A stretch of DNA of 64,000 bases from Mesoplasma entomophilum (lineage in GTDB: Bacteria > Bacillota_I > Bacilli_A > Mycoplasmatales > Mycoplasmataceae), in the NCBI RefSeq assembly GCF_002804125.1, contig NZ_CP024966.1, positions 496,001 through 560,000 of the forward strand. Direction: 5' to 3'. The notes beneath the pieces were generated by a model. The model searched no databases. It was given only the letters and a program-made list of their open reading frames with translations, and was not told where the DNA came from. How positions within the stretch are numbered: the stretch's first letter is position 1; each line of letters opens with the position of its first letter. The position numbers and the translations under genes are program-made. Of this stretch, positions 1-64,000 are shown one piece after another.

Positions 1-933
1 AGGTCTCTTTGCGTTAGACCCATATGTTAAATAATCAAGCGCTATTAATTTATCTAATTCAACTTCAATTGGATCTGTATCATATTCAACTTCAAAATCA
101 CTTTTAACAAATTCTTCAATTTCTTCATATTTAATTTTTCCAAGTTGGTTTATAAATTCTTTTGCTTGATCACCAAAAGTTTTAGCAGTTATTATTAAAT
201 CTGAGTTCATTACATAATCTGAATTAATTTTTGCAATACAAATATCATCAACAATAAATCCACATTTTTCTAAAACAAATACTTGATACATTAAGTCAAA
301 GAAATGTTCAGCTTTAACTTTTGTTGTAGCCTTAGCTTCAATGATTTCAACGTGTTTGTTTTCTTTAATTTTTAAAACGTCACATCTTGTTCTAATTTTT
401 TCATTATCATAACTGAATGCTGCTTCATAAATATATTCACAATTATCTTCTTTAAGTAATTCTTTTGTTTTTTGTTCTGCTTCAAAGAATTTCATTTCAT
501 CTAAGTTTACTGTTATTTTTTTATTAGTTCTTTTATCATTTGCAATGATATTTTTCATGTCAAAGTATTCTCTAACTTTATCCCCAAACGCATTACCATC
601 TTCAATTGTTTCACCTGCAAATAGTTCTGGATCAAAGCCTGTTTCAGAATCTCATGCTGAATTTCATCTTTTAAGAAATTCCTCTTTTTCATTTTCGTCT
701 AAAGAGTCAATGTTTAGGTATGCAGAAAAAATATCAATTGATTCTGCTGATTCAGAAAATTCATTTTCATCTTCAAAATTAGCATCTGCATCAATTTCAA
801 GGATCCTATCCTTCTTTCATTTTACAGCACTGGTAAAATTTTCTTTATTATCCCAAACTCAAGCTTTTTTAACGCACTCTTTCATTGCAAGCTTAAATGT
901 CTCTTTATTAACTTTTGCATTCAATTTAAACAT
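1..933 (-). CDS. DUF2779-type protein with RecB-like nuclease domain (3' end outside window)
   Basis: The first 311 residues are present; the gene runs off the left edge. It starts at ATG 933 after an AAGGAG ribosome binding site. A motif around residues 165-200 (YEAAFSYDNEKIRTRCDVLK, then VEIIEAKATTKV) has the Asp and Glu-x-Lys spacing of a PD-(D/E)XK nuclease, as found at the N-terminus of DUF2779 proteins of mycoplasmas. The N-terminal third is acidic and holds several UGA tryptophans. The family is thought to act on DNA but I know of no settled role. The family name is recognition by motif and overall look, so moderate confidence; the nuclease fold is more secure than the family. Confidence 0.6.
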
Positions 934-1051
934 ATTTTTCTCCTTATTAAAGTTTTTATTATTTATATTTTATCAACTTTACATGTGTTATTAATGTGTT
1001 AATAAAAAATAACTTGCATTATGAGTACATAATTACAAGTTATTGATATTA

Positions 1052-1669
1052 TTAATTTCCTTCTTTACTTCTGATAGGAACAAATTTTTCTTTATGGTCA
1101 GTTGTTCTTTGGATAACTGGGTTCTTTTTGTTTTCTTTAGCTTCAGCTCTAATTTTTTTGATTTCTTCTTTTTCAATTTTAGCTAATTCTTTTTCCTTAA
1201 TTCGATCAGATTTTTTAATTGCCTTTCTTTCTTCTTTAGTTAATTTAACTTCTTTTTGACCAATAGCAATTCTTTGTTCTGTTTCATTTAAATCTAAAAT
1301 TGTATTGACTACTCATTTAGTTGCATAATTCTTTTTATCAATTTTAGTTGTAATACCTTCAACCTCATAAGCTCTTCTTTCAATTGACTTTTGTGTTTTA
1401 GGCTCAATTAATTCAACAACAACATCAAAAACGTCACGATATTTATATTCGGGTCCTTTTCTTGAATAAACTTTTTCAAATTCAACTCTAATATTTTTTC
1501 TGTTATCTGTTTTAGCTAAAAATGCTTTGATTTCATTTCTAACCGCTTTATATCTTTGTTCTTTTTCTTTTTTAGCTGCTTTTTTTCCAGTAATTGTTGT
1601 AATGATTACAAATCCTACAACAACAACTAACATAACTAAAAGAATTATTAAACCTGCACTGTTACCCAT
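1052..1669 (-). CDS. Hypothetical protein with one N-terminal membrane anchor
   Basis: A 205-residue protein. Residues 5-28 are a strong membrane segment (GLIILLVMLVVVVGFVIITT), followed by a lysine-rich stretch, so most of the chain should lie in the cytoplasm. The middle looks like a small beta-rich domain (residues 50-120) and the C-terminal 80 residues are highly charged, rich in Lys and Glu and probably helical. It follows mnmA in the genome reading direction but is separated by about 60 bases. No catalytic motif is visible. I do not recognise the family. Confidence 0.7.
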
Positions 1670-1727
1670 AAAAACATCATTCCTTTTCTTTTAAATTCTT
1701 TATTATTATAAATTATTTTTTCTAAAA

Positions 1728-2861
<1,134 letters not shown>

Positions 2862-2870
2862 TTACACAAA

Positions 2871-2893
2871 AAAATTACTCAAATGAGTAATTT
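2871..2893 (-). terminator. Rho-independent terminator of the purine permease
   Basis: Read on the minus strand, AAATTACTC and GAGTAATTT form a hairpin followed by a run of seven U. It lies 30 bases after the permease stop codon and before mnmA. Confidence 0.8.
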
Positions 2894-2922
2894 AATTTTA
2901 TCATATTTTTGTTTATTTCAAA

Positions 2923-4458
2923 TTATATTTGTATGAATGCAAAAGCAATAAAGTAAATAATAAATAATAAAGATAAACAATAAACTGAAGGGTTAACCTT
3001 TTTAGCTTTACCAGTTATCATCATCATGAATGAATAGCTAATAAACGCCATTGCTACACCATTAGCAATTTCATAAGTTGCTATCATAAATAAAATTGAT
3101 AAGAAAGTTGGAACCAAAAATTCTGGCTTTTCTCATTCAACATGAGCTGCTTCTTTTATCATCATAATTCCAATGTATACACAAGCTGCACTTGTAATAG
3201 GTTGAGGAATTAATTTAAAGATTGGAAATAATGCAATAGCTAATAAGAATAATATACCATTAACAATTGCTGCCAATCCTGTTTTTGCGCCTTGCTCAAT
3301 TCCTGCTCCAGATTCTGCAAAAACTCCTAAAGGTGTTGTTCCTGTTACTGAAGCCATCATTGTACCAACTGAGTCAATAACTAAAGCTCTTTGACTAATT
3401 TCTTTATGTTGATTTGTTTTTTTATCTAATTGATTTGTAAATGCTGCCATAGTTCCTGTAGCATCAAAGAAGTTAATTAACATAACAACAAATATTGAAA
3501 TATAAGTTACAGGTGATGTTCAAATTTTAGTATTTCCAAATGCTTTAAATGTTGATTTTCAATTTCATGCGAATCCTTCAAAATCATAATTTCAACCTTC
3601 TCATTTTCTTAAGTCAGCTGAACCTAATAATGAAATTGCTTTTGAATCACTTGGAAGTGTAGAAGCTAGTATAATTGCTATAACTGACATTGATAAAATT
3701 GCTAAAGCAACTGCTCCCGGTATTTTTTTAAATGTTAAAAATAAAATTAAAAGTAATGTTACAGAGCCTAAAATAATTGGCAAGTAGTTATCTCTTAATG
3801 TTGCAACAGAAGCTACTGGTACTCCAGAATCTTCTTGCATAGCTAATCAACCCATGCTTGAAATCCCAACATAAGCTATAAATAAACCAATACCTATACC
3901 AATTGCTAAAACTATTCCTTTTGGAATTGACTTAATAATAAATGATCTTAGTGGTGTTAGTGAAACAGTTACAAAAACTACTGATGAAAGCATTGTAACT
4001 ATCATAGCTCCTTCAAAACCTAAACCACCACTGATTCCAATGTTTACGCTTACTAAAGCATTCATACCCATTGATGTAGACATTGCAACAGGAATATTAG
4101 CAAATAAACCCATAACAATACAACAAATACCTGAAACCAATGCTGTAGCAAAGAAAATACCAAAGTAATTCATTGCTCCTGCGCTTTCGTTTATTGAAGG
4201 AGTATTTGAAACCAACCCAGGGTTAACTGTAAGAATATACATTAGTGAAAGGAAAGTTGTAACTCCACCAATGATTTCTTTTTTCATAATCGCACCTAAA
4301 GTATCAAACTTAAAGTACTTTTCAATTGAACGGATAGCTTTATTGTTGCTGAAGACAAAAGCTTCCTTGTTTCTCTGAGCTGTTTGCTCAGGTGTTTCAT
4401 TTAAAAATAATTCAGACTCATTTTCAGCTTGAGTCTGTTTAGGACTTTTATTATTCAT
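2923..4458 (-). CDS. NCS2 family purine permease (AzgA/PbuG type)
   Basis: A 511-residue membrane transporter of the nucleobase:cation symporter 2 family, AzgA-like branch, which takes up adenine, guanine or hypoxanthine. An unusual 60-residue hydrophilic N-terminus precedes the first conserved stretch (KEIIGGVTTFLSLMYILTVN). Further hallmarks are NIPVAMSTSMGMNALV near residue 120 and NFFDATGTMAAFTNQ in the second half, which contributes to substrate binding. About 12 to 14 membrane segments are visible. Start ATG 4458. The long leader holds a purine riboswitch and a terminator hairpin, so synthesis is probably controlled by intracellular purine. Mollicutes cannot make purines de novo, which makes this a salvage gene. 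The exact substrate is not readable from the protein; the riboswitch points to adenine. Confidence 0.92.
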
Positions 4459-4503
4459 TTTGCCTATTCTTTCTATGTATAAAATTCAATGAAGAACTCA
4501 GCA

Positions 4504-4551
4504 AAAATAAAAAGAGTTTTCACAACGCGCAAAATACGCATAGTGAAAACT
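4504..4551 (-). terminator. Terminator hairpin of the purine riboswitch expression platform
   Basis: In the RNA, AGUUUUCAC (4551-4543) pairs with GUGAAAACU (4523-4515), extended by a GCG/CGC stem with a single mismatch, and is followed by UUUUUAUUUUU. The hairpin lies between the aptamer and the permease start, so it can stop transcription before the gene. The aptamer P1 3' strand ends with GAGUUUU, which is complementary to AAAACUC in the terminator's 3' arm; this could couple ligand binding to termination. Confidence 0.8.
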
Positions 4552-4554
4552 ATA

Positions 4555-4620
4555 AAACTCATAATCTAACATTGGTGTTAGGTAGAGACTCCTTCCCGAT
4601 ATGAAGGATTATATAAGTTT
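4555..4620 (-). promoter_or_regulatory. Purine riboswitch aptamer, adenine-type base at position 74
   Basis: The minus-strand RNA has P1 AAACUUAUA/UAUGAGUUU, the joint UAAUC, P2 UCCUUC/GAAGGA closing a loop AUAUCGG, the core joint GUCUCUACC, and P3 UAACA/UGUUA closing a four-base loop CCAA. The junction before the P1 3' strand reads G-A-U-U-A. In known purine riboswitches the third base here (nucleotide 74) pairs with the ligand: C for guanine, U for adenine. Here it is U, as in the add adenine riboswitch. Loop 3 is three bases shorter than the usual seven-base loop but keeps the CC that pairs with GG of loop 2. Confidence 0.85.
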
Positions 4621-4677
4621 TCATATTCATTTTATACTTAGTTATTTTATCTAATAAATTATTAATATTCAAATAAA

Positions 4678-4704
4678 AAATCAACTTATAATTAAAGTTG
4701 ATTT
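4678..4704 (-). terminator. Terminator at the end of dnaJ
   Basis: AAATCAACTT and AAGUUGAUUU form a stem followed by a U run. The upstream arm begins at the dnaJ stop codon, so it closes the hrcA-grpE-dnaK-dnaJ unit. Confidence 0.8.
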
Positions 4705-5828
4705 TATTCAATATTGTTTTTTGGTTCAAATGATGAAAGTTCTTCTAAATTTTTAAGTATTTTTTTCTCTTCTTTTGAAACTGAAGTTGGGACTGATATA
4801 TTAATTCTAATTAATAAATCTCCACGTTTATCAGATGTTTGATTTTTAAATAGACCTTTGTCATGAACTTTTATTAATTGCCCTGAATGAACACCTTTTG
4901 GTATTTTTAATTTAACAGGTCCATCTAAAGTTTTAATAATAACTTCATTTCCCAAAATTGCATCAAGATATGAAATATTATAATTCATAATTAAATCATT
5001 AGAATTTTGTACTAATTCAAATACATCACTTTTAACTATACCAATAGTTATAAAAAGATCTCCAGGCATTCCACCTTCTAATGAAGCATGTCCTTGTCCA
5101 CGCATAACAAACTGTTGACCAGGTCATAATCCTTTTGGTAATGGTATTTCAATTTCTTCTCTTTTTGTTTCAACACCTTTACCATGACAATTTTTACATT
5201 TATTTTTGAATTCTTTTCCGATTCCATTACATTTATCACAAGTAATTTGGTTTTGAACTTGGAAAGGACCCATTTGTTTGTTAACAATTATTTGTCCTGC
5301 TCCATTACATTTTGTACAAGTATGAACATCGTTTGGATTTTCTGCTCCAACACCATTACATTTAGCACAATTCTTAATTAAATTTAAAATTGTTCTTTTG
5401 TTAACTCCAAAAACTAATTCTCTATAAGTTAAAGTTACTTCTAAACCGATATCTTGGCCTTTGCTTGGTCCTCTTCTAGATGAACGACTACTTCTTCCTC
5501 CACCAAATAGGTCTGAGAAAATGTCACCAAAGTCCATTCCTCCACCCATGTTTGAGAAGAAATCCTCAAATCCTCCAAAACCAGAACCGCCAAATCCTGA
5601 ACTACCATCAAAAGCAGCATGACCAAATTGATCATATTTAGCTCTTTTGTCAGCATCAAGTAAAATGCTTGCAGCTTCATTTACTTCTTTAAACTTTTCT
5701 TCAGCACCGCTTTCTTTATTCACATCAGGGTGGTACTTTTTAGCAAGTTTTCTATAAGCACTTTTAATTTCTTGTTCTGTTGAAGTTTTAGAAACACCTA
5801 AAACTTCATAATAATCTCTTTTTGCCAT
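4704..5828 (-). CDS. dnaJ: Chaperone DnaJ (Hsp40, type I)
   Basis: A 374-residue co-chaperone that delivers unfolded proteins to DnaK and stimulates its ATPase. The J domain covers residues 4-70 with the HPD motif at 33-35. A glycine/phenylalanine-rich stretch follows (about 73-110), then a zinc-binding domain with four CxxCxGxG repeats ([32 protein letters not shown]), and the C-terminal substrate-binding domains. Length is typical. ATG 5828 has an AAGGA ribosome binding site. It is the last gene of the HrcA-controlled operon; a hairpin sits between dnaK and dnaJ. Confidence 0.97.
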
Positions 5829-5851
5829 GTTGTTATTCCTTTTTAAAAAAT

Positions 5852-5873
5852 AAAACTAACAGTTGTTAGTTTT
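5852..5873 (-). terminator. Intercistronic hairpin with U run between dnaK and dnaJ
   Basis: AAAACUAACA and UGUUAGUUUU form a perfect ten-base stem with a two-base loop, followed by AUUUUUU. It looks like an intrinsic terminator inside the operon and would lower dnaJ transcripts relative to dnaK, or protect the dnaK 3' end. No separate dnaJ promoter is obvious in the short gap. Confidence 0.7.
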
Positions 5874-5885
5874 TTAAATTTATTT

Positions 5886-7691
<1,806 letters not shown>

Positions 7692-8255
7692 CTATTTTGC
7701 CACTTTTACAATTGCGTGAATTAATACTCTATCGTGAATCATATATCCATCTGAAATCACAGACACTATTTTATTTGATTCCATACCACTATCTTCTAGT
7801 GATTCATTTGCTTCATGAAAATTCGAATCGAATTCATCCCCCGCTTTAACACCCATTGCTTTTATTCCATTATTTTCAAATGCATTTTCTATTTGACTGA
7901 TGATCATTTTAAATCCCATTAAATAGTTTTGTAATTCTGGACTTTCAGTAGGTGTATCAACTACTTTTTTTAATAAATCAATTGGTTTAATTAAGTCTTC
8001 AGCTAAATTGCTTGAACCATATTTTCTAATTAAAGCTTCTTGTTCATTTCTTTTTTTAGTTAAATTTGCAATATCTGCATTTCTTAAACCTTTTTGAAAT
8101 TCAATTTCTTTTTCACAACTCTCAATTTGCTTTTTAAGATCTTGAATCATTTTTTTATAATCTTTTTTTTCTTTTTTTATTTCTTCAGTTATAACTTCTT
8201 TTTCATTATTTTCAACTGAAGTTTCTTCTTTTTTTAATTCTTTTTCATTACTCAT
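7692..8255 (-). CDS. grpE: Nucleotide exchange factor GrpE
   Basis: A 187-residue DnaK partner that drives ADP release. The N-terminal 70 residues are charged and form a long coiled coil (Lys/Glu rich). The C-terminal beta domain carries the family signature MGVKAGDEFDSNFHEA and ends with VSDGYMIHDRVLIHAIVKVA. I chose ATG 8255 (MSNEKEL); an in-frame ATG at 8273 lies too close to the GGAG element and deep inside hrcA. With this start the gene overlaps the end of hrcA by eight bases, suggesting translational coupling. Confidence 0.95.
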   Translation of the reverse strand: MSNEKELKKEETSVENNEKEVITEEIKKEKKDYKKMIQDLKKQIESCEKEIEFQKGLRNADIANLTKKRNEQEALIRKYGSSNLAEDLIKPIDLLKKVVDTPTESPELQNYLMGFKMIISQIENAFENNGIKAMGVKAGDEFDSNFHEANESLEDSGMESNKIVSVISDGYMIHDRVLIHAIVKVAK

Positions 8256-9276
8256 TTTTATGATCATCTCCATTTATTATTTCTACAATCAAGTTAATTA
8301 ATTGATTAGCTTGAGAATAATCAACTCTCTTAGGCCCAACCAATGTTAACATGGTCGAACCTTGTTCAGTTTTAATTGCCGTTTCGACAATTGAAATATC
8401 ACTTAAATCTTCAGATATTTCTTCACCGATTTTTGTACTTATTTGAATCATTTTTTGATTTGAACTATAACTTACATCAAATCAGTCAAACGGTGACATG
8501 TTTTCCATTATGTTAATAACTTTTTTAAGTTTTTCTGTGTCATTAAACTCAGGATTTTCTAACATGTTTTTCATTCCAACAATTTCTTTTTTAGATTCTT
8601 TTGGTTGTAAAATGTTTGACATAAAAGTCTCTAAAATTAAATCATAGTTTTTAACTGTGTTTTCTAAGTTAGGTCTAATAAGTGATATGTTATTTTCTAT
8701 TTCCTTAACAGGAGTATCTACTAAACAATCTGAAAATATTTTTATTGATATTGATAAATCTGATAATGAAATATTTTTTAGATCGAACAGTTGATTTTGC
8801 ATTTCTCCATTTGAAAGAATGAAAATTACTGATGCCATAGTTTCTGATAATGGAATTAGATCTATTTTTTTAACCATTAACTCACTATTTAAGTTTTGTT
8901 TGGTAACAATAGCAGTCATCTTAGTCATTTCACTAATTATTTGACTAGCTTGTTCTAAAACATTTTCAATTTTTGTCCCACGTTGAAATAAAATTGTTTT
9001 CAAGTTTTCTTTTAAACTCTCATTACAATCATCAAATTCCATTAAGTGATCAACATAATATCTGTATCCCTTTGTTGAAGGAACTCTTCCAGATGATGTG
9101 TGTTGTTTTTCTAAATAATTCATTTCCTCAAGTGTTGCAGAATCATTTCTGATTGTTGCGCTTGAAACTTGTATATTAAGTAATTCTTGAATTCTTTTTG
9201 AACTAACAGCTTGATTAGTCTTAATATACTCTGAAACAATTACTTTTAAAATTTGAGCTTGTCTTTCGCTTAACAT
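8248..9276 (-). CDS. hrcA: Heat-inducible transcription repressor HrcA
   Basis: A 342-residue repressor that binds CIRCE operators and is kept active by chaperones. The N-terminal winged helix (residues 1-75) contains AVSSKRIQELLNIQVSSATIRND and GYLEKQHTSSGRVPSTKGYR-like sequence typical of the family; the C-terminal part includes LTLVGPKRVDYSQANQLIN. ATG 9276 is preferred over GTG 9285 because the AGGTGA ribosome binding site overlaps the GTG. It is the first gene of the hrcA-grpE-dnaK-dnaJ operon and lies behind a CIRCE element, so it should control itself. Confidence 0.96.
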
Positions 9277-9296
9277 TATGATCACCTGTTTTTATT

Positions 9297-9323
9297 TTAG
9301 CACTCTATGTATTAGATTGCTAC
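9297..9323. promoter_or_regulatory. CIRCE operator upstream of hrcA (one arm degenerate)
   Basis: The sequence reads TTAGCACTC, nine bases, then GATTGCTAC. The consensus is TTAGCACTC-N9-GAGTGCTAA. The arm proximal to hrcA is perfect; the distal arm differs at three positions. It sits 21 bases before the hrcA start, just after the clpB stop codon. Confidence 0.85.
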
Positions 9324-9331
9324 TTTTTTTA

Positions 9332-11467
9332 CTAATTTCTAATTTTTGATAAAGAAAAGCTATCATTTTCAACTGTTATTGTATATCTAATGTTTTCTTC
9401 AATTTCACCAGAAATAATTTTTTGAGCTAATAAAGTTTCAATGTTTTTCTCAATATATCTTTTAATTGGTCTAGCTCCAAATTGTGGATCGTAACCTTCA
9501 TCAATTATTTTATTTTTTGCCTTTAAGTCAAATGTTAAAAATAAGTTTTTATCATTTTCTAATCTAGTTGATAAAATGTTTAATTCTTTTGTAACAATTT
9601 CAGCAATATTTTCTTTTGATAATGGATTAAATATTACAACATTATCAATTCTATTTAAAAACTCTGGTCTAAAGTGTTTTAATAATTCAGATTGAATTGC
9701 TATTTTACTTTCTTCAGATGTTGAACCGTTTTTTAAAATATATTCACTACCTAAATTTGAAGTTAAAATAATAATTGTATTTTTAAAGTCCACTGTTTTT
9801 CCTAGAGAGTCAGTAATTCTTCCTTCATCCAACACTTGTAATAGAATATTAAAAACATCTGGGTGAGCTTTTTCAATTTCATCAAATAAAACGATTGAAT
9901 AAGGATTTCTTCTAACTGCTTCAGTTAATCTTCCACCTTCTTCATATCCAACATATCCAGGAGGAGAACCAATTAATTTTGAAACACTATGTTTTTCCAT
10001 ATATTCACTCATGTCAATTCTTACCATTTTTTTACTTGAGTTAAATAATATATCAGCTAAGCTTCTTGCTATTTCAGTTTTACCAACTCCAGTAGGTCCC
10101 AAAAATAGGAAAGAACCAATTGGTTTATTTGGATCTTTAATTCCACTTCTACTTCTTAAGATTGCTTGAGAAACTGCTTCAATAGCTTCGTTTTGACCTT
10201 TTACTCTTTCTTCAAGTGTAGTTTCAAGTTCAAGTAATTTAGTTTTTTCTGATTCAACTAATCTATCAACTGGAATACCTGTTCATTTAGCAACGATTTC
10301 AGCTACATTTTTTTCAGTAACTTCTTCACTAACTAATGTTTCACGAGTATTTTTTTCAGCTTCACTTAATTGTTTTTCTAAAGTTGGCAATAATGAATAT
10401 TGAATTTCACCAGCACGTTTATAATTACCTTCATTTTGTGCAATTTCTAATTCATTTCTTAAATTTTCAATTGTTGTTTTAAAACCATTAATTTTTTCTA
10501 GTTCTGATTTTTGTTCATTTCATTCACTAGCTAATTTTTCTTGTGCAATTTTTGTTTTTTCAAGTTCTTTAATAGCTTCAGCTAATCTTTCTTTTGACTT
10601 GTCATCTTTTTCTTTTGAAAGAGCACTTTTTTCAATTTCTAATTGCATAACTTTTCTATTTATTTGATCTAGCTCAGTAGGCACACTTGCTAATTCAGTT
10701 TTAATAGTTGATGAAGCTTCATCAATTAAGTCAATTGCTTTATCTGGTAAAAATCTATCCGCTATATATCTATTTGATAAATTTGCAGCACTAACAATTG
10801 CATTATCATGAATTCTAACTCCATGATATGTTTCAAATCTTTCTTTTAATCCTCTAAGTATTGAAATAGTTTGATCAACTGTTGGTTCTTCAACCATAAC
10901 TCTTTGGAATCTTCTTTCTAAAGCAGAATCTTTTTCAATGTATTCCCTATATTCTTTTAAAGTTGTTGCACCAATTGCTTTTAATTCACCTCTTGCAAGA
11001 GCTGGTTTCAATAGGTTAGAAACATCCATTCCTCCCCCACTACCTGTTTTACCTGCACCAACAATTAAGTGAAGTTCATCTATAAATAGAATTATTTCAC
11101 CTTCTGATTTTTTTATTTCATTAACAATAGCTTTAACTCTTGATTCATAATCACCAAGATACATTGCTCCTGCCATTAAACTTCCCATGTCTAACTCTAA
11201 TATTCTTTTGCCTTTTAAAATTGAAGGAACATCTCCTTTGACTATTCTTTGAGCAAGTCCTTCAACTACAGCTGTTTTACCAACTCCAGGTTCACCAATT
11301 AAAACTGGATTATTTTTAGTTTTTCTTGAAAGAATTCTAATAACTCTTAAAATTTCTTCTTCTCTTCCAATGATTGGATCAATTTTCCCATCCTTAGCTG
11401 TTTGAGTTAAGTCACGAGTATATTTTTCTAATGCGTTTACTTCTTCGCCTTTTTGTTGAAATTCCAT
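9332..11467 (-). CDS. clpB: Disaggregase ClpB, short form without N-domain
   Basis: A 711-residue AAA+ hexameric disaggregase working with DnaK/DnaJ. It starts almost directly at the first nucleotide-binding domain ([20 protein letters not shown]), so the usual 150-residue N-terminal domain is absent, as in other mollicutes. Walker A motifs are GEPGVGKTA (NBD1) and GPTGVGKTE (NBD2); Walker B motifs are ILFIDELH and IVLFDEIE. A long Lys/Glu-rich coiled-coil middle domain separates them. The TGG/TGA tryptophan at about residue 379 falls in that coiled coil. ATG 11467 has an AAGGAGGG ribosome binding site. Its own CIRCE and promoter lie upstream. Confidence 0.97.
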
Positions 11468-11513
11468 AATAAATTCCCTCCTTGATAAAAACCTATTTCC
11501 TAGGTTTGTAAAT

Positions 11514-11542
11514 ATATTAATACATAAATTTAGCAAAGTCAA
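11514..11542 (-). promoter_or_regulatory. clpB promoter, -35 inside CIRCE
   Basis: On the minus strand TTGACT (11542-11537), 17 bases, TAATAT (11519-11514). The -35 box straddles the CIRCE spacer and one arm, so HrcA binding would block RNA polymerase. The predicted start leaves about 40 bases of leader. Confidence 0.8.
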
Positions 11543-11556
11543 TAGGAGAGTGCTAA
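11530..11556. promoter_or_regulatory. CIRCE operator upstream of clpB (one arm degenerate)
   Basis: TTAGCAAAG, nine bases, GAGTGCTAA. The right arm is a perfect consensus and the left arm differs at its last three bases. It overlaps the clpB promoter. Confidence 0.87.
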
Positions 11557-11564
11557 TATTGTAA

Positions 11565-11592
11565 CTAAGAAAAAAGAAGCTACTAAACTGCA
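11565..11592 (-). terminator. Probable thyA terminator
   Basis: At the thyA stop codon the RNA GAAGUUGC...GUAGCUUC can form an imperfect stem followed by UUUUUU. It separates thyA from the clpB CIRCE. Confidence 0.5.
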
Positions 11593-12449
11593 ACTTCTCC
11601 TGTAATTTTTGCATGACTTTGATAACCTTCAATTTCAATATCTTCAAATGATATATCAAAAATTGATTTATTTGAATTTATATTAATTTTACATAATGGC
11701 AACGGTTCTCTTTTTAATTGTTCATTAATTTGATCTAAGTGATTTAAATAAATATGTGCATCACCAATTGTATGAACGAAGTATCTCGCCTTTAAATTAC
11801 ATTCTTTTGCAATTAATTCCATTAGCAATGCATATGAAGCTATATTGAAAGGAACTCCCAAAAATACATCTCCACTTCTTTGATACAATTGTAAATCTAA
11901 TCAACCATCTTTTGAAACATAAACTTGTCAAAATGAATGACACGGAGGTAATAGCATGTTATCTACTTCTGCTGGATTTCATGCTGAAACAATATGTCTT
12001 CTTGAAAATGGATTGTTTTTAATATCATTAATTAATTTAGTAAATTGATCAACTCCACCAAAGTCTCTTCATTGTTTTCCATAAACAGGACCTAAATCTC
12101 CTCATTTACTACAAAAATCATTATCACTTTTTAATCTTTCGACAAATTCTTGTAAAGTTTCATTATTAAATTCAGCTGATTTTTTAAAATTATCATAAGG
12201 TCATTCATTTCAAATCTTTACATTATTGTCAACTAAATATTTTATGTTAGTATCCCCTCTAATAAATCATAACATTTCATGAAATATTGCTTTATAGAAA
12301 ACTTTTTTAGTTGTTAATAAAGGAAAACCTTCACGAAGATCATATCTTTTTTGCACACCAAACTTAGATATTGTTCCTGTGTTTGTTCGATCTTCTCGTT
12401 TTTCTCCATCTTTTAAAATTTCATTAACTAATTCAATATATTGTTTCAT
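11583..12449 (-). CDS. thyA: Thymidylate synthase ThyA
   Basis: A 288-residue enzyme that methylates dUMP to dTMP with methylenetetrahydrofolate. Family hallmarks are visible in order: [11 protein letters not shown] near residue 20, the [10 protein letters not shown] stretch, [24 protein letters not shown], the active-site cysteine in LPPCHSFWQVYV, and [22 protein letters not shown], ending in the usual short hydrophobic tail (KITGEVAV). Several tryptophans are UGA. Length is slightly above the short bacterial form. Upstream, ruvB ends about 60 bases before it; a promoter is not obvious. Confidence 0.97.
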
Positions 12450-12507
12450 GTTTGATCTCCCTTATTCAATGTTAAGATTATAATTCCAAAATTATTAATT
12501 TTCTTTT

Positions 12508-13455
12508 CTAAATATATTGATTTTTATTTTTTTCTAAATACATTTTTCCTTTGTTAGTTAATTGTCTACCACGGCCTGTTTTTATAATTAATCTTTCTTT
12601 TAAAAAGATTGGCTCCATATTATTTAAAATTGTTTGATTAGGTACATTTATAATTTGTGCTAAGCTATCTAATGACAATGTATTATTTTCTGATAGTGTA
12701 AATAAGTAGTCTAAATCTTTTTCATTTAAACCATATTCATAAAGTCCCATTTGTTTAAAAACTCATATTAAATTTTTTTCTGATAAGTCTATTATTTTTT
12801 CTGTTATTAAAAAATCATAAATTCTTTTTACCAAATTTATAGCAACTCTTGGGACTAATCGAGAAAATTTAGCAATAATCTTTGCTTGTTCTATTTCTAT
12901 TTTGTATTCTAATTTATTAAATGTATTAATTATAATTTTCGTCAAATCATCATGATTGTAACCCACTAATTCAAATTGTATTGGAAATCTATTTAAAAAA
13001 GGAAATGGTAATTTATTTATTTCTGTTGTTGCAGTTATGATAGTGAAATTTGGTAACTTTATATTAACTATTTTAGAATTATATTCTTTTCCAATAATAA
13101 TGCTAAGTTTATTTTCTTCTAAAACCGGATATAAAACTTCCATGATGTCTTTGCTAACTGAATGAACTTCATCAATAAAAAGAATTTGGTTTTCTTTTAT
13201 ACTTGTTAGAACTGAAATTAAGTCACTTGGTCTTTGTAAACTAGGACCATTTATGATATAAATTTTGGTTTTTAATATTTTGCTTAACAAATAAGCTAAG
13301 CTTGTTTTACCCATTCCACTTGGTCCTGAGAAAATTATCGGATCTAAAACTTTATTTTGTTTGATTGATGATTCTATACATATTTTTAAATTCTTAATAA
13401 CCTTTTCTTGTCCAATGTACTCACTCCACTTACTTGGTCTAAAATCATTACTCAT
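12508..13455 (-). CDS. ruvB: Holliday junction branch migration helicase RuvB
   Basis: A 315-residue AAA+ motor that works with RuvA on Holliday junctions. It begins with FRPSKWSEYIGQEKVIKNLK (standard RuvB start), Walker A GPSGMGKTS at about 45, Walker B ILFIDEVH, sensor TATTEI and the arginine-finger region LNRFPIQF. The C-terminal winged helix includes YEYGLNEKDLDYL and a GRGRQLTNKG wing. Its ATG overlaps the ruvA stop by eight bases, so the two are translationally coupled. Confidence 0.96.
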
Positions 13456-13996
13456 AACTAATTTGTTCCATAACTATTTTAGTTATTTCATCCACTGAAA
13501 GTGAGTTATCAACATTAGCAATATTTTTCATTATTGTTTTATAAGAAAATCCTAACTTAACAAGTGCTGTCATTATTTTTTCTTTTTTTTGAGTTATTTT
13601 GTTTTTGAAAAAATGCTTTTGTAATTCTTCAATTATTAGTTTAGCTGTATAATTGCCAATTCCTTTTAATTTAGCCAATCTTTCAATATCGTATTCTTCA
13701 ATCATTTTTATAAATTCTTCAAATGAAAAATTATTTAATAAATAAAAAGAAGTTTTAAGCCCTACTGTTTTAATTTTCACCAATTCTTTAAAAAGGTTTC
13801 TTTCATCTCTTGATCTGAAAGCTATTTCAACATTTTCAAATTCAGTATTATGATCAACAATAAATAATTTAATGTTTTTTTCATTTTTAAAATTATCTTT
13901 TGATAAATAAGAAAAGTATTCTCCTTTATTTTGATACTCAACATATAAATAATTATCATCAATTGAGTTAATATCACAAACTATATAATCCTTCAT
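13448..13996 (-). CDS. ruvA: Holliday junction binding protein RuvA
   Basis: A 182-residue divergent RuvA. The N-terminal OB-like domain is atypical (CDINSIDDNYLYVEYQNKG), while the helix-hairpin-helix pair is clear: VKIKTVGLKTSFYLLN and IERLAKLKGIGNYTAKLIIE. The C-terminal domain that contacts RuvB follows (MTALVKLGFSYKTIMK). ATG 13996 is preferred to GTG 14005 because AGGTGA is the ribosome binding site. Assignment also rests on the overlapping ruvB. Confidence 0.9.
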   Translation of the reverse strand: MKDYIVCDINSIDDNYLYVEYQNKGEYFSYLSKDNFKNEKNIKLFIVDHNTEFENVEIAFRSRDERNLFKELVKIKTVGLKTSFYLLNNFSFEEFIKMIEEYDIERLAKLKGIGNYTAKLIIEELQKHFFKNKITQKKEKIMTALVKLGFSYKTIMKNIANVDNSLSVDEITKIVMEQISYE

Positions 13997-14036
13997 TCTT
14001 TTCACCTCATATAGTTATTAAGGAAAAAAACAAAAA

Positions 14037-15092
14037 TTATGATTTTATTTTAAAAACAAAAGCTTTTTGAATAGTTTTATCTTTAAGTAAATATTCATTA
14101 ATTTCTTTCAAAATCATTTCCAATTTATTAAAGTTCATTTTAAAGTTCTCATCAAATTTATCTGATTGATCAATAATATATAAGTTTTGATGGTTTGTAT
14201 AATTAGATTTTAATCAGCAATCAAAAGAATAATTAGCTAATTTTGTAATAATCATTTCAACTGATAAATTTTTTTCAAAATCAAATTTTTCATCAATGTA
14301 AATACTCAAAAAAGGAGGTATTCTTGAAAATATTTTATAGTTTTTTTCTTTTTCTTCAAGACTTATTAAACCTTGGTTATTTATACAAAAAACATAATTC
14401 TTTTTAACATATAAAATTGCAAAAAAATCGCAAAAAGGAATTAAAAAACCTTTATTGTTTAAATTCCTAATTATTGGAGTTGTTAAAAAATTATCAAAAA
14501 AGGGTATTATTCTAAATTCATACTCATCTTGATTAAATTCAAAATTGTTATAAGAGTTTTCAACATCTTTAAAGCTTGTAAATTTTTGCTCATTTATAAG
14601 TTGATTTAAATTTAATAAATCAACTTTATTATTTGTTAAATCAACAGCGTGTAAAACTTTGTTATAAAAATTAGTATCTCTAAATAATGTAAGTTTAATG
14701 AAATCATTAATTGTTTTTTCATGTTGTTCAAAAAACTTATCTAGTGAATTGATAGATTTTGATTGAAATGAGCTATTTATTTCTAAATCATCAATTTTAT
14801 TTTTACACTTTGAAATAAAATTACAAAAATTTGATTCTATTTTGGACCAGCTTTTTTCAATTTCAGTTTTATTAGAATCATTTGCTAATTCAAAATAAAA
14901 ATTACTATCAGTCTGAATAAATTTTTTAAAATCTTTTAAGTCATTGATGGTATAAGTTTTTTCTATTTTGATATTCCTTAAATTTATTTTTACTAATGTA
15001 AATGATTTATTCGGATCAACAAATAAATAGTTATCAACTGATCTTAATATCAAAGATTTTGGAAATGTGTGCATTTTTATTTTATTATTCAT
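14037..15092 (-). CDS. Hypothetical protein, 351 residues
   Basis: Reading UGA as Trp extends the frame from 14214 to the TAA at 14037. The protein is soluble by appearance, rich in Asn, Lys and Phe, with no signal peptide, membrane span or recognisable catalytic motif. It ends about 40 bases before the start of ruvA and may be in the same transcription unit. It is separated from arcC by a terminator. I do not recognise it. Confidence 0.7.
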
Positions 15093-15149
15093 TATTTTTT
15101 AACCTTTTGATTTATTTTAACAAACTGAGTAAAACATAATTTAAAAATA

Positions 15150-15193
15150 AAAAAACCTTTATAAATCATAAAAATTTTGTTTAAAGGTTTTTT
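15150..15193 (-). terminator. Terminator after the arginine deiminase operon
   Basis: AAAAACCUUU and AAAGGUUUUU form a stem around an A/U-rich loop, with a U run, six bases after the arcC stop codon. Confidence 0.7.
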
Positions 15194-15198
15194 ATTTG

Positions 15199-16131
15199 TT
15201 ATTTTGTTATTTTTGTTCCTGATTCGCCTTTTAAAACTGCTGCAACTTTATCTAGTGAACCTATATATGCAGGTTTACCATTTGATGATTTGACAAATGC
15301 CATTGCTGCTTGCACTTTAGGTAGCATTGAACCTGAGGCAAACTGGTTTTCCAAAATGTATTGTTCTGCTAATTTAATATTCATTTCTTTAATTGAAGAT
15401 TGATTTGCTTTATTGTAGTTAATTAAAACTCTATCAACAGCTGTAAGTATAATAAGAGAATCCGCATTACATAATTCTGCAATTTTTGCTGCTGCAAAGT
15501 CTTTATCAATAACAGCGGCTACTCCTTGAATAAAATTATTTTCTTCAATAACAGGAACCCCTCCTCCACCAGCTGCAATTAAAATAAATCCATCATCAAC
15601 TAATTTAGAAATCATATTTTTTTCAATAATACTAATTGGTTTTGGTGAAGCTATTACTCTTCTTCATCCTCTACCAGCATCTTCTTTAACATTTCAATTA
15701 TTTAAAGAAGCCATTTTCTTAGCTGTTTGTTCATCCATAAAAGATCCGATTGGTTTAGTTGGATCTTTAAAAGCTAGATCATTTTTATCAACTAATGTTT
15801 GCGTGACAATTGAAGCCACACTTTTTTTAATTTTTCTAATATTTAATTCATTTGTAATCGCTTGTTGCAAATGATAACCAATATATCCTTGAGACATTGC
15901 TCCACATTCAGGAAAATCAACAATAGGATTTTTTTCATCTGTTTTGTTAGCTACTTCAAATCCATTATTAATCATTCCTACTTGAGGACCATTTCCATGA
16001 ACAATAATTAAATCATTATTTTGTTCAATAAAATCAACTAAATGTTTCGCTGTATTTTTAACAATTAGTTTTTGTTCTTCAGGATTATTACCTAAAGCAT
16101 TACCACCAATTGCTACAACTATTTTTGCCAT
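15199..16131 (-). CDS. arcC: Carbamate kinase
   Basis: A 310-residue cytoplasmic kinase making ATP from carbamoyl phosphate and ADP, the energy-yielding last step of the arginine deiminase pathway. Typical motifs are VVAIGGNALG at the start, IIVHGNGPQVG near residue 45, GRGWRRVIASPKP in the middle, LIAAGGGGVPV, and the C-terminal SGSMLPKVQAAMAFV. Length is normal. It is the last gene of arcA-argF-permease-arcC. Confidence 0.97.
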
Positions 16132-16151
16132 ATATTATTTCCTTTCATATT

Positions 16152-17798
16152 TTAAGCCATACTTCCTCCGATTGCACCACCAATTGAAAGCATTATTATA
16201 CTAATAATAAATGCTCCTAAAACAACTGGTCAAATTCCTTTCAAGAATCTATCATATCCAACTCTTGAAATTGCTACAGCTCCCATTACAACACCTGAAG
16301 TTGGTGTAAATAAGTTTAATATTCCATTTGCCATTGAGAACGCCATTACAGATCCTGACGCTGCTGCATCTTGGAATCCAGTAACTACACCATTAGAGTC
16401 TTTAACTGCTACTGATGTTGCAATTAATGGAAATATTGCTGCTGCAAATCCTGATGATGATGGGATTAAGAATGATAATGGTAAGAATAGAATAAATAAA
16501 ACTAATATTTTACCTACTTGACTATTAATTCCACCAATTGATGAATTTAATCCACTAACAAATAGTTCTTGTAAGTGAGTTGCTTGTAAAATAACTCCTA
16601 CTCCAGCTGCTGTAGCAATAACTAAACAAACTGATAGAATATCTGAAGCACCAGCCATAAATTCTTGTAAGAATCCTTCTTCTCCTAATCCTAAAACTAA
16701 ACTCATGATAATAGCAGCAATTAAGAAAATTGTAGCTACTACATCTAATCCTCCTTGGCCAAATCCAGGAATCATTGATGTTAAGTATGGGAAACTTTGA
16801 TTAATTTTATCTCCAAAGTCAGCCATCGCTGTTGTACCTGTAATTGAATCTCAATTAACAAGATACATAATCATAACTAAGAATGTCAATCCAAAGATTG
16901 CTAAAGAAGTTTTTCTTTTTCCTGTCATTATAATTTTTTCATTATTTTCTGATAAGAAGAATTGTTTGTCTCCTTCATAAGTTGAGAATGTAACAGATTT
17001 TGAAGGATTATTTTTAACTTTGTTTGCATATCACATAACATAAGCAATAGCTGCTCCAGTCATTACCATTCATGTGATTAATCTTCAAACTAAACCATCA
17101 CCAGCAGAAATACCATTTCCACCAGATAATCCTGAACCACTGTTTAATCCATCCATAGCAATTGTAATAACGAATGGGTTAACTGTAGAACAAATAACTC
17201 CTACTCCCGCTCCAACTAAAACAATCATTAAACCTGTGAATGTGTCGTAACCAGCAGCGATCATTAGCGGAATACAAATCATGTAGAAACCTAATGATTC
17301 TTCTGCCATTCCTTCTGCTGTTCCACAAATTGAAAAGAAAATCATTAATGGAATAATTGCATAAATTTCTTTTCCTTGTAGTTTTGCAAGAATTCCTTGT
17401 GAGAATCCTTGTAAAGATTTAGAAGCAATTGTTAATTGAATAAAAGCCCCTAAAACTAAGATAAATATAATAACATCAGCTTTGCCTTGAAAACCTTTCA
17501 TAGGTGCAAACAATATATCGACTAATCCAGCCGCTTGAATTTTAGTTGGATTTGTAGTTTCTGTTATTATTGTACCTGGCAATCCTGTTGCAGGATCTGT
17601 TCAGGGTGTTTCAATAGTGCTTTTAACATCTGTTGAAACTCCAGTTCAATGTAGAATTCAAGATAATAAAACTAAGAAAGCAATTATCAATAATAAAATT
17701 GAGAATGCTGACCACATTTTAAATTTCCTTTTTTGTGGTTTTTCTTGTTTAGCTGCTAAATTGAAATCTTCATCCTTTCTTTTTTCAGTTGCTGTCAT
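16152..17798 (-). CDS. YfcC/DcuC-like permease, probable arginine/ornithine exchanger
   Basis: A 548-residue membrane protein with about 12 membrane segments after a 30-residue charged N-terminus. Conserved stretches include KADVIIFILVLGAFIQLT, AEGMAEESLGFY, GAGVGVICSTVNPFVITIA and LFTPTSGVVMGAVAISRV near the C-terminus, which match the YfcC family of basic amino acid/dicarboxylate carriers. It lies between argF and arcC, where most bacteria encode the arginine/ornithine antiporter, so that role is inferred from position. It is not of the classical ArcD (APC superfamily) type by sequence look. Confidence 0.85.
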
Positions 17799-17816
17799 AT
17801 TTCTCCTTAGAGCATT

Positions 17817-18815
17817 CTATTGTTTACCGATAGTTGCCACCATAACTGCTTTAATAGTATGTAGTCTGTTTTCTGCTTCTTCAAAAACAACTGAATGTTT
17901 TGATTGGAAAATTTCATCAGTTACTTCCATACTTTCAAGTCCAAATTTTTCATGAATATCTTGACCAACAGATGTATTTAAATCATGGAATGCTGGTAAG
18001 CAGTGCATGAAAAGATAATCTTTTTTAGCATTAACAAGATTTTCTTTTGAAACTTGGAAAGGTTTTAATTGTTTAATTCTACTTTCTCAAACTTCTGGTG
18101 CTTCACCCATTGACACTCAAACGTCTGTATAAACAACATCAGCGTCTGTACATGCTTTTTTCATATCATCAGATAAAGTAATTGTTCCACCTGTTTCTGC
18201 TGCTATTTCTTTACATTGTTTTACTAGAGCTTCATCTGGTCATAATTCTTTTGGAGCTGCTGCCACAAAATGCATTCCCATTTTGGCACATCCGACCATT
18301 AATGAATTACCCATGTTGTTTCTTGCATCTCCAGCAAAAACAAATTTAATTCCTTTTAAGTCACCTTTGATTTCTTCAATTGTTAAAAAGTCTGCCAAAA
18401 TTTGTGTTGGGTGAAACTCATCAGTTAAACCATTATAAACTGGCACTCCTGAGTATTTTGCTAAGTCTTCAACATCACTTTGTTTGAATCCTCTAAATTG
18501 AATTGCATCATACATTCTACCTAAAACTTTTGCTGAATCAACAACTGATTCTTTTTTACCAAATTGAGATCCTGAAGGTCCTAAATATGTAACATGAGCA
18601 CCTTGGTCTAATGCACCAACCTCAAATGCACATCTTGTTCTTGTTGAATCTTTTTGGAATAGTAAAACAATATTTTTACCTTCCATATTTTTTTGTTCTG
18701 TACCAGCATATTTAGCACGTTTTAAGTCTCTACTTAAATTTAGTAAATACCTGATTTCTCTAGGTGTGAAGTCTAGTAATTTTAAAAAACTTCTTCCTTT
18801 TAAATTAACTGCCAT
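17817..18815 (-). CDS. argF: Ornithine carbamoyltransferase (catabolic)
   Basis: A 332-residue enzyme that here runs in the catabolic direction, splitting citrulline to ornithine and carbamoyl phosphate. The carbamoyl phosphate site [13 protein letters not shown] lies near residue 55, followed by [24 protein letters not shown] and the ornithine loop HCLPAFHD. Length is typical. It lies between arcA and the YfcC-like permease with short gaps, in one operon. In pathway nomenclature it can equally be called arcB. Confidence 0.97.
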
Positions 18816-18845
18816 ATTTTATAACCTTATCTTTCTTTTATATTT

Positions 18846-20033
18846 TTATTGTTTTAAATCTTCTCTTCATAAAGGCATAGACATACATCTAGGACCTCCA
18901 CGTCCTCTTGACAATTCAGCTGAAGGAGTTTTGATAACTTCAATTCCAGCTTTTTCCATTAAATCAATTGTTACTCAGTTTCTTTCATAAGCAATAACTT
19001 TGCCTGGTGCAACAACTAAATGGTTAGTTCCATCGTTTCATTGTTCTCTACCAGCAGCAATTTCATCATCACCACCACATTTGATTATTTTTACTGATTT
19101 TCCAACTAATTCTGATAAAACATCAATTAAAGATTTTTTAATTTCAGTTTTTCCTTCTGGTGTTATTAAATAAATTTTAAAAGCATCAACATTATCAAAT
19201 ATTAATGGGTGAGCGATAAATTTATCGTAATCCGCATTTGTTAATACTGTATCTAGGTGCATAAATGCTCTTGTTTTTGGTAAGTCTAATACAAGTATTT
19301 TTTTGTATGTTCCTTTTGCAAATACTTCTTTAGACATTCTTTCAATTGCTTTCATGCTTGTTCTTTGTGAAACACCAATAACTAGAATTTCTTTGTTAAG
19401 AACCATGATGTCTCCACCTTCAATTGGTTCTTCTCATTCTCTTTCATAGAAATGCGGCACATCATTGGCAAATCTTGAGTGATTTTTAAACACAAAGTCC
19501 GGGAACAATGTCTCTCTGTTACGAGTTACAGATCACATTTTGTGTAAAGTCACACCATTACCAACTGATGCAAAAGGGTCTCTTTGGAACAATACGTTAG
19601 GTAATGGATCAGCTATGAAAGGATAGTGATTTTCATCATGAATACCTAATTCTATTTTTTTAGTCCCTGCTATCATTTTATTTACCATTTCAAAATTTGA
19701 TAAACTTAATAAATATTTTTTAAATTCTTTAGTGTATTTTTTATCATTGATACCTTCTTTGATAAATTTATTAACAAATTCATCTTTCAAGTTAGGATTT
19801 TGATCTAAAGCTTCAGCCACTAATCTTTCAATGTATAAAACTTCAACCCCTTCTCTTCTTAATAAATCTGTAAATCTATCGTGTTCTTCAATGGCTACTT
19901 TTTTGAATGGAATATCATCAAATAATAGCCTTTCCAATAAATCGGGAACTAAGTTTTCAACTTCATCCCCAGGTCTATGTACTAAAACAGATTTTAATTT
20001 TCCAATTTCTGAATAAACATTAATTTTAGACAT
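18846..20033 (-). CDS. arcA: Arginine deiminase
   Basis: A 395-residue hydrolase converting arginine to citrulline and ammonia. Visible motifs: [14 protein letters not shown] at the start, [32 protein letters not shown] (substrate-binding acid), HLDTVLTN with the catalytic histidine, and the nucleophilic cysteine in [12 protein letters not shown] near the C-terminus. It is first in the arcA-argF-permease-arcC operon. ATG 20033 follows AAGGAAG; the in-frame TTG at 20042 is less likely. A weak promoter (TTGGAA, 17 bases, CAATAA) lies roughly 80 bases upstream. The operon gives ATP and counters acid. Confidence 0.97.
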
Positions 20034-20179
20034 ATTTTTCAACTTCCTTTTCTAATTTTTTAAAGTTAAGGTACTAACCTCAAATTTATTATTGCACTTT
20101 TAAATAACAATTTCCAAATTTTGGGAAAATTTTTGAAAATTATTATTTTGAATAAAGGTGTTTTGCGTAAAAAGAAAAA

Positions 20180-20200
20180 AACGCTAAGTTTTTTAGCGTT
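20180..20200 (-). terminator. Terminator after the tandem ABC exporter genes
   Basis: AACGCUAA and UUAGCGUU form an eight-base stem followed by seven U, four bases after the stop codon of the second exporter gene. Confidence 0.9.
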
Positions 20201-20203
20201 TTA

Positions 20204-22036
20204 TTATTTGTCTATTTTTCCAGCTTCGTATAAGTTTTTAAAATGACCTTCTTTTTTAGTTAATTCATTAAATGTTCCTTCTTGTACAATTCCAGCACCA
20301 TTAGCACCAAGTACAATGATATGATCAACATTTTTAATAGTTGAAAGTTTATGAGCGATAGTAACACTTGTTCTACCTTTCATTAATTGATTCAACTTAT
20401 TTTGAATTTCTTTTTCCACAATATTATCTAAAGCAGAAGTAGCTTCATCTAAAATTAATAACTCAGGATTTTTTAAAATCATTCTAGCAATAACTAAACG
20501 TTGTTTTTGTCCACCAGAAAGCATAAATCCACGTTCACCTAAAACAGTTTGATAACCTTCAGGTCAACTCATAACTAATGCATGTAGCTCAGCTTTTTTA
20601 CATGCTTCAATCGCATCATCATCAGTTGCATCAAATTTACCATATTTAATATTTTCTAAAACAGTACCAAATAAAATTTGTGGTTCTTGTTCTACATAAC
20701 CAACATGGTTTAAGTAATGTGATAGATTTAAATCTTTTAAATCATCTTTATTATTAATCAATATTTGTCCTTCACTAGGATCATAAAATCTCAATAGCAA
20801 TTTAGCAATAGTTGATTTACCAGAACCTGTTTCTCCAACAAAGGCATATGACTTACCATATTGTAAAGTAAAGTTAAAGTTAGGTAAGATTAAGTTTTCT
20901 GGTTTTTCAGGATATCTGAATTTAACATTTTTGAATACAATATCACCTTTTAAGTCTTTAATTTCTTTTCCTTCATGATAATGGAAATCTAAAATTGATT
21001 CAGCATTTAATGTTTTTAGAATTCTTGATGAAGAAACTCCAGCCATAGCAGCACCACCAGATATTACAAATAAGGTAATAATTGGCCCAGTTAACATTCC
21101 CTGCGCCATTACAAAAGCAGGGAAGATTTGGAAGAATGCTTGCATTCTAGTGGTATCTGAATCTCCAGCAAAGAAAACAGCAGCAAATACAGGAGCAGTA
21201 AACAATAATAAGAAATCTCCAGCAAAAACAATCACTGAAAATAAACTTAATCATTTTCCAATTGGTCTTCCTTGGTCATAATAATCAACATGTTTATCTT
21301 TAAAGTATTGTGTTTCATAATCTTCTGTTCCAGTTGATTTAATTAATCTAATTGAGATAACACGATCAATTACATTACCATTTGTTTTTTCCAATGTTAA
21401 TCTAACTTTTTCTCATTTTTTAACTAATGCAATATAACAACCAAAAAACGCAATTAAAATTAATACAAAAATTACACATCCGACTAAAGCAATTCTTCAC
21501 TCAAGAATAAAAGTTAATGATAATCCAATAATTGATTGGAAAAATGCACTAGCCACATTCATTGGAATATCAACAGCTTGATTTCCTACAACTTGAGCAT
21601 CAGAAATAACATTAGTTAAAAGTTCACCAATCTTTTTATCTGAATAATAAGAAATATCTTGTCTTATTAGTTTTTCTAAAACTTCATTTCTTAAATGCGT
21701 TTCAATTTGTTTTGCAAACGTATTTGATCATCAGTTAAATAAGAATGAGTTAAATAAGTTAAAGAATAATAATGCTACTGAAATAATAATTAGTTGAGTT
21801 GTTTCTAATCCTCAAAATCTAACTAATCAAAAACCAGTAGATGCAGCTTTTTGTGCATCAGTTAAGCTTAAAGCTAAATTTATTTGGTTTGTTAGTAGCG
21901 GAGCTAAAAATAACATTAAAGCCCAAAAAACAAAGTTAGGAATTACTCATCAATTTTTTTTAAAATCTTGCTTATAATATTTAAAAAATAAATATATAAA
22001 AGCTCGACTATTTGAAATTTCTTTTTTCTTTTTCAT
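20204..22036 (-). CDS. ABC exporter half-transporter (membrane plus ATPase)
   Basis: A 610-residue type IV exporter subunit. Six membrane segments cover residues 30-330, then an ATPase domain with Walker [10 protein letters not shown], signature LSGGQ, Walker [13 protein letters not shown] and a switch histidine in TIAHKLST. It is very similar to the next gene upstream throughout ([29 protein letters not shown] are shared), so the pair probably arose by tandem duplication and may form a heterodimer. No C39 peptidase domain is present. Substrate is unknown; drugs, lipids or peptides are possible. ATG 22036 has a GGGAGGG ribosome binding site. Confidence 0.93.
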
Positions 22037-22046
22037 AATTCCCTCC

Positions 22047-23885
22047 CTATTGATTTTGTTCTTCTAATAAACCTGCTTCGTATAAGTTTTTAAAATGACC
22101 ATCCACTTTAACTAACTCTTTAAATGTTCCTTGTTGAACTATACCTTTAGCATTTCCACCTAAAACAATGATATGATCAACGTTTTTAATTGTTGAAAGT
22201 CTATGAGCAATAGTAAAACTTGTTCTACCTTTCATCAATTCATTTAGTTTTGCTTGAATTTCTTTTTCTACAATATTATCTAATGCAGAAGTAGCTTCAT
22301 CTAAAATTAAAATTTGTGGATTTTTTAAAATCATTCTGGCAATAACTAATCTTTGTTTTTGCCCTCCAGAAAGCATAAATCCTCTTTCTCCAAGAATTGT
22401 GTCATATCCTTCTGGTCATGAACTAATTAATTTATGTATTTCAGCTTTTTTACATGCTTCAATAACTTCTTCATTAGTTGCATCAAATCTTCCATACTTA
22501 ACGTTTTCATAAACATCACCAAATAAAATTTGTGGCTCTTGTTCTACATAACCAACATGTCTTAAATAACTTGATAAGTTTAAATCTTTTAAGTTTTGAT
22601 TTTTATTAATAATAATATCACCATTACTTGGATCATAGAATCTTAATAATAATCTAGCAATTGTTGATTTACCAGAACCAGTCTCTCCAACAAACGCATA
22701 TGATTTACCTTCTTCAAATGTAAAATTAAATTTAGGTAAAATTAATTTTTCTGGTTTTTCTGGGTATCTAAATTCAATATCTTTAAATACGATATCTCCT
22801 TTAATATCATTAACTATAATTCCATCAGTATAATGTGGATCTAGTCTTGATTCATCTTTTAATAAGTTTGATACTTTTACACTAGCAACTCCAGCTACAG
22901 CTAATGAGAATGTAATTCCCATTAAACTACTATATGTTGCTATTAAACTTGCTTGATTGATCATGTATGCTGGGAATGTAGTTGAAAAGAATGTTGATGA
23001 TGCTTCTTGATCACCCATAATTGAGTAAATAATCCCTGCAATGATTGGAATTGCAAATTGTAAAATCATTGAACCTGCATAAACTGTAGTCATTAAGAAT
23101 GATAAGTTTAAAATAGCTGGTTTATGCGCTTTGTAGTTAATTTCTTGTTGTTTTTCTAAATATGCTTTTTCATAATCTTCTGTTCCAGTTGACTTAATTA
23201 ATCTAATTGTTCCAACTCTATCAGTAACATTACCATTAACTTCTTCATAAATTTCTCTAACAACTGCATATTTTTTAACAGTTTGAATATAGAAAACAAA
23301 GTATAAAGCAAGTAAAGCAAAGTAAATAATTGATCCAAAGATTGCGATTTTTCATGCAAGTATGAATGTCATAGTAAATGCGACAACAAATTGTGATAGT
23401 GAAATACCAATATTTGTTGGAATTCTAACAGCACCATCTCCTAAGTTTTGTGTATCAGCAACAACACTTGTTAGAATTTCTCCAATTTTTTTATCTGAAT
23501 AATATGAAATATCTTGTCTTACTAACTTTTCAAGAATTTTATTTCTTAAATCAATTTCAATCTTTCTTCCTAAAATATATGAGTAGTAGTTAAAAACAAA
23601 AGTTCCAATTGCATCAATTATAATCATGGATACAGCAACTATGATAATTGTTGTTGAACTTCATCCTCAAAAAAGAGCTTTCTCTGCTTTGTTTAAATCA
23701 ACTCCGTTTTCACTTTTAATAGCTAATGTAATTTGTTGTGTTAAAAGTGGTATTGAAGCTCTGGTTAAACAGAATGATAATATAGTTAATGCTAGAATAA
23801 TTGTTATTCATCAGTATTTTATATAATACTTAGAAATTATTTTGAAAAATTCTGCATTTGTTGAAGTTTTTTTATTTTTGTTCAT
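22047..23885 (-). CDS. ABC exporter half-transporter, paralogue of its neighbour
   Basis: A 612-residue subunit with the same layout: six membrane segments, Walker [10 protein letters not shown], signature LSGGQ, Walker [13 protein letters not shown] and the switch histidine in TIAHRLST. All catalytic residues, including the glutamate after Walker B, are present in both paralogues, so neither site looks degenerate. The gene ends ten bases before the next exporter gene. The N-terminal 25 residues are charged and differ between the two. Substrate cannot be read from sequence. Confidence 0.93.
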
Positions 23886-23979
23886 AAAGTCCTTTCTTAA
23901 GTATTTTTACAATATATAAATAATATCATTTAGTTTTGAAATTAGATAGATTAAAATATCATTTTTTTTAAAAATAAAA

Positions 23980-23994
23980 AAATGCCTTGCATTT
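23980..23994 (-). terminator. Terminator after the 283-residue gene
   Basis: AAAUGC AAG GCAUUU hairpin followed by UUUUAUUUUU, about 25 bases after the stop codon at 24017. Confidence 0.75.
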
Positions 23995-24016
23995 CTTTTC
24001 TTTAAAATTATTAAGA

Positions 24017-24868
24017 TTATAGTTTTTCTAAAAAACTTATAGCTTTTTTTGTCAACCTCAAATATTCTGGCCTACTGGGACCAAAAGTTGCTCCATACGT
24101 TGTTCTACTTATTAAACCACAGATATTCAGCCTTTCTAATGTTTCTTCCAATTCATCGTCTAAATCTCAATTTAAATATTGGCCATTAAAAAGAATTTCT
24201 AAAGTATCTAATTTAAAATCAAATTTAATCTTTCCCAAATCTTTTAAAACTGCCTTTCTTGTAATTTTAACTTTTTGATAACTTTCTTCGTTTATAAACT
24301 TATTATGGTTTTCTAAAGGTCTATATTTTATTTCTATACCATCTATTTCATCAAAATTAAAAATATATTTTTCATGTAAAAAAGAGTTTAAGTTAAAAAT
24401 GCCCTCAAATTCTTTTCCCAACTTAAAAGCAAAGTTTTCTCAATCCTGATCTTCAATTATCCCTTCAACCATATTATATAATTGAGGTATTTGAACTTTT
24501 TCTAATGAATTTATTGATTCTTTGATACTTTTTAAAATTTCTAAATCTTTTGACGTTATAGAATTATAAAAACTAATATGTTCCAAGTTATTTAATATTT
24601 CTTTACAGTCGTATTTAAAAATTTCTTTTTTCTTTGATAATGCCGGATCTAAATAAACCGTAAAGAAATATTGAGCTATTTTTGCTGATATTTCATATCC
24701 GCTGTTATTATCTTTTAAATAAATTTCCTCAAGTTTCTCGAATAGTGATATTTCCTTTATATATTTTTCAATTTTTTTGGCATTTTTTTCAGCTATTCAA
24801 TTTTTAGTTTCTTTAAAAAAAACTATTGCCGCTTTTAAAGTTAAACTTGTTACTAATGAAGCACTCAA
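24017..24868 (-). CDS. Hypothetical protein, TTG start, downstream of the DUF2130 gene
   Basis: A 283-residue protein of unknown family. The only start that fits is TTG 24868, since the AAGGAG site at the end of the preceding gene lies the right distance before it and no ATG follows for a long stretch. The N-terminus (SASLVTSLTLKAAIVFFKET) is amphipathic or weakly hydrophobic; the rest is charged with many Leu/Ile/Lys/Glu, probably alpha-helical, and ends with a winged-helix-like stretch (LERLNICGLISRTTYGA). It starts four bases after the DUF2130 gene, so the two are one operon and probably act together. Confidence 0.72.
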
Positions 24869-24872
24869 AAAA

Positions 24873-26312
24873 TTATTCTCCTTCTATAACCATTTCTCCA
24901 AGTATCTTAGAAAGTCCTTTTTGAACTTTATTGAAGAATTGTTGGTTTATTACATTAATTGATTTTTTAATTCTTGTTGAGTTTCTTTCTAAACTATCAG
25001 CCACTTTATCAAGATCTTCTAATTCTTTTTGCATTTTTTTATAAGCTGTTGGAAATTGCACTGTTCAGTATTCATTTAATTCAGCTTTTTGTTTTTCTAA
25101 TTCTTTTAATAAGTCATTATCAGAAGCGTTAGTAACATTTTTTATTTTTTGATTATATTCATTTTCAAATTCAACTAATCTTCTTACAATTTGTCCAACA
25201 AATACAAAACTTTCTGAATCAGTGATTCAAATGTTTTCATATTCGTCACTTCTAACAAAAGGTAATCCAGGATACTTATCATTAAAACTTGTTGCTACTA
25301 AAATTCCATATTTAGTATTGTTGCTTGCTGCATCAGTTGATAGTTTAGGGATTCAAGTATTACTTCATTCAGCATTTTTAACTTCATAAACAATTTTTCC
25401 TATTTCTTCACGCTTATGATTTTTAATTGTTTGTAAATAATCAGCTTTCTTTTCCCCAGTTGTAATTTTTTCAATTCCGTCAAATAATCCAAATGCTTTA
25501 ACTAAATCTTCATACACTTCATGTTCAAAGTTTTCACCTTTACGTTTTGAATTAATAATTTTAAACTCACGGTTAGCTTGAACTAAATCAGCTATTCTTT
25601 TGTCATAATCATTTATTAAAGTTAATTCTTTAGTTTTTGACTCTGCATCTTTTTGAATGGCCAAGTTTTCTAATTCAATTTTTTTATTATTTAACTCTAG
25701 TTTTAAGCTATTTATTTCTTGATTAAATTGATTAATTAGAACTTCTTTGTTTTTTTCAATTTCAAGATTTAATTTTTGATCTAAAGCTTTAATTTCAACT
25801 TCTTTGTTTGCTAGTTTAATTTCTAATGAATTTTTAACATTATTAAATTCATTTAATAAGTTATTTTTTGCTTCATTTAATTCTGCAATCTTTTGTTGAT
25901 TTAATTGATCAATGATATTTTGTTGTTTTTGAATGTTTAATTCATATTCTTTAATCTTTTCACTAAACTCGTTAATAACAACATTTCTTTCTTTATCTAT
26001 TTCTAATGCTTTTTGTTCATTTAATTTATTAATTAAATTATCTTTTTCATTAATTGAAATATTTAAAGCTTCTAATTGTTTATTAAAATTATTTAGCATT
26101 TCTTGTTTAACTAAATTTATTTCAGCAATTTGCTTTTCATTCATTTGTGTAATTAATTCATTTTTAAGTTGCACACGAATTTCATTTTCTTGTCTTTGTT
26201 TTAATTCACCTAAATAGTTTTCAATAACTGTTCAGTTTGAATTATGATTCTTAAAAGAATCTTTTGTAATTTCTTCGCCACATTTGGGGCAACGAAAAAG
26301 TATATCGCTCAT
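24873..26312 (-). CDS. DUF2130 family protein: zinc-ribbon-like start, long coiled coil, nuclease-like end
   Basis: A 479-residue protein. Residues 1-20 include FRCPKCGEEI, a single CxxC resembling half a zinc ribbon. A coiled coil of about 220 residues (Glu, Lys, Asn, Leu rich) follows. The C-terminal domain begins near GENFEHEVYEDLVKAFG and has ADYLQTI...GKIVYEVKNAEWSNTWIPK, the Asp/Glu-x-Lys pattern of a PD-(D/E)XK fold, which is the DUF2130 signature. Known members have no proven role; several are considered nucleases. ATG 26312 has an AAGGAGG site. It is co-transcribed with the downstream unknown gene and has a structured leader. Confidence 0.85.
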
Positions 26313-26357
26313 GGATATATCCTCCTTTATTTAATATTTCTTTGTTTTATTTTAAGA

Positions 26358-26412
26358 GTCTAGAATAAGCACAGACTGTCACCTTTGGCTCACTTTCTTT
26401 ATTATTCTAAGG
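26358..26412 (-). promoter_or_regulatory. Candidate structured leader of the DUF2130 operon, class unknown
   Basis: In the minus-strand RNA UUAGAAUAA pairs with UUAUUCUAG, closing a GC-rich interior (GUGAGCCAAAGGUGAC). An alternative stem, AGUCU with AGACU, would use part of the same 3' strand, so two exclusive folds are possible. The leader starts after the previous gene's terminator. I cannot match it to a known riboswitch. Confidence 0.4.
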
Positions 26413-26509
26413 TATAAAACTAACCTACTTTTATATTAATGTTTTAATTTTTGAAATAATGGTATTTTTTATATTGTCTTTATTTATTTTTTATTTATAA
26501 TGGAAAAAA

Positions 26510-26527
26510 AATAAGCCTAAGCTTATT
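26510..26527 (-). terminator. Terminator at the end of the HU-like gene
   Basis: AAUAAGC UUA GGCUUAUU hairpin followed by eight U; the stop codon lies within the stem. Confidence 0.8.
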
Positions 26528-27356
26528 TTTGTTCTTCTTCAATTGTTATTGTTTCAATTGTCTTTTTATTATATTTAATTCCTGTTCATTTTGTATCTGA
26601 CATAATCAATTTTAAATTACGTGAAGGTTTAAATTTAATTATAGTTGACGCAGGCACTTCTACACTTTCTCCATTTGATGGATTAATTGCTTGTTTTACC
26701 GGTTTCTCAATCTTAACTAATTTACCAAAGTTTTCAATTAAAACTTCTTCCCCATTTATTAAATGATTTTCAATATTTTGAACTAAATTATTAACAATTT
26801 CATTAATTGTTCTCTTTTTATAGTCAGGATACATCTCTGCAAGTCTATCAATTAAATATTTTTTTGATACTTTATCATAACTAGTTTTTTTAACTAATTT
26901 ATCTTCTCTAGTAACTTTTTCTTTAATAATTAATTGTGAATTTTTATTTTCTTGAACTTCTACTTTTTCATGAGAATAATTTGGCGCACTCTCAATTATT
27001 TTATTTTTGAAAATTAAATTTAAAATTAATAGAATTATTAAACCTAAAATAGCAAATAAATATATTCAGTTAATCAATGCATCTAAAAAAACTGGTGTTA
27101 AAAAAGTAGAACCACTATATAAATTAGATTGAACCATTGAATATAAACCAATTGGTCCTAGCATGAAACCACTTGTGTTTTTAAATCAATTTTTAAAAAC
27201 ATGTGAACCAAAAACATCTGAAATAGCTTGACTTCATTGTTCATTTCCATAGTAAAAATTATTTAATAGTTTAAAGATAATCATTAAAGTGGTTGAAAGT
27301 ATCATAAGTAAGATGATAATTGATAATTTGAATTTATAACTTTTGATTATTTTCAT
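26523..27356 (-). CDS. Membrane-anchored protein with C-terminal HU/IHF-type DNA-binding domain
   Basis: A 277-residue protein. Two membrane segments are visible: residues about 9-30 (FKLSIIILLMILSTTLMIIF) and 82-104 (LINWIYLFAILGLIILLILN). After a charged linker the HU fold covers about residues 165-255: YLIDRLAEMYPDYKKRTINE, EEVLIENFGKLVKIEKPV, INPSNGESVEVPASTIIKFK, PSRNLKLIM. These correspond to the HU dimer helices, the beta arm and the closing strand. The arm is NPSNGE, matching the NPxTGE of HU. It begins three bases after the stop of the giant surface protein gene, so they are coupled. An HU domain tethered to the membrane suggests nucleoid attachment; that role is inference. Confidence 0.8.
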
Positions 27357-27359
27357 AAA

Positions 27360-30300
27360 TTATTCCTCATCTTTCTTTTTATTTTTAACAAAGACTGCTG
27401 CTATTGCTATGGCCATAATATTAACCGCCGCTAAAACTCATAATAATATTTTAGTTTTCTTATGTGCTGGTATATTATTTTCAGACTGTGCATTTTCATT
27501 ATTGTTTGAATTAACTTTTATTATTAATTTACCAGAGTATAAACTTTTTGTTTCATTACCTTCAAGAACTAAATTCCCAGTTTGATCTTCAATTGAAATT
27601 TTTAATTCACCTCAATAGATAAATAAATTAGAATACTGAGAGAAAAGTGCAGCTTTTAATTTGTCAAGATCATTCTTATCTTCTTCATTAATAAAAATAC
27701 CTTTGCTGAAATCATTTTTATAATTAGAAATATCATATTGCAAGTAATAACTACCTTGAATTGCTCCTGAATATGCTTCAGAGTTTTGATTTGCAGCGAT
27801 TTCAAAATTGTATCTATCAATTAATTTAATATGCAACTGTGTATAATCTATTGATTGATTATTAATTTTTTCTTTTGACGCATTCATTATAACTTCTTTA
27901 AGACTTTTAATTAAGATTTCATTTGTATTCCCTTTAATTTTAGAAACATCAACTCTTCCAATATCAATTGGAGATTTTACTATTTCTGAAATATTTTTTC
28001 TATCAACTTTTACATTAACCTCTACATATTGTTCATTATTTTCAGTTATTGATGATCCTACTACTAAAACGTTTGTAGATACTATTCTAATTTTTCCTTC
28101 TTCACTAGCTGATGGTTGTTTTACTATGTTTAGTTTTATATCATTTTCAGTAATATTTTTTCAACCTTTTTTATCTTGTAAATACTCAATGACATCTTCT
28201 ATAGTAGTGCTTTCGTAGAAAACAAATTCTTTTTGTTCATTAGATTCAGTATACTTAAATAAATCTTGTTCAGCTAAATTATATGTCTTTGGAACAGTTA
28301 TATTTATTTCATTTTCTAATCATTGAGAATTAGTTGTTGCTTTAATAGTAATTATACCAGTTTGACTAACTGATGATTGGTGAAGAGTAAAATCAAAATC
28401 AGAATCATTTACATTACCTAGACCTGTAATTAAATTTAATCTTCTAATAATTTCTGTTTTATCAATTAAATTAGAGGCATCATCTATTTTAAAGTTAGTT
28501 AAGTCATATTTTAACTTACTAATTTTAATTGTATTTGAATTACTTATTTTAACTGAAGAGGGACTTGCTTTAATTGTTATAAAACCATCTTGTCCAACTT
28601 TAGCAGGGTTTTTTCTTTCAATAATAATGTCATTTTGTTCAATTAAAGTTGTAAGAGTAGAATTTTGGCTTTTTATAACTTCATTTACCATATCTATAAT
28701 TTCTTTATCTGAAGAATTATTTGTTAGTACCTTATCATTAAAATTTAACGTACTTAAATCAATTGCATCTCTTGCAGGAATAACAATTCTTTGCCCTCCT
28801 GTTAAATGAGTTGCACCAGGTTTTGCATTTATTGTAATAGAACCGTTTGCACCAGGTTGTGGTTGATTTATGCTAATTTCTGTTTCATCAGTAACTTGTT
28901 GTTCAGTTAACTGTATTTTATCATCTATTTTAGAATCATTTACAATCTGTTTGATAATTTTATTTTTATAATCTTTTTCATCATTATTAAAAGGTTCAAA
29001 TACTGTTTTTGAAATATCATAAATTAAATGAGGAATTTCAATTGTTTGTTGATTCATTACAAGTCTTGAACTTTCATTTGCTTTAATTTTTATTTCACCA
29101 GATTTATCGTAATTAGCTTTTTCGTCAAGATTTATAGTAACATCATTATCTGTTATTTTAGTTCCTGTAACTTTTGTTAAAGCTGCTAATATTTCACTTT
29201 GTTTAGTGTTATTAGAAGGTTTTTTTTCATTCTTAATGGAATTCTTTTCATCTGCTAGATTAATTTTTGCATTGTCTGTTGGTCTTAATCTAATTAAAGA
29301 AGTAATTACATTATTTGGTTGCTTATCTTCATCAAAAAATTGAACATATAAGTCATAACCATTCTTTGCATGTGCATCAGGTATTTGAACTTCTCAAAAT
29401 TGATTTTTATCATTAGTTTTATTATAAACAACTCCATTTTGAACAGGTTTTTCTGAATCTTGCTCAGTTAATAATACTTTAGAAATATATGAATTAGCTG
29501 ATAAGGTTAAATTAGGTTTTTTCTCTCCATTATATCAAACATAAACTTCACCATTTGGTCCTAAATTTCAATCTAATCCAGATGATCCAACTAAATTTGA
29601 TGCTCTCAACGTTTCTTGAAACTTATCATTGAATACTCTATTTACTTGGGCTCTTCCTGTTGTTGATTGCGCTTTAGTTCCAGCAATTTTATATGTTTCA
29701 TCAGCTTGATACATAACTCCATAATCAAACATTCCACTATATCTTGGTGCTGTATGATATTCTTGTGTTAAATTTTCATTTTTGTATGTTCCATCAATAG
29801 TGTAAGATGAATTTTGATATGAATTTGATTGAACTATTGTTTTTGAATCATACATAACATATTTAGTCATATCATTAACTCATTGAACACCCTTAATATA
29901 ACCATCACCTTGACTATCTTGAGTAACAGAGTCATTAATTCTATCTATGTAAAATGTTTTTGGATTCGCTTTTTTTATTGTTTCATTATCATGTGCTTGG
30001 GCACTTGTATCTGATGAGTCAGATGTTCCTATATACATACCTTGGCTATCAACAAATACATCATATGCTTGTCTTGTATCTGATAGATGAGTTATTAATT
30101 CACTTTTTTTGCTACTGTCTCTATAAACTGAAACCATTCCATTAACTGTAAAATATGTATCTTTTGAATTCTCTTCAACTGCCAATATTGGATATAAACC
30201 ATTATTTGTTCCTGATGCCAGTTCCTCGCTTGTTTTATCATTTTCATAATACTTAGTAATTATTCAATCATTATTTTTATCATCTAATGTTGAATAAGTT

Positions 30301-30956
30301 ATTGAATCATCTTCTGGATTATAAACTGCGTCTTTAACTGATCTATTATAAACTTCAATTGGTTTAATTTCTTCACCTGTAACTGGCTCTTTTTTTGGAG
30401 GATTTGGCACTAAAAGCCCAATAACTCCACCAAGAATTCCTCCAACTCCACCAAGAACTCCTCCAACTCCACCAAGAATTCCACCTAATCCTCCGACTAA
30501 TCCATAGTTGCTATATGAACTATTTTTTCATTCAAATTTTGATATTCCTGATTTATCAAAGTAATAACTTGCTGAATCATTTCCAAAAAAAATTGTTTTG
30601 TTTAAAAAATCAATTGGCTTTGTTTCATTTTTTCTTGTAGTATTTGTATAAGCAACTTCTTGTGTCGGACCAGATAAAGAAGAATTCAATTTTGTTCTGT
30701 ATAAATAATTTTTGCTGTCTTTGTCTGTACCAGTTCCACTTCAAGTTGTATATCCAGTTTTACCATCAAAATATGATTGTCTAATTTTCGTTCCAAAAGT
30801 TAAAGCAGCACGATTCATTGCCTCATATTCTTTAAAATCAGCTTGTTGTTTTTCAGACATTTTATCCATTTTAGGTGAAATATCAACAAGATTTAAAGCA
30901 GCAGCCCCTCCTTGAGTTACTGTTAAACCCGTTAAAGCATATATAAAAATTTTCAT
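27360..30956 (-). CDS. Large surface protein (1198 residues) with glycine zipper and C-terminal membrane anchor
   Basis: It starts with a short hydrophobic signal-like stretch (MKIFIYALTGLTVTQGGAAA) without lipobox cysteine, followed by about 130 residues, then a glycine-zipper segment near residues 150-178 (GGILGGVGGVLGGVGG) that could cross the membrane. The next 970 residues are Asn, Thr, Ser and Lys rich and contain several repeats of about 90 residues ending in GxIxIKA motifs (GSITINAKPG, GFITIKASPS, GIITIKATTN), resembling repeats in mollicute lipoproteins. The C-terminus is a membrane helix (ILLWVLAAVNIMAIAIAAVF) and a KNKKKDEE tail. Likely an adhesin or other surface antigen; function inferred from layout. 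Confidence 0.8.
30427..30489. repeat. Three 21-bp tandem repeats encoding the glycine zipper
   Basis: Copies at 30427-30447, 30448-30468 and 30469-30489 start with CCACCAAGAA; the first two differ at one base and the third is partly diverged. Each unit encodes seven residues (VGGILGG/VGGVLGG), so changes in copy number keep the reading frame. Confidence 0.85.
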
Positions 30957-30994
30957 TTAAATCCCCTTATAGTTGTATTAGTAATATTTTATTA

Positions 30995-31023
30995 ATTTTA
31001 GCAACTGCAATTTGAAAAGTCAA
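30995..31023 (-). promoter_or_regulatory. Promoter of the surface protein/HU operon
   Basis: TTGACT (31023-31018), 17 bases, TAAAAT (31000-30995) on the minus strand, 40 bases before the ATG at 30956. Confidence 0.75.
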
Positions 31024-31038
31024 ATTCTAAAAATAAAA

Positions 31039-31064
31039 AACTAGAAAGCTTTATTTTCCTAGTT
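31039..31064 (-). terminator. Terminator of the three-span membrane protein gene
   Basis: AACUAGGAAA pairs with UUUCUAGUU across the stop codon, followed by UUUUUAUUUUU. Confidence 0.75.
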
Positions 31065-31554
31065 CTTTTACCTTTACTTTATTAATGTAATTACTTACAT
31101 AATATTTAAATTCTTCTTCGTCGATTGAATCTTTCATTTTCATATTAGCATTACATATATTTCTACCTGAATATAAAATATTTAAGATAGCTATTATAGT
31201 TAAAAAAACTCAAGCTCCATATAACACTCAACCAATATATACATCTAAATTATGAATAGGAAATACATCATTAACAATAATAGGAGTTAAATTTAATTGA
31301 ATCATCATAAAGAACACTCCAAACATTAGTGAAACAAATAATGCTCAATTTAATTTTGTATAGCGATCTTTTCTTTCATTTCTTACGTACTCCAAATAAA
31401 TAGCTTGCTTTTCAGTCAAATGCTTCATTTTTCAATGACGATTAAGACTTGAAAATATTAATAAAATTATTCAAATAATAAAAATGACTATTATAGTTGA
31501 CAAAAATGAAAACATATTTGCCCCTCACATTGATACGCTTGATGCTAGTAACAT
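31051..31554 (-). CDS. Hypothetical membrane protein with three spans
   Basis: A 167-residue protein. Membrane segments are at about 14-36 (FLSTIIVIFIIWIILLIF), 65-88 (FVSLMFGVFFMMIQLNLTPI) and 105-128 (WVLYGAWVFLTIIAILNILY). The segment between the first two spans is basic (NRHWKMKHLTEKQAIYLEYV), suggesting a cytoplasmic loop. ATG 31554 follows AGGTGA. It forms its own unit between the acyltransferase terminator and its own terminator. No family recognised. Confidence 0.7.
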
Positions 31555-31599
31555 TAAAAAATCACCTCTTAATTATGATTATACAATTTAATCTAAATA

Positions 31600-31632
31600 A
31601 AATAAAAAACCGAACAAATTAATTCGGTTTTA
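31600..31632 (-). terminator. Terminator of the acyltransferase gene (copy 1 of a 33-bp repeat)
   Basis: AACCGAA UUAAUUUG UUCGGUU hairpin with flanking A and U runs, five bases after the stop codon. An identical 33-bp sequence occurs at 32845-32877. Confidence 0.85.
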
Positions 31633-31637
31633 AAAAA

Positions 31638-32768
31638 TTATTTAACATCTTGAGAAATAGAATTTCTTTTTGAGTAAAATTTAATTTTTGTTTTTATATA
31701 AATAATAGACTTATTAAATTGTTTCATATAAGAACTATAAGTTGGAATAACAATTAAACTTAAGCTTCCACATATTGCTATTGTTAATGATAAGCTAATA
31801 AGATCTCTTTTTACAGAATAGGTTTCTATTTCTCATTTTTGCATCAAGTTTGAGTCAATTCAGTCTCTTATAGTAAAGTGAGCCACAAAAAATATCATAG
31901 ATGCCTTTCCTAAATAATTTATAAACTTATTGTATGGTATGTTTAAAATATAAAATAATGAGAAAATACAAAATGCCACTAAAATTGTTAACGGAAAATT
32001 ATTTTGTGTTGACAATTTTTTTATGTTATTAAGTAATTGATAAAGAACTGCATTATGATCATTTGTTACAACTTTGTTTTTAATTATTGCATAAGCTACT
32101 ATTTGTATTGAAACTAAAATAACTAAAATTGGTAAGCAATAATTTATAACTTTTTTCTTGTTTGTTAAAAATGTGTCAGATAAATATTTATTCATTCAAG
32201 CACCCAACATAAATGCAGTTATTATAACAAAAATATTACCATATCAATTTCTATCAATAATATAAATATTTATATGTTCACCAACAGCAGGTAAATTCAT
32301 TGTTATGTAGAATACAAAAATAATGAATAAAGATGTGTACTTTGGTAATTGCTTAACACCTAATACCAATATTGGTGATATTAATAATGTAAAAAACATA
32401 GCTCAAATATATCAGAATTGTCCAGGGCCATAAGTTACAAGCACTAGTCAGTTGATATTGCTTAAACTAGAAGTTGTAGCATTTAAGATAAGAGTAACTA
32501 TTAAATTTAATACAATGAAAAATATAATAGTTGGTATAAATTTTAGACCTGCATAATTATCTTCTTTGTTATACAAAAAGAAACCTGTAATTAATGCAAA
32601 AGTTGGCACAGAACAATAAATCAATGGAGCAACATAATTATATATGCCTCCCAGATGTATCATAACAATAAATATACATAAAATAAATCTTAAAAGCTCT
32701 ATGTTTGATTTTCTTTTAGCTGAATCTTTTTTTATATTTTCAATTTTTAATTCTATATTTTTTTTCAT
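31638..32768 (-). CDS. Acyltransferase 3 family membrane protein
   Basis: A 376-residue integral membrane protein with about ten spans. The N-terminus carries the family hallmark SNIELLRFILCIFIVMIHLG (residues about 22-41), with the histidine thought to be catalytic, and later GQFWYIWAMFF. The family O-acylates sugars of surface polymers, glycolipids or peptidoglycan; a mollicute has no cell wall, so a capsule or glycolipid is more likely. The C-terminus ends with a Lys-rich cytoplasmic tail. It is a single-gene unit bracketed by identical terminators. Confidence 0.83.
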
Positions 32769-32844
32769 TTTATAATCCTTAACTTTTTAGCAACATTTAT
32801 AATTATATATTAAAGACTAATTTTTTCATTTTATTAAGTAACTA

Positions 32845-32877
32845 AAATAAAAAACCGAACAAATTAATTCGGTTTTA
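32845..32877 (-). terminator. Terminator of the ABC-2 permease gene (copy 2 of a 33-bp repeat)
   Basis: Same hairpin as 31600-31632, located five bases after the permease stop codon at 32882. Confidence 0.85.
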
Positions 32878-32881
32878 GAAA

Positions 32882-33649
32882 TTATAATAATAAATCTTTA
32901 GATTTAAATACATATGATGAAGCTATGAAAACAATAGTTCCAATGGCAAACATTGCAAAATATTGACCTAATCACTTGCTTACTGATGCTAATACAGCTT
33001 TTTGATCTTTAATAACATAAACAACTGTTTCATTATATAAACTATTTAAACTTATGTATTTTGTTGCTTCTAACGCAGGCACTGAAGATAACATAGATAA
33101 AATAAAAAATAAAATAGGTATTCCAGCTCCAACTGCATAAGATCAAATTGCTTTATTGAAATAAGTTGATGCCATAAATGTTATACTACACATCATAAAT
33201 AATAATAAGAACATTCCAGCTAATTGAGTCACAAATACACCCATTGTTAAGTCAATTTTATTTGCATTCAAACTAACAACTGGTGCTGTTAAAATAACAT
33301 TTAAAATAAAACCTATAAATAAACTTGCTACCATGAAAATTATTTTTGTATTTATAATAGTTGCTCTTTTAAGAGGAGAAGCTACAACATATGTAATTCT
33401 TCCTGTTTGTACTTCTCCAACCATTATTTTATTTGAAGTTATTATTATATAAATAAGTGGTATCTCAAATCCAATTGATGTAAATATAACAAATCTCAAT
33501 ATCGATGTTATATTAACAATTTCTCCTCCACTCTGATCAACAGACAGTGGAATAATTAAGTTAATAAATAAAGCTGGCATAATAATTAAAATTAATCAAA
33601 GTGCAAAATTTGATTTAATATGTTGTTTAATAATTGCTTTATTAACCAT
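32882..33649 (-). CDS. ABC-2 type permease subunit
   Basis: A 255-residue membrane protein with six spans. The loop after the second span (VGEVQTGRITYVVASPLKRATI) has the ABC-2 signature seen in NatB/YhgE-like permeases, where GxL...P.sR occurs before span three. It overlaps the end of the ATPase gene by eight bases and must work with it. The transported substrate is unknown. Confidence 0.85.
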
Positions 33650-34556
33650 TGACTTTATCCTCCTTTTTTAATTTATAGAAATCCAAAAAGTACTCTTCTA
33701 AAGTGAAAGGGATTTCTTTAAAAATTTGAGTATTAAATTTAGCTACAATTTTTAATAAATTTTGCATATCTTTTTGTTTTAGATTAACAAATAATTTTGT
33801 TTTGTCTAAAACTTCAGTATTTTTATTATTATATAGTTTTAAGAACTCTTTCATATCTGCTTGTTTGCTAAATACAATTTCAAATCTTTTGCTTTCATTA
33901 TATTTAATTTCATTCATGTCAATATTTGAAACAATTCTACCATTTTTTACAATAGCTACTCTGTCACATGTTTTTTCAACTTCTTGAAAAATATGAGAAC
34001 TTAAAATAACAGTTCTTCCTTCTGCTTTTATATTCTTAATTAAGTTAATAAATTTTTCTTGCATTAATGGATCTAATCCTGATGTTGGCTCATCTAAAAC
34101 CAAAATTTTTGGTTTGTGCATAAAAGCACAAATTAAACTAACCTTTTGTTTCATACCTTTTGACATTTTTTTAATTTTGACTTTTGGATCAAATTCTCAG
34201 AATTCAATTAGTTCTTCTACGTATTTTCAATCTTTTAGTTTTCTAATTTCAAATATATATTTGATGAATTCTATTCCAGTCATAAATTCTGGCATTGCAA
34301 TTTCACCTGGAACATATCCTAAAATAGAATTAACTCTATCAGCATCTTTTCATGCATTAATTCCATCGATTATAATTGTTCCTTTTTGTGGTTTCATAAA
34401 ACCTAATATGTGTCTAATAGTTGTTGATTTACCAGCTCCATTTGGACCTAGATAACCAAAAACTTCTCCTTCTCTTATAGAAAGATTAATGTCATATATT
34501 CCATGACCATTTTTAAATTCTTTTGTTAAATTATTTACTTTGATTAATTCTTTCAT
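33642..34556 (-). CDS. ABC transporter ATPase (CcmA/NatA type)
   Basis: A 304-residue ATPase. Walker A is GPNGAGKST near residue 36, signature MSKGMKQK near 130 (S-K-G in place of S-G-G), Walker [14 protein letters not shown] and a switch histidine in [13 protein letters not shown]-terminal 90-residue regulatory domain follows, as in drug or lantibiotic export ATPases. It has an AAGGAGG site and is preceded by a small membrane protein gene ending 18 bases upstream. The trio probably forms one transporter. Confidence 0.93.
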
Positions 34557-34574
34557 AAAAATCCTCCTTGTTAA

Positions 34575-35219
34575 TTAAATTAATTGAAGGTTTTTTGTTG
34601 GAGGATTCAAGCATACATGATTACTAATTAATAAAATTTTATTTAAAAATAACTGCAACATAAATCGAATTTTAAATATAAAGGATTTAATTCGATAAAT
34701 TGATTTTGATATCATTTTAATTACTACATTTATGTCATTTTTAATAAATTCTTTTGAACTAACAAAAAACTTAGTAAAAGCAATTTTAAATTTATAATCT
34801 TTAAGTAGATTAATAACTCCTAAATTAAATAAGAAAAAGATAAAGAAAAATATACTTGCTATAAAAGTTAGCGATACTGAAAATATAAAGTTGTTTCAAT
34901 ATAAAGCAGTAAATTGATTTATGTTATTGTGAATAATTATTTGAACTAATTCATGCATTAATAAAGATGCTCATAAAATTCTAGCCAAAGTATCAATTAA
35001 GTTAAATTTTAATTTTTCTTTATTATAAAATGCTTTGAAAGAATTAAACATTTGTATTAAAAATAATATTGCTAAATTTGCAGAAAATAACGCATAGAAA
35101 AATTCAGTAAAGAATGACCTTAAAGAAATTGAATATATAAAAAATAATATATACAGAACATAAAATAAAAACTTTCAAGTTAATACTTCTGCTTTGAAAT
35201 TTTTTAACACTTTTTTCAT
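34575..35219 (-). CDS. Hypothetical membrane protein in the ABC-2 operon
   Basis: A 214-residue protein, first in an operon with the ATPase and permease. Four hydrophobic segments: about 14-33, 40-58, 78-95 and 105-135 (SVSLTFIASIFFFIFFLFNL). The last 75 residues are basic and poor in obvious motifs. Five in-frame UGA/UGG tryptophans support translation. It could be an accessory or second permease subunit; I do not recognise the family. Confidence 0.7.
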
Positions 35220-35246
35220 ACTAGACTTATAATAACACAAACAAAA

Positions 35247-35266
35247 AACCAATCAAACAATTGGCT
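35247..35266 (-). terminator. Terminator of pepV
   Basis: AGCCAAU and AUUGGUU stem followed by six U, about 130 bases after the pepV stop. Between them lies A/T-rich sequence in which I see nothing else. Confidence 0.6.
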
Positions 35267-35399
35267 TTTAATAATTTGCTTCTAACTTTTTAAAATCATT
35301 ATTTTTTTTATTATTATTTTCATTAGTGAACTCAAATATTTTAATTTACATCACCAGATGTTCAAATAAAACGAAGCAAATTTTCTATTTCTGCATAAA

Positions 35400-36752
35400 T
35401 TACTTAGCTAACTTTGTTATTGCCTTAGCATATATTTTAATCATTTTTTGCAGCTCTTCAATAGTTGCAAATTCATTATAGTCATGCATTGGTGAATCTT
35501 CTAAATTCATAACAGCACCAAACGCAATTAAATTAGGCATTGTTTTAGCATAAGTTCCTCCACCCATTGCTTGAGGTTGACTAATCATATCTCCAGTAAT
35601 TTCTTGGTAAACTTGCATAATGTTTTTAACAACTTCGCCATCTTTTGGAAAGTATACTGCATCTTCAATTCTTTGTTTTACATGATCTAAACCATATTTA
35701 TTAAATGCTGCTTCAATGATTGGGAAAAACTTAGTTTTAGGTTCTGATAAAACAGGTATTCTAAAGTTAAAAGTAAACATTCCTTTACCATCTTTAATGT
35801 CAATGATTCCAATGTTTTGAGTTAGATCACCAGTTTCATCAGCAATATTATCAAAGATATTAGACATGTTGAAATTTAGATGAGCTTCTTTTGCAATAAA
35901 TTGAATTAAAGGATGTTTAATACCTAATTCATTCATTGCAAATGCTAAGTGAGATACGGCATTAACTCCAACATGAGGAGTAGAAGCATGGCCTGGTTTT
36001 CCTTTAACAATTAATTCATCATTATTAACTGAAGTATGAATGTCTTTCATTGCATCTAATTTAGCTTTAATCTCATCGATTCTAGGTCCTTTGTAAGAAA
36101 CCTTATCACAAATCATGTTGTAAGCCTCTCCACCTTTAATTTCAAAATCACAAGGCACATTGGCAATAACATCCATATTATTAATTCATTTCTCTGCGTA
36201 TACGCAAGGGAATAAACCATCAGGCACATAACCAGCTGATGCAATACCATGATCTGCTACATATTTTTCCATACATTCTCATGTAGTTTCTTCGCTTAAT
36301 CCAAAAATCATTCTAATTTTATAAGTATTTGATTTTCAATTATGATCTTTTAAGTATTTAAGTGCATATAAATTCATCATTGTTGGACCTTTATCATCAA
36401 TTGAACCACGTCCGATTAATTTACCATCTTTTTCAATTGGTTCAAAGGGATTAGTTACTCATTCTGACATATCTCCAGCAGGAACTACATCTAAATGACA
36501 CAAGATTACATATAGTTCTTTTCCTTCACCATATTCTAAAAAACCATATTTGTTAGTTTCATCACGGTATGTTTCAAACCCTAATTCATTACCTAATTTT
36601 AAAATATAGTCTAATGCATCATTAACCCCTTTTCCAAAAGGCATATTACCAATTGGATCTGCTAATACTGAAGGTATTCTAATTAATTCCTTAGTTTTTT
36701 CTAAAGCTTCTGTAAAGTATTTGTCTAATAATAATTTGTTGTTAATTTCCAT
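35400..36752 (-). CDS. pepV: Dipeptidase PepV, M20 metallopeptidase
   Basis: A 450-residue di-zinc peptidase that cleaves dipeptides in the cytoplasm. The first metal site is ILCHLDVVPAGDMSEW near residue 85 (His and the following Asp), then LIGRGSIDDKGPTM with the bridging Asp, LSEETTWECMEKY with the catalytic and metal-binding Glu residues, and VPDGLFPC. The C-terminal metal histidine is in NLEDSPMHDYNEF. The inserted lid domain is of normal size. It lies ten bases after the membrane J-domain gene, so they share an operon. Confidence 0.94.
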
Positions 36753-36762
36753 AATATTCTCC

Positions 36763-37671
36763 TTAATTAACCTTGTTAATTGATTTTAAAAATTGATAAG
36801 CTCGATTTATTTCAACCATTTTATCTTTTGCTTCTGTTGTTTTATTTTTATCTGGGTGGTAAGTCATTGCTAACTTACGATATTGTTTTTTAATTTCATC
36901 ACTTGTTGATTTTTCAGTAACACCAAGTGTTTGATAAGCTCAGTTAATATCACTAAATTGATCTGACATTTTTGATTGTCTTTGCTGTTGATATGAATAT
37001 TGTTGATATTGGGAATTATTTGTATATGATTCTGATTGTTGATAAACTCCAGATTGTTTATACAATTCATTAATTAATTCATCAATAGCCTTGGTAAATC
37101 ATGAATGCATTAAATTAACTTCTTTATCAATATCTAACAACGCATCCCCTTTTAAAAAATCTATTTTAGCTTTTAGTATTCTTGGCACAAAACCTTGAGT
37201 AACTACCTTCATATATATATTTAAAGATTCATTATAAAATTTCATTAAAAAATTACGATTTTGATAATTATCTTCTAAACCAGTTTGGTCAAAAGCTTTT
37301 AATAGTTTTCTTTGTTCAACTAATCAAAAATTTAATATTTTTGATTGGGCTTCTTTTAATTCTTTAATCACATCATTTGTTGTTGTAAATGAAAAGTTAT
37401 TTTTTAATAAATATTCTTTAGTATTATTAAATTCTGAGTTAAAAGGAAACTCTTCAAAGCTTTCAAAATAATCATATTTTGATACTAAAACTGTTCTTTT
37501 AGTATTTCTCATCCAAACTTTACGATTAGTGCTTAATAGTTCTTCGTTTTTTCTTATTTGAGCATCTGGTGATTCTATCCGGTTCTTTTTAAACGTAAAT
37601 AAAAACGTTATTGATCCAATAACAAATAAAGCTAGGATTATACAAAGTATGATAATTAACATTTTTACCAT
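36763..37671 (-). CDS. Membrane-anchored J-domain protein
   Basis: A 302-residue protein with one N-terminal membrane helix (residues 3-28, LIIILCIILALFVIGSITFL), a 200-residue middle domain without motif, a Gln/Tyr/Ser-rich linker (SQYQQYSYQQQRQSKM) and a C-terminal J domain of about 65 residues: INWAYQTLGVTEKSTSDEIK, then LAMTYHPDKN with the HPD triad. It should recruit DnaK to the membrane, perhaps for secretion or membrane protein quality control. The client is unknown. It precedes pepV and follows the rpmA terminator. Confidence 0.87.
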
Positions 37672-37720
37672 TTTATACCTCTTCAGTGTTTATATTATTT
37701 TAACAAAATAAACAAAAAAA

Positions 37721-37740
37721 TTAGTCGAGTAATCGACTAA
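37721..37740 (-). terminator. Terminator of the rplU-prp-rpmA operon
   Basis: UUAGUCGA UUAC UCGACUAA hairpin followed by seven U, 18 bases after the rpmA stop codon. Confidence 0.9.
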
Positions 37741-37757
37741 TTAATTTTTATGAATAA

Positions 37758-38045
37758 TTATTCAGCAGGAGCTACAACTTTAACTCTTGTACGACCTTTT
37801 CCAAATTTTTCATATTTAACGATTCCTGATACTAATGCAAATAAAGTATCATCTCCACCACGTCCAACATTTTGTCCTGGGTGAATTTTTGTACCTCTTT
37901 GTCTAAAGATGATTGAACCTGCGTTTGCAAATTGTCCATCAGCTTTTTTAGCTCCTAAACGTTTTGATTCTGAGTCACGTCCGTTTTTAGTTGACCCTAC
38001 TCCTTTTTTAGAAGCGAAGAATTGTAAATTTAATATAAAACGCAT
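37758..38045 (-). CDS. rpmA: 50S ribosomal protein L27 with cleavable N-terminus
   Basis: A 95-residue ribosomal protein near the peptidyl transferase centre. It begins [20 protein letters not shown]: the first nine residues are the Firmicute-type extension that the Prp protease removes after LQFF, exposing ASKKG. The core ([40 protein letters not shown]) is standard. The protease gene lies immediately upstream. Confidence 0.98.
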
Positions 38046-38046
38046 A

Positions 38047-38361
38047 TTAGTATACCTCCATAATTTCTATAAACTGTTTGTATTGTGTTTGTATTGTTGA
38101 TAATTGTATTTTTAACATTTTCAACATTGTTTGTAAAGATTGATTTTCTATATTGTTATTTGTAATAACAATTTTATTTTCTAAAACTTTCAAATCAACT
38201 TCTTTTGAAAAGTGAATATCTAAAGCATTTAATGCTCCAAATGTAATTCCTGAAACAGCTGCACACACAAGATCTTGTCCATAAGGTCCAGATTCAGCAT
38301 GCCCTGATATTTCAAATTGTTTTAACAATTCACCTTCATTTTTAATTTTGACTTTAATCAT
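38047..38361 (-). CDS. prp: Ribosomal-processing cysteine protease Prp
   Basis: A 104-residue protease that trims the L27 extension. The catalytic pair is visible: His in [20 protein letters not shown] and Cys in the same stretch (GHA-x8-DLVCAAVS). It is located between rplU and rpmA with gaps of one to two bases, as in Firmicutes, and its substrate is encoded next to it. Confidence 0.95.
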
Positions 38362-38363
38362 AA

Positions 38364-38663
38364 TTAAGCTTCAATTTTTTCAATTTTTACTTTTGTATAT
38401 GGTTGTCTGTGACCATAAACTTTATTAACGTTTTTCTTAGGGTGGTATCTAACTACACGAATTTTTTTACCTTTACCTTGTTTAACGATTGTACCAGTAA
38501 CTTTAGCACCTTGTACTAATGGGCTACCAAATTTTCCATCAACCATTAAAACCTCTTCGAAAGTTACTTCAGTGTTTAATTCACCTTCTAATTTTTCGAT
38601 AAAGATTTCCATTCCAGCTTCAACTTTAATTTGTTTTCCACCTGTTTTTATAATTGCGAACAT
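38364..38663 (-). CDS. rplU: 50S ribosomal protein L21
   Basis: A 99-residue ribosomal protein. It starts [17 protein letters not shown] and ends with the conserved [18 protein letters not shown] 38663 has a GGAGG site; an in-frame upstream ATG at 38693 would place the ribosome site inside the coding region. First gene of the operon, with a long structured leader likely to be the L21 autoregulatory element. Confidence 0.97.
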
Positions 38664-38758
38664 ATTTATCCTCCAGTCTAGACTCGCCTTCATACGTGAG
38701 ATATAAATCTACTTATGTACGTATTAGTTAAGAGCGGTTGAAACTTGATTTCAACATT
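38664..38758 (-). promoter_or_regulatory. Leader of rplU, probable L21 autoregulatory RNA
   Basis: About 95 bases between promoter and rplU contain a stem GUUGAAA/UUUCAAC, a second hairpin around ACGUACAU...AUCUCACGU, and GC-rich bases (GAAGGCGAGUC) unusual here. L21 leaders of Firmicutes lie in this position. Assignment is by position and folding, not by alignment. Confidence 0.5.
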
Positions 38759-38761
38759 TAA

Positions 38762-38790
38762 ATGATACTACAAACCAATTTATAATTCAA
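38762..38790 (-). promoter_or_regulatory. Promoter of rplU-prp-rpmA
   Basis: TTGAAT (38790-38785), 17 bases, TATCAT (38767-38762) on the minus strand. Confidence 0.6.
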
Positions 38791-38826
38791 CTAAAGAAAT
38801 CAACTACTTAATATATTTGCTTGATT

Positions 38827-39219
38827 TTAACCAAAATACTTATTAAAAACTATTTCTTTAACCATATTAGCGTCTAAGGTTGTATTCATAAGTTGTGCTG
38901 TTTCTAAATTATTGCCTTGATTAATCACACTATTGTTAAAGGATCTGATAGCTTCTAGTTTAATCACATTATCAGCAATATTGCTATTGGCATTTAATTT
39001 AATAGATGTTGTATCATCAAATTCAAAACTAGAACTACCCATTTTAAATTTAGCTTTATCATGCCCCTTAGCAGCTTCTATATAAGCAAATGGTAGCATT
39101 GCTACATCAATAATAAAATCACCTGTTTTACCAATAATAGAACCTATTCCATTTAACAACGCTCCAGAAGCAGCTCCACCTTTTATTTCCTTTAATTCAT
39201 CAACTTTTAGTTTTTGCAT
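38827..39219 (-). CDS. Double-glycine-leader peptide, bacteriocin-like
   Basis: A 130-residue protein whose start, MQKLKVDELKEIKGG, matches the double-glycine leader of class II bacteriocins and related secreted peptides (hydrophobic residues at the spaced positions, EL, then GG). Cleavage would leave about 115 residues beginning AASGALLNGIGSIIGKTGDF, a small-residue-rich segment with GxxxG spacing typical of membrane-active peptides, followed by a hydrophilic domain. ATG 39219 has an AGAGG site. No Trp or Cys. No C39-type processing transporter lies in the window. Bacteriocin activity is inference; a double-glycine surface or signalling protein is an alternative. Confidence 0.6.
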   Translation of the reverse strand: MQKLKVDELKEIKGGAASGALLNGIGSIIGKTGDFIIDVAMLPFAYIEAAKGHDKAKFKMGSSSFEFDDTTSIKLNANSNIADNVIKLEAIRSFNNSVINQGNNLETAQLMNTTLDANMVKEIVFNKYFG

Positions 39220-39284
39220 AATTACCTCTTTTCTATCTTCACATTGTTATTACAAAATAAAATTAAAAAATTGCAAAAAAATTA

Positions 39285-39699
39285 TTATTTATTAAAAATA
39301 TAGTAAATTAACATTTCTTCATCTTGTTTTTCAGTATTAATATTATTTTTAAATAAAATTTTATCATGTTTTCAATAACCATTATAAGGTTCTAACATAT
39401 ATGAAAAGATCTGAACAATTAATTTATACATTATCTTTTCATTATTAGTTTGTAAATAGAACTGATTAATGTTTTAATCATAGAATCAATAGGAATATCA
39501 TTAACAAAAAACGCAAACCCGTAATATTTCATTCAAGAAGCTTATTTAAAACAATTGTTAAATCATAATCACCTTGTTGATTATGATCTTGGTTTAAATT
39601 GTCTCGACTTTTACATTGAATAATTCCAATAATGTTTTTATTTTGTTTTAAGTTATCAATTAAGTCTTTATGATTTTTAAAATGTAATTTGTTAATCAT
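39285..39699 (-). pseudogene. Decayed gene with two frameshifts
   Basis: From ATG 39699 the frame reads MINKLHFKNHKDLIDNLKQN, then GDYDLTIVLNKLLEW, after which a +2 shift gives YYGFAFFVNDIPIDSMIKTL and a further shift gives EKIMYKLIVQIFSYMLEPYN to a stop at 39285. Three consecutive coherent pieces in different frames indicate an inactivated gene of about 135 codons. GDYDLTIV after a Ser/Arg-rich stretch resembles a nucleotidyltransferase motif, but this is weak. Confidence 0.65.
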
Positions 39700-39770
39700 A
39701 TAGTCCTTTTTTGATTTAATAAATTACTATATTTAACATAAATAGTTTAGTGTTAGTTTAATAAATAAAA

Positions 39771-39794
39771 AAAAGAACTCGCTTGAGTTCTTTT
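39771..39794 (-). terminator. Terminator of the 742-residue lipoprotein gene
   Basis: AAAAGAACUC AAGC GAGUUCUUUU hairpin with further U residues. Confidence 0.9.
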
Positions 39795-39821
39795 ACTTAT
39801 TATTAATAAATAATTAACTAA

Positions 39822-42050
39822 TTAGTTAGAATATTTATCTGAAATTATTGAGTATGAAAATTTTGATTCAGCTATTACAACAGTTTTTGTTACTACTTGA
39901 TTATTAACTAATTCAATATTATTACTTGTTGGAAGCAACTCTATAGTTATTTTTAATGGGTTTGTTTGATCTTCTGTAATTTTATATGTAACTTTATCTT
40001 TTAATTGTTGTTCTTTTATAATTTGATTGATATTAGATTTAACTTGGTCCTGTGTTAATGTGTTATCTGCCAGGTTAATTAAAAAATCAACAATGTTTTT
40101 AACATCAACCTGTTCAAAAACAATTGAGAAATTAATTGAAACTGATCCAGTATAATCTTTATCATTATCAATTGCTTTCACAGTAGCTGTATATTTTCTT
40201 GTTAGATCAGCATAATTTTGAGGATTTACTTCCTTAATATCAGCAATAACAATATGACCTGCTAACACTGTAAATTGCGCTTCAACAGCGGCCTTAACTC
40301 CAACTACATCAGCTTCTTGAACCCCAGTAATTTCTGTGTTATCTTTTAACACAGTTGAAATTAGAGCAACTGATCCAAATCTTACAGATAATTCAACATT
40401 TTCATTATTAATTAATTTAATATCACTTCTTTTTGATGATAATTCAACTTTAATTTTATGATCTTTAAACCCAAAAGTTGAAGTAATGTCTGTTAATGTA
40501 ACAACTATATTTTTATTAACTTTATTAGTTATTTCTTCAACAGCTTTTTGTAAAGCTGGTTGATCAACATAATCCTTACCACCTAGTTCTCTAATTTTAA
40601 CAATAGCATCAGTAACATCAACTTCATCAATTTTACCAATTTGAACATCTTCAACTGTAAATTTTCCATCTCAATTCGCTTCAAATTGTGCATCTGCTTT
40701 TTTAGATACTGTAATTTTTACTGATTTTGTTTCTAAAGAATCATTTGATCCATCAGCAAGTTCACCTGTAATTGATTCAACACCAGTTGGTTTAACAATT
40801 GCAGCTAATGCGTCATTTAAATTATTTTCATTTTCAAAGTAAACATTATTACCTTTAATCTTAGCGTTAACTAAATCTAAAACACTTTGTTGAGTAATAA
40901 CATCAATTGTACCAATTTTTAATTCAACTGTTGTTTTACCATCTTGAATGTCATTTGCTAAAACATAACCCGTTTTTGCTTGAACAGTAATATTGAATAC
41001 TTGATTACTTAAACCTCTAATTGAATCCGTTTTTAATGTTGCATCACTTACTTTAAATTCTTCAGTTTCAACTTTTTTAATTGCATCAGTTGCTTCTTGA
41101 GTTGTATTATATGTTTTTCCATTTTCATTTAATTTTGCGATTTCATTATCAATTGTTGTTTTGCTTACTACTTCATCATCAATATTAGCTTTAGTATTAA
41201 ACGTAATCCCATCAACTTTACCATTATAGAAATCATCATTTTCTTTTGGTCCAACAGTAACAGTATAATTTGTTGTTTGTTCATGTGTTTTTGCAACAAC
41301 ACCATTACTAATTGTAACTTTAATATGATCTTTTTTTAATGAAGGGTTTTTAGCAACTAATGCATCAATAACAGTCGCTTCTTCTGCATTATCCAATGTT
41401 CCTAAATCAGTTGTTTTAATAACTTCTGATAAACCCTCACTTATAGTCGGTTTGACAATAGCTCCAGCAATTTCAAAAGTATCTGAATCTAGTTTATAAC
41501 CTTTTTTTGCAGTTACTTTAACTATTACATCAGTTTGAGTTCCTGTTTTTATTGCTGCTGTTAAAGAAGAAATATTTTTTAATACATTTCCTTCAGTTGC
41601 ATTAGATAATTTTCCAGCTAATTCAATATTAACTGCGTCTAAATTTTCTTTACCTGCAATATCACCAACAGCTGCTTTAACTGAATCAATTTTAATTTTG
41701 GTATTTTCAACTTCTATTTGGGTATTAAAAGTAATTCCTTCAACTTTTCCTTGATAAACTTTTGAATCAGGTTTTGGTTCAACAGTAACAGTATAATTAG
41801 CTGTTGCAACAGCTTTAGTTGCTGGAATTGTCAATTTAATTTCATCGGTTTTTAATGTCGGGTTTTCTTTTAATAGAGCTGCTTTAACAGTATCTTCTTT
41901 AGCATCCGCCAATTTACCTAAGTCCTTTTTAATTATAATTGAACTTAAGTTAATTTTTTCTTCTTTATTGTGATTTCCACAAGCAACAACAACAGAAGCA
42001 CCAGTAGCTGTTACACCAACAGCCCCTAAAATTGCTAATAATTTCTTCAT
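39822..42050 (-). CDS. Surface lipoprotein with tandem repeat domains
   Basis: A 742-residue secreted lipoprotein. The signal peptide KKLLAILGAVGVTATGAS ends in the lipobox VVAC with the lipidated Cys at residue 24, typical of Mesoplasma/Spiroplasma lipoproteins. Repeats of roughly 75 residues alternate; for instance ANYTVTVEPKPD...YQGKVEGITFNT and TNYTVTVGPKEN...YNGKVDGITFNT belong to two copies of one unit, and a second repeat type carries KTGYVLAND/KKGYKLDSD. Repeats like these suggest a beta-sandwich, adhesin-like surface protein. ATG 42050 follows AAGGAG. Function is inferred. Confidence 0.87.
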
Positions 42051-42342
42051 AATTCTCCTTTTTTATATTCAACTCTATTTAAAAAGCAAATAAGAACATG
42101 AAATGGGATTTTATTATTCAAAAAATCTTATACATTCTTAAAGTCTCAAATTTGATGTTGAGGCCAATCAGTAACCTATTTGTTACCTTGTTTTTTATAT
42201 TAAGTTGTTATTTTAATTTTACATAAAAAGTAAAAATAATGCACACTATAGTTTGTTTTTTTTAAAATATGATTATTTTTTTACTTAGCAAAAGTTAAAA
42301 ATAAATTAAATATTTTATAAACTTTATCTCTTAATTTATATT
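42051..42342. other. A/T-rich intergenic stretch upstream of the lipoprotein gene
   Basis: About 290 bases. A short hairpin (GTAAC, six bases, GTTAC, then CTTGTTTTTT on the plus strand) lies at 42169-42196 and could end a transcript. I find no convincing promoter, RNA gene or open frame. Confidence 0.5.
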
Positions 42343-43071
42343 CTAAAATACTTCTTTTTGATCATTAAATAAATATACTAGTGTTCCTATTCAACTAAAG
42401 ATATTAATTGATAATACTGATGTAATTATAAATAGGATTTTAATTATTTTATTTTTAACTAACATTAATCTTCAAGCAAAAATGATGTTTAATAAATTAA
42501 TTATAGTTAAACTAGTTGAAACAATTACTATAATTAACATGATTTCATTAAAGTTATCTAACTTTAACTTTTTAATTAAATCTTTTAAGAAATCTAAGAT
42601 GCTATTATCTGGTATTTTAACTTCACCAAAATCTAAAAAATCATTAATTGTTTTAATGAATCCTTCTTTAGGCAAAACCTGATTGAATAAATTAATTACA
42701 TCATCTGAACTTAATAGAACAATATCATTTCCAACTTTAATTGTAATTCCATTTTTATTTATGTTTTTCATTATTTCATTATAAATATCTTCAGGATTAG
42801 TTTTATCTTTAACTGTTTGTAAAGCATCATTAATTAATTTCTCAATATTTGATTTAAAATCTTTATCAAATGACTCAACTATAGAAATAAATTTTTCTTG
42901 TCGAATATAAATAAAAAGTAATATAGAAATTATTGAAAATATGATTAAACCAATAATGGTAGTTGATGATCCAAATAGATTTAATAAGATTCCATTCTTT
43001 CTTCTTTTAACTTGTTTATTAAATTCCTTCTCTTTTTTTGAAGGCTTTGCCTTTACCACTTTTTCTTTCAT
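42343..43071 (-). CDS. Hypothetical membrane protein (paralogue of the 303-residue neighbour)
   Basis: A 242-residue protein. A basic N-terminus (KEFNKQVKRRKNGILLNLFG) precedes a membrane segment (44-66), then an external or internal helical domain of about 110 residues, and two or three C-terminal membrane segments (IMLIIVIVSTSLTIINLLNI and LFIITSVLSINIFSWIG). It shares this layout and clear sequence with the next gene upstream (KRRK-x-G, FGSS, INLLNIIFA, and the VFVVNDKK/YLFNDQK ends). Family unknown. Confidence 0.75.
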
Positions 43072-43158
43072 TTGTGTATTTCCTTAATTTAATTAATATA
43101 ATTTTACTTCTTTAAAAAAATAAAAATACTAAAATGACTTTTATTGTGAAGTGTAATA

Positions 43159-43188
43159 AAAAAAACAGTAATTTAAAATACTGTTTTT
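43159..43188 (-). terminator. Terminator of the 303-residue membrane protein gene
   Basis: ACAGUA...UACUGU stem with eight U. The upstream arm is formed by the last codons of the gene. Confidence 0.8.
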
Positions 43189-44084
43189 TTATCGTTAACT
43201 ACAAATACTAACATTCCAATTAAGTTAATAATGTTAATTGATATTATTGAAGTAATAATAAATAATGGTTTTGATATTTTAGCTTTAGCTACAATTAATC
43301 TTGAAGCAAAGATAATGTTTAATAAATTAATAACTGTTAAGAACGCTGAAACAATAATTAATGCAACTCCCATATTTTTGAATATGTCTAAATCCAATTT
43401 AACAATTAATTGATCAATAAATTCTTTAGTTACTGTTTGTGGTAATTCTACATCTCCATTACTCATTCAATTTTGAATTACTTGAGTTAATGATGCTTTA
43501 TTAAATACAGTTCCAAATGCATCTGTTACTTGTTCATAGCTTAAATGTTTTTTACCAAAGTCTAAACCATTGGCTTTGATAGTTTCAATTATTTTATTAA
43601 AGATTTGATCTGCTGACATAGCTGTATTTCCTTGTTGAGCATCTCCAATCAATTTTTCTAATGTGTCTGATATTCTATTTTTAACTAAACCATTTAATAG
43701 TTCTAAATATTTATCTTTAGCAAATAAAATAATTGCAACAGCTAAAATTAATAAAATTAATCATCCAAAGAATGTTGATGATGAACCAAATATGTTCATA
43801 ATTAAACCAACTTTTCTTCGTTTAACTTTTTTATTAAATTTCTTTTCTTCATTTGATACTGCTTGTTTAACTTTTACTTCTTTAATAGAAGTTTTTTTAG
43901 TTTGTTCAATTTCTACTTCAACAGTAGTGTTACCTGCTTCAACTTCAACTACTTCAGTTTCAACTACAACAGTTTCTTCTATTTTTGGTTCTGCTTTTTT
44001 TGTTGTTGACTTTTTAGCAGCAGGTTTTTTGTTAACAGGTTTTTTACTTGCTGCTGATTCATTTATTTTTTTAGTGTTTGCCAT
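43173..44084 (-). CDS. Hypothetical membrane protein with Lys/Ala-rich N-terminus
   Basis: A 303-residue protein. The first 90 residues are low complexity: Lys/Ala/Pro rich (KKPVNKKPAAKKSTTKK) then acidic Val/Glu (VVVETEVVEVEAG). The rest aligns with the 242-residue neighbour: KKFNKKVKRRKVGLIMNIFG, a membrane helix (WLILLILAVAIILFA), a helical domain and C-terminal spans. The gene pair is probably a tandem duplication in which one copy gained or lost the N-terminal tail. No known domain. Confidence 0.78.
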
Positions 44085-44192
44085 TAAAATAATCCTTATT
44101 TTCTATTTGTAAATAATACTTTTTTATTTTATCTTAAAATACATTTAAAAGTGTATTTTTTTAGGCAAAAAAAATCAGATAAAATCAAAAAA

Positions 44193-44212
44193 ACTTACTA
44201 TTTCTAGTAAGT
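44193..44212 (-). terminator. Terminator of the second ABC-2 operon
   Basis: ACUUACUA GAAA UAGUAAGU hairpin plus seven U. The stop codon lies in the stem. Confidence 0.85.
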
Positions 44213-45055
44213 TGCTTTACGATTTTGTATAGTTCATAATCAAATAAATAAGCTAATAAATGCAATATTATAAGCATACCCTGCAAATATTAATCAGTTA
44301 TTAGCATTTCATCAAAAACTTGAACCTGATGAAACTGATGGAATCATAAATAAAATTCAACCAATTATACTTCGATAAAAATTGTCTATTATTAACAACG
44401 GAATTAACGCAAAGTTAGCACTAGCTAATAAATATTGAATGAAAAAGAATGCAATAATCACAATTAATTTTATAGCTCCTTTTTTTGGTAAAGCTTGAAT
44501 TAATACTGATAATAATAAACCTAAGAAATAAGCTGATAGTACTTTTAATACTAAAGTTGCAAAGAACTCTAAATTAACTAACTCAATTACTTTAACCGAT
44601 GAAATAACTGTTGATAAACCAAATATAATACTTACTAATATGATGGTCATAATTGCTTGTGCTACTAATAGTATCCCATTATAAACTAATGTAAAGTTTT
44701 TAATTTGATTTCTTTTTATTTCACCAAATAAGAATATACGGTTAACTTTTTTGCTTATATTATCATTAAGTGTAGTTTTCATACTAGCTATTGCACAAAT
44801 TAACATTAAAGCACCAATTATCATCATTACAGTATCTGTTGTTAAATATGTCTCATTGGTATCTTGATCATAATTGATTTTAGTTGCTACATAACTTAAT
44901 AAACTTAATATTCCGATTAAAGCAATTGCAAATAAAACTAAAATTGTTAGTCCAGATTTAAAACCGTTAAAAAAGTTATATTTAAAATAAATTACAAATT
45001 TATTTTTAGTTGGAAATTTAGCACTTAAGTGCATTCTTTTATTATTTGATTTCAT
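44204..45055 (-). CDS. ABC-2 type permease
   Basis: A 283-residue protein with six membrane spans. Spans begin at about residues 36, 76, 120, 160, 200 and 250; between spans two and three is TLNDNISKKVNRIFLFGEIK, comparable to the cytoplasmic loop of ABC-2 permeases. It starts two bases after the ATPase gene. The C-terminus, WILFMIPSVSSGSSFWW, is Trp rich with UGA codons. Substrate unknown. Confidence 0.82.
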
Positions 45056-45057
45056 AA

Positions 45058-45765
45058 TTAAAAATCCCCTATTTCAGTAAATTCATAAAATGATTTAAAG
45101 CTTTCTCTTAAATTTGATTTATGTTCTTTAATATTTACATCTTTAACAATAGTGTTATTTTTAATAATAAGTCCACGATCACAAAATTTTTCAACTTCTT
45201 CTAATATATGAGAACAATAAATAATTGTTAAATCTTTTTCTTTTAATTTTTCCATAATTTTTTCAAATAACTCTACTGCAATTGGGTCTAATCCTCTTGT
45301 TGGTTCATCAAATATTAAGATATCTTTATCTCCTGATATTGCTAATATTATTTTTAGTTTTTGCACCATCCCAGATGACAAACTACCAATTAGTGAACTA
45401 TCATTTAAATCAAATGCTAAGACCTTAGCAAACATTTCAATGTTAGTGTTAAATTTTTCACTATTTTCTAATTCTTTAATATATCCTACATATTCAACAA
45501 CACTTAGTTTTTTAGGGATATCTAAATTAGCTGATATATAACCAACTTTACTAATATCAAAATTTTTATCTGTTGATTTAACTCCATTAATGATCACTTC
45601 ACCTTTTTTTGGTAAGTGAAAACCTAATAATAGTTCAATAAAAGTTGTTTTACCAGCTCCATTTGGACCAACTAAACCTATTTGTTCTTTATTAATAATA
45701 ATGTTTACATCTTTTAAGCCTTTATTAGATGCAAACATTTTATCTACGTTTTTAAATTCAATCAT
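45058..45765 (-). CDS. ABC transporter ATPase
   Basis: A 235-residue ATPase. Walker A GPNGAGKTT near residue 33, signature LSSGMVQK near 128 (L-S-S-G), Walker B ILIFDEPTRGLDP and a switch histidine in IIYCSHILEEVE. It partners the ABC-2 permease encoded immediately downstream. Such small two-gene systems export drugs, peptides or lipids; nothing here tells which. Confidence 0.92.
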   Translation of the reverse strand: MIEFKNVDKMFASNKGLKDVNIIINKEQIGLVGPNGAGKTTFIELLLGFHLPKKGEVIINGVKSTDKNFDISKVGYISANLDIPKKLSVVEYVGYIKELENSEKFNTNIEMFAKVLAFDLNDSSLIGSLSSGMVQKLKIILAISGDKDILIFDEPTRGLDPIAVELFEKIMEKLKEKDLTIIYCSHILEEVEKFCDRGLIIKNNTIVKDVNIKEHKSNLRESFKSFYEFTEIGDF

Positions 45766-45875
45766 AAATAATACCTTTAACCTTATTTAAAGTAGATTAT
45801 AACAAAATAAGAAAAGTATAAGTAACTTTATGTTCTGTTGGGGTAAATTGTTTATTTGGTGCAAAGTGCAAGATT

Positions 45876-45911
45876 TACAATTTCCAGTAGAAATTTACTG
45901 AAAAAATTGTA
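45876..45911. repeat. Hairpin at the left edge of the prophage element
   Basis: TACAATTT, CAGTA, six bases, TACTG, AAATTGTA form an imperfect palindrome ending exactly where the inverted repeat ATGTGAACGT begins. It could be a terminator, or part of the element end. Confidence 0.55.
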
Positions 45912-45920
45912 TGTGAACGT
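45911..45920. repeat. Left inverted repeat of the prophage-like element
   Basis: ATGTGAACGT followed by CTTTTGTTAC. The inverse at 61106-61115 is followed inward by TAATTTTGTTGG. Confidence 0.55.
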
Positions 45921-45991
45921 CTTTTGTTACAATTATTTTATCATTTTTAATAAAAAAGCAACACAAAAATATAGAAATCGTTAAATTTCCA

Positions 45992-46044
45992 TTTTTTGTA
46001 CACTTAGTATCTTTTTTTGTACACAAGGTGCTTTTATTTGTACA
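45992..46044. repeat. Three GTACA iterons with exact 21-bp spacing
   Basis: TTTTTTGTACAC at 45992, TTTTTTGTACAC at 46013 and TTTGTACA at 46037; the GTACA cores lie at 45998, 46019 and 46040. The third overlaps the last codons and stop of the transposase gene. Subterminal position and helical phasing suit protein binding sites. Confidence 0.65.
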
Positions 46045-47437
46045 TTTTATGTTGTTTTATCATGTCAATATGTTTAGCAAACTTAGAATCAGCAAAAGCA
46101 ATGACCCCATTTTTAACTCCATTTCTGAAATCTTTGTTTCTTAACATTCTTCAAGTATGGTGTTTATTTTCAAATGCGTTTATTTCAATTTGAACATTTT
46201 TTTCATGTTTTCAAATATCAAAAGCATTTAAACAATTAATTTTTCCGGCTCTTAAAGCTATTAAATTCTTAAAAGTTTTAACAGCATAAGACTTAGAGTT
46301 ACTTATTGACTTAATAAAATGGTAAACATTAGATTCAGTATAGCAACCATTGTATCAGTCTTCTTGATAAGCAAATATACCTTCTAAATTATTCTTTATA
46401 TATCGAATAGCTTCTTTTAATAAAACTTTCTTATTATCAGTAGCACTATGAGTTAATATCTTTAATTTCTCAATAGCTTTAAAAGGATCTGTTTTTATAT
46501 CTTCCATTATTAAGTTACATAATTGATTTAATCCAGCTGGATTATTTCATTTAGTAAAAGGAAGACCTTTTCTTATCTTTGCTTTCAAGTGAAAGAAGTC
46601 TAAAACTAATTTAGCGTCTAATTCTTCTGCAACTTTTTTAATGTAGTCATCTCCATCACCACATACAATTACTTGTCTTTCTTTATCACCATAGAATTCT
46701 TTAATCTTTTCTTTAACAAGTTCAGCAAACTTTGTAGTTGAAGGAGATCTAGTTTTTTGTTTATTTATTTGGTAAATGATTCTTTTGTGAACTAATTTAG
46801 AATTGCGATTGTCTTTAGTATCTGAAACTCCTAAATAAAGAACCGCTAATCTAACTCTATGCTTTACTGACTTAAGTTTTTCTTCCTCTTCGTCAAATTC
46901 TTTAAGCTTCAAGAATGCATCATCTGTTGAAACATAAACATAATCATAATTGTTTACGTCACTTGGGATTTGATAATCAAGATCAGCTGATATTTCACTT
47001 AAATTCTCAATATCCATTTTTTTTATAATTCTTGAAACTGTGGATTTATCTATTATTGCTCTAGGGTGAGAATTTATTATATCTTTGTATTTCATTCCTG
47101 CTGAAACCTGCTTAAGAATCTTATCAATATATTCATAGCTTATTTTTTGATATTTCTCTAGCTGCAAGTAATCATCAACTAAGCATCTAGTATTTCATTT
47201 ACGATCAATAGAATTTCATATTTTATATTTAGTTCTTTTAAAAGTTAAAACACCTTCACTAGTTAAAATAGTTCTTTTAACATATCCATTAATATAATAT
47301 CCTTCTGCTTTACGCCAATCACTATTCTTAATTTCTAAGTCTAGTTCTTGTATTTTTTCTAGCATATCATCTATTAATAGGTTTAAGTGAAAGTCTTTTA
47401 ATTCATCAAAAACTTCAATTTGATTTATTACTTTCAT
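46034..47437 (-). CDS. UPF0236/ISLre2-like transposase (Mbov_0401 ICE transposase type)
   Basis: A 467-residue protein. The middle holds STVSRIIKK (helix-turn-helix-like), then an RNase H-type catalytic core: VSTDDAFLKLK, VIVCGDGDDYIKKVAEELDA, LVLDFFHLKAKIRK, which match the Asp residues and the D-F-H motif of UPF0236 transposases. The C-terminal third contains NLEGIFAYQEDWYNGCYTES, likely around the last catalytic acid. Related proteins are annotated in integrative elements of mycoplasmas. Start ATG 47437 with AGGAGG; the same 19 bases around this start occur at the other end of the element (61044-61062). It is the last gene of the element. Confidence 0.83.
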
Positions 47438-47471
47438 AGTTGTCCTCCTACATGCTACCATTTTACAAAAA

Positions 47472-47492
47472 AAAGAACCTTGTAGGTTCTTT
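47472..47492 (-). terminator. Terminator of the phage late operon
   Basis: AAAGAACC UACAA GGUUCUUU hairpin plus U run directly at the terminase stop codon; it insulates the transposase from phage transcription. Confidence 0.9.
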
Positions 47493-49212
47493 ATTCAAAA
47501 AGATTGTATCTAAAGTAGCTTAAAGCATGTTCAGCTGCATTAATTGCATCCAATTTATTTTTCTTAGGTGTTTCATCTCTAATGTTCTTTTTAGGGTGAA
47601 GTTTACAATTATGTAATTCATCGTATAAATAGCCATGTTTCTTAATTACTACTTCTACACCTTGTATTTCTTTAGTTACTTTAAGTTCATTAGCAAAAAA
47701 TAACTTCTTCTCATTTAGTAACCTTTTTCACATGTAATGTCTTGATTCAATTTTTCATCCTTTAGAACCAGTTGAAACAAAGCATGTAAAGTTTTTTTCT
47801 AATGTTTCACGTTTATGATCATACTTTCTTTCTAAAATACCTATTAAAAAATCTTTTACTGTTCTAGAATCAGCACCAATTTTAAATCTTATATGTTCCT
47901 CAAATTTGCCTCTACCTGTACCAAATTCGTAATTAACTGTTTTGTCATTAATAAATTTAGCTATACAACTTACTTTATCTTCCATGTTTTTAAACTTCTT
48001 TGTTGATATAGAGAGTTCATCTAAAATGTAAACACCTTTAACAATACCAGAGATAGCATCTAGTTCAAAACCCATTAATATAGTTACTGCATCATCTCCA
48101 CTGTCTCCACCATCAGCATAATCTGAACCGATTCTAATTTGGTCAAATCATCATCTTTTAGTTTCATCATAGTAAAATTTATCTTTACTAAAGAATTGAG
48201 CATTTTCTAATAAATCTTTTCTATATGCATATTTATCTATTTGCATTTGATTTTCATCTCCTTTAAATAAAGTATTGTATGTTTCAGGTCAACGCTGTTT
48301 AATACCTTTGGCTAATTCCATTACTTTAGGGTTTAAGTTATCTTTATTAATTGCTGTAGTTCCACGAATTACTGTTGCCCCCATATTTAAGAATGTAGGG
48401 TCTTCTCTGTAACTAACTGCATTTATGTCTAACTCCTCTTTAACTTCATCAGTTAATGGCGCTATTTCATCCATAAACATTTGATAAATAGGGTGATTAG
48501 TGTCATGATTATTAAAACCGAAAATAATATAATGTTTCTTATACATTTGTCATGTTTCATTTTTATTAAAAGGCAAAGGTATTGTTCCTTTAAGTTGTGG
48601 CAATGGTTCAAAGCATGTAGTTAAGTTTTTACCACGCACAACTTGAGTCATAAGGTTTACCAACTTATAAACATACTCAGCTTCATCAATTATTTCTTCA
48701 CCTAAAGGAATAACCTCATCAATAGCAAACATTCCTATTTCACCAATTGCAGCAGGTACACCTTCTCATTTACTTGTGTTATCAAAACCTATAACGTTTA
48801 TTTCTCTGCCATTTTCAAAGACTCATCCACATTTAGATTCAGAGTTGAATTCTTTGATAAGTGCATTTTTATTTTGTCCTATTTGCTCAATAACAGTAAC
48901 ACCATAATTCTCATGAAGAAAGTTCATTACTTTTTTCATTGTTTTAAAATAGCTTTCTTTAGCTGATGCATAAGTATATTTAGCTAACTGAGCGTTATAG
49001 TCCTCAAAATTACATACAAGAAATAAAGCTAGTAAACATATTAAGAAAGTCTTACCAAATCCTTTAGCACCTGACATTGCATGGAATAAACTTTTAGTGC
49101 TGAATGGTTCTTTAAGTAGATCATTTCAAACTCTGTCCAAAACGTCAAAGGTAAAATTAAAATTATTTTCAGTTGGCTTTAGGTCTTTCCATTTAGTTAT
49201 TTTATGTTCCAT
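47491..49212 (-). CDS. Phage terminase large subunit
   Basis: A 573-residue DNA packaging motor and nuclease. The ATPase part has MSGAKGFGKTFLICLLALFL (variant Walker A G-A-K-G-F-G-K-T) near residue 47 and the Walker B MFAIDEV around residue 160. The nuclease domain begins at IRIGSDYADGGDSGDDAVTI (Asp residues) and ends HPKKNIRDETPKKNKLDAIN, whose Asp would complete the metal site. About ten tryptophans are UGA. ATG 49212 lies behind a repeated promoter-like motif. Unusually for a tailed phage it is last, not first, among the structural genes. Confidence 0.9.
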
Positions 49213-49231
49213 GTGTTTCTCCTTGATAGAG

Positions 49232-49260
49232 TAATACATAACAACATTTTTTAAAATTGC
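49232..49260 (-). promoter_or_regulatory. Repeated phage promoter-like motif before terminase
   Basis: On the minus strand TTGC, A/T-rich stretch, AAAAAATGTTGTTATGTATTA. The 21 bases at 49232-49252 are identical to 58960-58980. TTGCAA and TGTATT could serve as -35 and -10 with 18 bases between. Confidence 0.55.
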
Positions 49261-49270
49261 AATAAAAAAG

Positions 49271-49287
49271 AAGGATTAACCCTCCTT
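49271..49287 (-). terminator. Terminator after the 168-residue phage membrane protein
   Basis: AAGGA, seven bases, UCCUU hairpin followed by CUUUUUU, just upstream of the terminase promoter motif. Confidence 0.65.
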
Positions 49288-49299
49288 AAATATATTTCT

Positions 49300-49806
49300 T
49301 TAATTAATTGAATCTAAATTACAGCATTTAAAATTAAAATAAAGTTCTATTATTTTTGATTTACTTTTAATTTTAAACCTATGTTTAACTTTTCTTTTAT
49401 TAAAACTGCAACAATAAAACATTCAATATATTTTGCGCATCTCTTCATAGTCAGTAACTTTTTCTCTCACTCTTGTATCTTTTATTGAAGAAAAACTATC
49501 TTGCTTTTTACAAATACAACAAATTCAATAAAAATTTTTATTAACATGTCTTTCAACAGTATTAACATTTTCTTCAAACTGAAGCAAATAATCTATAAAA
49601 TATTTTACATATTCTCCATTTGATAATTGCATATTTATTTGAAGTCCAAGATGACGTAAATTCTTTTTAAAATCTTCACTATGCTTAATATAAAGTTTTT
49701 CTGCTTCGTTTGAATTATTAATATAATAGAGAACAATAGGAAAAATAACAGCAACTAAAATAGAAGTTGCAGTTAAAACAGAAGTTATTATTTCAGATGT
49801 ATTCAT
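49300..49806 (-). CDS. Phage small membrane protein with cysteine-rich tail
   Basis: A 168-residue protein. An N-terminal membrane helix (residues 5-30, IITSVLTATSILVAVIFPIV) is followed by a basic helical region. After the UGA tryptophan at about 94 the tail contains ICCICKKQD, WMFYCCSFNKRK and KCCN, giving eight cysteines in 70 residues, an odd density for a cytoplasmic mollicute protein; metal binding is possible. It stands alone between the long palindrome and the terminase gene. No family recognised; a lysis or exclusion role is a guess only. Confidence 0.6.
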
Positions 49807-49824
49807 TTTTACTCCTTAAAAATT

Positions 49825-50053
49825 TGGGTGGCTCAAGCGTTCATAAGTTTTTATTCATGACGGAAATAAAAAATTTTGCTTGCGGGGTGTTCTAATTATA
49901 AAGAGAACTCTACAATAGATAAATTTATACATAAATCACATTACATATAATTTATGTATTATAAATCTATTCTCTTACAAAATTAAACAGGAGTCAAGTA
50001 AAATCTTTTTGTTGACGGTAAAAATAAAAATACTTTACGCTTTTACGCCACCC
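49825..50053. repeat. 229-bp imperfect palindrome with GC-rich ends
   Basis: Outer arms GGGTGGC (49826-49832)/GCCACCC (50047-50053) and AAGCGT/ACGCTT; middle arms AAGTTTTTATT/AATAAAAATACTT and ACGG/CCGT; further in TTTTGCTTG/CAAGTAAAA, TGTTCTAATT/AATTAAACA, AGAGAA/TTCTCT; centre ATACATAAAT (49927-49936)/ATTTATGTAT (49950-49959). The left half and the reverse of the right half align along nearly all their length. No open reading frame. Confidence 0.75.
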
Positions 50054-50077
50054 GCCTACTCCCTTGTTTTTTAAAAA

Positions 50078-50103
50078 AAGAGTAACTGCAATTAGCTACT
50101 CTT
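50078..50103 (-). terminator. Terminator of the phage lipoprotein gene
   Basis: AAGAGUA...UACUCUU stem with UUUUUUU following; the stop codon lies in the stem. Confidence 0.8.
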
Positions 50104-50476
50104 TTATTATAGGTGTTGGAGGAAATCCAAAAAGACTTGTGAAATATAAAGTATATTCTTCAATTGATCCATATCATGGTTTAGTTGTTCCTTCACCATC
50201 TCAATTTAATTTTGTCCCATCTTTAAAATAAAAATATATGGAAGTACTAGTATTTAAATAAGTTTCTTTAAGACTGTAATGGTCTAAATTCGATTTTTTA
50301 AATGAAGCTATTATATACTCATCTTTCATTACAAAATTTTTTCCTTCTTTTTGTTGTGCAACATATGCTATGTATTCTAAAACAACAATTTTTTTTTCTG
50401 AAAAACAACTAACTGTTGTTGGAACAGTTGATGAAAAAACACTTAAACCAGATAAAGCTAATAAAATTTTTTTCAT
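50096..50476 (-). CDS. Small lipoprotein within the prophage
   Basis: A 126-residue protein with a signal peptide (KKILLALSGLSVFSSTVPTT) ending at VSC, a lipobox-like site at residue 24. The mature part is about 100 residues with aromatic, probably beta-rich sequence (SIYFYFKDGTKLNWDGEG). It sits between a large virion-type gene and a terminator. Phage-encoded lipoproteins often alter the surface of the lysogen or block superinfection; that role is inferred from context only. Confidence 0.65.
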
Positions 50477-50494
50477 ACAACCCCCACTTGTTCT

Positions 50495-52690
50495 TTAAAT
50501 AATTATATCTCTAAAATTATTATAACTGCTATATTTATCAAATAAATTAAGTTTTAAATTAATAATGTTATCAGCAATAAATTCAATTGATCAGGTACCC
50601 ATACCAAAGAAAGAAGAAATTATTATTTCTTGAATATTTTGTGGATCATTGAAATAAAATTTACCTTCATTTTCAATATACTTATTTGTTAGTGGATTAA
50701 AATAAATGTTACCTGAACCATATTGATCAATCATAATTTTAAAATTATCTTTATTATTTGTAAAACATTTCATCTGATATTTTGAAAATTCTCCATTTGC
50801 TAATTCCTGGTCTGAAGGAATCGAACTTGGTATAGAAGCTGATTCCGTAGTTTTAGTTAATTCAGGAAAAGCATAGTGATTATAATCTAGTTTATAAATT
50901 TCATTATTTGAAATATTTTTATTTTTAGGTTCAATTCCATCTTTTGTGAAATTAAAATAATTTGATTTTAATCTCACTTTAATATCTTCGTAAGAAACAT
51001 ATTTACTAGGATTATCAATCTGATAAGTCATTTCAAAATAATAAGGTAACAATATTTTATAATCATCATTATCACCTTTATTTATAGAAAAATTGGATTT
51101 TAAAGTTCCCGATAGCATGGCAAATATACCTTCAATTCTTTTAATTAAATTTGGATTTGCATTTACAATTTTTCTATTTATGCTTTTTCAAGCCAATCAG
51201 TTATTAGTTGTTACCGAATATCTATCTTGTCCTGAATATTTTTGATTCAGTAAATATATATCTTTGTCTGCTATTGTTTCTACACTTTGTCCGCCGTTTA
51301 TTTCAATTTTTGTTGCACCTTTAAATTCATAGTCCTTTCAAAAAGATTCTGTTAACATTTGTAAAACAACTTTTACAGCTGTATCAATATCTTGTGCACC
51401 TGGTGAATTATAATTTACTTTATATGAATTTTCATTTCTGTATTCAGTGACATTTCAAACATGTTTCCTATGGTCAACAAAAGAATTAGATTGGGGATAT
51501 CATTTGCAAGTTAATCTTAAATTATTGCTTGTCTTAGACAATTCACTTATTTCAATTTTTGAACTTCTTGTATAACGGCTTTCTTGCATTGTGCAAGTTT
51601 CTCATTCAGGGTCTTCAGGGTTTATAGCACTATATACTGTAAAATTATTACCTGAAACTTTTTTTTCAGCTTCAAGTTTTTGTATGCCTTCAATGCTTAT
51701 TGTTTTTAATGAAGGATCTTCTTTTGAAAAAGATATAAACTTAGCTAATGAAAATTCTTCATCATAATTAACTCCCAAATCATCTAAATAAGAAAAAATA
51801 TCTTTCAATGGTATTATTTGATCACTACTTCAGTAATCTATAAGATTTAACGTAGGTGTGGTTTGAAAAGGAAAAGTAAGTTTTTTAAAAACATGTGTGT
51901 CTTTATCAGCAACTAAATCAGGAAAATGTCCTTCTTCATTAACTGGCTTAATGTTTCCAACTAACGTTCCTAAGGGAGTTTTAACACCTAGACCTTTAAT
52001 CTTACCTTTTATAGGTTCTGAATTAACAATTATTAGAGGTTGAGCATCATATAAGCTAGTAAACTCATCAATAGGTACAAAGTCAATGTCATATTCATCT
52101 TCAGTAGAATTATATGTTAGTCTTTGGTTTAAATATTTGGGTACTGAGTCAAAGTTTTCATCAGTTAATTTTTCTTCAGTAATTAAATAAAGTTTATTAA
52201 TATCAAATAACTTCATTTCTTTTTCCAATGCTGATGCATATTCTTCTATTTGCTCATCTTCTCAATCTTCAATTTCTTTATCACTTAATTTAAGTAAGTC
52301 AGCATTAAAGTCGAATACCCCACTAATTCTTTTACTATTCTTAATTAATTGCTCACTAAAGTTAGCAGGATCAGTAAATTCGTTTAATTCATAAGTTGAA
52401 TCTTCCTTCTCCATAAATAATTGAATCTTAATCACTTTATCAGGTGTTGTACACATGATAGTTGTTTTCTCTTTAGCTATTCGAATACCTTCAGTTAATT
52501 CTCTACCTGTTAATGTTGTTAAAGGGTAAAAATAAAAGTTTTTAACTTCACTACCTAAATAAGTTAGTTCTTTTAAGTAGTCTTTTTTTTGATAACGTTT
52601 TAATGCAGAAAATGATGCTATAAATTCAGCATCACTATTTTCTTTTAATTCAGTTTCAAATTCTTCTAAGTAATCCTTGTTGATCATCAT
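50495..52690 (-). CDS. Large phage protein, probably structural
   Basis: A 731-residue protein, continuous when UGA is read as Trp (e.g. after EIED and after NLIDY). Start ATG 52690 follows GGAGG and overlaps the portal gene by 35 bases. The N-terminal third is charged (DYLEEFETELKENSDAEFIA); the middle has PLIIVNSEPIKGKIKGLGVK and TPLGTLVGNIKPV; the C-terminal half is Asn/Tyr/Ser rich, as in tail or receptor-binding proteins. No membrane segment. Position directly after portal suggests a head-tail, tail or adsorption protein. Family unknown. Confidence 0.7.
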
Positions 52691-54077
52691 TTGTTTCCTC
52701 CATGTTATTTGGTGTTGATGCTAATCCTATTGATGCATCACTTGTTCCTAATTTTGCTTGTTGAATAGTTTGGTTAACATTCTTATCTGTTGTTAAGTCA
52801 AAATCAATATCTACTACTATATCTTCTAAATCAAATTTGTTTAATGTATCTAATTCTTGTATGTTACATTCTTTTAATACTTTTAAGAATTTGTATGCAA
52901 AGTCTTTTAAGAAATCTTTAACAAACATTTTCTCACGCTCTAATTGAGGTGAAGTTAAGAATTGTCTAGCTACAATTTCAGAACTTGACTGTTGAGCTGA
53001 TTTAATTTCATCAAAACTTGGCATCCCAACGTCTTCTCTAAGCTCTTTTAACAATGTGTTTCGTGTATCTTGAACTGTCTTCATTGTAGAACTAGGTTGA
53101 AACACAACTACATTGTCTGATAGGTTAATTAGTTGGCCATCCATATCAATTGGTGCAAACTGCACAAACGCATCATTTAATAATTTACTAATAAAGTCAT
53201 AATTATCTTTACCTTGAGTTGGAGTTGTTACTGGTGAACCATTAAACATAATACCGCCACGTTCTCAAACAGGGGCTATTGCTAAATGCTCATCATATTT
53301 ATCTAAAACTTTCAATCTAGTTTCTACCGCACTCATTCTAGGTGATTCTAATGCATTGTTTTTTAATACACAAACTGGAATAAAATCATAATTTAATTTA
53401 ATTTCTTTAAAATGATCTCTTCAATCACTTTCTCAGTTTTCCTGTTCTAGTAATTTACCTTTTTGATAAATTGAGTAAGTCATTGTAACAGTTTTATCTT
53501 TATTTAAAATATAAGTTCTTCTTAATGTTGTATGTTGTTTACTTGATTGGAAAGAAAAGTCTTCATATTCAACTTCAATTTTAGTAATAACGTCATTTAT
53601 AGAATTTTTATAGATTATTTTAACTGGCATAATATTTGGCTCTGTTTCACTAAAAGTCATAATTGATCTACCTGTTATTTCTTTAGTGATTAAGAAACCA
53701 TAAGAACCATAAGTTCCAGACTTAAATTTAGCTGTATTAAATTTTGTAGCTCAACCTTTGTTTTGTAAATACTTTAAAAAAATTTGAAGTAAAGCATCTT
53801 GTACTTCACCATTTCTATTTGTTAATACAAACTTAAATGTACTAGGGTCAAATAAATCAGCAAAGTATTGATTAATCAAATTTGATTTTTCTTTAGCTGT
53901 GTTTATAACTAAAGAATTTTTATAAATCATTTTTAATAAACCTTCTGCTTCTTTACCTTTAAACACTTCGCCAGAAGTATTTGCAACTTCCATTGATGCT
54001 TGAGAATCTGCTTGAGTTTGTCTTTTAAATTCTTCATTCAATTGTGCTGCTGTTTTTTTCTTTGGGTTTGCTGGCAT
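52656..54077 (-). CDS. Phage portal protein
   Basis: A 473-residue protein, inferred to form the ring through which DNA enters the capsid. Features consistent with portals: an N-terminal unstructured part (NPKKKTAAQLNEEFKRQTQA), a beta-rich wing with long paired strands (IKIEVEYEDFSFQSSKQ region), the stretch YDFIPVCVLKNNALESPRMS, which occupies the place of the conserved portal N-n-x-x-G-x-S segment, and a C-terminal helix-rich stem with SSSEIVARQFLTSPQLEREK. Its stop overlaps the next gene. Assignment rests on size, pattern and location next to capsid and terminase, so moderate to good. Confidence 0.72.
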
Positions 54078-54080
54078 ATT

Positions 54081-54329
54081 CTATTTTCCTTTCTCTAGTA
54101 ATCTATCCAGTTTTTTATTAACTTCTTTAATATCTTTTCTAATTAAGTCAATATGTTCTTTTGTATTATCTTGTTTAATTTCAAGCGCAATAATTTTGTC
54201 TTTATTTTCTTGTGACAGTTGTTCAATTTGTTTCTTTGTGTCCTTTTTATGAAAAGTACTTATTAAAGAAGCAAAACCAGCAAACATTGCTGATATAACT
54301 GCTACTACTAATGCTGCTATTGATTCCAT
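54081..54329 (-). CDS. Holin-like small membrane protein
   Basis: An 82-residue protein. One membrane helix at residues 4-26 (IAALVVAVISAMFAGFASLI) is followed by a highly charged coiled coil (KDTKKQIEQLSQENKDKIIA ... EVNKKLDRLLEKGK). Small size, single N-terminal span and location between tail and portal genes resemble holin or XhlA-like proteins. In a wall-less host no endolysin is needed, and none is seen, so it may instead be a virion or exit protein. Confidence 0.6.
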   Translation of the reverse strand: MESIAALVVAVISAMFAGFASLISTFHKKDTKKQIEQLSQENKDKIIALEIKQDNTKEHIDLIRKDIKEVNKKLDRLLEKGK

Positions 54330-54344
54330 ATTATTTATTCCTTT

Positions 54345-55793
54345 CTAATTTAATTTGAATATATGAAGTTCACAAGTGTCAGAATCTAGTTGAGGCTTGT
54401 TCACATCACTTTTTGTGTATTCAGCTCAACCTTGATGTATTCTAACTCCTCTGGCATAACCAGCCTTATTATTTAAAGTATCAGTAACAGTGCTTATTTC
54501 AGCAAAAGAACCATTCTTTCCGACAATATTAAATGATCCTGCCATCTCTCTTCCAAAAAAACTTGGAAAGTGAACCCCTACGTAATAAATGGTATTAAAA
54601 TCCAAATCTAAACTTTTATTTTCACCAGTTTTTAAAGTTACGCTTTTAACAAATTCATAAGTTTTTTTTGATTGTATATCCTTAACAGATGTCCACAAAT
54701 TATCAACTTGAATTTGGTGATCACCAATTTTTTCTTTTAAAGGAATCAACTCCGTTTTATTTGCTTTATCTTTAATTGTTGCTATATCCGCAACATTATT
54801 ATTTAAAGTTTCTAAATCTTTCTTTTGTTCTTCTGTAAGTCCAGCTCTATTAACAAAATCTTCATCTGCTCTTAATTTTTTGTAAGTTATATTTCCTACA
54901 TTTTCATTGAATGAATCAATCAATGAAATTTCTTTAGCTACTTCAGTTTGAAAGTCTTTATTTGATATAGCTAATTCTTTAATAGCATCTAAAACTTTAG
55001 TATTTTTTGCCATTAATTCTTCAATAGCTTTTTGGAAGTCCTTATTATTTGAAATTAATGTCATTAAAGTATTTTTAAAAGCATCATTGTTTGCAAGAAT
55101 TATTGCTACTTTGTCTTGAAAGTCTTTATCAGTACCTAATCTATTAAATAAGTAATCTTTTAATTCTTTATTATCACCAACCATAGTAGCAATAATATTT
55201 CTGAATTCTTCATCTTTTTTAATATCTTCTTTTATTATGTCTTTCATTTTAATAATGTAATTATCCTGTTCAGCTATCAATGTATCTATTTCATTTTTGT
55301 CATAGAATAATGCTGGATCAAGTAAGAAAGGTATTCCTTCATTTTCACAATATGATCTATATAATGTTTGAATGCTTGACATGTTGAATGCTCTTCATGC
55401 CATTGTTCCAACTAATTGCTCAACTGATGAAAGTGTTGTTGTAGAAGAATCGGTTCTTCCATTATTTAAGCTTGTTTGGTTTGTTCTTACAGTTTCATTA
55501 ATTTCCATGTCATTCATGATTAAGAAATCGATTGCTAAGTAAGTAAAATGAATTAAGTATTTTTGTGTATTCTCGGGTAACTGTTTAGTGTTAAAAATAC
55601 GATCAATAATACCTCCTACTTTTTGATTAGCCATTTCTTGTGCTAAATATGCATTCTTATTAAAAAACTCTTCTCCAGTTTTATAACCTATTTTTTGCAT
55701 ATAAGTTGTAAGGCTCTTTAATCTAGAACCTAAGGGTCATTTATTCACATAGTCTTCATAACTAGTGATATCTCATAATTTGTTATATTGCAT
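54345..55793 (-). CDS. Tail-fibre-like coiled-coil phage protein
   Basis: A 482-residue protein from ATG 55793 to TAG 54345. Residues 1-140 are a globular N-terminus (YNKLWDITSYEDYVNKWPLG ... SSVEQLVGTMAWRAFN) that may attach to the virion. Residues 170-310 hold repeats of about 20 residues with DKDFQDKV, NKDFQKAI, NKDFQTEV and NDAFKNTL, predicting an alpha-helical trimeric stalk. The C-terminal 100 residues (KTYEFVKSVTLKTGENKSLD ... YARGVRIHQGW) look like a beta-rich tip. This is the design of tail fibres; receptor unknown. The start overlaps the previous gene by 11 bases. Confidence 0.68.
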
Positions 55794-57426
55794 GTTTTAT
55801 CTGCACCACCTTTTTTATTGTTTTTTTTCTTGTATGATTTGCTATATCATTTCTAGCTCATGTATTATCTCAACGTCCTTTTTTGATTGATTTAATAACT
55901 GATGAACTAAATATCATTCCACCTGGAACAAATGAAATAGCATTATTTATGCTTTTATTTATTATTTTATTTTTTTGTTTATTTGTTTCTTTTCTTGTTT
56001 TGGATTTTACAGACTCTAAAAAACCTATTCTAAGTATTGTTTTTAACACTCTAACTTTTGTTTGAAATCTTCTTATTTCTTTGTACACTTTTCTAGTCCC
56101 AGGTGTTAATAAAGAAAGCATACTTAATTTAGATTGTCTAAATCCATGACCTAAAGCAAAGTTTTCATTATAGTAAATATCTTGATTATCAGCTAAAGCA
56201 AATTCTTGAACTTCTTTTAAGTTACTTCAAACTCTTACAGAATTGTAGTTACTAATTCTAGTATCTTTTTTTCACTTATAAGGTTTCTTTCAAATATGTA
56301 ACATACCTGTGCCATCAATTCCTGTCATTTCAAATTTATATGCTAATAAGAATGATTTTTCTTGACATGGTATTAAATTATACTTTTTAACTATATCTTT
56401 ACCTATTTTGTTTAGTTTAGGAAAATACTTGGCAACCGCTGTCTGGTGTAATTCCTTTATAGCGTCTTCTAATGGCTTTGTAGCATCGTTAACAAGTTTA
56501 TTCGCTCAATAGAAGGGATTTAGTTTTTTTGCCTTGTTTTTGAAAGATTTAAGGTTCTTCTTATATGCAACTAATAAAGTATCTTGAAACTTAGACTGCA
56601 TTCTTAAATTATTTAATTCTGCTAAAGTATTATTACCTACTTTTGTAGTTGATAATTTCGTAAGTGCATTGAAAGCTTCTAAATCATCAAATCTCAAAAA
56701 TTGATCGTAACTAACGTTTAATTCATTTTTTAAAATTAAATCTAATTTAGAGGTTTTAACTGTTGTTTTAGCATAAATTAAACTAGGATTAATTTGCTGA
56801 ATAACTCTTTGTATTTCTAAATAACTTTTTAGTTGATCATAAGTTAAGGACTTAATCTCTTTTTTCATAGAAGCATTTGATACTTGAAATATACTTGCTA
56901 GTATTTGAGCATCTGTTACTGTTTTACCAAAAGCTATTTTTGTTTGGTCTTTTAGAATAACGTCTTTTAAAGCTAATTGATTTGACAATTGGTAAAAGTT
57001 TTTAATTTGACCTTCAATGCCTATTTCTTTAAGTATTCCAGACTGATTAACTAATTTTAATAATTTGTCTTCTTTTAAAGCTCTACCAATCTTTCCTATA
57101 TCTGTTACTGCAAATACTGCATTAAAGATTAAATTTTGAGTAGTAACATCATTTCTAACTGCATCAAAGAAAGTAGAAACAGCAAAATTAACTGTTGTTT
57201 GAATTGCTGAAGAGGCTATTGCAGAACCTAACTGAGTTAAACCTGCACCAGCAACTGCAGCTGATCCAACTCCCGCTGTTGCTATTCCCGCTGTAATTGC
57301 TAAAACTTGTATTAAGAAAATTCCCCAAAAAGAATCAAAAAATGCTTTTTGTTCATTCTGGGGATTAACATAAGTTATTTTCTTTTTATACGTAACAACC
57401 TGATTAGGCTGTAACTTTCTTGGCAT
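55783..57426 (-). CDS. Phage internal virion or ejection-type protein with hydrophobic segment
   Basis: A 547-residue protein. Residues 32-90 are rich in Ala/Gly and hydrophobic (FLIQVLAITAGIATAGVGSA, AVAGAGLTQLGSAIASSAIQ), able to insert in a membrane; the remainder is helical and basic, with several long stretches lacking motifs and a strongly basic C-terminus (KKTIKKVVQIKHAI). It follows the capsid gene and precedes the fibre gene. Proteins with this profile in podoviruses are ejected into the cell membrane to form a DNA channel. Role inferred from profile and place. Confidence 0.6.
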
Positions 57427-57443
57427 GGTGTTTAAATCCTAAA

Positions 57444-58499
57444 TTAAGCTGGTTTTTCTTCACTAGATGAAGCATTATTTTTTTTGTTTTTAACTACTTC
57501 TTTTTCTAGTGATTCAACTTTTGCTAAAAGTTCAGCTTTTTCTTCTTCAACTTTATTTTTTTCTTCTTCAGATAATTGAATATCTTCTTTAGCAATTGCT
57601 AATAAGTTTTCAAGTTCTTTTATTCTTTCTTTTGTTTCAATTAAGTTATCTTTGAATGATTCATTACCTGTATCAGCTACTGGAATACCAATAACCATTT
57701 CAGGCATTGCTACGTTTGAACCGTAAAATTCATTAACAACAGTTGCAATTTGACCAATAAAGTTACCTTGTGTGTATTCATAAGATTGCAATTCTGTATG
57801 AATTGCTAATGCTCAGGCGTATGCTTGTGGTGGCAATGCAATGAAGTCATAACCTAATTTATGAATAGGTGCAACAACAACGTTGTAACCTAAAACTTCT
57901 GTAATTTTAACTGAAGTATTTTCAACATTTCTATCAACACATTCTAATTTTGCTTTAATGATCATGTTTCTAACTTTTGGAGAAATAAAAATGATTGCGT
58001 CTTCTAAAGAATATTTTCTTTCTTCTGCTTCACTTTCAAGTTCAGTAAAGAAATCTACAATTGTATCTTTGTTTAATTCTGCTGGAGCAGTAATTTTTTT
58101 AGAAACTCCTTCAGCAATTGCTTTTAAAGTATAAGTGTCTAATTCTTGCCCTTCTTGTAAAGTTATTGTTTTAGCTTTATTACCAGCTCATGTTGAAGGA
58201 TCAGCTGGGACATTAGCCTTATCAATTTTTGTATGTGAGTTAAAAATTTGATTTAACTCAACTTCCACAACTTTTTCGTGTGAATCTGTTACTGGAATAC
58301 CATCTTCTTGTGATCAGGTTTTTCCAGTTTTAGCTAAAAGCATTAAGGGCATTAAAACTTTTGATTTAAACGCTCCACCTTCTTGTCGTAATTCATTTGC
58401 AAATATTGGGTAGTATTTACCACTTTTTAATAAAGATTCAAACTTTCAAGTATCAGAGTAAATCTCATTAATATGATCTATATTTATTTTTGATGCCAT
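57444..58499 (-). CDS. Phage major capsid protein
   Basis: A 351-residue protein. It follows the acidic assembly gene directly, the normal place for the capsid gene. ASKINIDHINEIYSDTWKFE opens the chain; the central part (EAEERKYSLEDAIIFISPKV, VLGYNVVVAPIHKLGYDFIA, LPPQAYAWALAIHTELQSYE, GNFIGQIATVVNEFYGSNVA) has the pattern of an HK97-like fold, where the P-domain contains ISPKVRN and VGxNVV-like motifs. An unusual C-terminal coiled coil of about 75 residues (EEEKNKVEEEKAELLAKVES) follows. It probably is not cleaved. Confidence 0.75.
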
Positions 58500-58515
58500 A
58501 TATTATATTTCCTAT

Positions 58516-58932
58516 CTAATTTATTTTTTTGTTTTTTAAATTTATTCCTAAATTCATAATAATTTTTTGTTTTTTTTCTTCAGGCAATGCATTAATTCGC
58601 TCTAAAGCTTGTTCTGCATTTATATTTGCCCGAAATCTTTGAATTATACCTCAAAGTTGTTCTTCTGTTAAACCAAACTCATTTAATCTTTGTCTTCATG
58701 ATTTTTGTTCAACAGGGTCTGGGTTGCTGTCTGCAGCTTCTTCAATAATTTCATCAACTTCGTCAACACTATCTGTGCTTTCATCAAGAACTTGATTGTC
58801 TTCTGTAGAATCTGTAGAATCTTCATCAGAACTTTTAGCGTCTGGGACTTCAATTTCTTCAAAAAGGTATTGACCATTTTCGTCAACCATTTCGTTTCCA
58901 TTTTCGTCTAGTTTAATAACTCTTCTTAACAT
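58516..58932 (-). CDS. Acidic capsid assembly (scaffold-like) protein
   Basis: A 138-residue protein, very acidic from residue 8 to 78 (Asp/Glu/Ser runs such as SSDEDSTDSTEDNQVLDEST), then a helical C-terminus (LTEEQLWGIIQRFRANINAE) with basic end. Acidic, low-complexity proteins directly upstream of the capsid gene are usually scaffolds. ATG 58932 follows GGAGGTG at rather long spacing. It opens the capsid operon behind the repeated promoter-like motif. Confidence 0.68.
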
Positions 58933-58959
58933 AATTTTCTATACACCTCCAAGATGAGT

Positions 58960-58988
58960 TAATACATAACAACATTTTTTGAAAAAGC
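58960..58988 (-). promoter_or_regulatory. Repeated phage promoter-like motif before the capsid operon
   Basis: The 21 bases at 58960-58980 are identical to 49232-49252. On the minus strand TTGCTT, spacer, then TGTTGTTATGTATTA, 28 bases before the scaffold gene. Confidence 0.55.
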
Positions 58989-59006
58989 AATAGAAAAAAG
59001 AAAGAA

Positions 59007-59318
59007 TTATTCTAAAATTCCTTCTTTTGTTCATTTTGTTATGTTATCTATAGCTGCAAAGTTTCCTGTAGCTGTTGGATACCATATATTTACAAATTTT
59101 CCTTTAACACTAATAACGTCTCCAATTTTTAGATCCATCATTTCATACATTATTGATTCTTGTTTAGCATAAGCAAAAATTGTTCCACCTTTAAAGCCTA
59201 TTTTAATTTCTAAACTAAGTTCTTTGTTTTTGTCCTCTTTAAGCTTAGGTATTGTTCTAACGTCTCCCATAATCTGAATTTTAGCTCATGTGTCTTGCTT
59301 AGTCATTTTTTTTATCAT
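59007..59318 (-). CDS. Small phage protein, OB-fold-like
   Basis: A 103-residue protein. The pattern of beta strands (WAKIQIMGDVRTIPKLKED, LSLEIKIGFKGGTIFAYAKQ, MDLKIGDVISVKGKFVN, AAIDNITKW) resembles an OB fold as in single-strand DNA-binding proteins; LKIGDVISVKGKF is close to the SSB strand KGxxVxVeGxl. It begins 20 bases within the resolvase gene's end. Role in phage replication or recombination is likely but not proved. ATG 59318 is chosen over ATG 59306 because of the GGAAGGG site. Confidence 0.5.
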
Positions 59319-59793
59319 GTTTCTTTTCCCTTCCTAAAAAGTTCTCACAACTTCAACCATAAACTTCCTCTTTAAAATGAGCCATCATTATTACTTCTGC
59401 ATCTAATTCATGATCACTATAATTTCTTTTTGTTTTTTTCAAATTTGCTTTTAATGTTCTGTCTTTATGATTAGGTTGATGACCTTTAAATTTTTCTCTA
59501 TAAACATATTTAAGTATTCCAACTAATTCTCTAGTTGCTTTAACTTCTTCTCATTTTTCTATTCCTTTATGGGGAACTTCTACTATTACTTCTTTAATAG
59601 ACAAATCATCATACTTGTCTTTAACTTTATTAATATAATCTATTATCTTAATAGCTGCTTCTACTGGACTATTAGCTTCTATATTAGTATTTCATGTTCT
59701 TGGTCAATATGTAGGATTTCATTCTTTAATAACTATACCTGTAGTTCCTATACCACTAGGATCTATTCCTACTACTATTTTCTTTTCTTTCAT
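59299..59793 (-). CDS. RuvC-like Holliday junction resolvase of the phage
   Basis: A 164-residue RNase H-like nuclease. First strand KIVVGIDPSGIGTTGIVIKE with the catalytic Asp at residue 11, a second acidic site in EVIVEVPHKGIEKW, and the C-terminal pair in YSDHELDAEVIMMAHF. Order and spacing match RuvC/Poc-type phage resolvases. It would cut branched DNA before packaging. The host genes ruvA and ruvB lie in the window but mollicutes as a rule lack chromosomal RuvC. Overlaps the OB-like gene by 20 bases. Confidence 0.78.
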
Positions 59794-60080
59794 AAGTTAT
59801 ATTTCTTTCTACTCATGAACGTTAATTAAATTATAGAATAGGGTTTTTCAAAAATAAAGTTTCTTTTCGAAGAAAAAGAAATTTATAGTTGTCTCATTGA
59901 ATACTAACTAAAACCTTAGTGAAGTACTTATTAAATACTAATTGAAATTTTAAAAGTTAAATTTGCTGCTAAATATTAAATTTGTTATTAAAACAAGCAA
60001 CAAAAAAACCATTAGTTAAAACTAACGCTTATTTTTATGTGTTAAATGATTAATTATTTATTCGCTAGTACGTTTTCAAA
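59794..60080. other. Phage intergenic region before the resolvase
   Basis: About 287 A/T-rich bases. A TATAAT box on the minus strand (59835-59830) with weak -35 would serve the resolvase gene. AAGTTTCTTTTCGAAGAAAAAGAAA at 59858-59882 is a small palindrome (TTTCTTTTC/GAAGAAAAAGAAA). The terminator at 60002-60025 is listed separately. No open frame of note. Confidence 0.5.
60002..60025 (-). terminator. Terminator of the phage early genes
   Basis: UUAGUU UU AACUAA stem, then UGGUUUUUUU, about 55 bases after the stop of the 94-residue gene. Confidence 0.65.
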
Positions 60081-60365
60081 TTATCATTCAATATCTATAT
60101 TTTTATCCATTACAAATTCATTTTTAACTTCTTTAGGAGGAGACTCCTTATCCTTACCTTCTTTGTCTAGATATGATTTAGTAACAAGTTGATCTAACTC
60201 TAAATTTACTTCAGATACTTTAATTTCTGTTACATTAAATTCTTTTTGCATTTTAATAATGTTTCTTACTTGAGTAGCTGCTTTATCTTTAATTGTTTTA
60301 AGACCATTTTTGATTGAAGCTATTAACTGTCTTGTAAAGTGAGCGCAGATATTCATTAATTCCAC
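60081..60365 (-). CDS. Small phage protein, unknown (94 residues, GTG start)
   Basis: Start is uncertain: GTG 60365 or ATG 60356. The frame is open back to the stop of the preceding gene (13 further codons, KQLACKALGFNH) but holds no earlier start codon. The N-terminus is helical and basic (HFTRQLIASIKNGLKTIKDK), and the C-terminus acidic. Might be a DNA-binding or regulatory protein; nothing firmer. It ends with tandem UGA (Trp)-UAA. Confidence 0.5.
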
Positions 60366-60407
60366 TAAATGATTAAAACCTAATGCTTTACATGCTAATT
60401 GCTTATA

Positions 60408-60668
60408 TTACCCTTTTTCTCATATATATGAATATGATCATTGCATAAAATCTTTTTTTGGTATTCAAATATAGAAGTACTCTTTTTCATTATTGTTGTC
60501 AGTAACAAACTTTTTAGGCACGTTAAAACTTCTTACAACATTGCCATCTTCTGAAGGGACAATTATTCTAAGAGTATCTTTAGTTGAACGTTCTTTATCA
60601 ACTAGTCTTCTAGCTATTGGTACATTTCAACCTTTAATAGCTGCTTTTTTAACTTTTGTCTGTGCCAT
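60408..60668 (-). CDS. Small phage protein, unknown (86 residues)
   Basis: ATG 60668 to TAA 60408 with four UGA tryptophans, three clustered at the end (PKKDFMQWSYSYIWEKG). Basic N-terminus (AQTKVKKAAIKGWNVPIARR) and a beta-rich middle (LRIIVPSEDGNVVRSFNVPK). Short gap to the upstream gene, so one operon. Function unknown. Confidence 0.6.
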
Positions 60669-60701
60669 ACTGTTTCCTACTTTCTATTTTCTAAATATTT
60701 T

Positions 60702-61049
60702 TTAACATTTGAATTTTTCCTCAGTGTAAAGTTCATTAAAAAGCTCTTTACCTAATAAGTCTTCTAGTTCTAAAACTCCGTTGTCTAGCTTAAGTAATTC
60801 TTTTACTGCTAAATCAATTGCTTCAGATAACTTAGTTAATTTAAAACTAAGCTGAGGTATAGTTCATTCTTCAATGTCCAATCTTTCTTCATTTTCTACA
60901 AATTCTACTTTTAGTTTCCTTTTTAAAAATCTAATTTCTAATTTTCCTTTTTCTATAGTTTTATTGCTAAGATAAATAAAAATTCTTAGACCTATTATTG
61001 AATACTCAGTTTCACCTGTTATTTTTTTGTAATATTCTTTAAATTTCAT
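60702..61049 (-). CDS. First gene of the phage operon, unknown (115 residues)
   Basis: A soluble 115-residue protein: a basic first half (KFKEYYKKITGETEYSIIGL, KLEIRFLKRKLKVEF) and an acidic, leucine-rich helical second half (LSEAIDLAVKELLKLDNGVL). ATG 61049 follows AGGAGGACAACT. The leader contains an exact complement of this ribosome site. As the first gene inside the right end it may be an early regulator or replication protein; I do not recognise it. Confidence 0.62.
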
Positions 61050-61155
61050 AGTTGTCCTCCTATGATTCTTTAAAAATTAAATTCTAACAGCAACCAACAA
61101 AATTAACGTTCACATAATTTTATAAAGAGGACAACTCTTTTTGATTTGTTGGCTG
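61050..61155 (-). promoter_or_regulatory. Phage leader with sequence complementary to the ribosome binding site
   Basis: On the minus strand AGTTGTCCTC (61136-61127) is the exact complement of GAGGACAACT (61059-61050), which includes the Shine-Dalgarno of the first phage gene. AGUUGUCCUC can also fold locally (AAAGAG UUGUC CUCUUU). CCAACAAA (61150-61143) pairs with UUUGUUGG (61100-61093), closing the region. Confidence 0.55.
61106..61115. repeat. Right inverted repeat of the prophage-like element
   Basis: ACGTTCACAT, the inverse of 45911-45920, with AATTTT following outside. Confidence 0.55.
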
Positions 61156-61174
61156 GTATTAGGACTTAATTAAA

Positions 61175-61200
61175 AAAGAACCCTTCCAAAAGAGTTCTTT
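61175..61200 (-). terminator. Terminator after the broken lipoprotein gene
   Basis: AAAGAAC, 12 bases, GUUCUUU with U run on the minus strand (nearly symmetric, so it may act in both directions). Confidence 0.6.
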
Positions 61201-61216
61201 TCTTATTTTGCACTAA

Positions 61217-61473
61217 CTATTCAACTTGCCCGTTCTGTTGTTTCATAAGCAATAGTAGCCCAGCATCAATAATGTATTTTACCGTTGTTTTATCAGACAT
61301 TTTATTATTTGGATTTTTAGTGTTAAATGCTGCAGTAATAGTTGGTGCCTCTTTATATTTTAGCTTTCCTAAACTTCAAACAAATGTTACTTTTCATTAC
61401 TACATGAAACAGCAAAAAAAGCACCTGTTGCTGTTAAAACAATTGTTTCTAAAATAGATAATCTCTTTTTCAT
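61217..61473 (-). pseudogene. Broken lipoprotein gene
   Basis: ATG 61473 encodes a lipoprotein signal peptide (KKRLSILETIVLTATGAFFA, lipobox VSC) and stops after SNEK. In another frame the text continues as FVWSLGKLKYKEAPTITAAF, NTKNPNNKMSDKTTVKYIID to a stop at 61217. One frameshift splits it. The signal peptide resembles that of the intact 742-residue lipoprotein. It lies just outside the right end of the prophage-like element. Confidence 0.7.
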
Positions 61474-61496
61474 AAAACAAAAATAAAGTTAATAAA

Positions 61497-61518
61497 AAGT
61501 ATAGCCGAGGCTATACTT
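61497..61518 (-). terminator. Terminator of the Fic gene
   Basis: AAGUAUAGCC UC GGCUAUACUU, a perfect ten-base stem followed by UUUAUU; the stop codon lies in the stem. Confidence 0.9.
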
Positions 61519-62473
61519 CAAATTTATTTTTTTCATTATTATAATTTTTAATTTGTTCTAATAATTTATTTGTTGAGATAAAATTTTTCTTAACTTCATC
61601 AGAAATTAATTCATTACTTATTATTGTTTTTGACTCATTAAGTATCAGTTTGTAAAAAAAATCTTTGAAATCTGATGGAATTTCTTCAATTAAAGTTCAT
61701 TCCCTGTTTTTTTCTTTAAAACTTAAAGTCTCATTTAAAAGTCTTAAATATTCTTCATGGTTTTTCTTGTTTTTGATATTAATTGGAAAAAGATTTTGTC
61801 TAAAAAACATTCAATCTAAAATTAATCTGCCAGTTCTCCCATTTCCTTCAGCAAAAGGGTGAATAAATTCGAAATTTATATGAAATAATAATGCTGCATT
61901 GACCTTTTCTATTTCAGTAGACATCGGATCATTTACAATGCTATTATATTTTTCCAAATTTTTAATCATATTCGATTCGATATAAAATGGACTCATAAAA
62001 ACCATTTTACTTCCATCTGATTTATTTTTTTCTAATCCTGTAGTTCTATATTCACCAATAATATTTGGATAAACTTGTTTCTGAGTTTTTTTATCTCATG
62101 TAGGCATTAATCCATTAACAAATAATCTACTTAAAATACTGACATTAAAATTCTCTAACAATATTTTGCTTATTTGTTTAATATATTCATTATTTATTTC
62201 TTTTTTTTGATAAAAACCTATTTTCTCAACAAACTCAATAGCATTTTTAAAATTATAGATTTCTAATTCAATAAATATTTCCTTAATTCTTGCCAAATTT
62301 AAGGTTTCTAAAAAGCGATCATTCAAGTTTTTATTAGAGACGGAGTAATATTCTTGTGTTTCTTGTTTTTGATAGAAATATGAAATATACTGTTCTTTTG
62401 TCAATTCTTGATTTTCAATTAAGTTAGAGTTAAATCCAATATCTTCTTTTCAATATTTTAAATATTTTTCCAT
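61511..62473 (-). CDS. Fic domain protein (AMP transferase type)
   Basis: A 320-residue protein. The Fic motif HPFAEGNGRTGR is complete, with catalytic His, the acidic metal ligand and both arginines, near residue 180. The N-terminus contains SNLIEN, fitting the inhibitory [S/T]xxxE[G/N] helix of class II Fic proteins, so it is likely self-inhibited. Upstream of the motif is the flap (KMVFMSPFYIESNM). Such enzymes add AMP to target proteins; targets unknown. It lies directly outside the prophage with no antitoxin-like neighbour. ATG 62473. Confidence 0.9.
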
Positions 62474-62601
62474 TTAAACACCACCTAAACATAAACATAT
62501 TATACCAAAAATGTGCCCTATTTTTTTAAAGCAAGGTTAACCAAATAACATTAAATTTAGTTAAATTTATTTATTTTTTACATTAAATTTAATTTAAACA
62601 A
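62474..62601. other. A/T-rich gap between GNAT and Fic genes
   Basis: Contains ACATTAAATTTA twice (62549 and 62580) in a T-rich setting. No terminator or promoter is clear. Confidence 0.4.
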
Positions 62602-63387
62602 TTATTGTTTAAAGAACACTTCCATGTAAGTATCTATTAGTTTAAAACCTAGTTTTTCATAAACAGGAGTTCCATCCTCTGTACCAAATAATAATACTTC
62701 AGATTTTCCTATTTGTTTTGCATGAGATATTAAATAAAACATTATCATCTTTGCATAACCTTTTCCTCTAGCTTCAACTAAAACTGAGATATCATCAATA
62801 ATAGCATGTTGATCATCAAAGTAAATATTACCTGTTCCAACAAATTTATTATTTTCATCTTTAACTAAAATCATGCGATTAACTTTATTTTCTAAGTTAT
62901 ATTCATGTATTGGTAAGTATTTATCTAATACAATAGTTTCCAAATCAAATGTATTCTCAATAATATCAGTAAATGCTTTAACTTCTATTTGATTTTCAAC
63001 CACTTTAATATGAGGGTTATTCAAACTACCATTAATTTTTCATTTTTTTGTCTGTAAAACCATTCCTTGGTATACATGTAATAATTCAAATTTTTTCTTA
63101 ATTAATACTTCATGATTTTGATTATGTTCATTGTTAGAAAAATTAATTCAGGTCATTGCATTTTGCTCTTTCGTAATTTCCTTAACTTGTTTATTGTCTA
63201 ATTTTAATAAATCATTTGAAACAACTGTTAAGTTATTTTTTTGATCTTTAGTTATCACACATACATGGTCAGTTTGTCAGTTAAAATTTTGTTTTATATA
63301 TTTTTCATCTGGATTAGCATAATATTTAGTAAAGTTATTTATCAAATCATTTGCGTATGCACTATGCATTATAAATTTCTTTTTCAT
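62602..63387 (-). CDS. GNAT family N-acetyltransferase
   Basis: A 261-residue protein. The start is ATG 63387; an apparent start at 63024 is an internal TTG. The N-terminal half is a degenerate acetyltransferase-like domain (residues 1-120). The C-terminal GNAT domain has MILVKDENNKFVGTGNIYFD, IIDDISVLVEARGKGYAKMI (acetyl-CoA binding motif Q/R-x-x-G-x-G/A as A-R-G-K-G-Y-A) and VYEKLGFKLIDTYMEVFF. Substrate unknown. Two-domain GNATs of this layout are common in Firmicutes. Confidence 0.85.
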
Positions 63388-63550
63388 AGTATTTTCCTTA
63401 TGTGAATATTATACCCTATAGTTTGTTTTAACCAAAATTTGGACAGTGATATGGTTTTATAGTTAAATATTACTAGAGATTGTAATTAATTATGTTTTAT
63501 ACTTATATAAACTTAATTAATTATTTTTGTTTTACTTTATAACCAAATAA

Positions 63551-63578
63551 AAAATAAGAGACTTAAATCTCTTATTTT
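63551..63578 (-). terminator. Terminator of the broken small gene
   Basis: AAAUAAGAG...CUCUUAUUU stem with U run, overlapping the stop codon at 63572. Confidence 0.75.
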
Positions 63579-63901
63579 TCTTCATTTTTGATTTCTTTAT
63601 TAGGGAATACTCCTTGATCATATCTATTACATTTAGCACACATTGTATATGCTATTAATATTAATACTTTTTAAACTACTCAAATGAATATAATTGAACA
63701 TAAACCTAAAACTAAGTGGAATCTTTCAATACCATTCATTAATTCATCTCTAACTTTTATTGTATCAGTTAAGTCTAATTCGACAATTCCTGTTGTTCCA
63801 TTTAAGGCATTGCCACCAGCTAATCCATCTAAAAATTAAAATGCTAATGCTAGTCAATTAAAACCAATCGTTGCATTATATAAGTGTATCTTTTCGTTCA
63901 T
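63572..63901 (-). pseudogene. Small gene interrupted by two in-frame TAA codons
   Basis: From ATG 63901 the frame gives NEKIHLYNATIGFNWLALAF, TAA, FLDGLAGGNALNGTTGIVEL, then FHLVLGLCSIIFIWVV, TAA, KVLILIAYTMCAKCNRYDQG to a stop at 63572. The parts form a plausible small membrane protein with a C-terminal AKCNRYDQGVFPNK tail, and the frame, start, ribosome site (GGAG) and terminator are intact. Only the two TAA codons break it. Family unknown. Confidence 0.65.
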
Positions 63902-63948
63902 TTTATTCTCCTTTTAATTTATTTAAATAATCATTAAATTATATAAAA

Positions 63949-63977
63949 AAACTCTATGCGAAATACATAAAGTTTTT
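63949..63977 (-). terminator. Terminator of a gene beyond the right edge
   Basis: AAAAAACUUUAUG, loop, CAUAGAGUUUUUUU hairpin on the minus strand with one mismatch and a U run. Confidence 0.7.
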
Positions 63978-64000
63978 TAAACTTATTAAATTGTTAATTA

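What the first reader, a model, noticed from the sequence alone, without database searches (positions are those of the whole stretch)
45911..61115. A compact prophage that may move by a DDE transposase
Capsid, portal, terminase and fibre-like genes are enclosed by 10-bp inverted ends (ATGTGAACGT). A UPF0236/ISLre2-like transposase is the last gene, and no tyrosine or serine integrase exists. Mu-like phages use a different transposase family, and mycoplasma ICEs are known to carry Mbov_0401-type DDE proteins, so a small podovirus-like phage using that machinery would be a new combination. Terminase being last rather than first also departs from usual phage order. About 15.2 kb and no polymerase gene.
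Basis: partly seen in the sequence, partly recalled or inferred. Interest (0 to 1): 0.85.

Follow-up and report, generated by a model that had tools for sequence, protein, structure and literature searches.

The report
Small prophage that moves by transposase
A 15.4-kb virus genome sits in a tiny wall-less bacterium, and its exact ends, target duplication and empty sites show that it was inserted by a jumping-gene enzyme of a type so far credited to insertion sequences and mycoplasma conjugative elements, not by a normal phage integrase or Mu's enzyme.

Summary
The phage and its DDE transposase are real. The 10-bp repeats exist but are internal; the true ends lie 70-116 bp further out. Comparison with a second complete copy in a sister species places the element at 45841-61231 (15,391 bp). 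It has ~25-bp inverted ends (19/25 identical) and a perfect 9-bp target duplication, GTTCTGTTG. Joining the flanks rebuilds part of a lipoprotein gene found in a relative. Three more members of this phage lineage have empty sites in congeners. The transposase is an Mbov_0401-family (Mutator-like) DDE enzyme: 293 bits against a cut-off of 162, D180/D269/E376 invariant. Portal, terminase and HK97-type capsid are supported; no integrase was found. A second Spiroplasma phage lineage (MaM-2019a-like), known from purified particles, has the same transposase family and shows 8-bp duplications in 4 of 4 testable copies. Its virion-derived contigs carry the two ends joined through 5 bp, which points to a circular intermediate rather than Mu-style packaging. 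In close relatives of the window phage the same gene slot holds an IS3-family transposase with matching ends, so the module has been swapped. The combination had been annotated (MaM-2019a) but, in the sources I could read, not explained.

The parts
45832..45840 (.). target-site duplication, left copy (GTTCTGTTG)
   Evidence: sequence; identical to 61232-61240
45841..45866 (+). right-end terminal inverted repeat (transposase side), GGGTAAATTGTTTATTTGGTGCAAAG
   Evidence: conserved in G005a, G005b and a solo fragment in G005; G031 has GAGTAAGTTTTATTTTAGTAGGAAA
46034..47461 (-). Mbov_0401-family DDE transposase, 475 aa (467 from the internal ATG); D180, D269, E376
   Evidence: NF046004 293.5 bits, cut-off 162; triad invariant in 27 of 27 homologues
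47491..49239 (-). terminase large subunit, 582 aa
   Evidence: PHROG 2, E 1.1e-10
49300..49806 (-). predicted membrane protein, 168 aa
   Evidence: 82% identical in G005a
50096..50476 (-). small predicted lipoprotein, 126 aa
   Evidence: signal and Cys in sequence; homologues at the same place in G031, G040, G027
50495..52690 (-). 731-aa conserved protein, putative tail or adsorption protein
   Evidence: 42-51% identical in the lineage; function inferred
52635..54077 (-). portal protein, 480 aa
   Evidence: AlphaFold model matches 80alpha/SaPI1/SPP1 portals, Foldseek E 1e-9, VIA Z 18.7
54081..54329 (-). 82-aa protein with an N-terminal hydrophobic segment, holin-like (inference)
   Evidence: sequence; homologue in G005a
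54345..55793 (-). coiled-coil, fibre-like protein, 482 aa
   Evidence: conserved N-terminal part, variable C-terminal part in the lineage
55783..57426 (-). 547-aa structural or internal protein
   Evidence: 40-83% identical to its homologues in the close lineage
57444..58499 (-). major capsid protein, 351 aa, HK97-type
   Evidence: PHROG 422 E 5e-4; Foldseek matches to phiM1/HRP29 capsids, E 8e-6
58516..58932 (-). acidic 138-aa protein, scaffold-like
   Evidence: position and composition; inference
59007..59318 (-). SSB-like small protein, 103 aa
   Evidence: conserved in the lineage; function inferred
59299..59793 (-). RuvC-like Holliday-junction resolvase, 164 aa
   Evidence: motif and conserved position; MaM-2019a carries a gene annotated RuvC by its depositors; function inferred
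60081..60668 (-). early gene interrupted by one in-frame TAA (86 + 94 aa); intact in G005
60702..61049 (-). 115-aa early protein, first gene of the element
   Evidence: homologue in G005a
61106..61115 (-). internal 10-bp repeat ATGTGAACGT, second copy
61207..61231 (-). left-end terminal inverted repeat, GGGCAAGTTGAATAGTTAGTGCAAA
   Evidence: identical in G005a; 19/25 identical to the other end
61232..61240 (.). target-site duplication, right copy (GTTCTGTTG)
61241..61473 (-). lipoprotein gene remnant split by the insertion (its last codons lie before 45840)
   Evidence: tblastn of the G001 lipoprotein to the joined flanks

Best explanation
Window 45841-61231 is a tailed prophage that is also a transposon. 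Its terminal gene encodes an Mbov_0401-family (prokaryotic Mutator-like) DDE transposase that acts on ~25-bp inverted repeats at the two ends of the whole phage genome. It inserts the genome at loosely chosen sites with an 8-9 bp target duplication (shown by ends, duplications and empty sites). For leaving the chromosome, the best-supported route is the one known for mycoplasma ICEs: one end attacks next to the other and produces a circle in which the two ends are joined through a few bases of flanking DNA. That circle is then replicated by the host, helped by phage RuvC- and SSB-like proteins, packaged by the phage terminase, and is the substrate for the next insertion. The circle step is inferred here from the related MaM-2019a phages, not shown for this element.
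For: Ends and duplications: window copy with 9-bp duplication and inverted ends; G005 copy G005:733981-750018 with AACATTTA, 8 bp; G031 copy with TTGCATTTA, 9 bp. Chance of a 9-bp match at fixed borders is 2.6e-5. Empty sites: joined window flanks align to a G001 lipoprotein gene, with ATIAYETTEHKVTYT reading across the junction; the joined G005 site is contiguous in five congeners, including the window's own genome; contiguous but divergent matches for G031 in several congeners. Transposase family: NF046004 at 293.5 bits; triad invariant; no integrase hit. Second lineage: four G020 copies with 8-bp duplications and GGTAGT ends. Circle: both MaM-2019a virion contigs contain end-5 bp-end (ATAAT, ATTTT). 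S. poulsonii MSRO has a tandem junction end-TTTAT-end, and the spacers ATAAT and TTTAT equal the 5 bp beside the left end of resident copies. Family precedent: 18-39 bp IRs, 8-9 bp repeats, circles with 6-10 bp of flank (PMC3942029).
Against: No reads, excised form or virion was available for the window's phage. One early gene carries an in-frame TAA, so this copy may be defective. The spacer in the MaM contigs is 5 bp, slightly shorter than the 6-10 bp reported for the family. The tandem S. poulsonii pair shows no simple duplication at its outer borders. Only G001 keeps a recognisable lipoprotein at the window's empty site; the other congeners differ there.
Confidence: 0.88

Rival explanations
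1. A Mu-like life cycle: the same ends and transposase, but the phage replicates by repeated replicative transposition and packages genomes together with host DNA from many sites.
For: A DDE transposase at one end, random-looking sites, and six or more similar copies (mostly over 99% identical at the ends compared) of the related phage in G020.
Against: Virion-derived MaM-2019a contigs contain the two ends joined through 5 bp instead of host DNA. No MuB-like ATPase was recognised among the ten main proteins scanned, and the transposase gave no rve (MuA/IS3-type) Pfam hit. Target duplication is 8-9 bp; Mu makes 5 bp (own knowledge).
Confidence: 0.08
2. A passenger insertion sequence: an ordinary phage that lost its integrase, beside which an unrelated IS happened to insert.
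For: The enzyme family is widespread in Spiroplasma, also away from this phage type.
Against: The only inverted ends found bracket the whole phage, and the target duplication lies outside the phage, not around the transposase gene. The transposase is conserved with the phage (87% window vs G005, 38% vs G031) and these form one clade, support 0.991.
Confidence: 0.02
3. A transposable element that captured phage genes and keeps them as a relic, or a satellite that needs a helper phage for its particles.
For: Small size, no polymerase, one interrupted early gene.
Against: Portal, capsid, terminase and the large structural genes are open and conserved in order across several genomes. Related transposase phages were recovered from purified particles (PMC12453411).
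Confidence: 0.08

Closest known systems
Spiroplasma phage MaM-2019a (OL689226, OL689227)
   Same: Tailed-phage genes plus a transposase of the same NCBIfam model; RuvC and recombination genes; no integrase annotated. Related chromosomal copies in G020 show inverted ends and 8-bp duplications.
   Different: Different lineage: gene order and orientation differ, transposases are 22-27% identical, terminal repeats have another sequence. The depositors annotated the transposase; a role in insertion was not stated in what I could read.
Mycoplasma integrative conjugative elements (p-MULT 5 / CDS22, ICEA, ICEHo)
   Same: Transposase family, position of its gene next to one inverted repeat, 8-9 bp duplications, no integrase (PMC3942029, PMC7466169).
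   Different: ICEs carry a type IV secretion system and move by conjugation; this element carries portal, capsid and terminase.
Phage Mu and other transposable phages
   Same: A temperate tailed phage integrated by a DDE transposase at many sites.
   Different: Different transposase class, 8-9 bp instead of 5-bp duplication, evidence for circles in relatives.
ISLre2 / TnGBS (p-MULT 3)
   Same: Related transposase (79 bits to NF033529) with similar inverted-repeat and duplication lengths.
   Different: Below the family cut-off of 200 bits; not a simple IS; promoter-directed insertion not tested.
phiMAV1 / phiMFV1 mycoplasma prophages
   Same: About 16-kb prophages of mollicutes with compact, mostly one-strand gene order.
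   Different: The review reports their own integration and excision genes (PMC7466169); no terminase match to any annotated phage record was found here.

Membership tests
Mbov_0401 / p-MULT 5 Mutator-like DDE transposases | Family profile above curated cut-off | tested here: met
   NF046004 293.5 bits vs 162
Mbov_0401 / p-MULT 5 Mutator-like DDE transposases | DDE triad | tested here: met
   D180, D269, E376 invariant in 27 of 27
Mbov_0401 / p-MULT 5 Mutator-like DDE transposases | 18-39 bp terminal inverted repeats with a terminal C, transposase gene beside one of them | tested here: met
   25-bp ends starting 5'-G (3'-C on the other strand); gene 46034-47461 next to the 45841 end; criteria from PMC3942029
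Mbov_0401 / p-MULT 5 Mutator-like DDE transposases | 8 or 9 bp target duplication | tested here: met
   9 bp (window), 8 bp (G005), 9 bp (G031), four of 8 bp (G020)
Mbov_0401 / p-MULT 5 Mutator-like DDE transposases | Circular intermediate with a few bp of flank between the ends | tested here: inconclusive
   Not testable for the window copy; 5-bp junctions seen in MaM-2019a virion contigs and in an S. poulsonii tandem
Mycoplasma ICE | Type IV secretion / conjugation genes | tested here: not met
   None among the ten main proteins of the element; it carries head and packaging genes instead
Tailed phage (Caudoviricetes) | Portal, HK97-type capsid, large terminase | tested here: met
Tailed phage (Caudoviricetes) | Forms particles | not testable with these tools
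   no experiment; particles reported for the MaM-2019a relatives (PMC12453411)
Mu-like transposable phage | MuA-type (rve) transposase and 5-bp duplication | tested here: not met
   no rve hit; 9-bp duplication
ISLre2 insertion sequence family | NF033529 cut-off; element of one gene | tested here: not met
   79.3 bits vs 200; 15-kb element
Integrase prophage | Tyrosine or serine recombinase | tested here: not met
   none in Pfam scan of the ten main proteins

The most novel reading that the evidence does not exclude
Mollicutes harbour transposable tailed phages that are not Mu-like. At least two phage lineages run lysogeny with a Mutator-like (Mbov_0401) transposase through a circular intermediate that is also the packaging substrate. 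Within one lineage this module has been exchanged for an IS3-family transposase with its own matching phage ends, so the lysogeny enzyme is an interchangeable IS-type cassette.
Probability: 0.65. Interest if true: 0.86.

Novelty: new variant of a known kind. Interest (0 to 1): 0.8.

Why it matters
Transposable tailed phages are usually equated with Mu and its MuA transposase. Here a different, IS-type DDE transposase family has taken over the job of the integrase in two phage lineages, and in close relatives an IS3-type enzyme has done so. The 2014 survey of this enzyme family found its p-MULT 5 members only in mycoplasma ICEs (PMC3942029). Integrase-based prophage searches would not see such phages, and insertion at many sites makes them mutators and repeat seeds in reduced genomes. 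It makes testable how a transposition circle is coupled to phage replication and packaging, and how lysogeny modules are swapped.

Tried and rejected
(1) The ATGTGAACGT repeats as element ends: rejected, conserved sequence extends beyond them and the duplication lies at the outer ends. (2) Ambiguous N bases at 35-42 of OL689226 as a variable circle junction: rejected, the true junction is at 123-127. (3) Terminase homologues in annotated phages and IMG/VR: none. (4) Sequence profiles against solved structures for portal, terminase, capsid, transposase: nothing useful. (5) Exact ends of the IS3-type relative G010: an imperfect inverted repeat was found but no duplication; left open. G040 has IS3-type ends around the whole phage but no clean duplication. 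(6) The window's right flank in congeners other than G001 is too divergent for a base-level empty site. (7) The paper describing MaM-2019a particles (Ramirez et al. 2023, cited in PMC12453411) is a subscription paper and I did not read it, so whether its authors proposed insertion by transposition is unknown to me.

Full report
What was checked. The window lies in an 848-kb, one-contig mollicute genome that reads TGA as tryptophan. ATGTGAACGT occurs exactly twice, in inverted orientation, at the coordinates given, against 0.05 expected. The genes between are all on the minus strand: early genes, a RuvC-like and an SSB-like protein, an acidic scaffold-like protein, capsid, a 547-aa structural protein, a fibre-like protein, portal, a 731-aa protein, a small lipoprotein, a membrane protein, terminase, and last the transposase.

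Identity of the phage genes. The terminase matches PHROG 2 at E 1e-10. The portal has no sequence match, but its model is closest to portal proteins (80alpha, SaPI1, SPP1, T7; Foldseek E 1e-9, VIA Z 18.7). The capsid has weak PHROG major-head hits, 4.8e-4 for the window protein and in up to three of six homologues, and a low-confidence model whose best matches are HK97-type capsids of small podoviruses (E 8e-6). No integrase was found among the ten main proteins.

True ends. In the same genus one other genome, G005, carries a complete second copy plus fragments. Aligning the copies shows that conservation continues outward from the 10-bp repeats to GGGTAAATTGTTTATTTGGTGCAAAG on the transposase side (45841) and GGGCAAGTTGAATAGTTAGTGCAAAATAAG on the other side (61231). 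These are inverted repeats of each other (19/25). Immediately outside both, the window has GTTCTGTTG, a perfect 9-bp direct repeat. The G005 copy (733981-750018, 16,038 bp) has an 8-bp repeat AACATTTA.

Empty sites. Joining the window flanks with one copy of the 9-bp repeat gives a sequence that aligns with a lipoprotein gene beside the same ABC-transporter gene in G001; the residues ATIAYETTEHKVTYT read across the junction. The joined G005 site is contiguous in G006, G004, G000, G001 and G002. The element was thus inserted with exactly these borders.

The enzyme. The transposase scores 293.5 bits to NCBIfam Mbov_0401 (cut-off 162), 79 bits to ISLre2 (cut-off 200), with D180, D269 and E376 invariant among 27 homologues. 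The G031 and MaM homologues hit Pfam UPF0236. A survey of this superfamily describes 18-39 bp inverted repeats with a terminal C, 8-9 bp direct repeats, circles with 6-10 bp of flank, and reports the p-MULT 5 group only in mycoplasma ICEs (PMC3942029). In G005 both full-length copies of this transposase sit beside the terminase; none stands alone as an IS.

The lineage. Terminase and portal searches over 60 genomes of the family found relatives in Spiroplasma-type genomes, several with the same gene order. G031 has an Mbov_0401 transposase after the terminase, matching inverted ends (GAGTAAGTTG...GTAGGAAA) and a 9-bp duplication TTGCATTTA, with contiguous though divergent empty-site matches in congeners. 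In G027, G040 and G042 the same slot is occupied by an IS3-family transposase (218, 180 and 154 bits to the IS3 model, cut-off 160; rve domain); G010 has an IS3-type enzyme (130 bits, below the cut-off) as terminal gene but a different gene order. In G027 a 24-bp inverted repeat (23/24) brackets the whole 14.9-kb phage, with a 3-bp duplication GTA; joining the flanks restores the end of a PTS gene that is uninterrupted in most congeners. In G042 a perfect inverted repeat brackets a 6.4-kb deletion derivative. In terminase, capsid, 547-aa protein and portal trees G031 groups with the IS3-bearing G040/G042 (support 0.92-0.98), while its transposase groups with those of the window and G005 (0.991). 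At least one exchange of the transposase module must have happened; the 731-aa protein tree differs, so recombination is also present.

A second lineage and the mechanism. MaM-2019a is represented by two ~19-kb contigs from Spiroplasma poulsonii NSRO; phage-like contigs of this size were assembled from DNA of purified particles (PMC12453411). They carry an annotated UPF0236/transposase gene. Related prophages in G020 are present in at least six copies; the four whose two borders could be compared have GGTAGT ends and 8-bp duplications AAAAAAAC, ATAATTTT, TAATTTCT and AGAATTCT. Both virion-derived contigs contain the two ends joined through five bases (ATAAT in P1, ATTTT in P2). In the S. poulsonii MSRO chromosome one end-to-end junction with TTTAT is present as a tandem, and the spacers ATAAT and TTTAT equal the five bases beside the left end of resident copies. 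This is what a circle made by attack of one end next to the other would leave, as in mycoplasma ICEs. It argues against Mu-style packaging from the integrated state. A packaged tandem array could also contain such a junction, so the circle is the most likely but not the only reading. That the window phage does the same is inference from shared enzyme family and end structure.

What is shown and what is not. Shown by sequence: phage genes, enzyme family, ends, duplications, empty sites, two lineages, module exchange. Inferred: circle formation and packaging in the window's phage, roles of the small proteins, short tail, function of the internal ATGTGAACGT repeats. One early gene of the window copy is interrupted by an in-frame TAA, so the copy may be defective; intact homologues exist. 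A Mesoplasma florum study reported a strain-specific cluster of 17 genes with a tail-fibre gene and spiroplasma homologues (PMC5893858); whether it is the same phage was not tested.

Noticed in passing
G027 (L083/L093), G040 (L085), G042 (L082), G010 (L087): Relatives of the window phage carry an IS3-family transposase as terminal gene, in G027, G040 and G042 in the same slot after the terminase; in G027 IS3-type inverted ends bracket the whole phage.
   Followed up: partly
L082/L126 (G042), IR at 14192 and 20556 of the joined stretch: A 6.4-kb deletion derivative (731-aa gene, lipoprotein, terminase, IS3 transposase) lies between perfect inverted repeats, like a non-autonomous phage transposon.
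   Followed up: partly
L182, L188, L190 (S. poulsonii MSRO, 1868241-1904044): MaM-P1-like prophages in tandem, joined end-TTTAT-end, beside capsid-gene sequence of a P2-like phage: nested and tandem phage transposition.
   Followed up: partly
L088 (G032), 8496-19901: Fibre, 731-aa and lipoprotein genes of this phage lineage occur as repeated cassettes, possibly an array for switching adsorption proteins.
   Followed up: no
window 60081-60668: Early gene of the window phage is split by an in-frame TAA; intact in G005.
   Followed up: yes
L023 (G005:212000-228000): A second, divergent Mbov_0401 transposase lies next to several small phage-like or ICE-like genes; another candidate mobile element in the sister species.
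   Followed up: no
window 45911-45920 and 61106-61115; also G005: The internal ATGTGAACGT pair is conserved in both complete copies of this genus although it is not terminal; its role is unknown.
   Followed up: partly
G009:17123, 368862, 435903: Three Mbov_0401 transposase copies of equal score in one genome; element type not examined.
   Followed up: no
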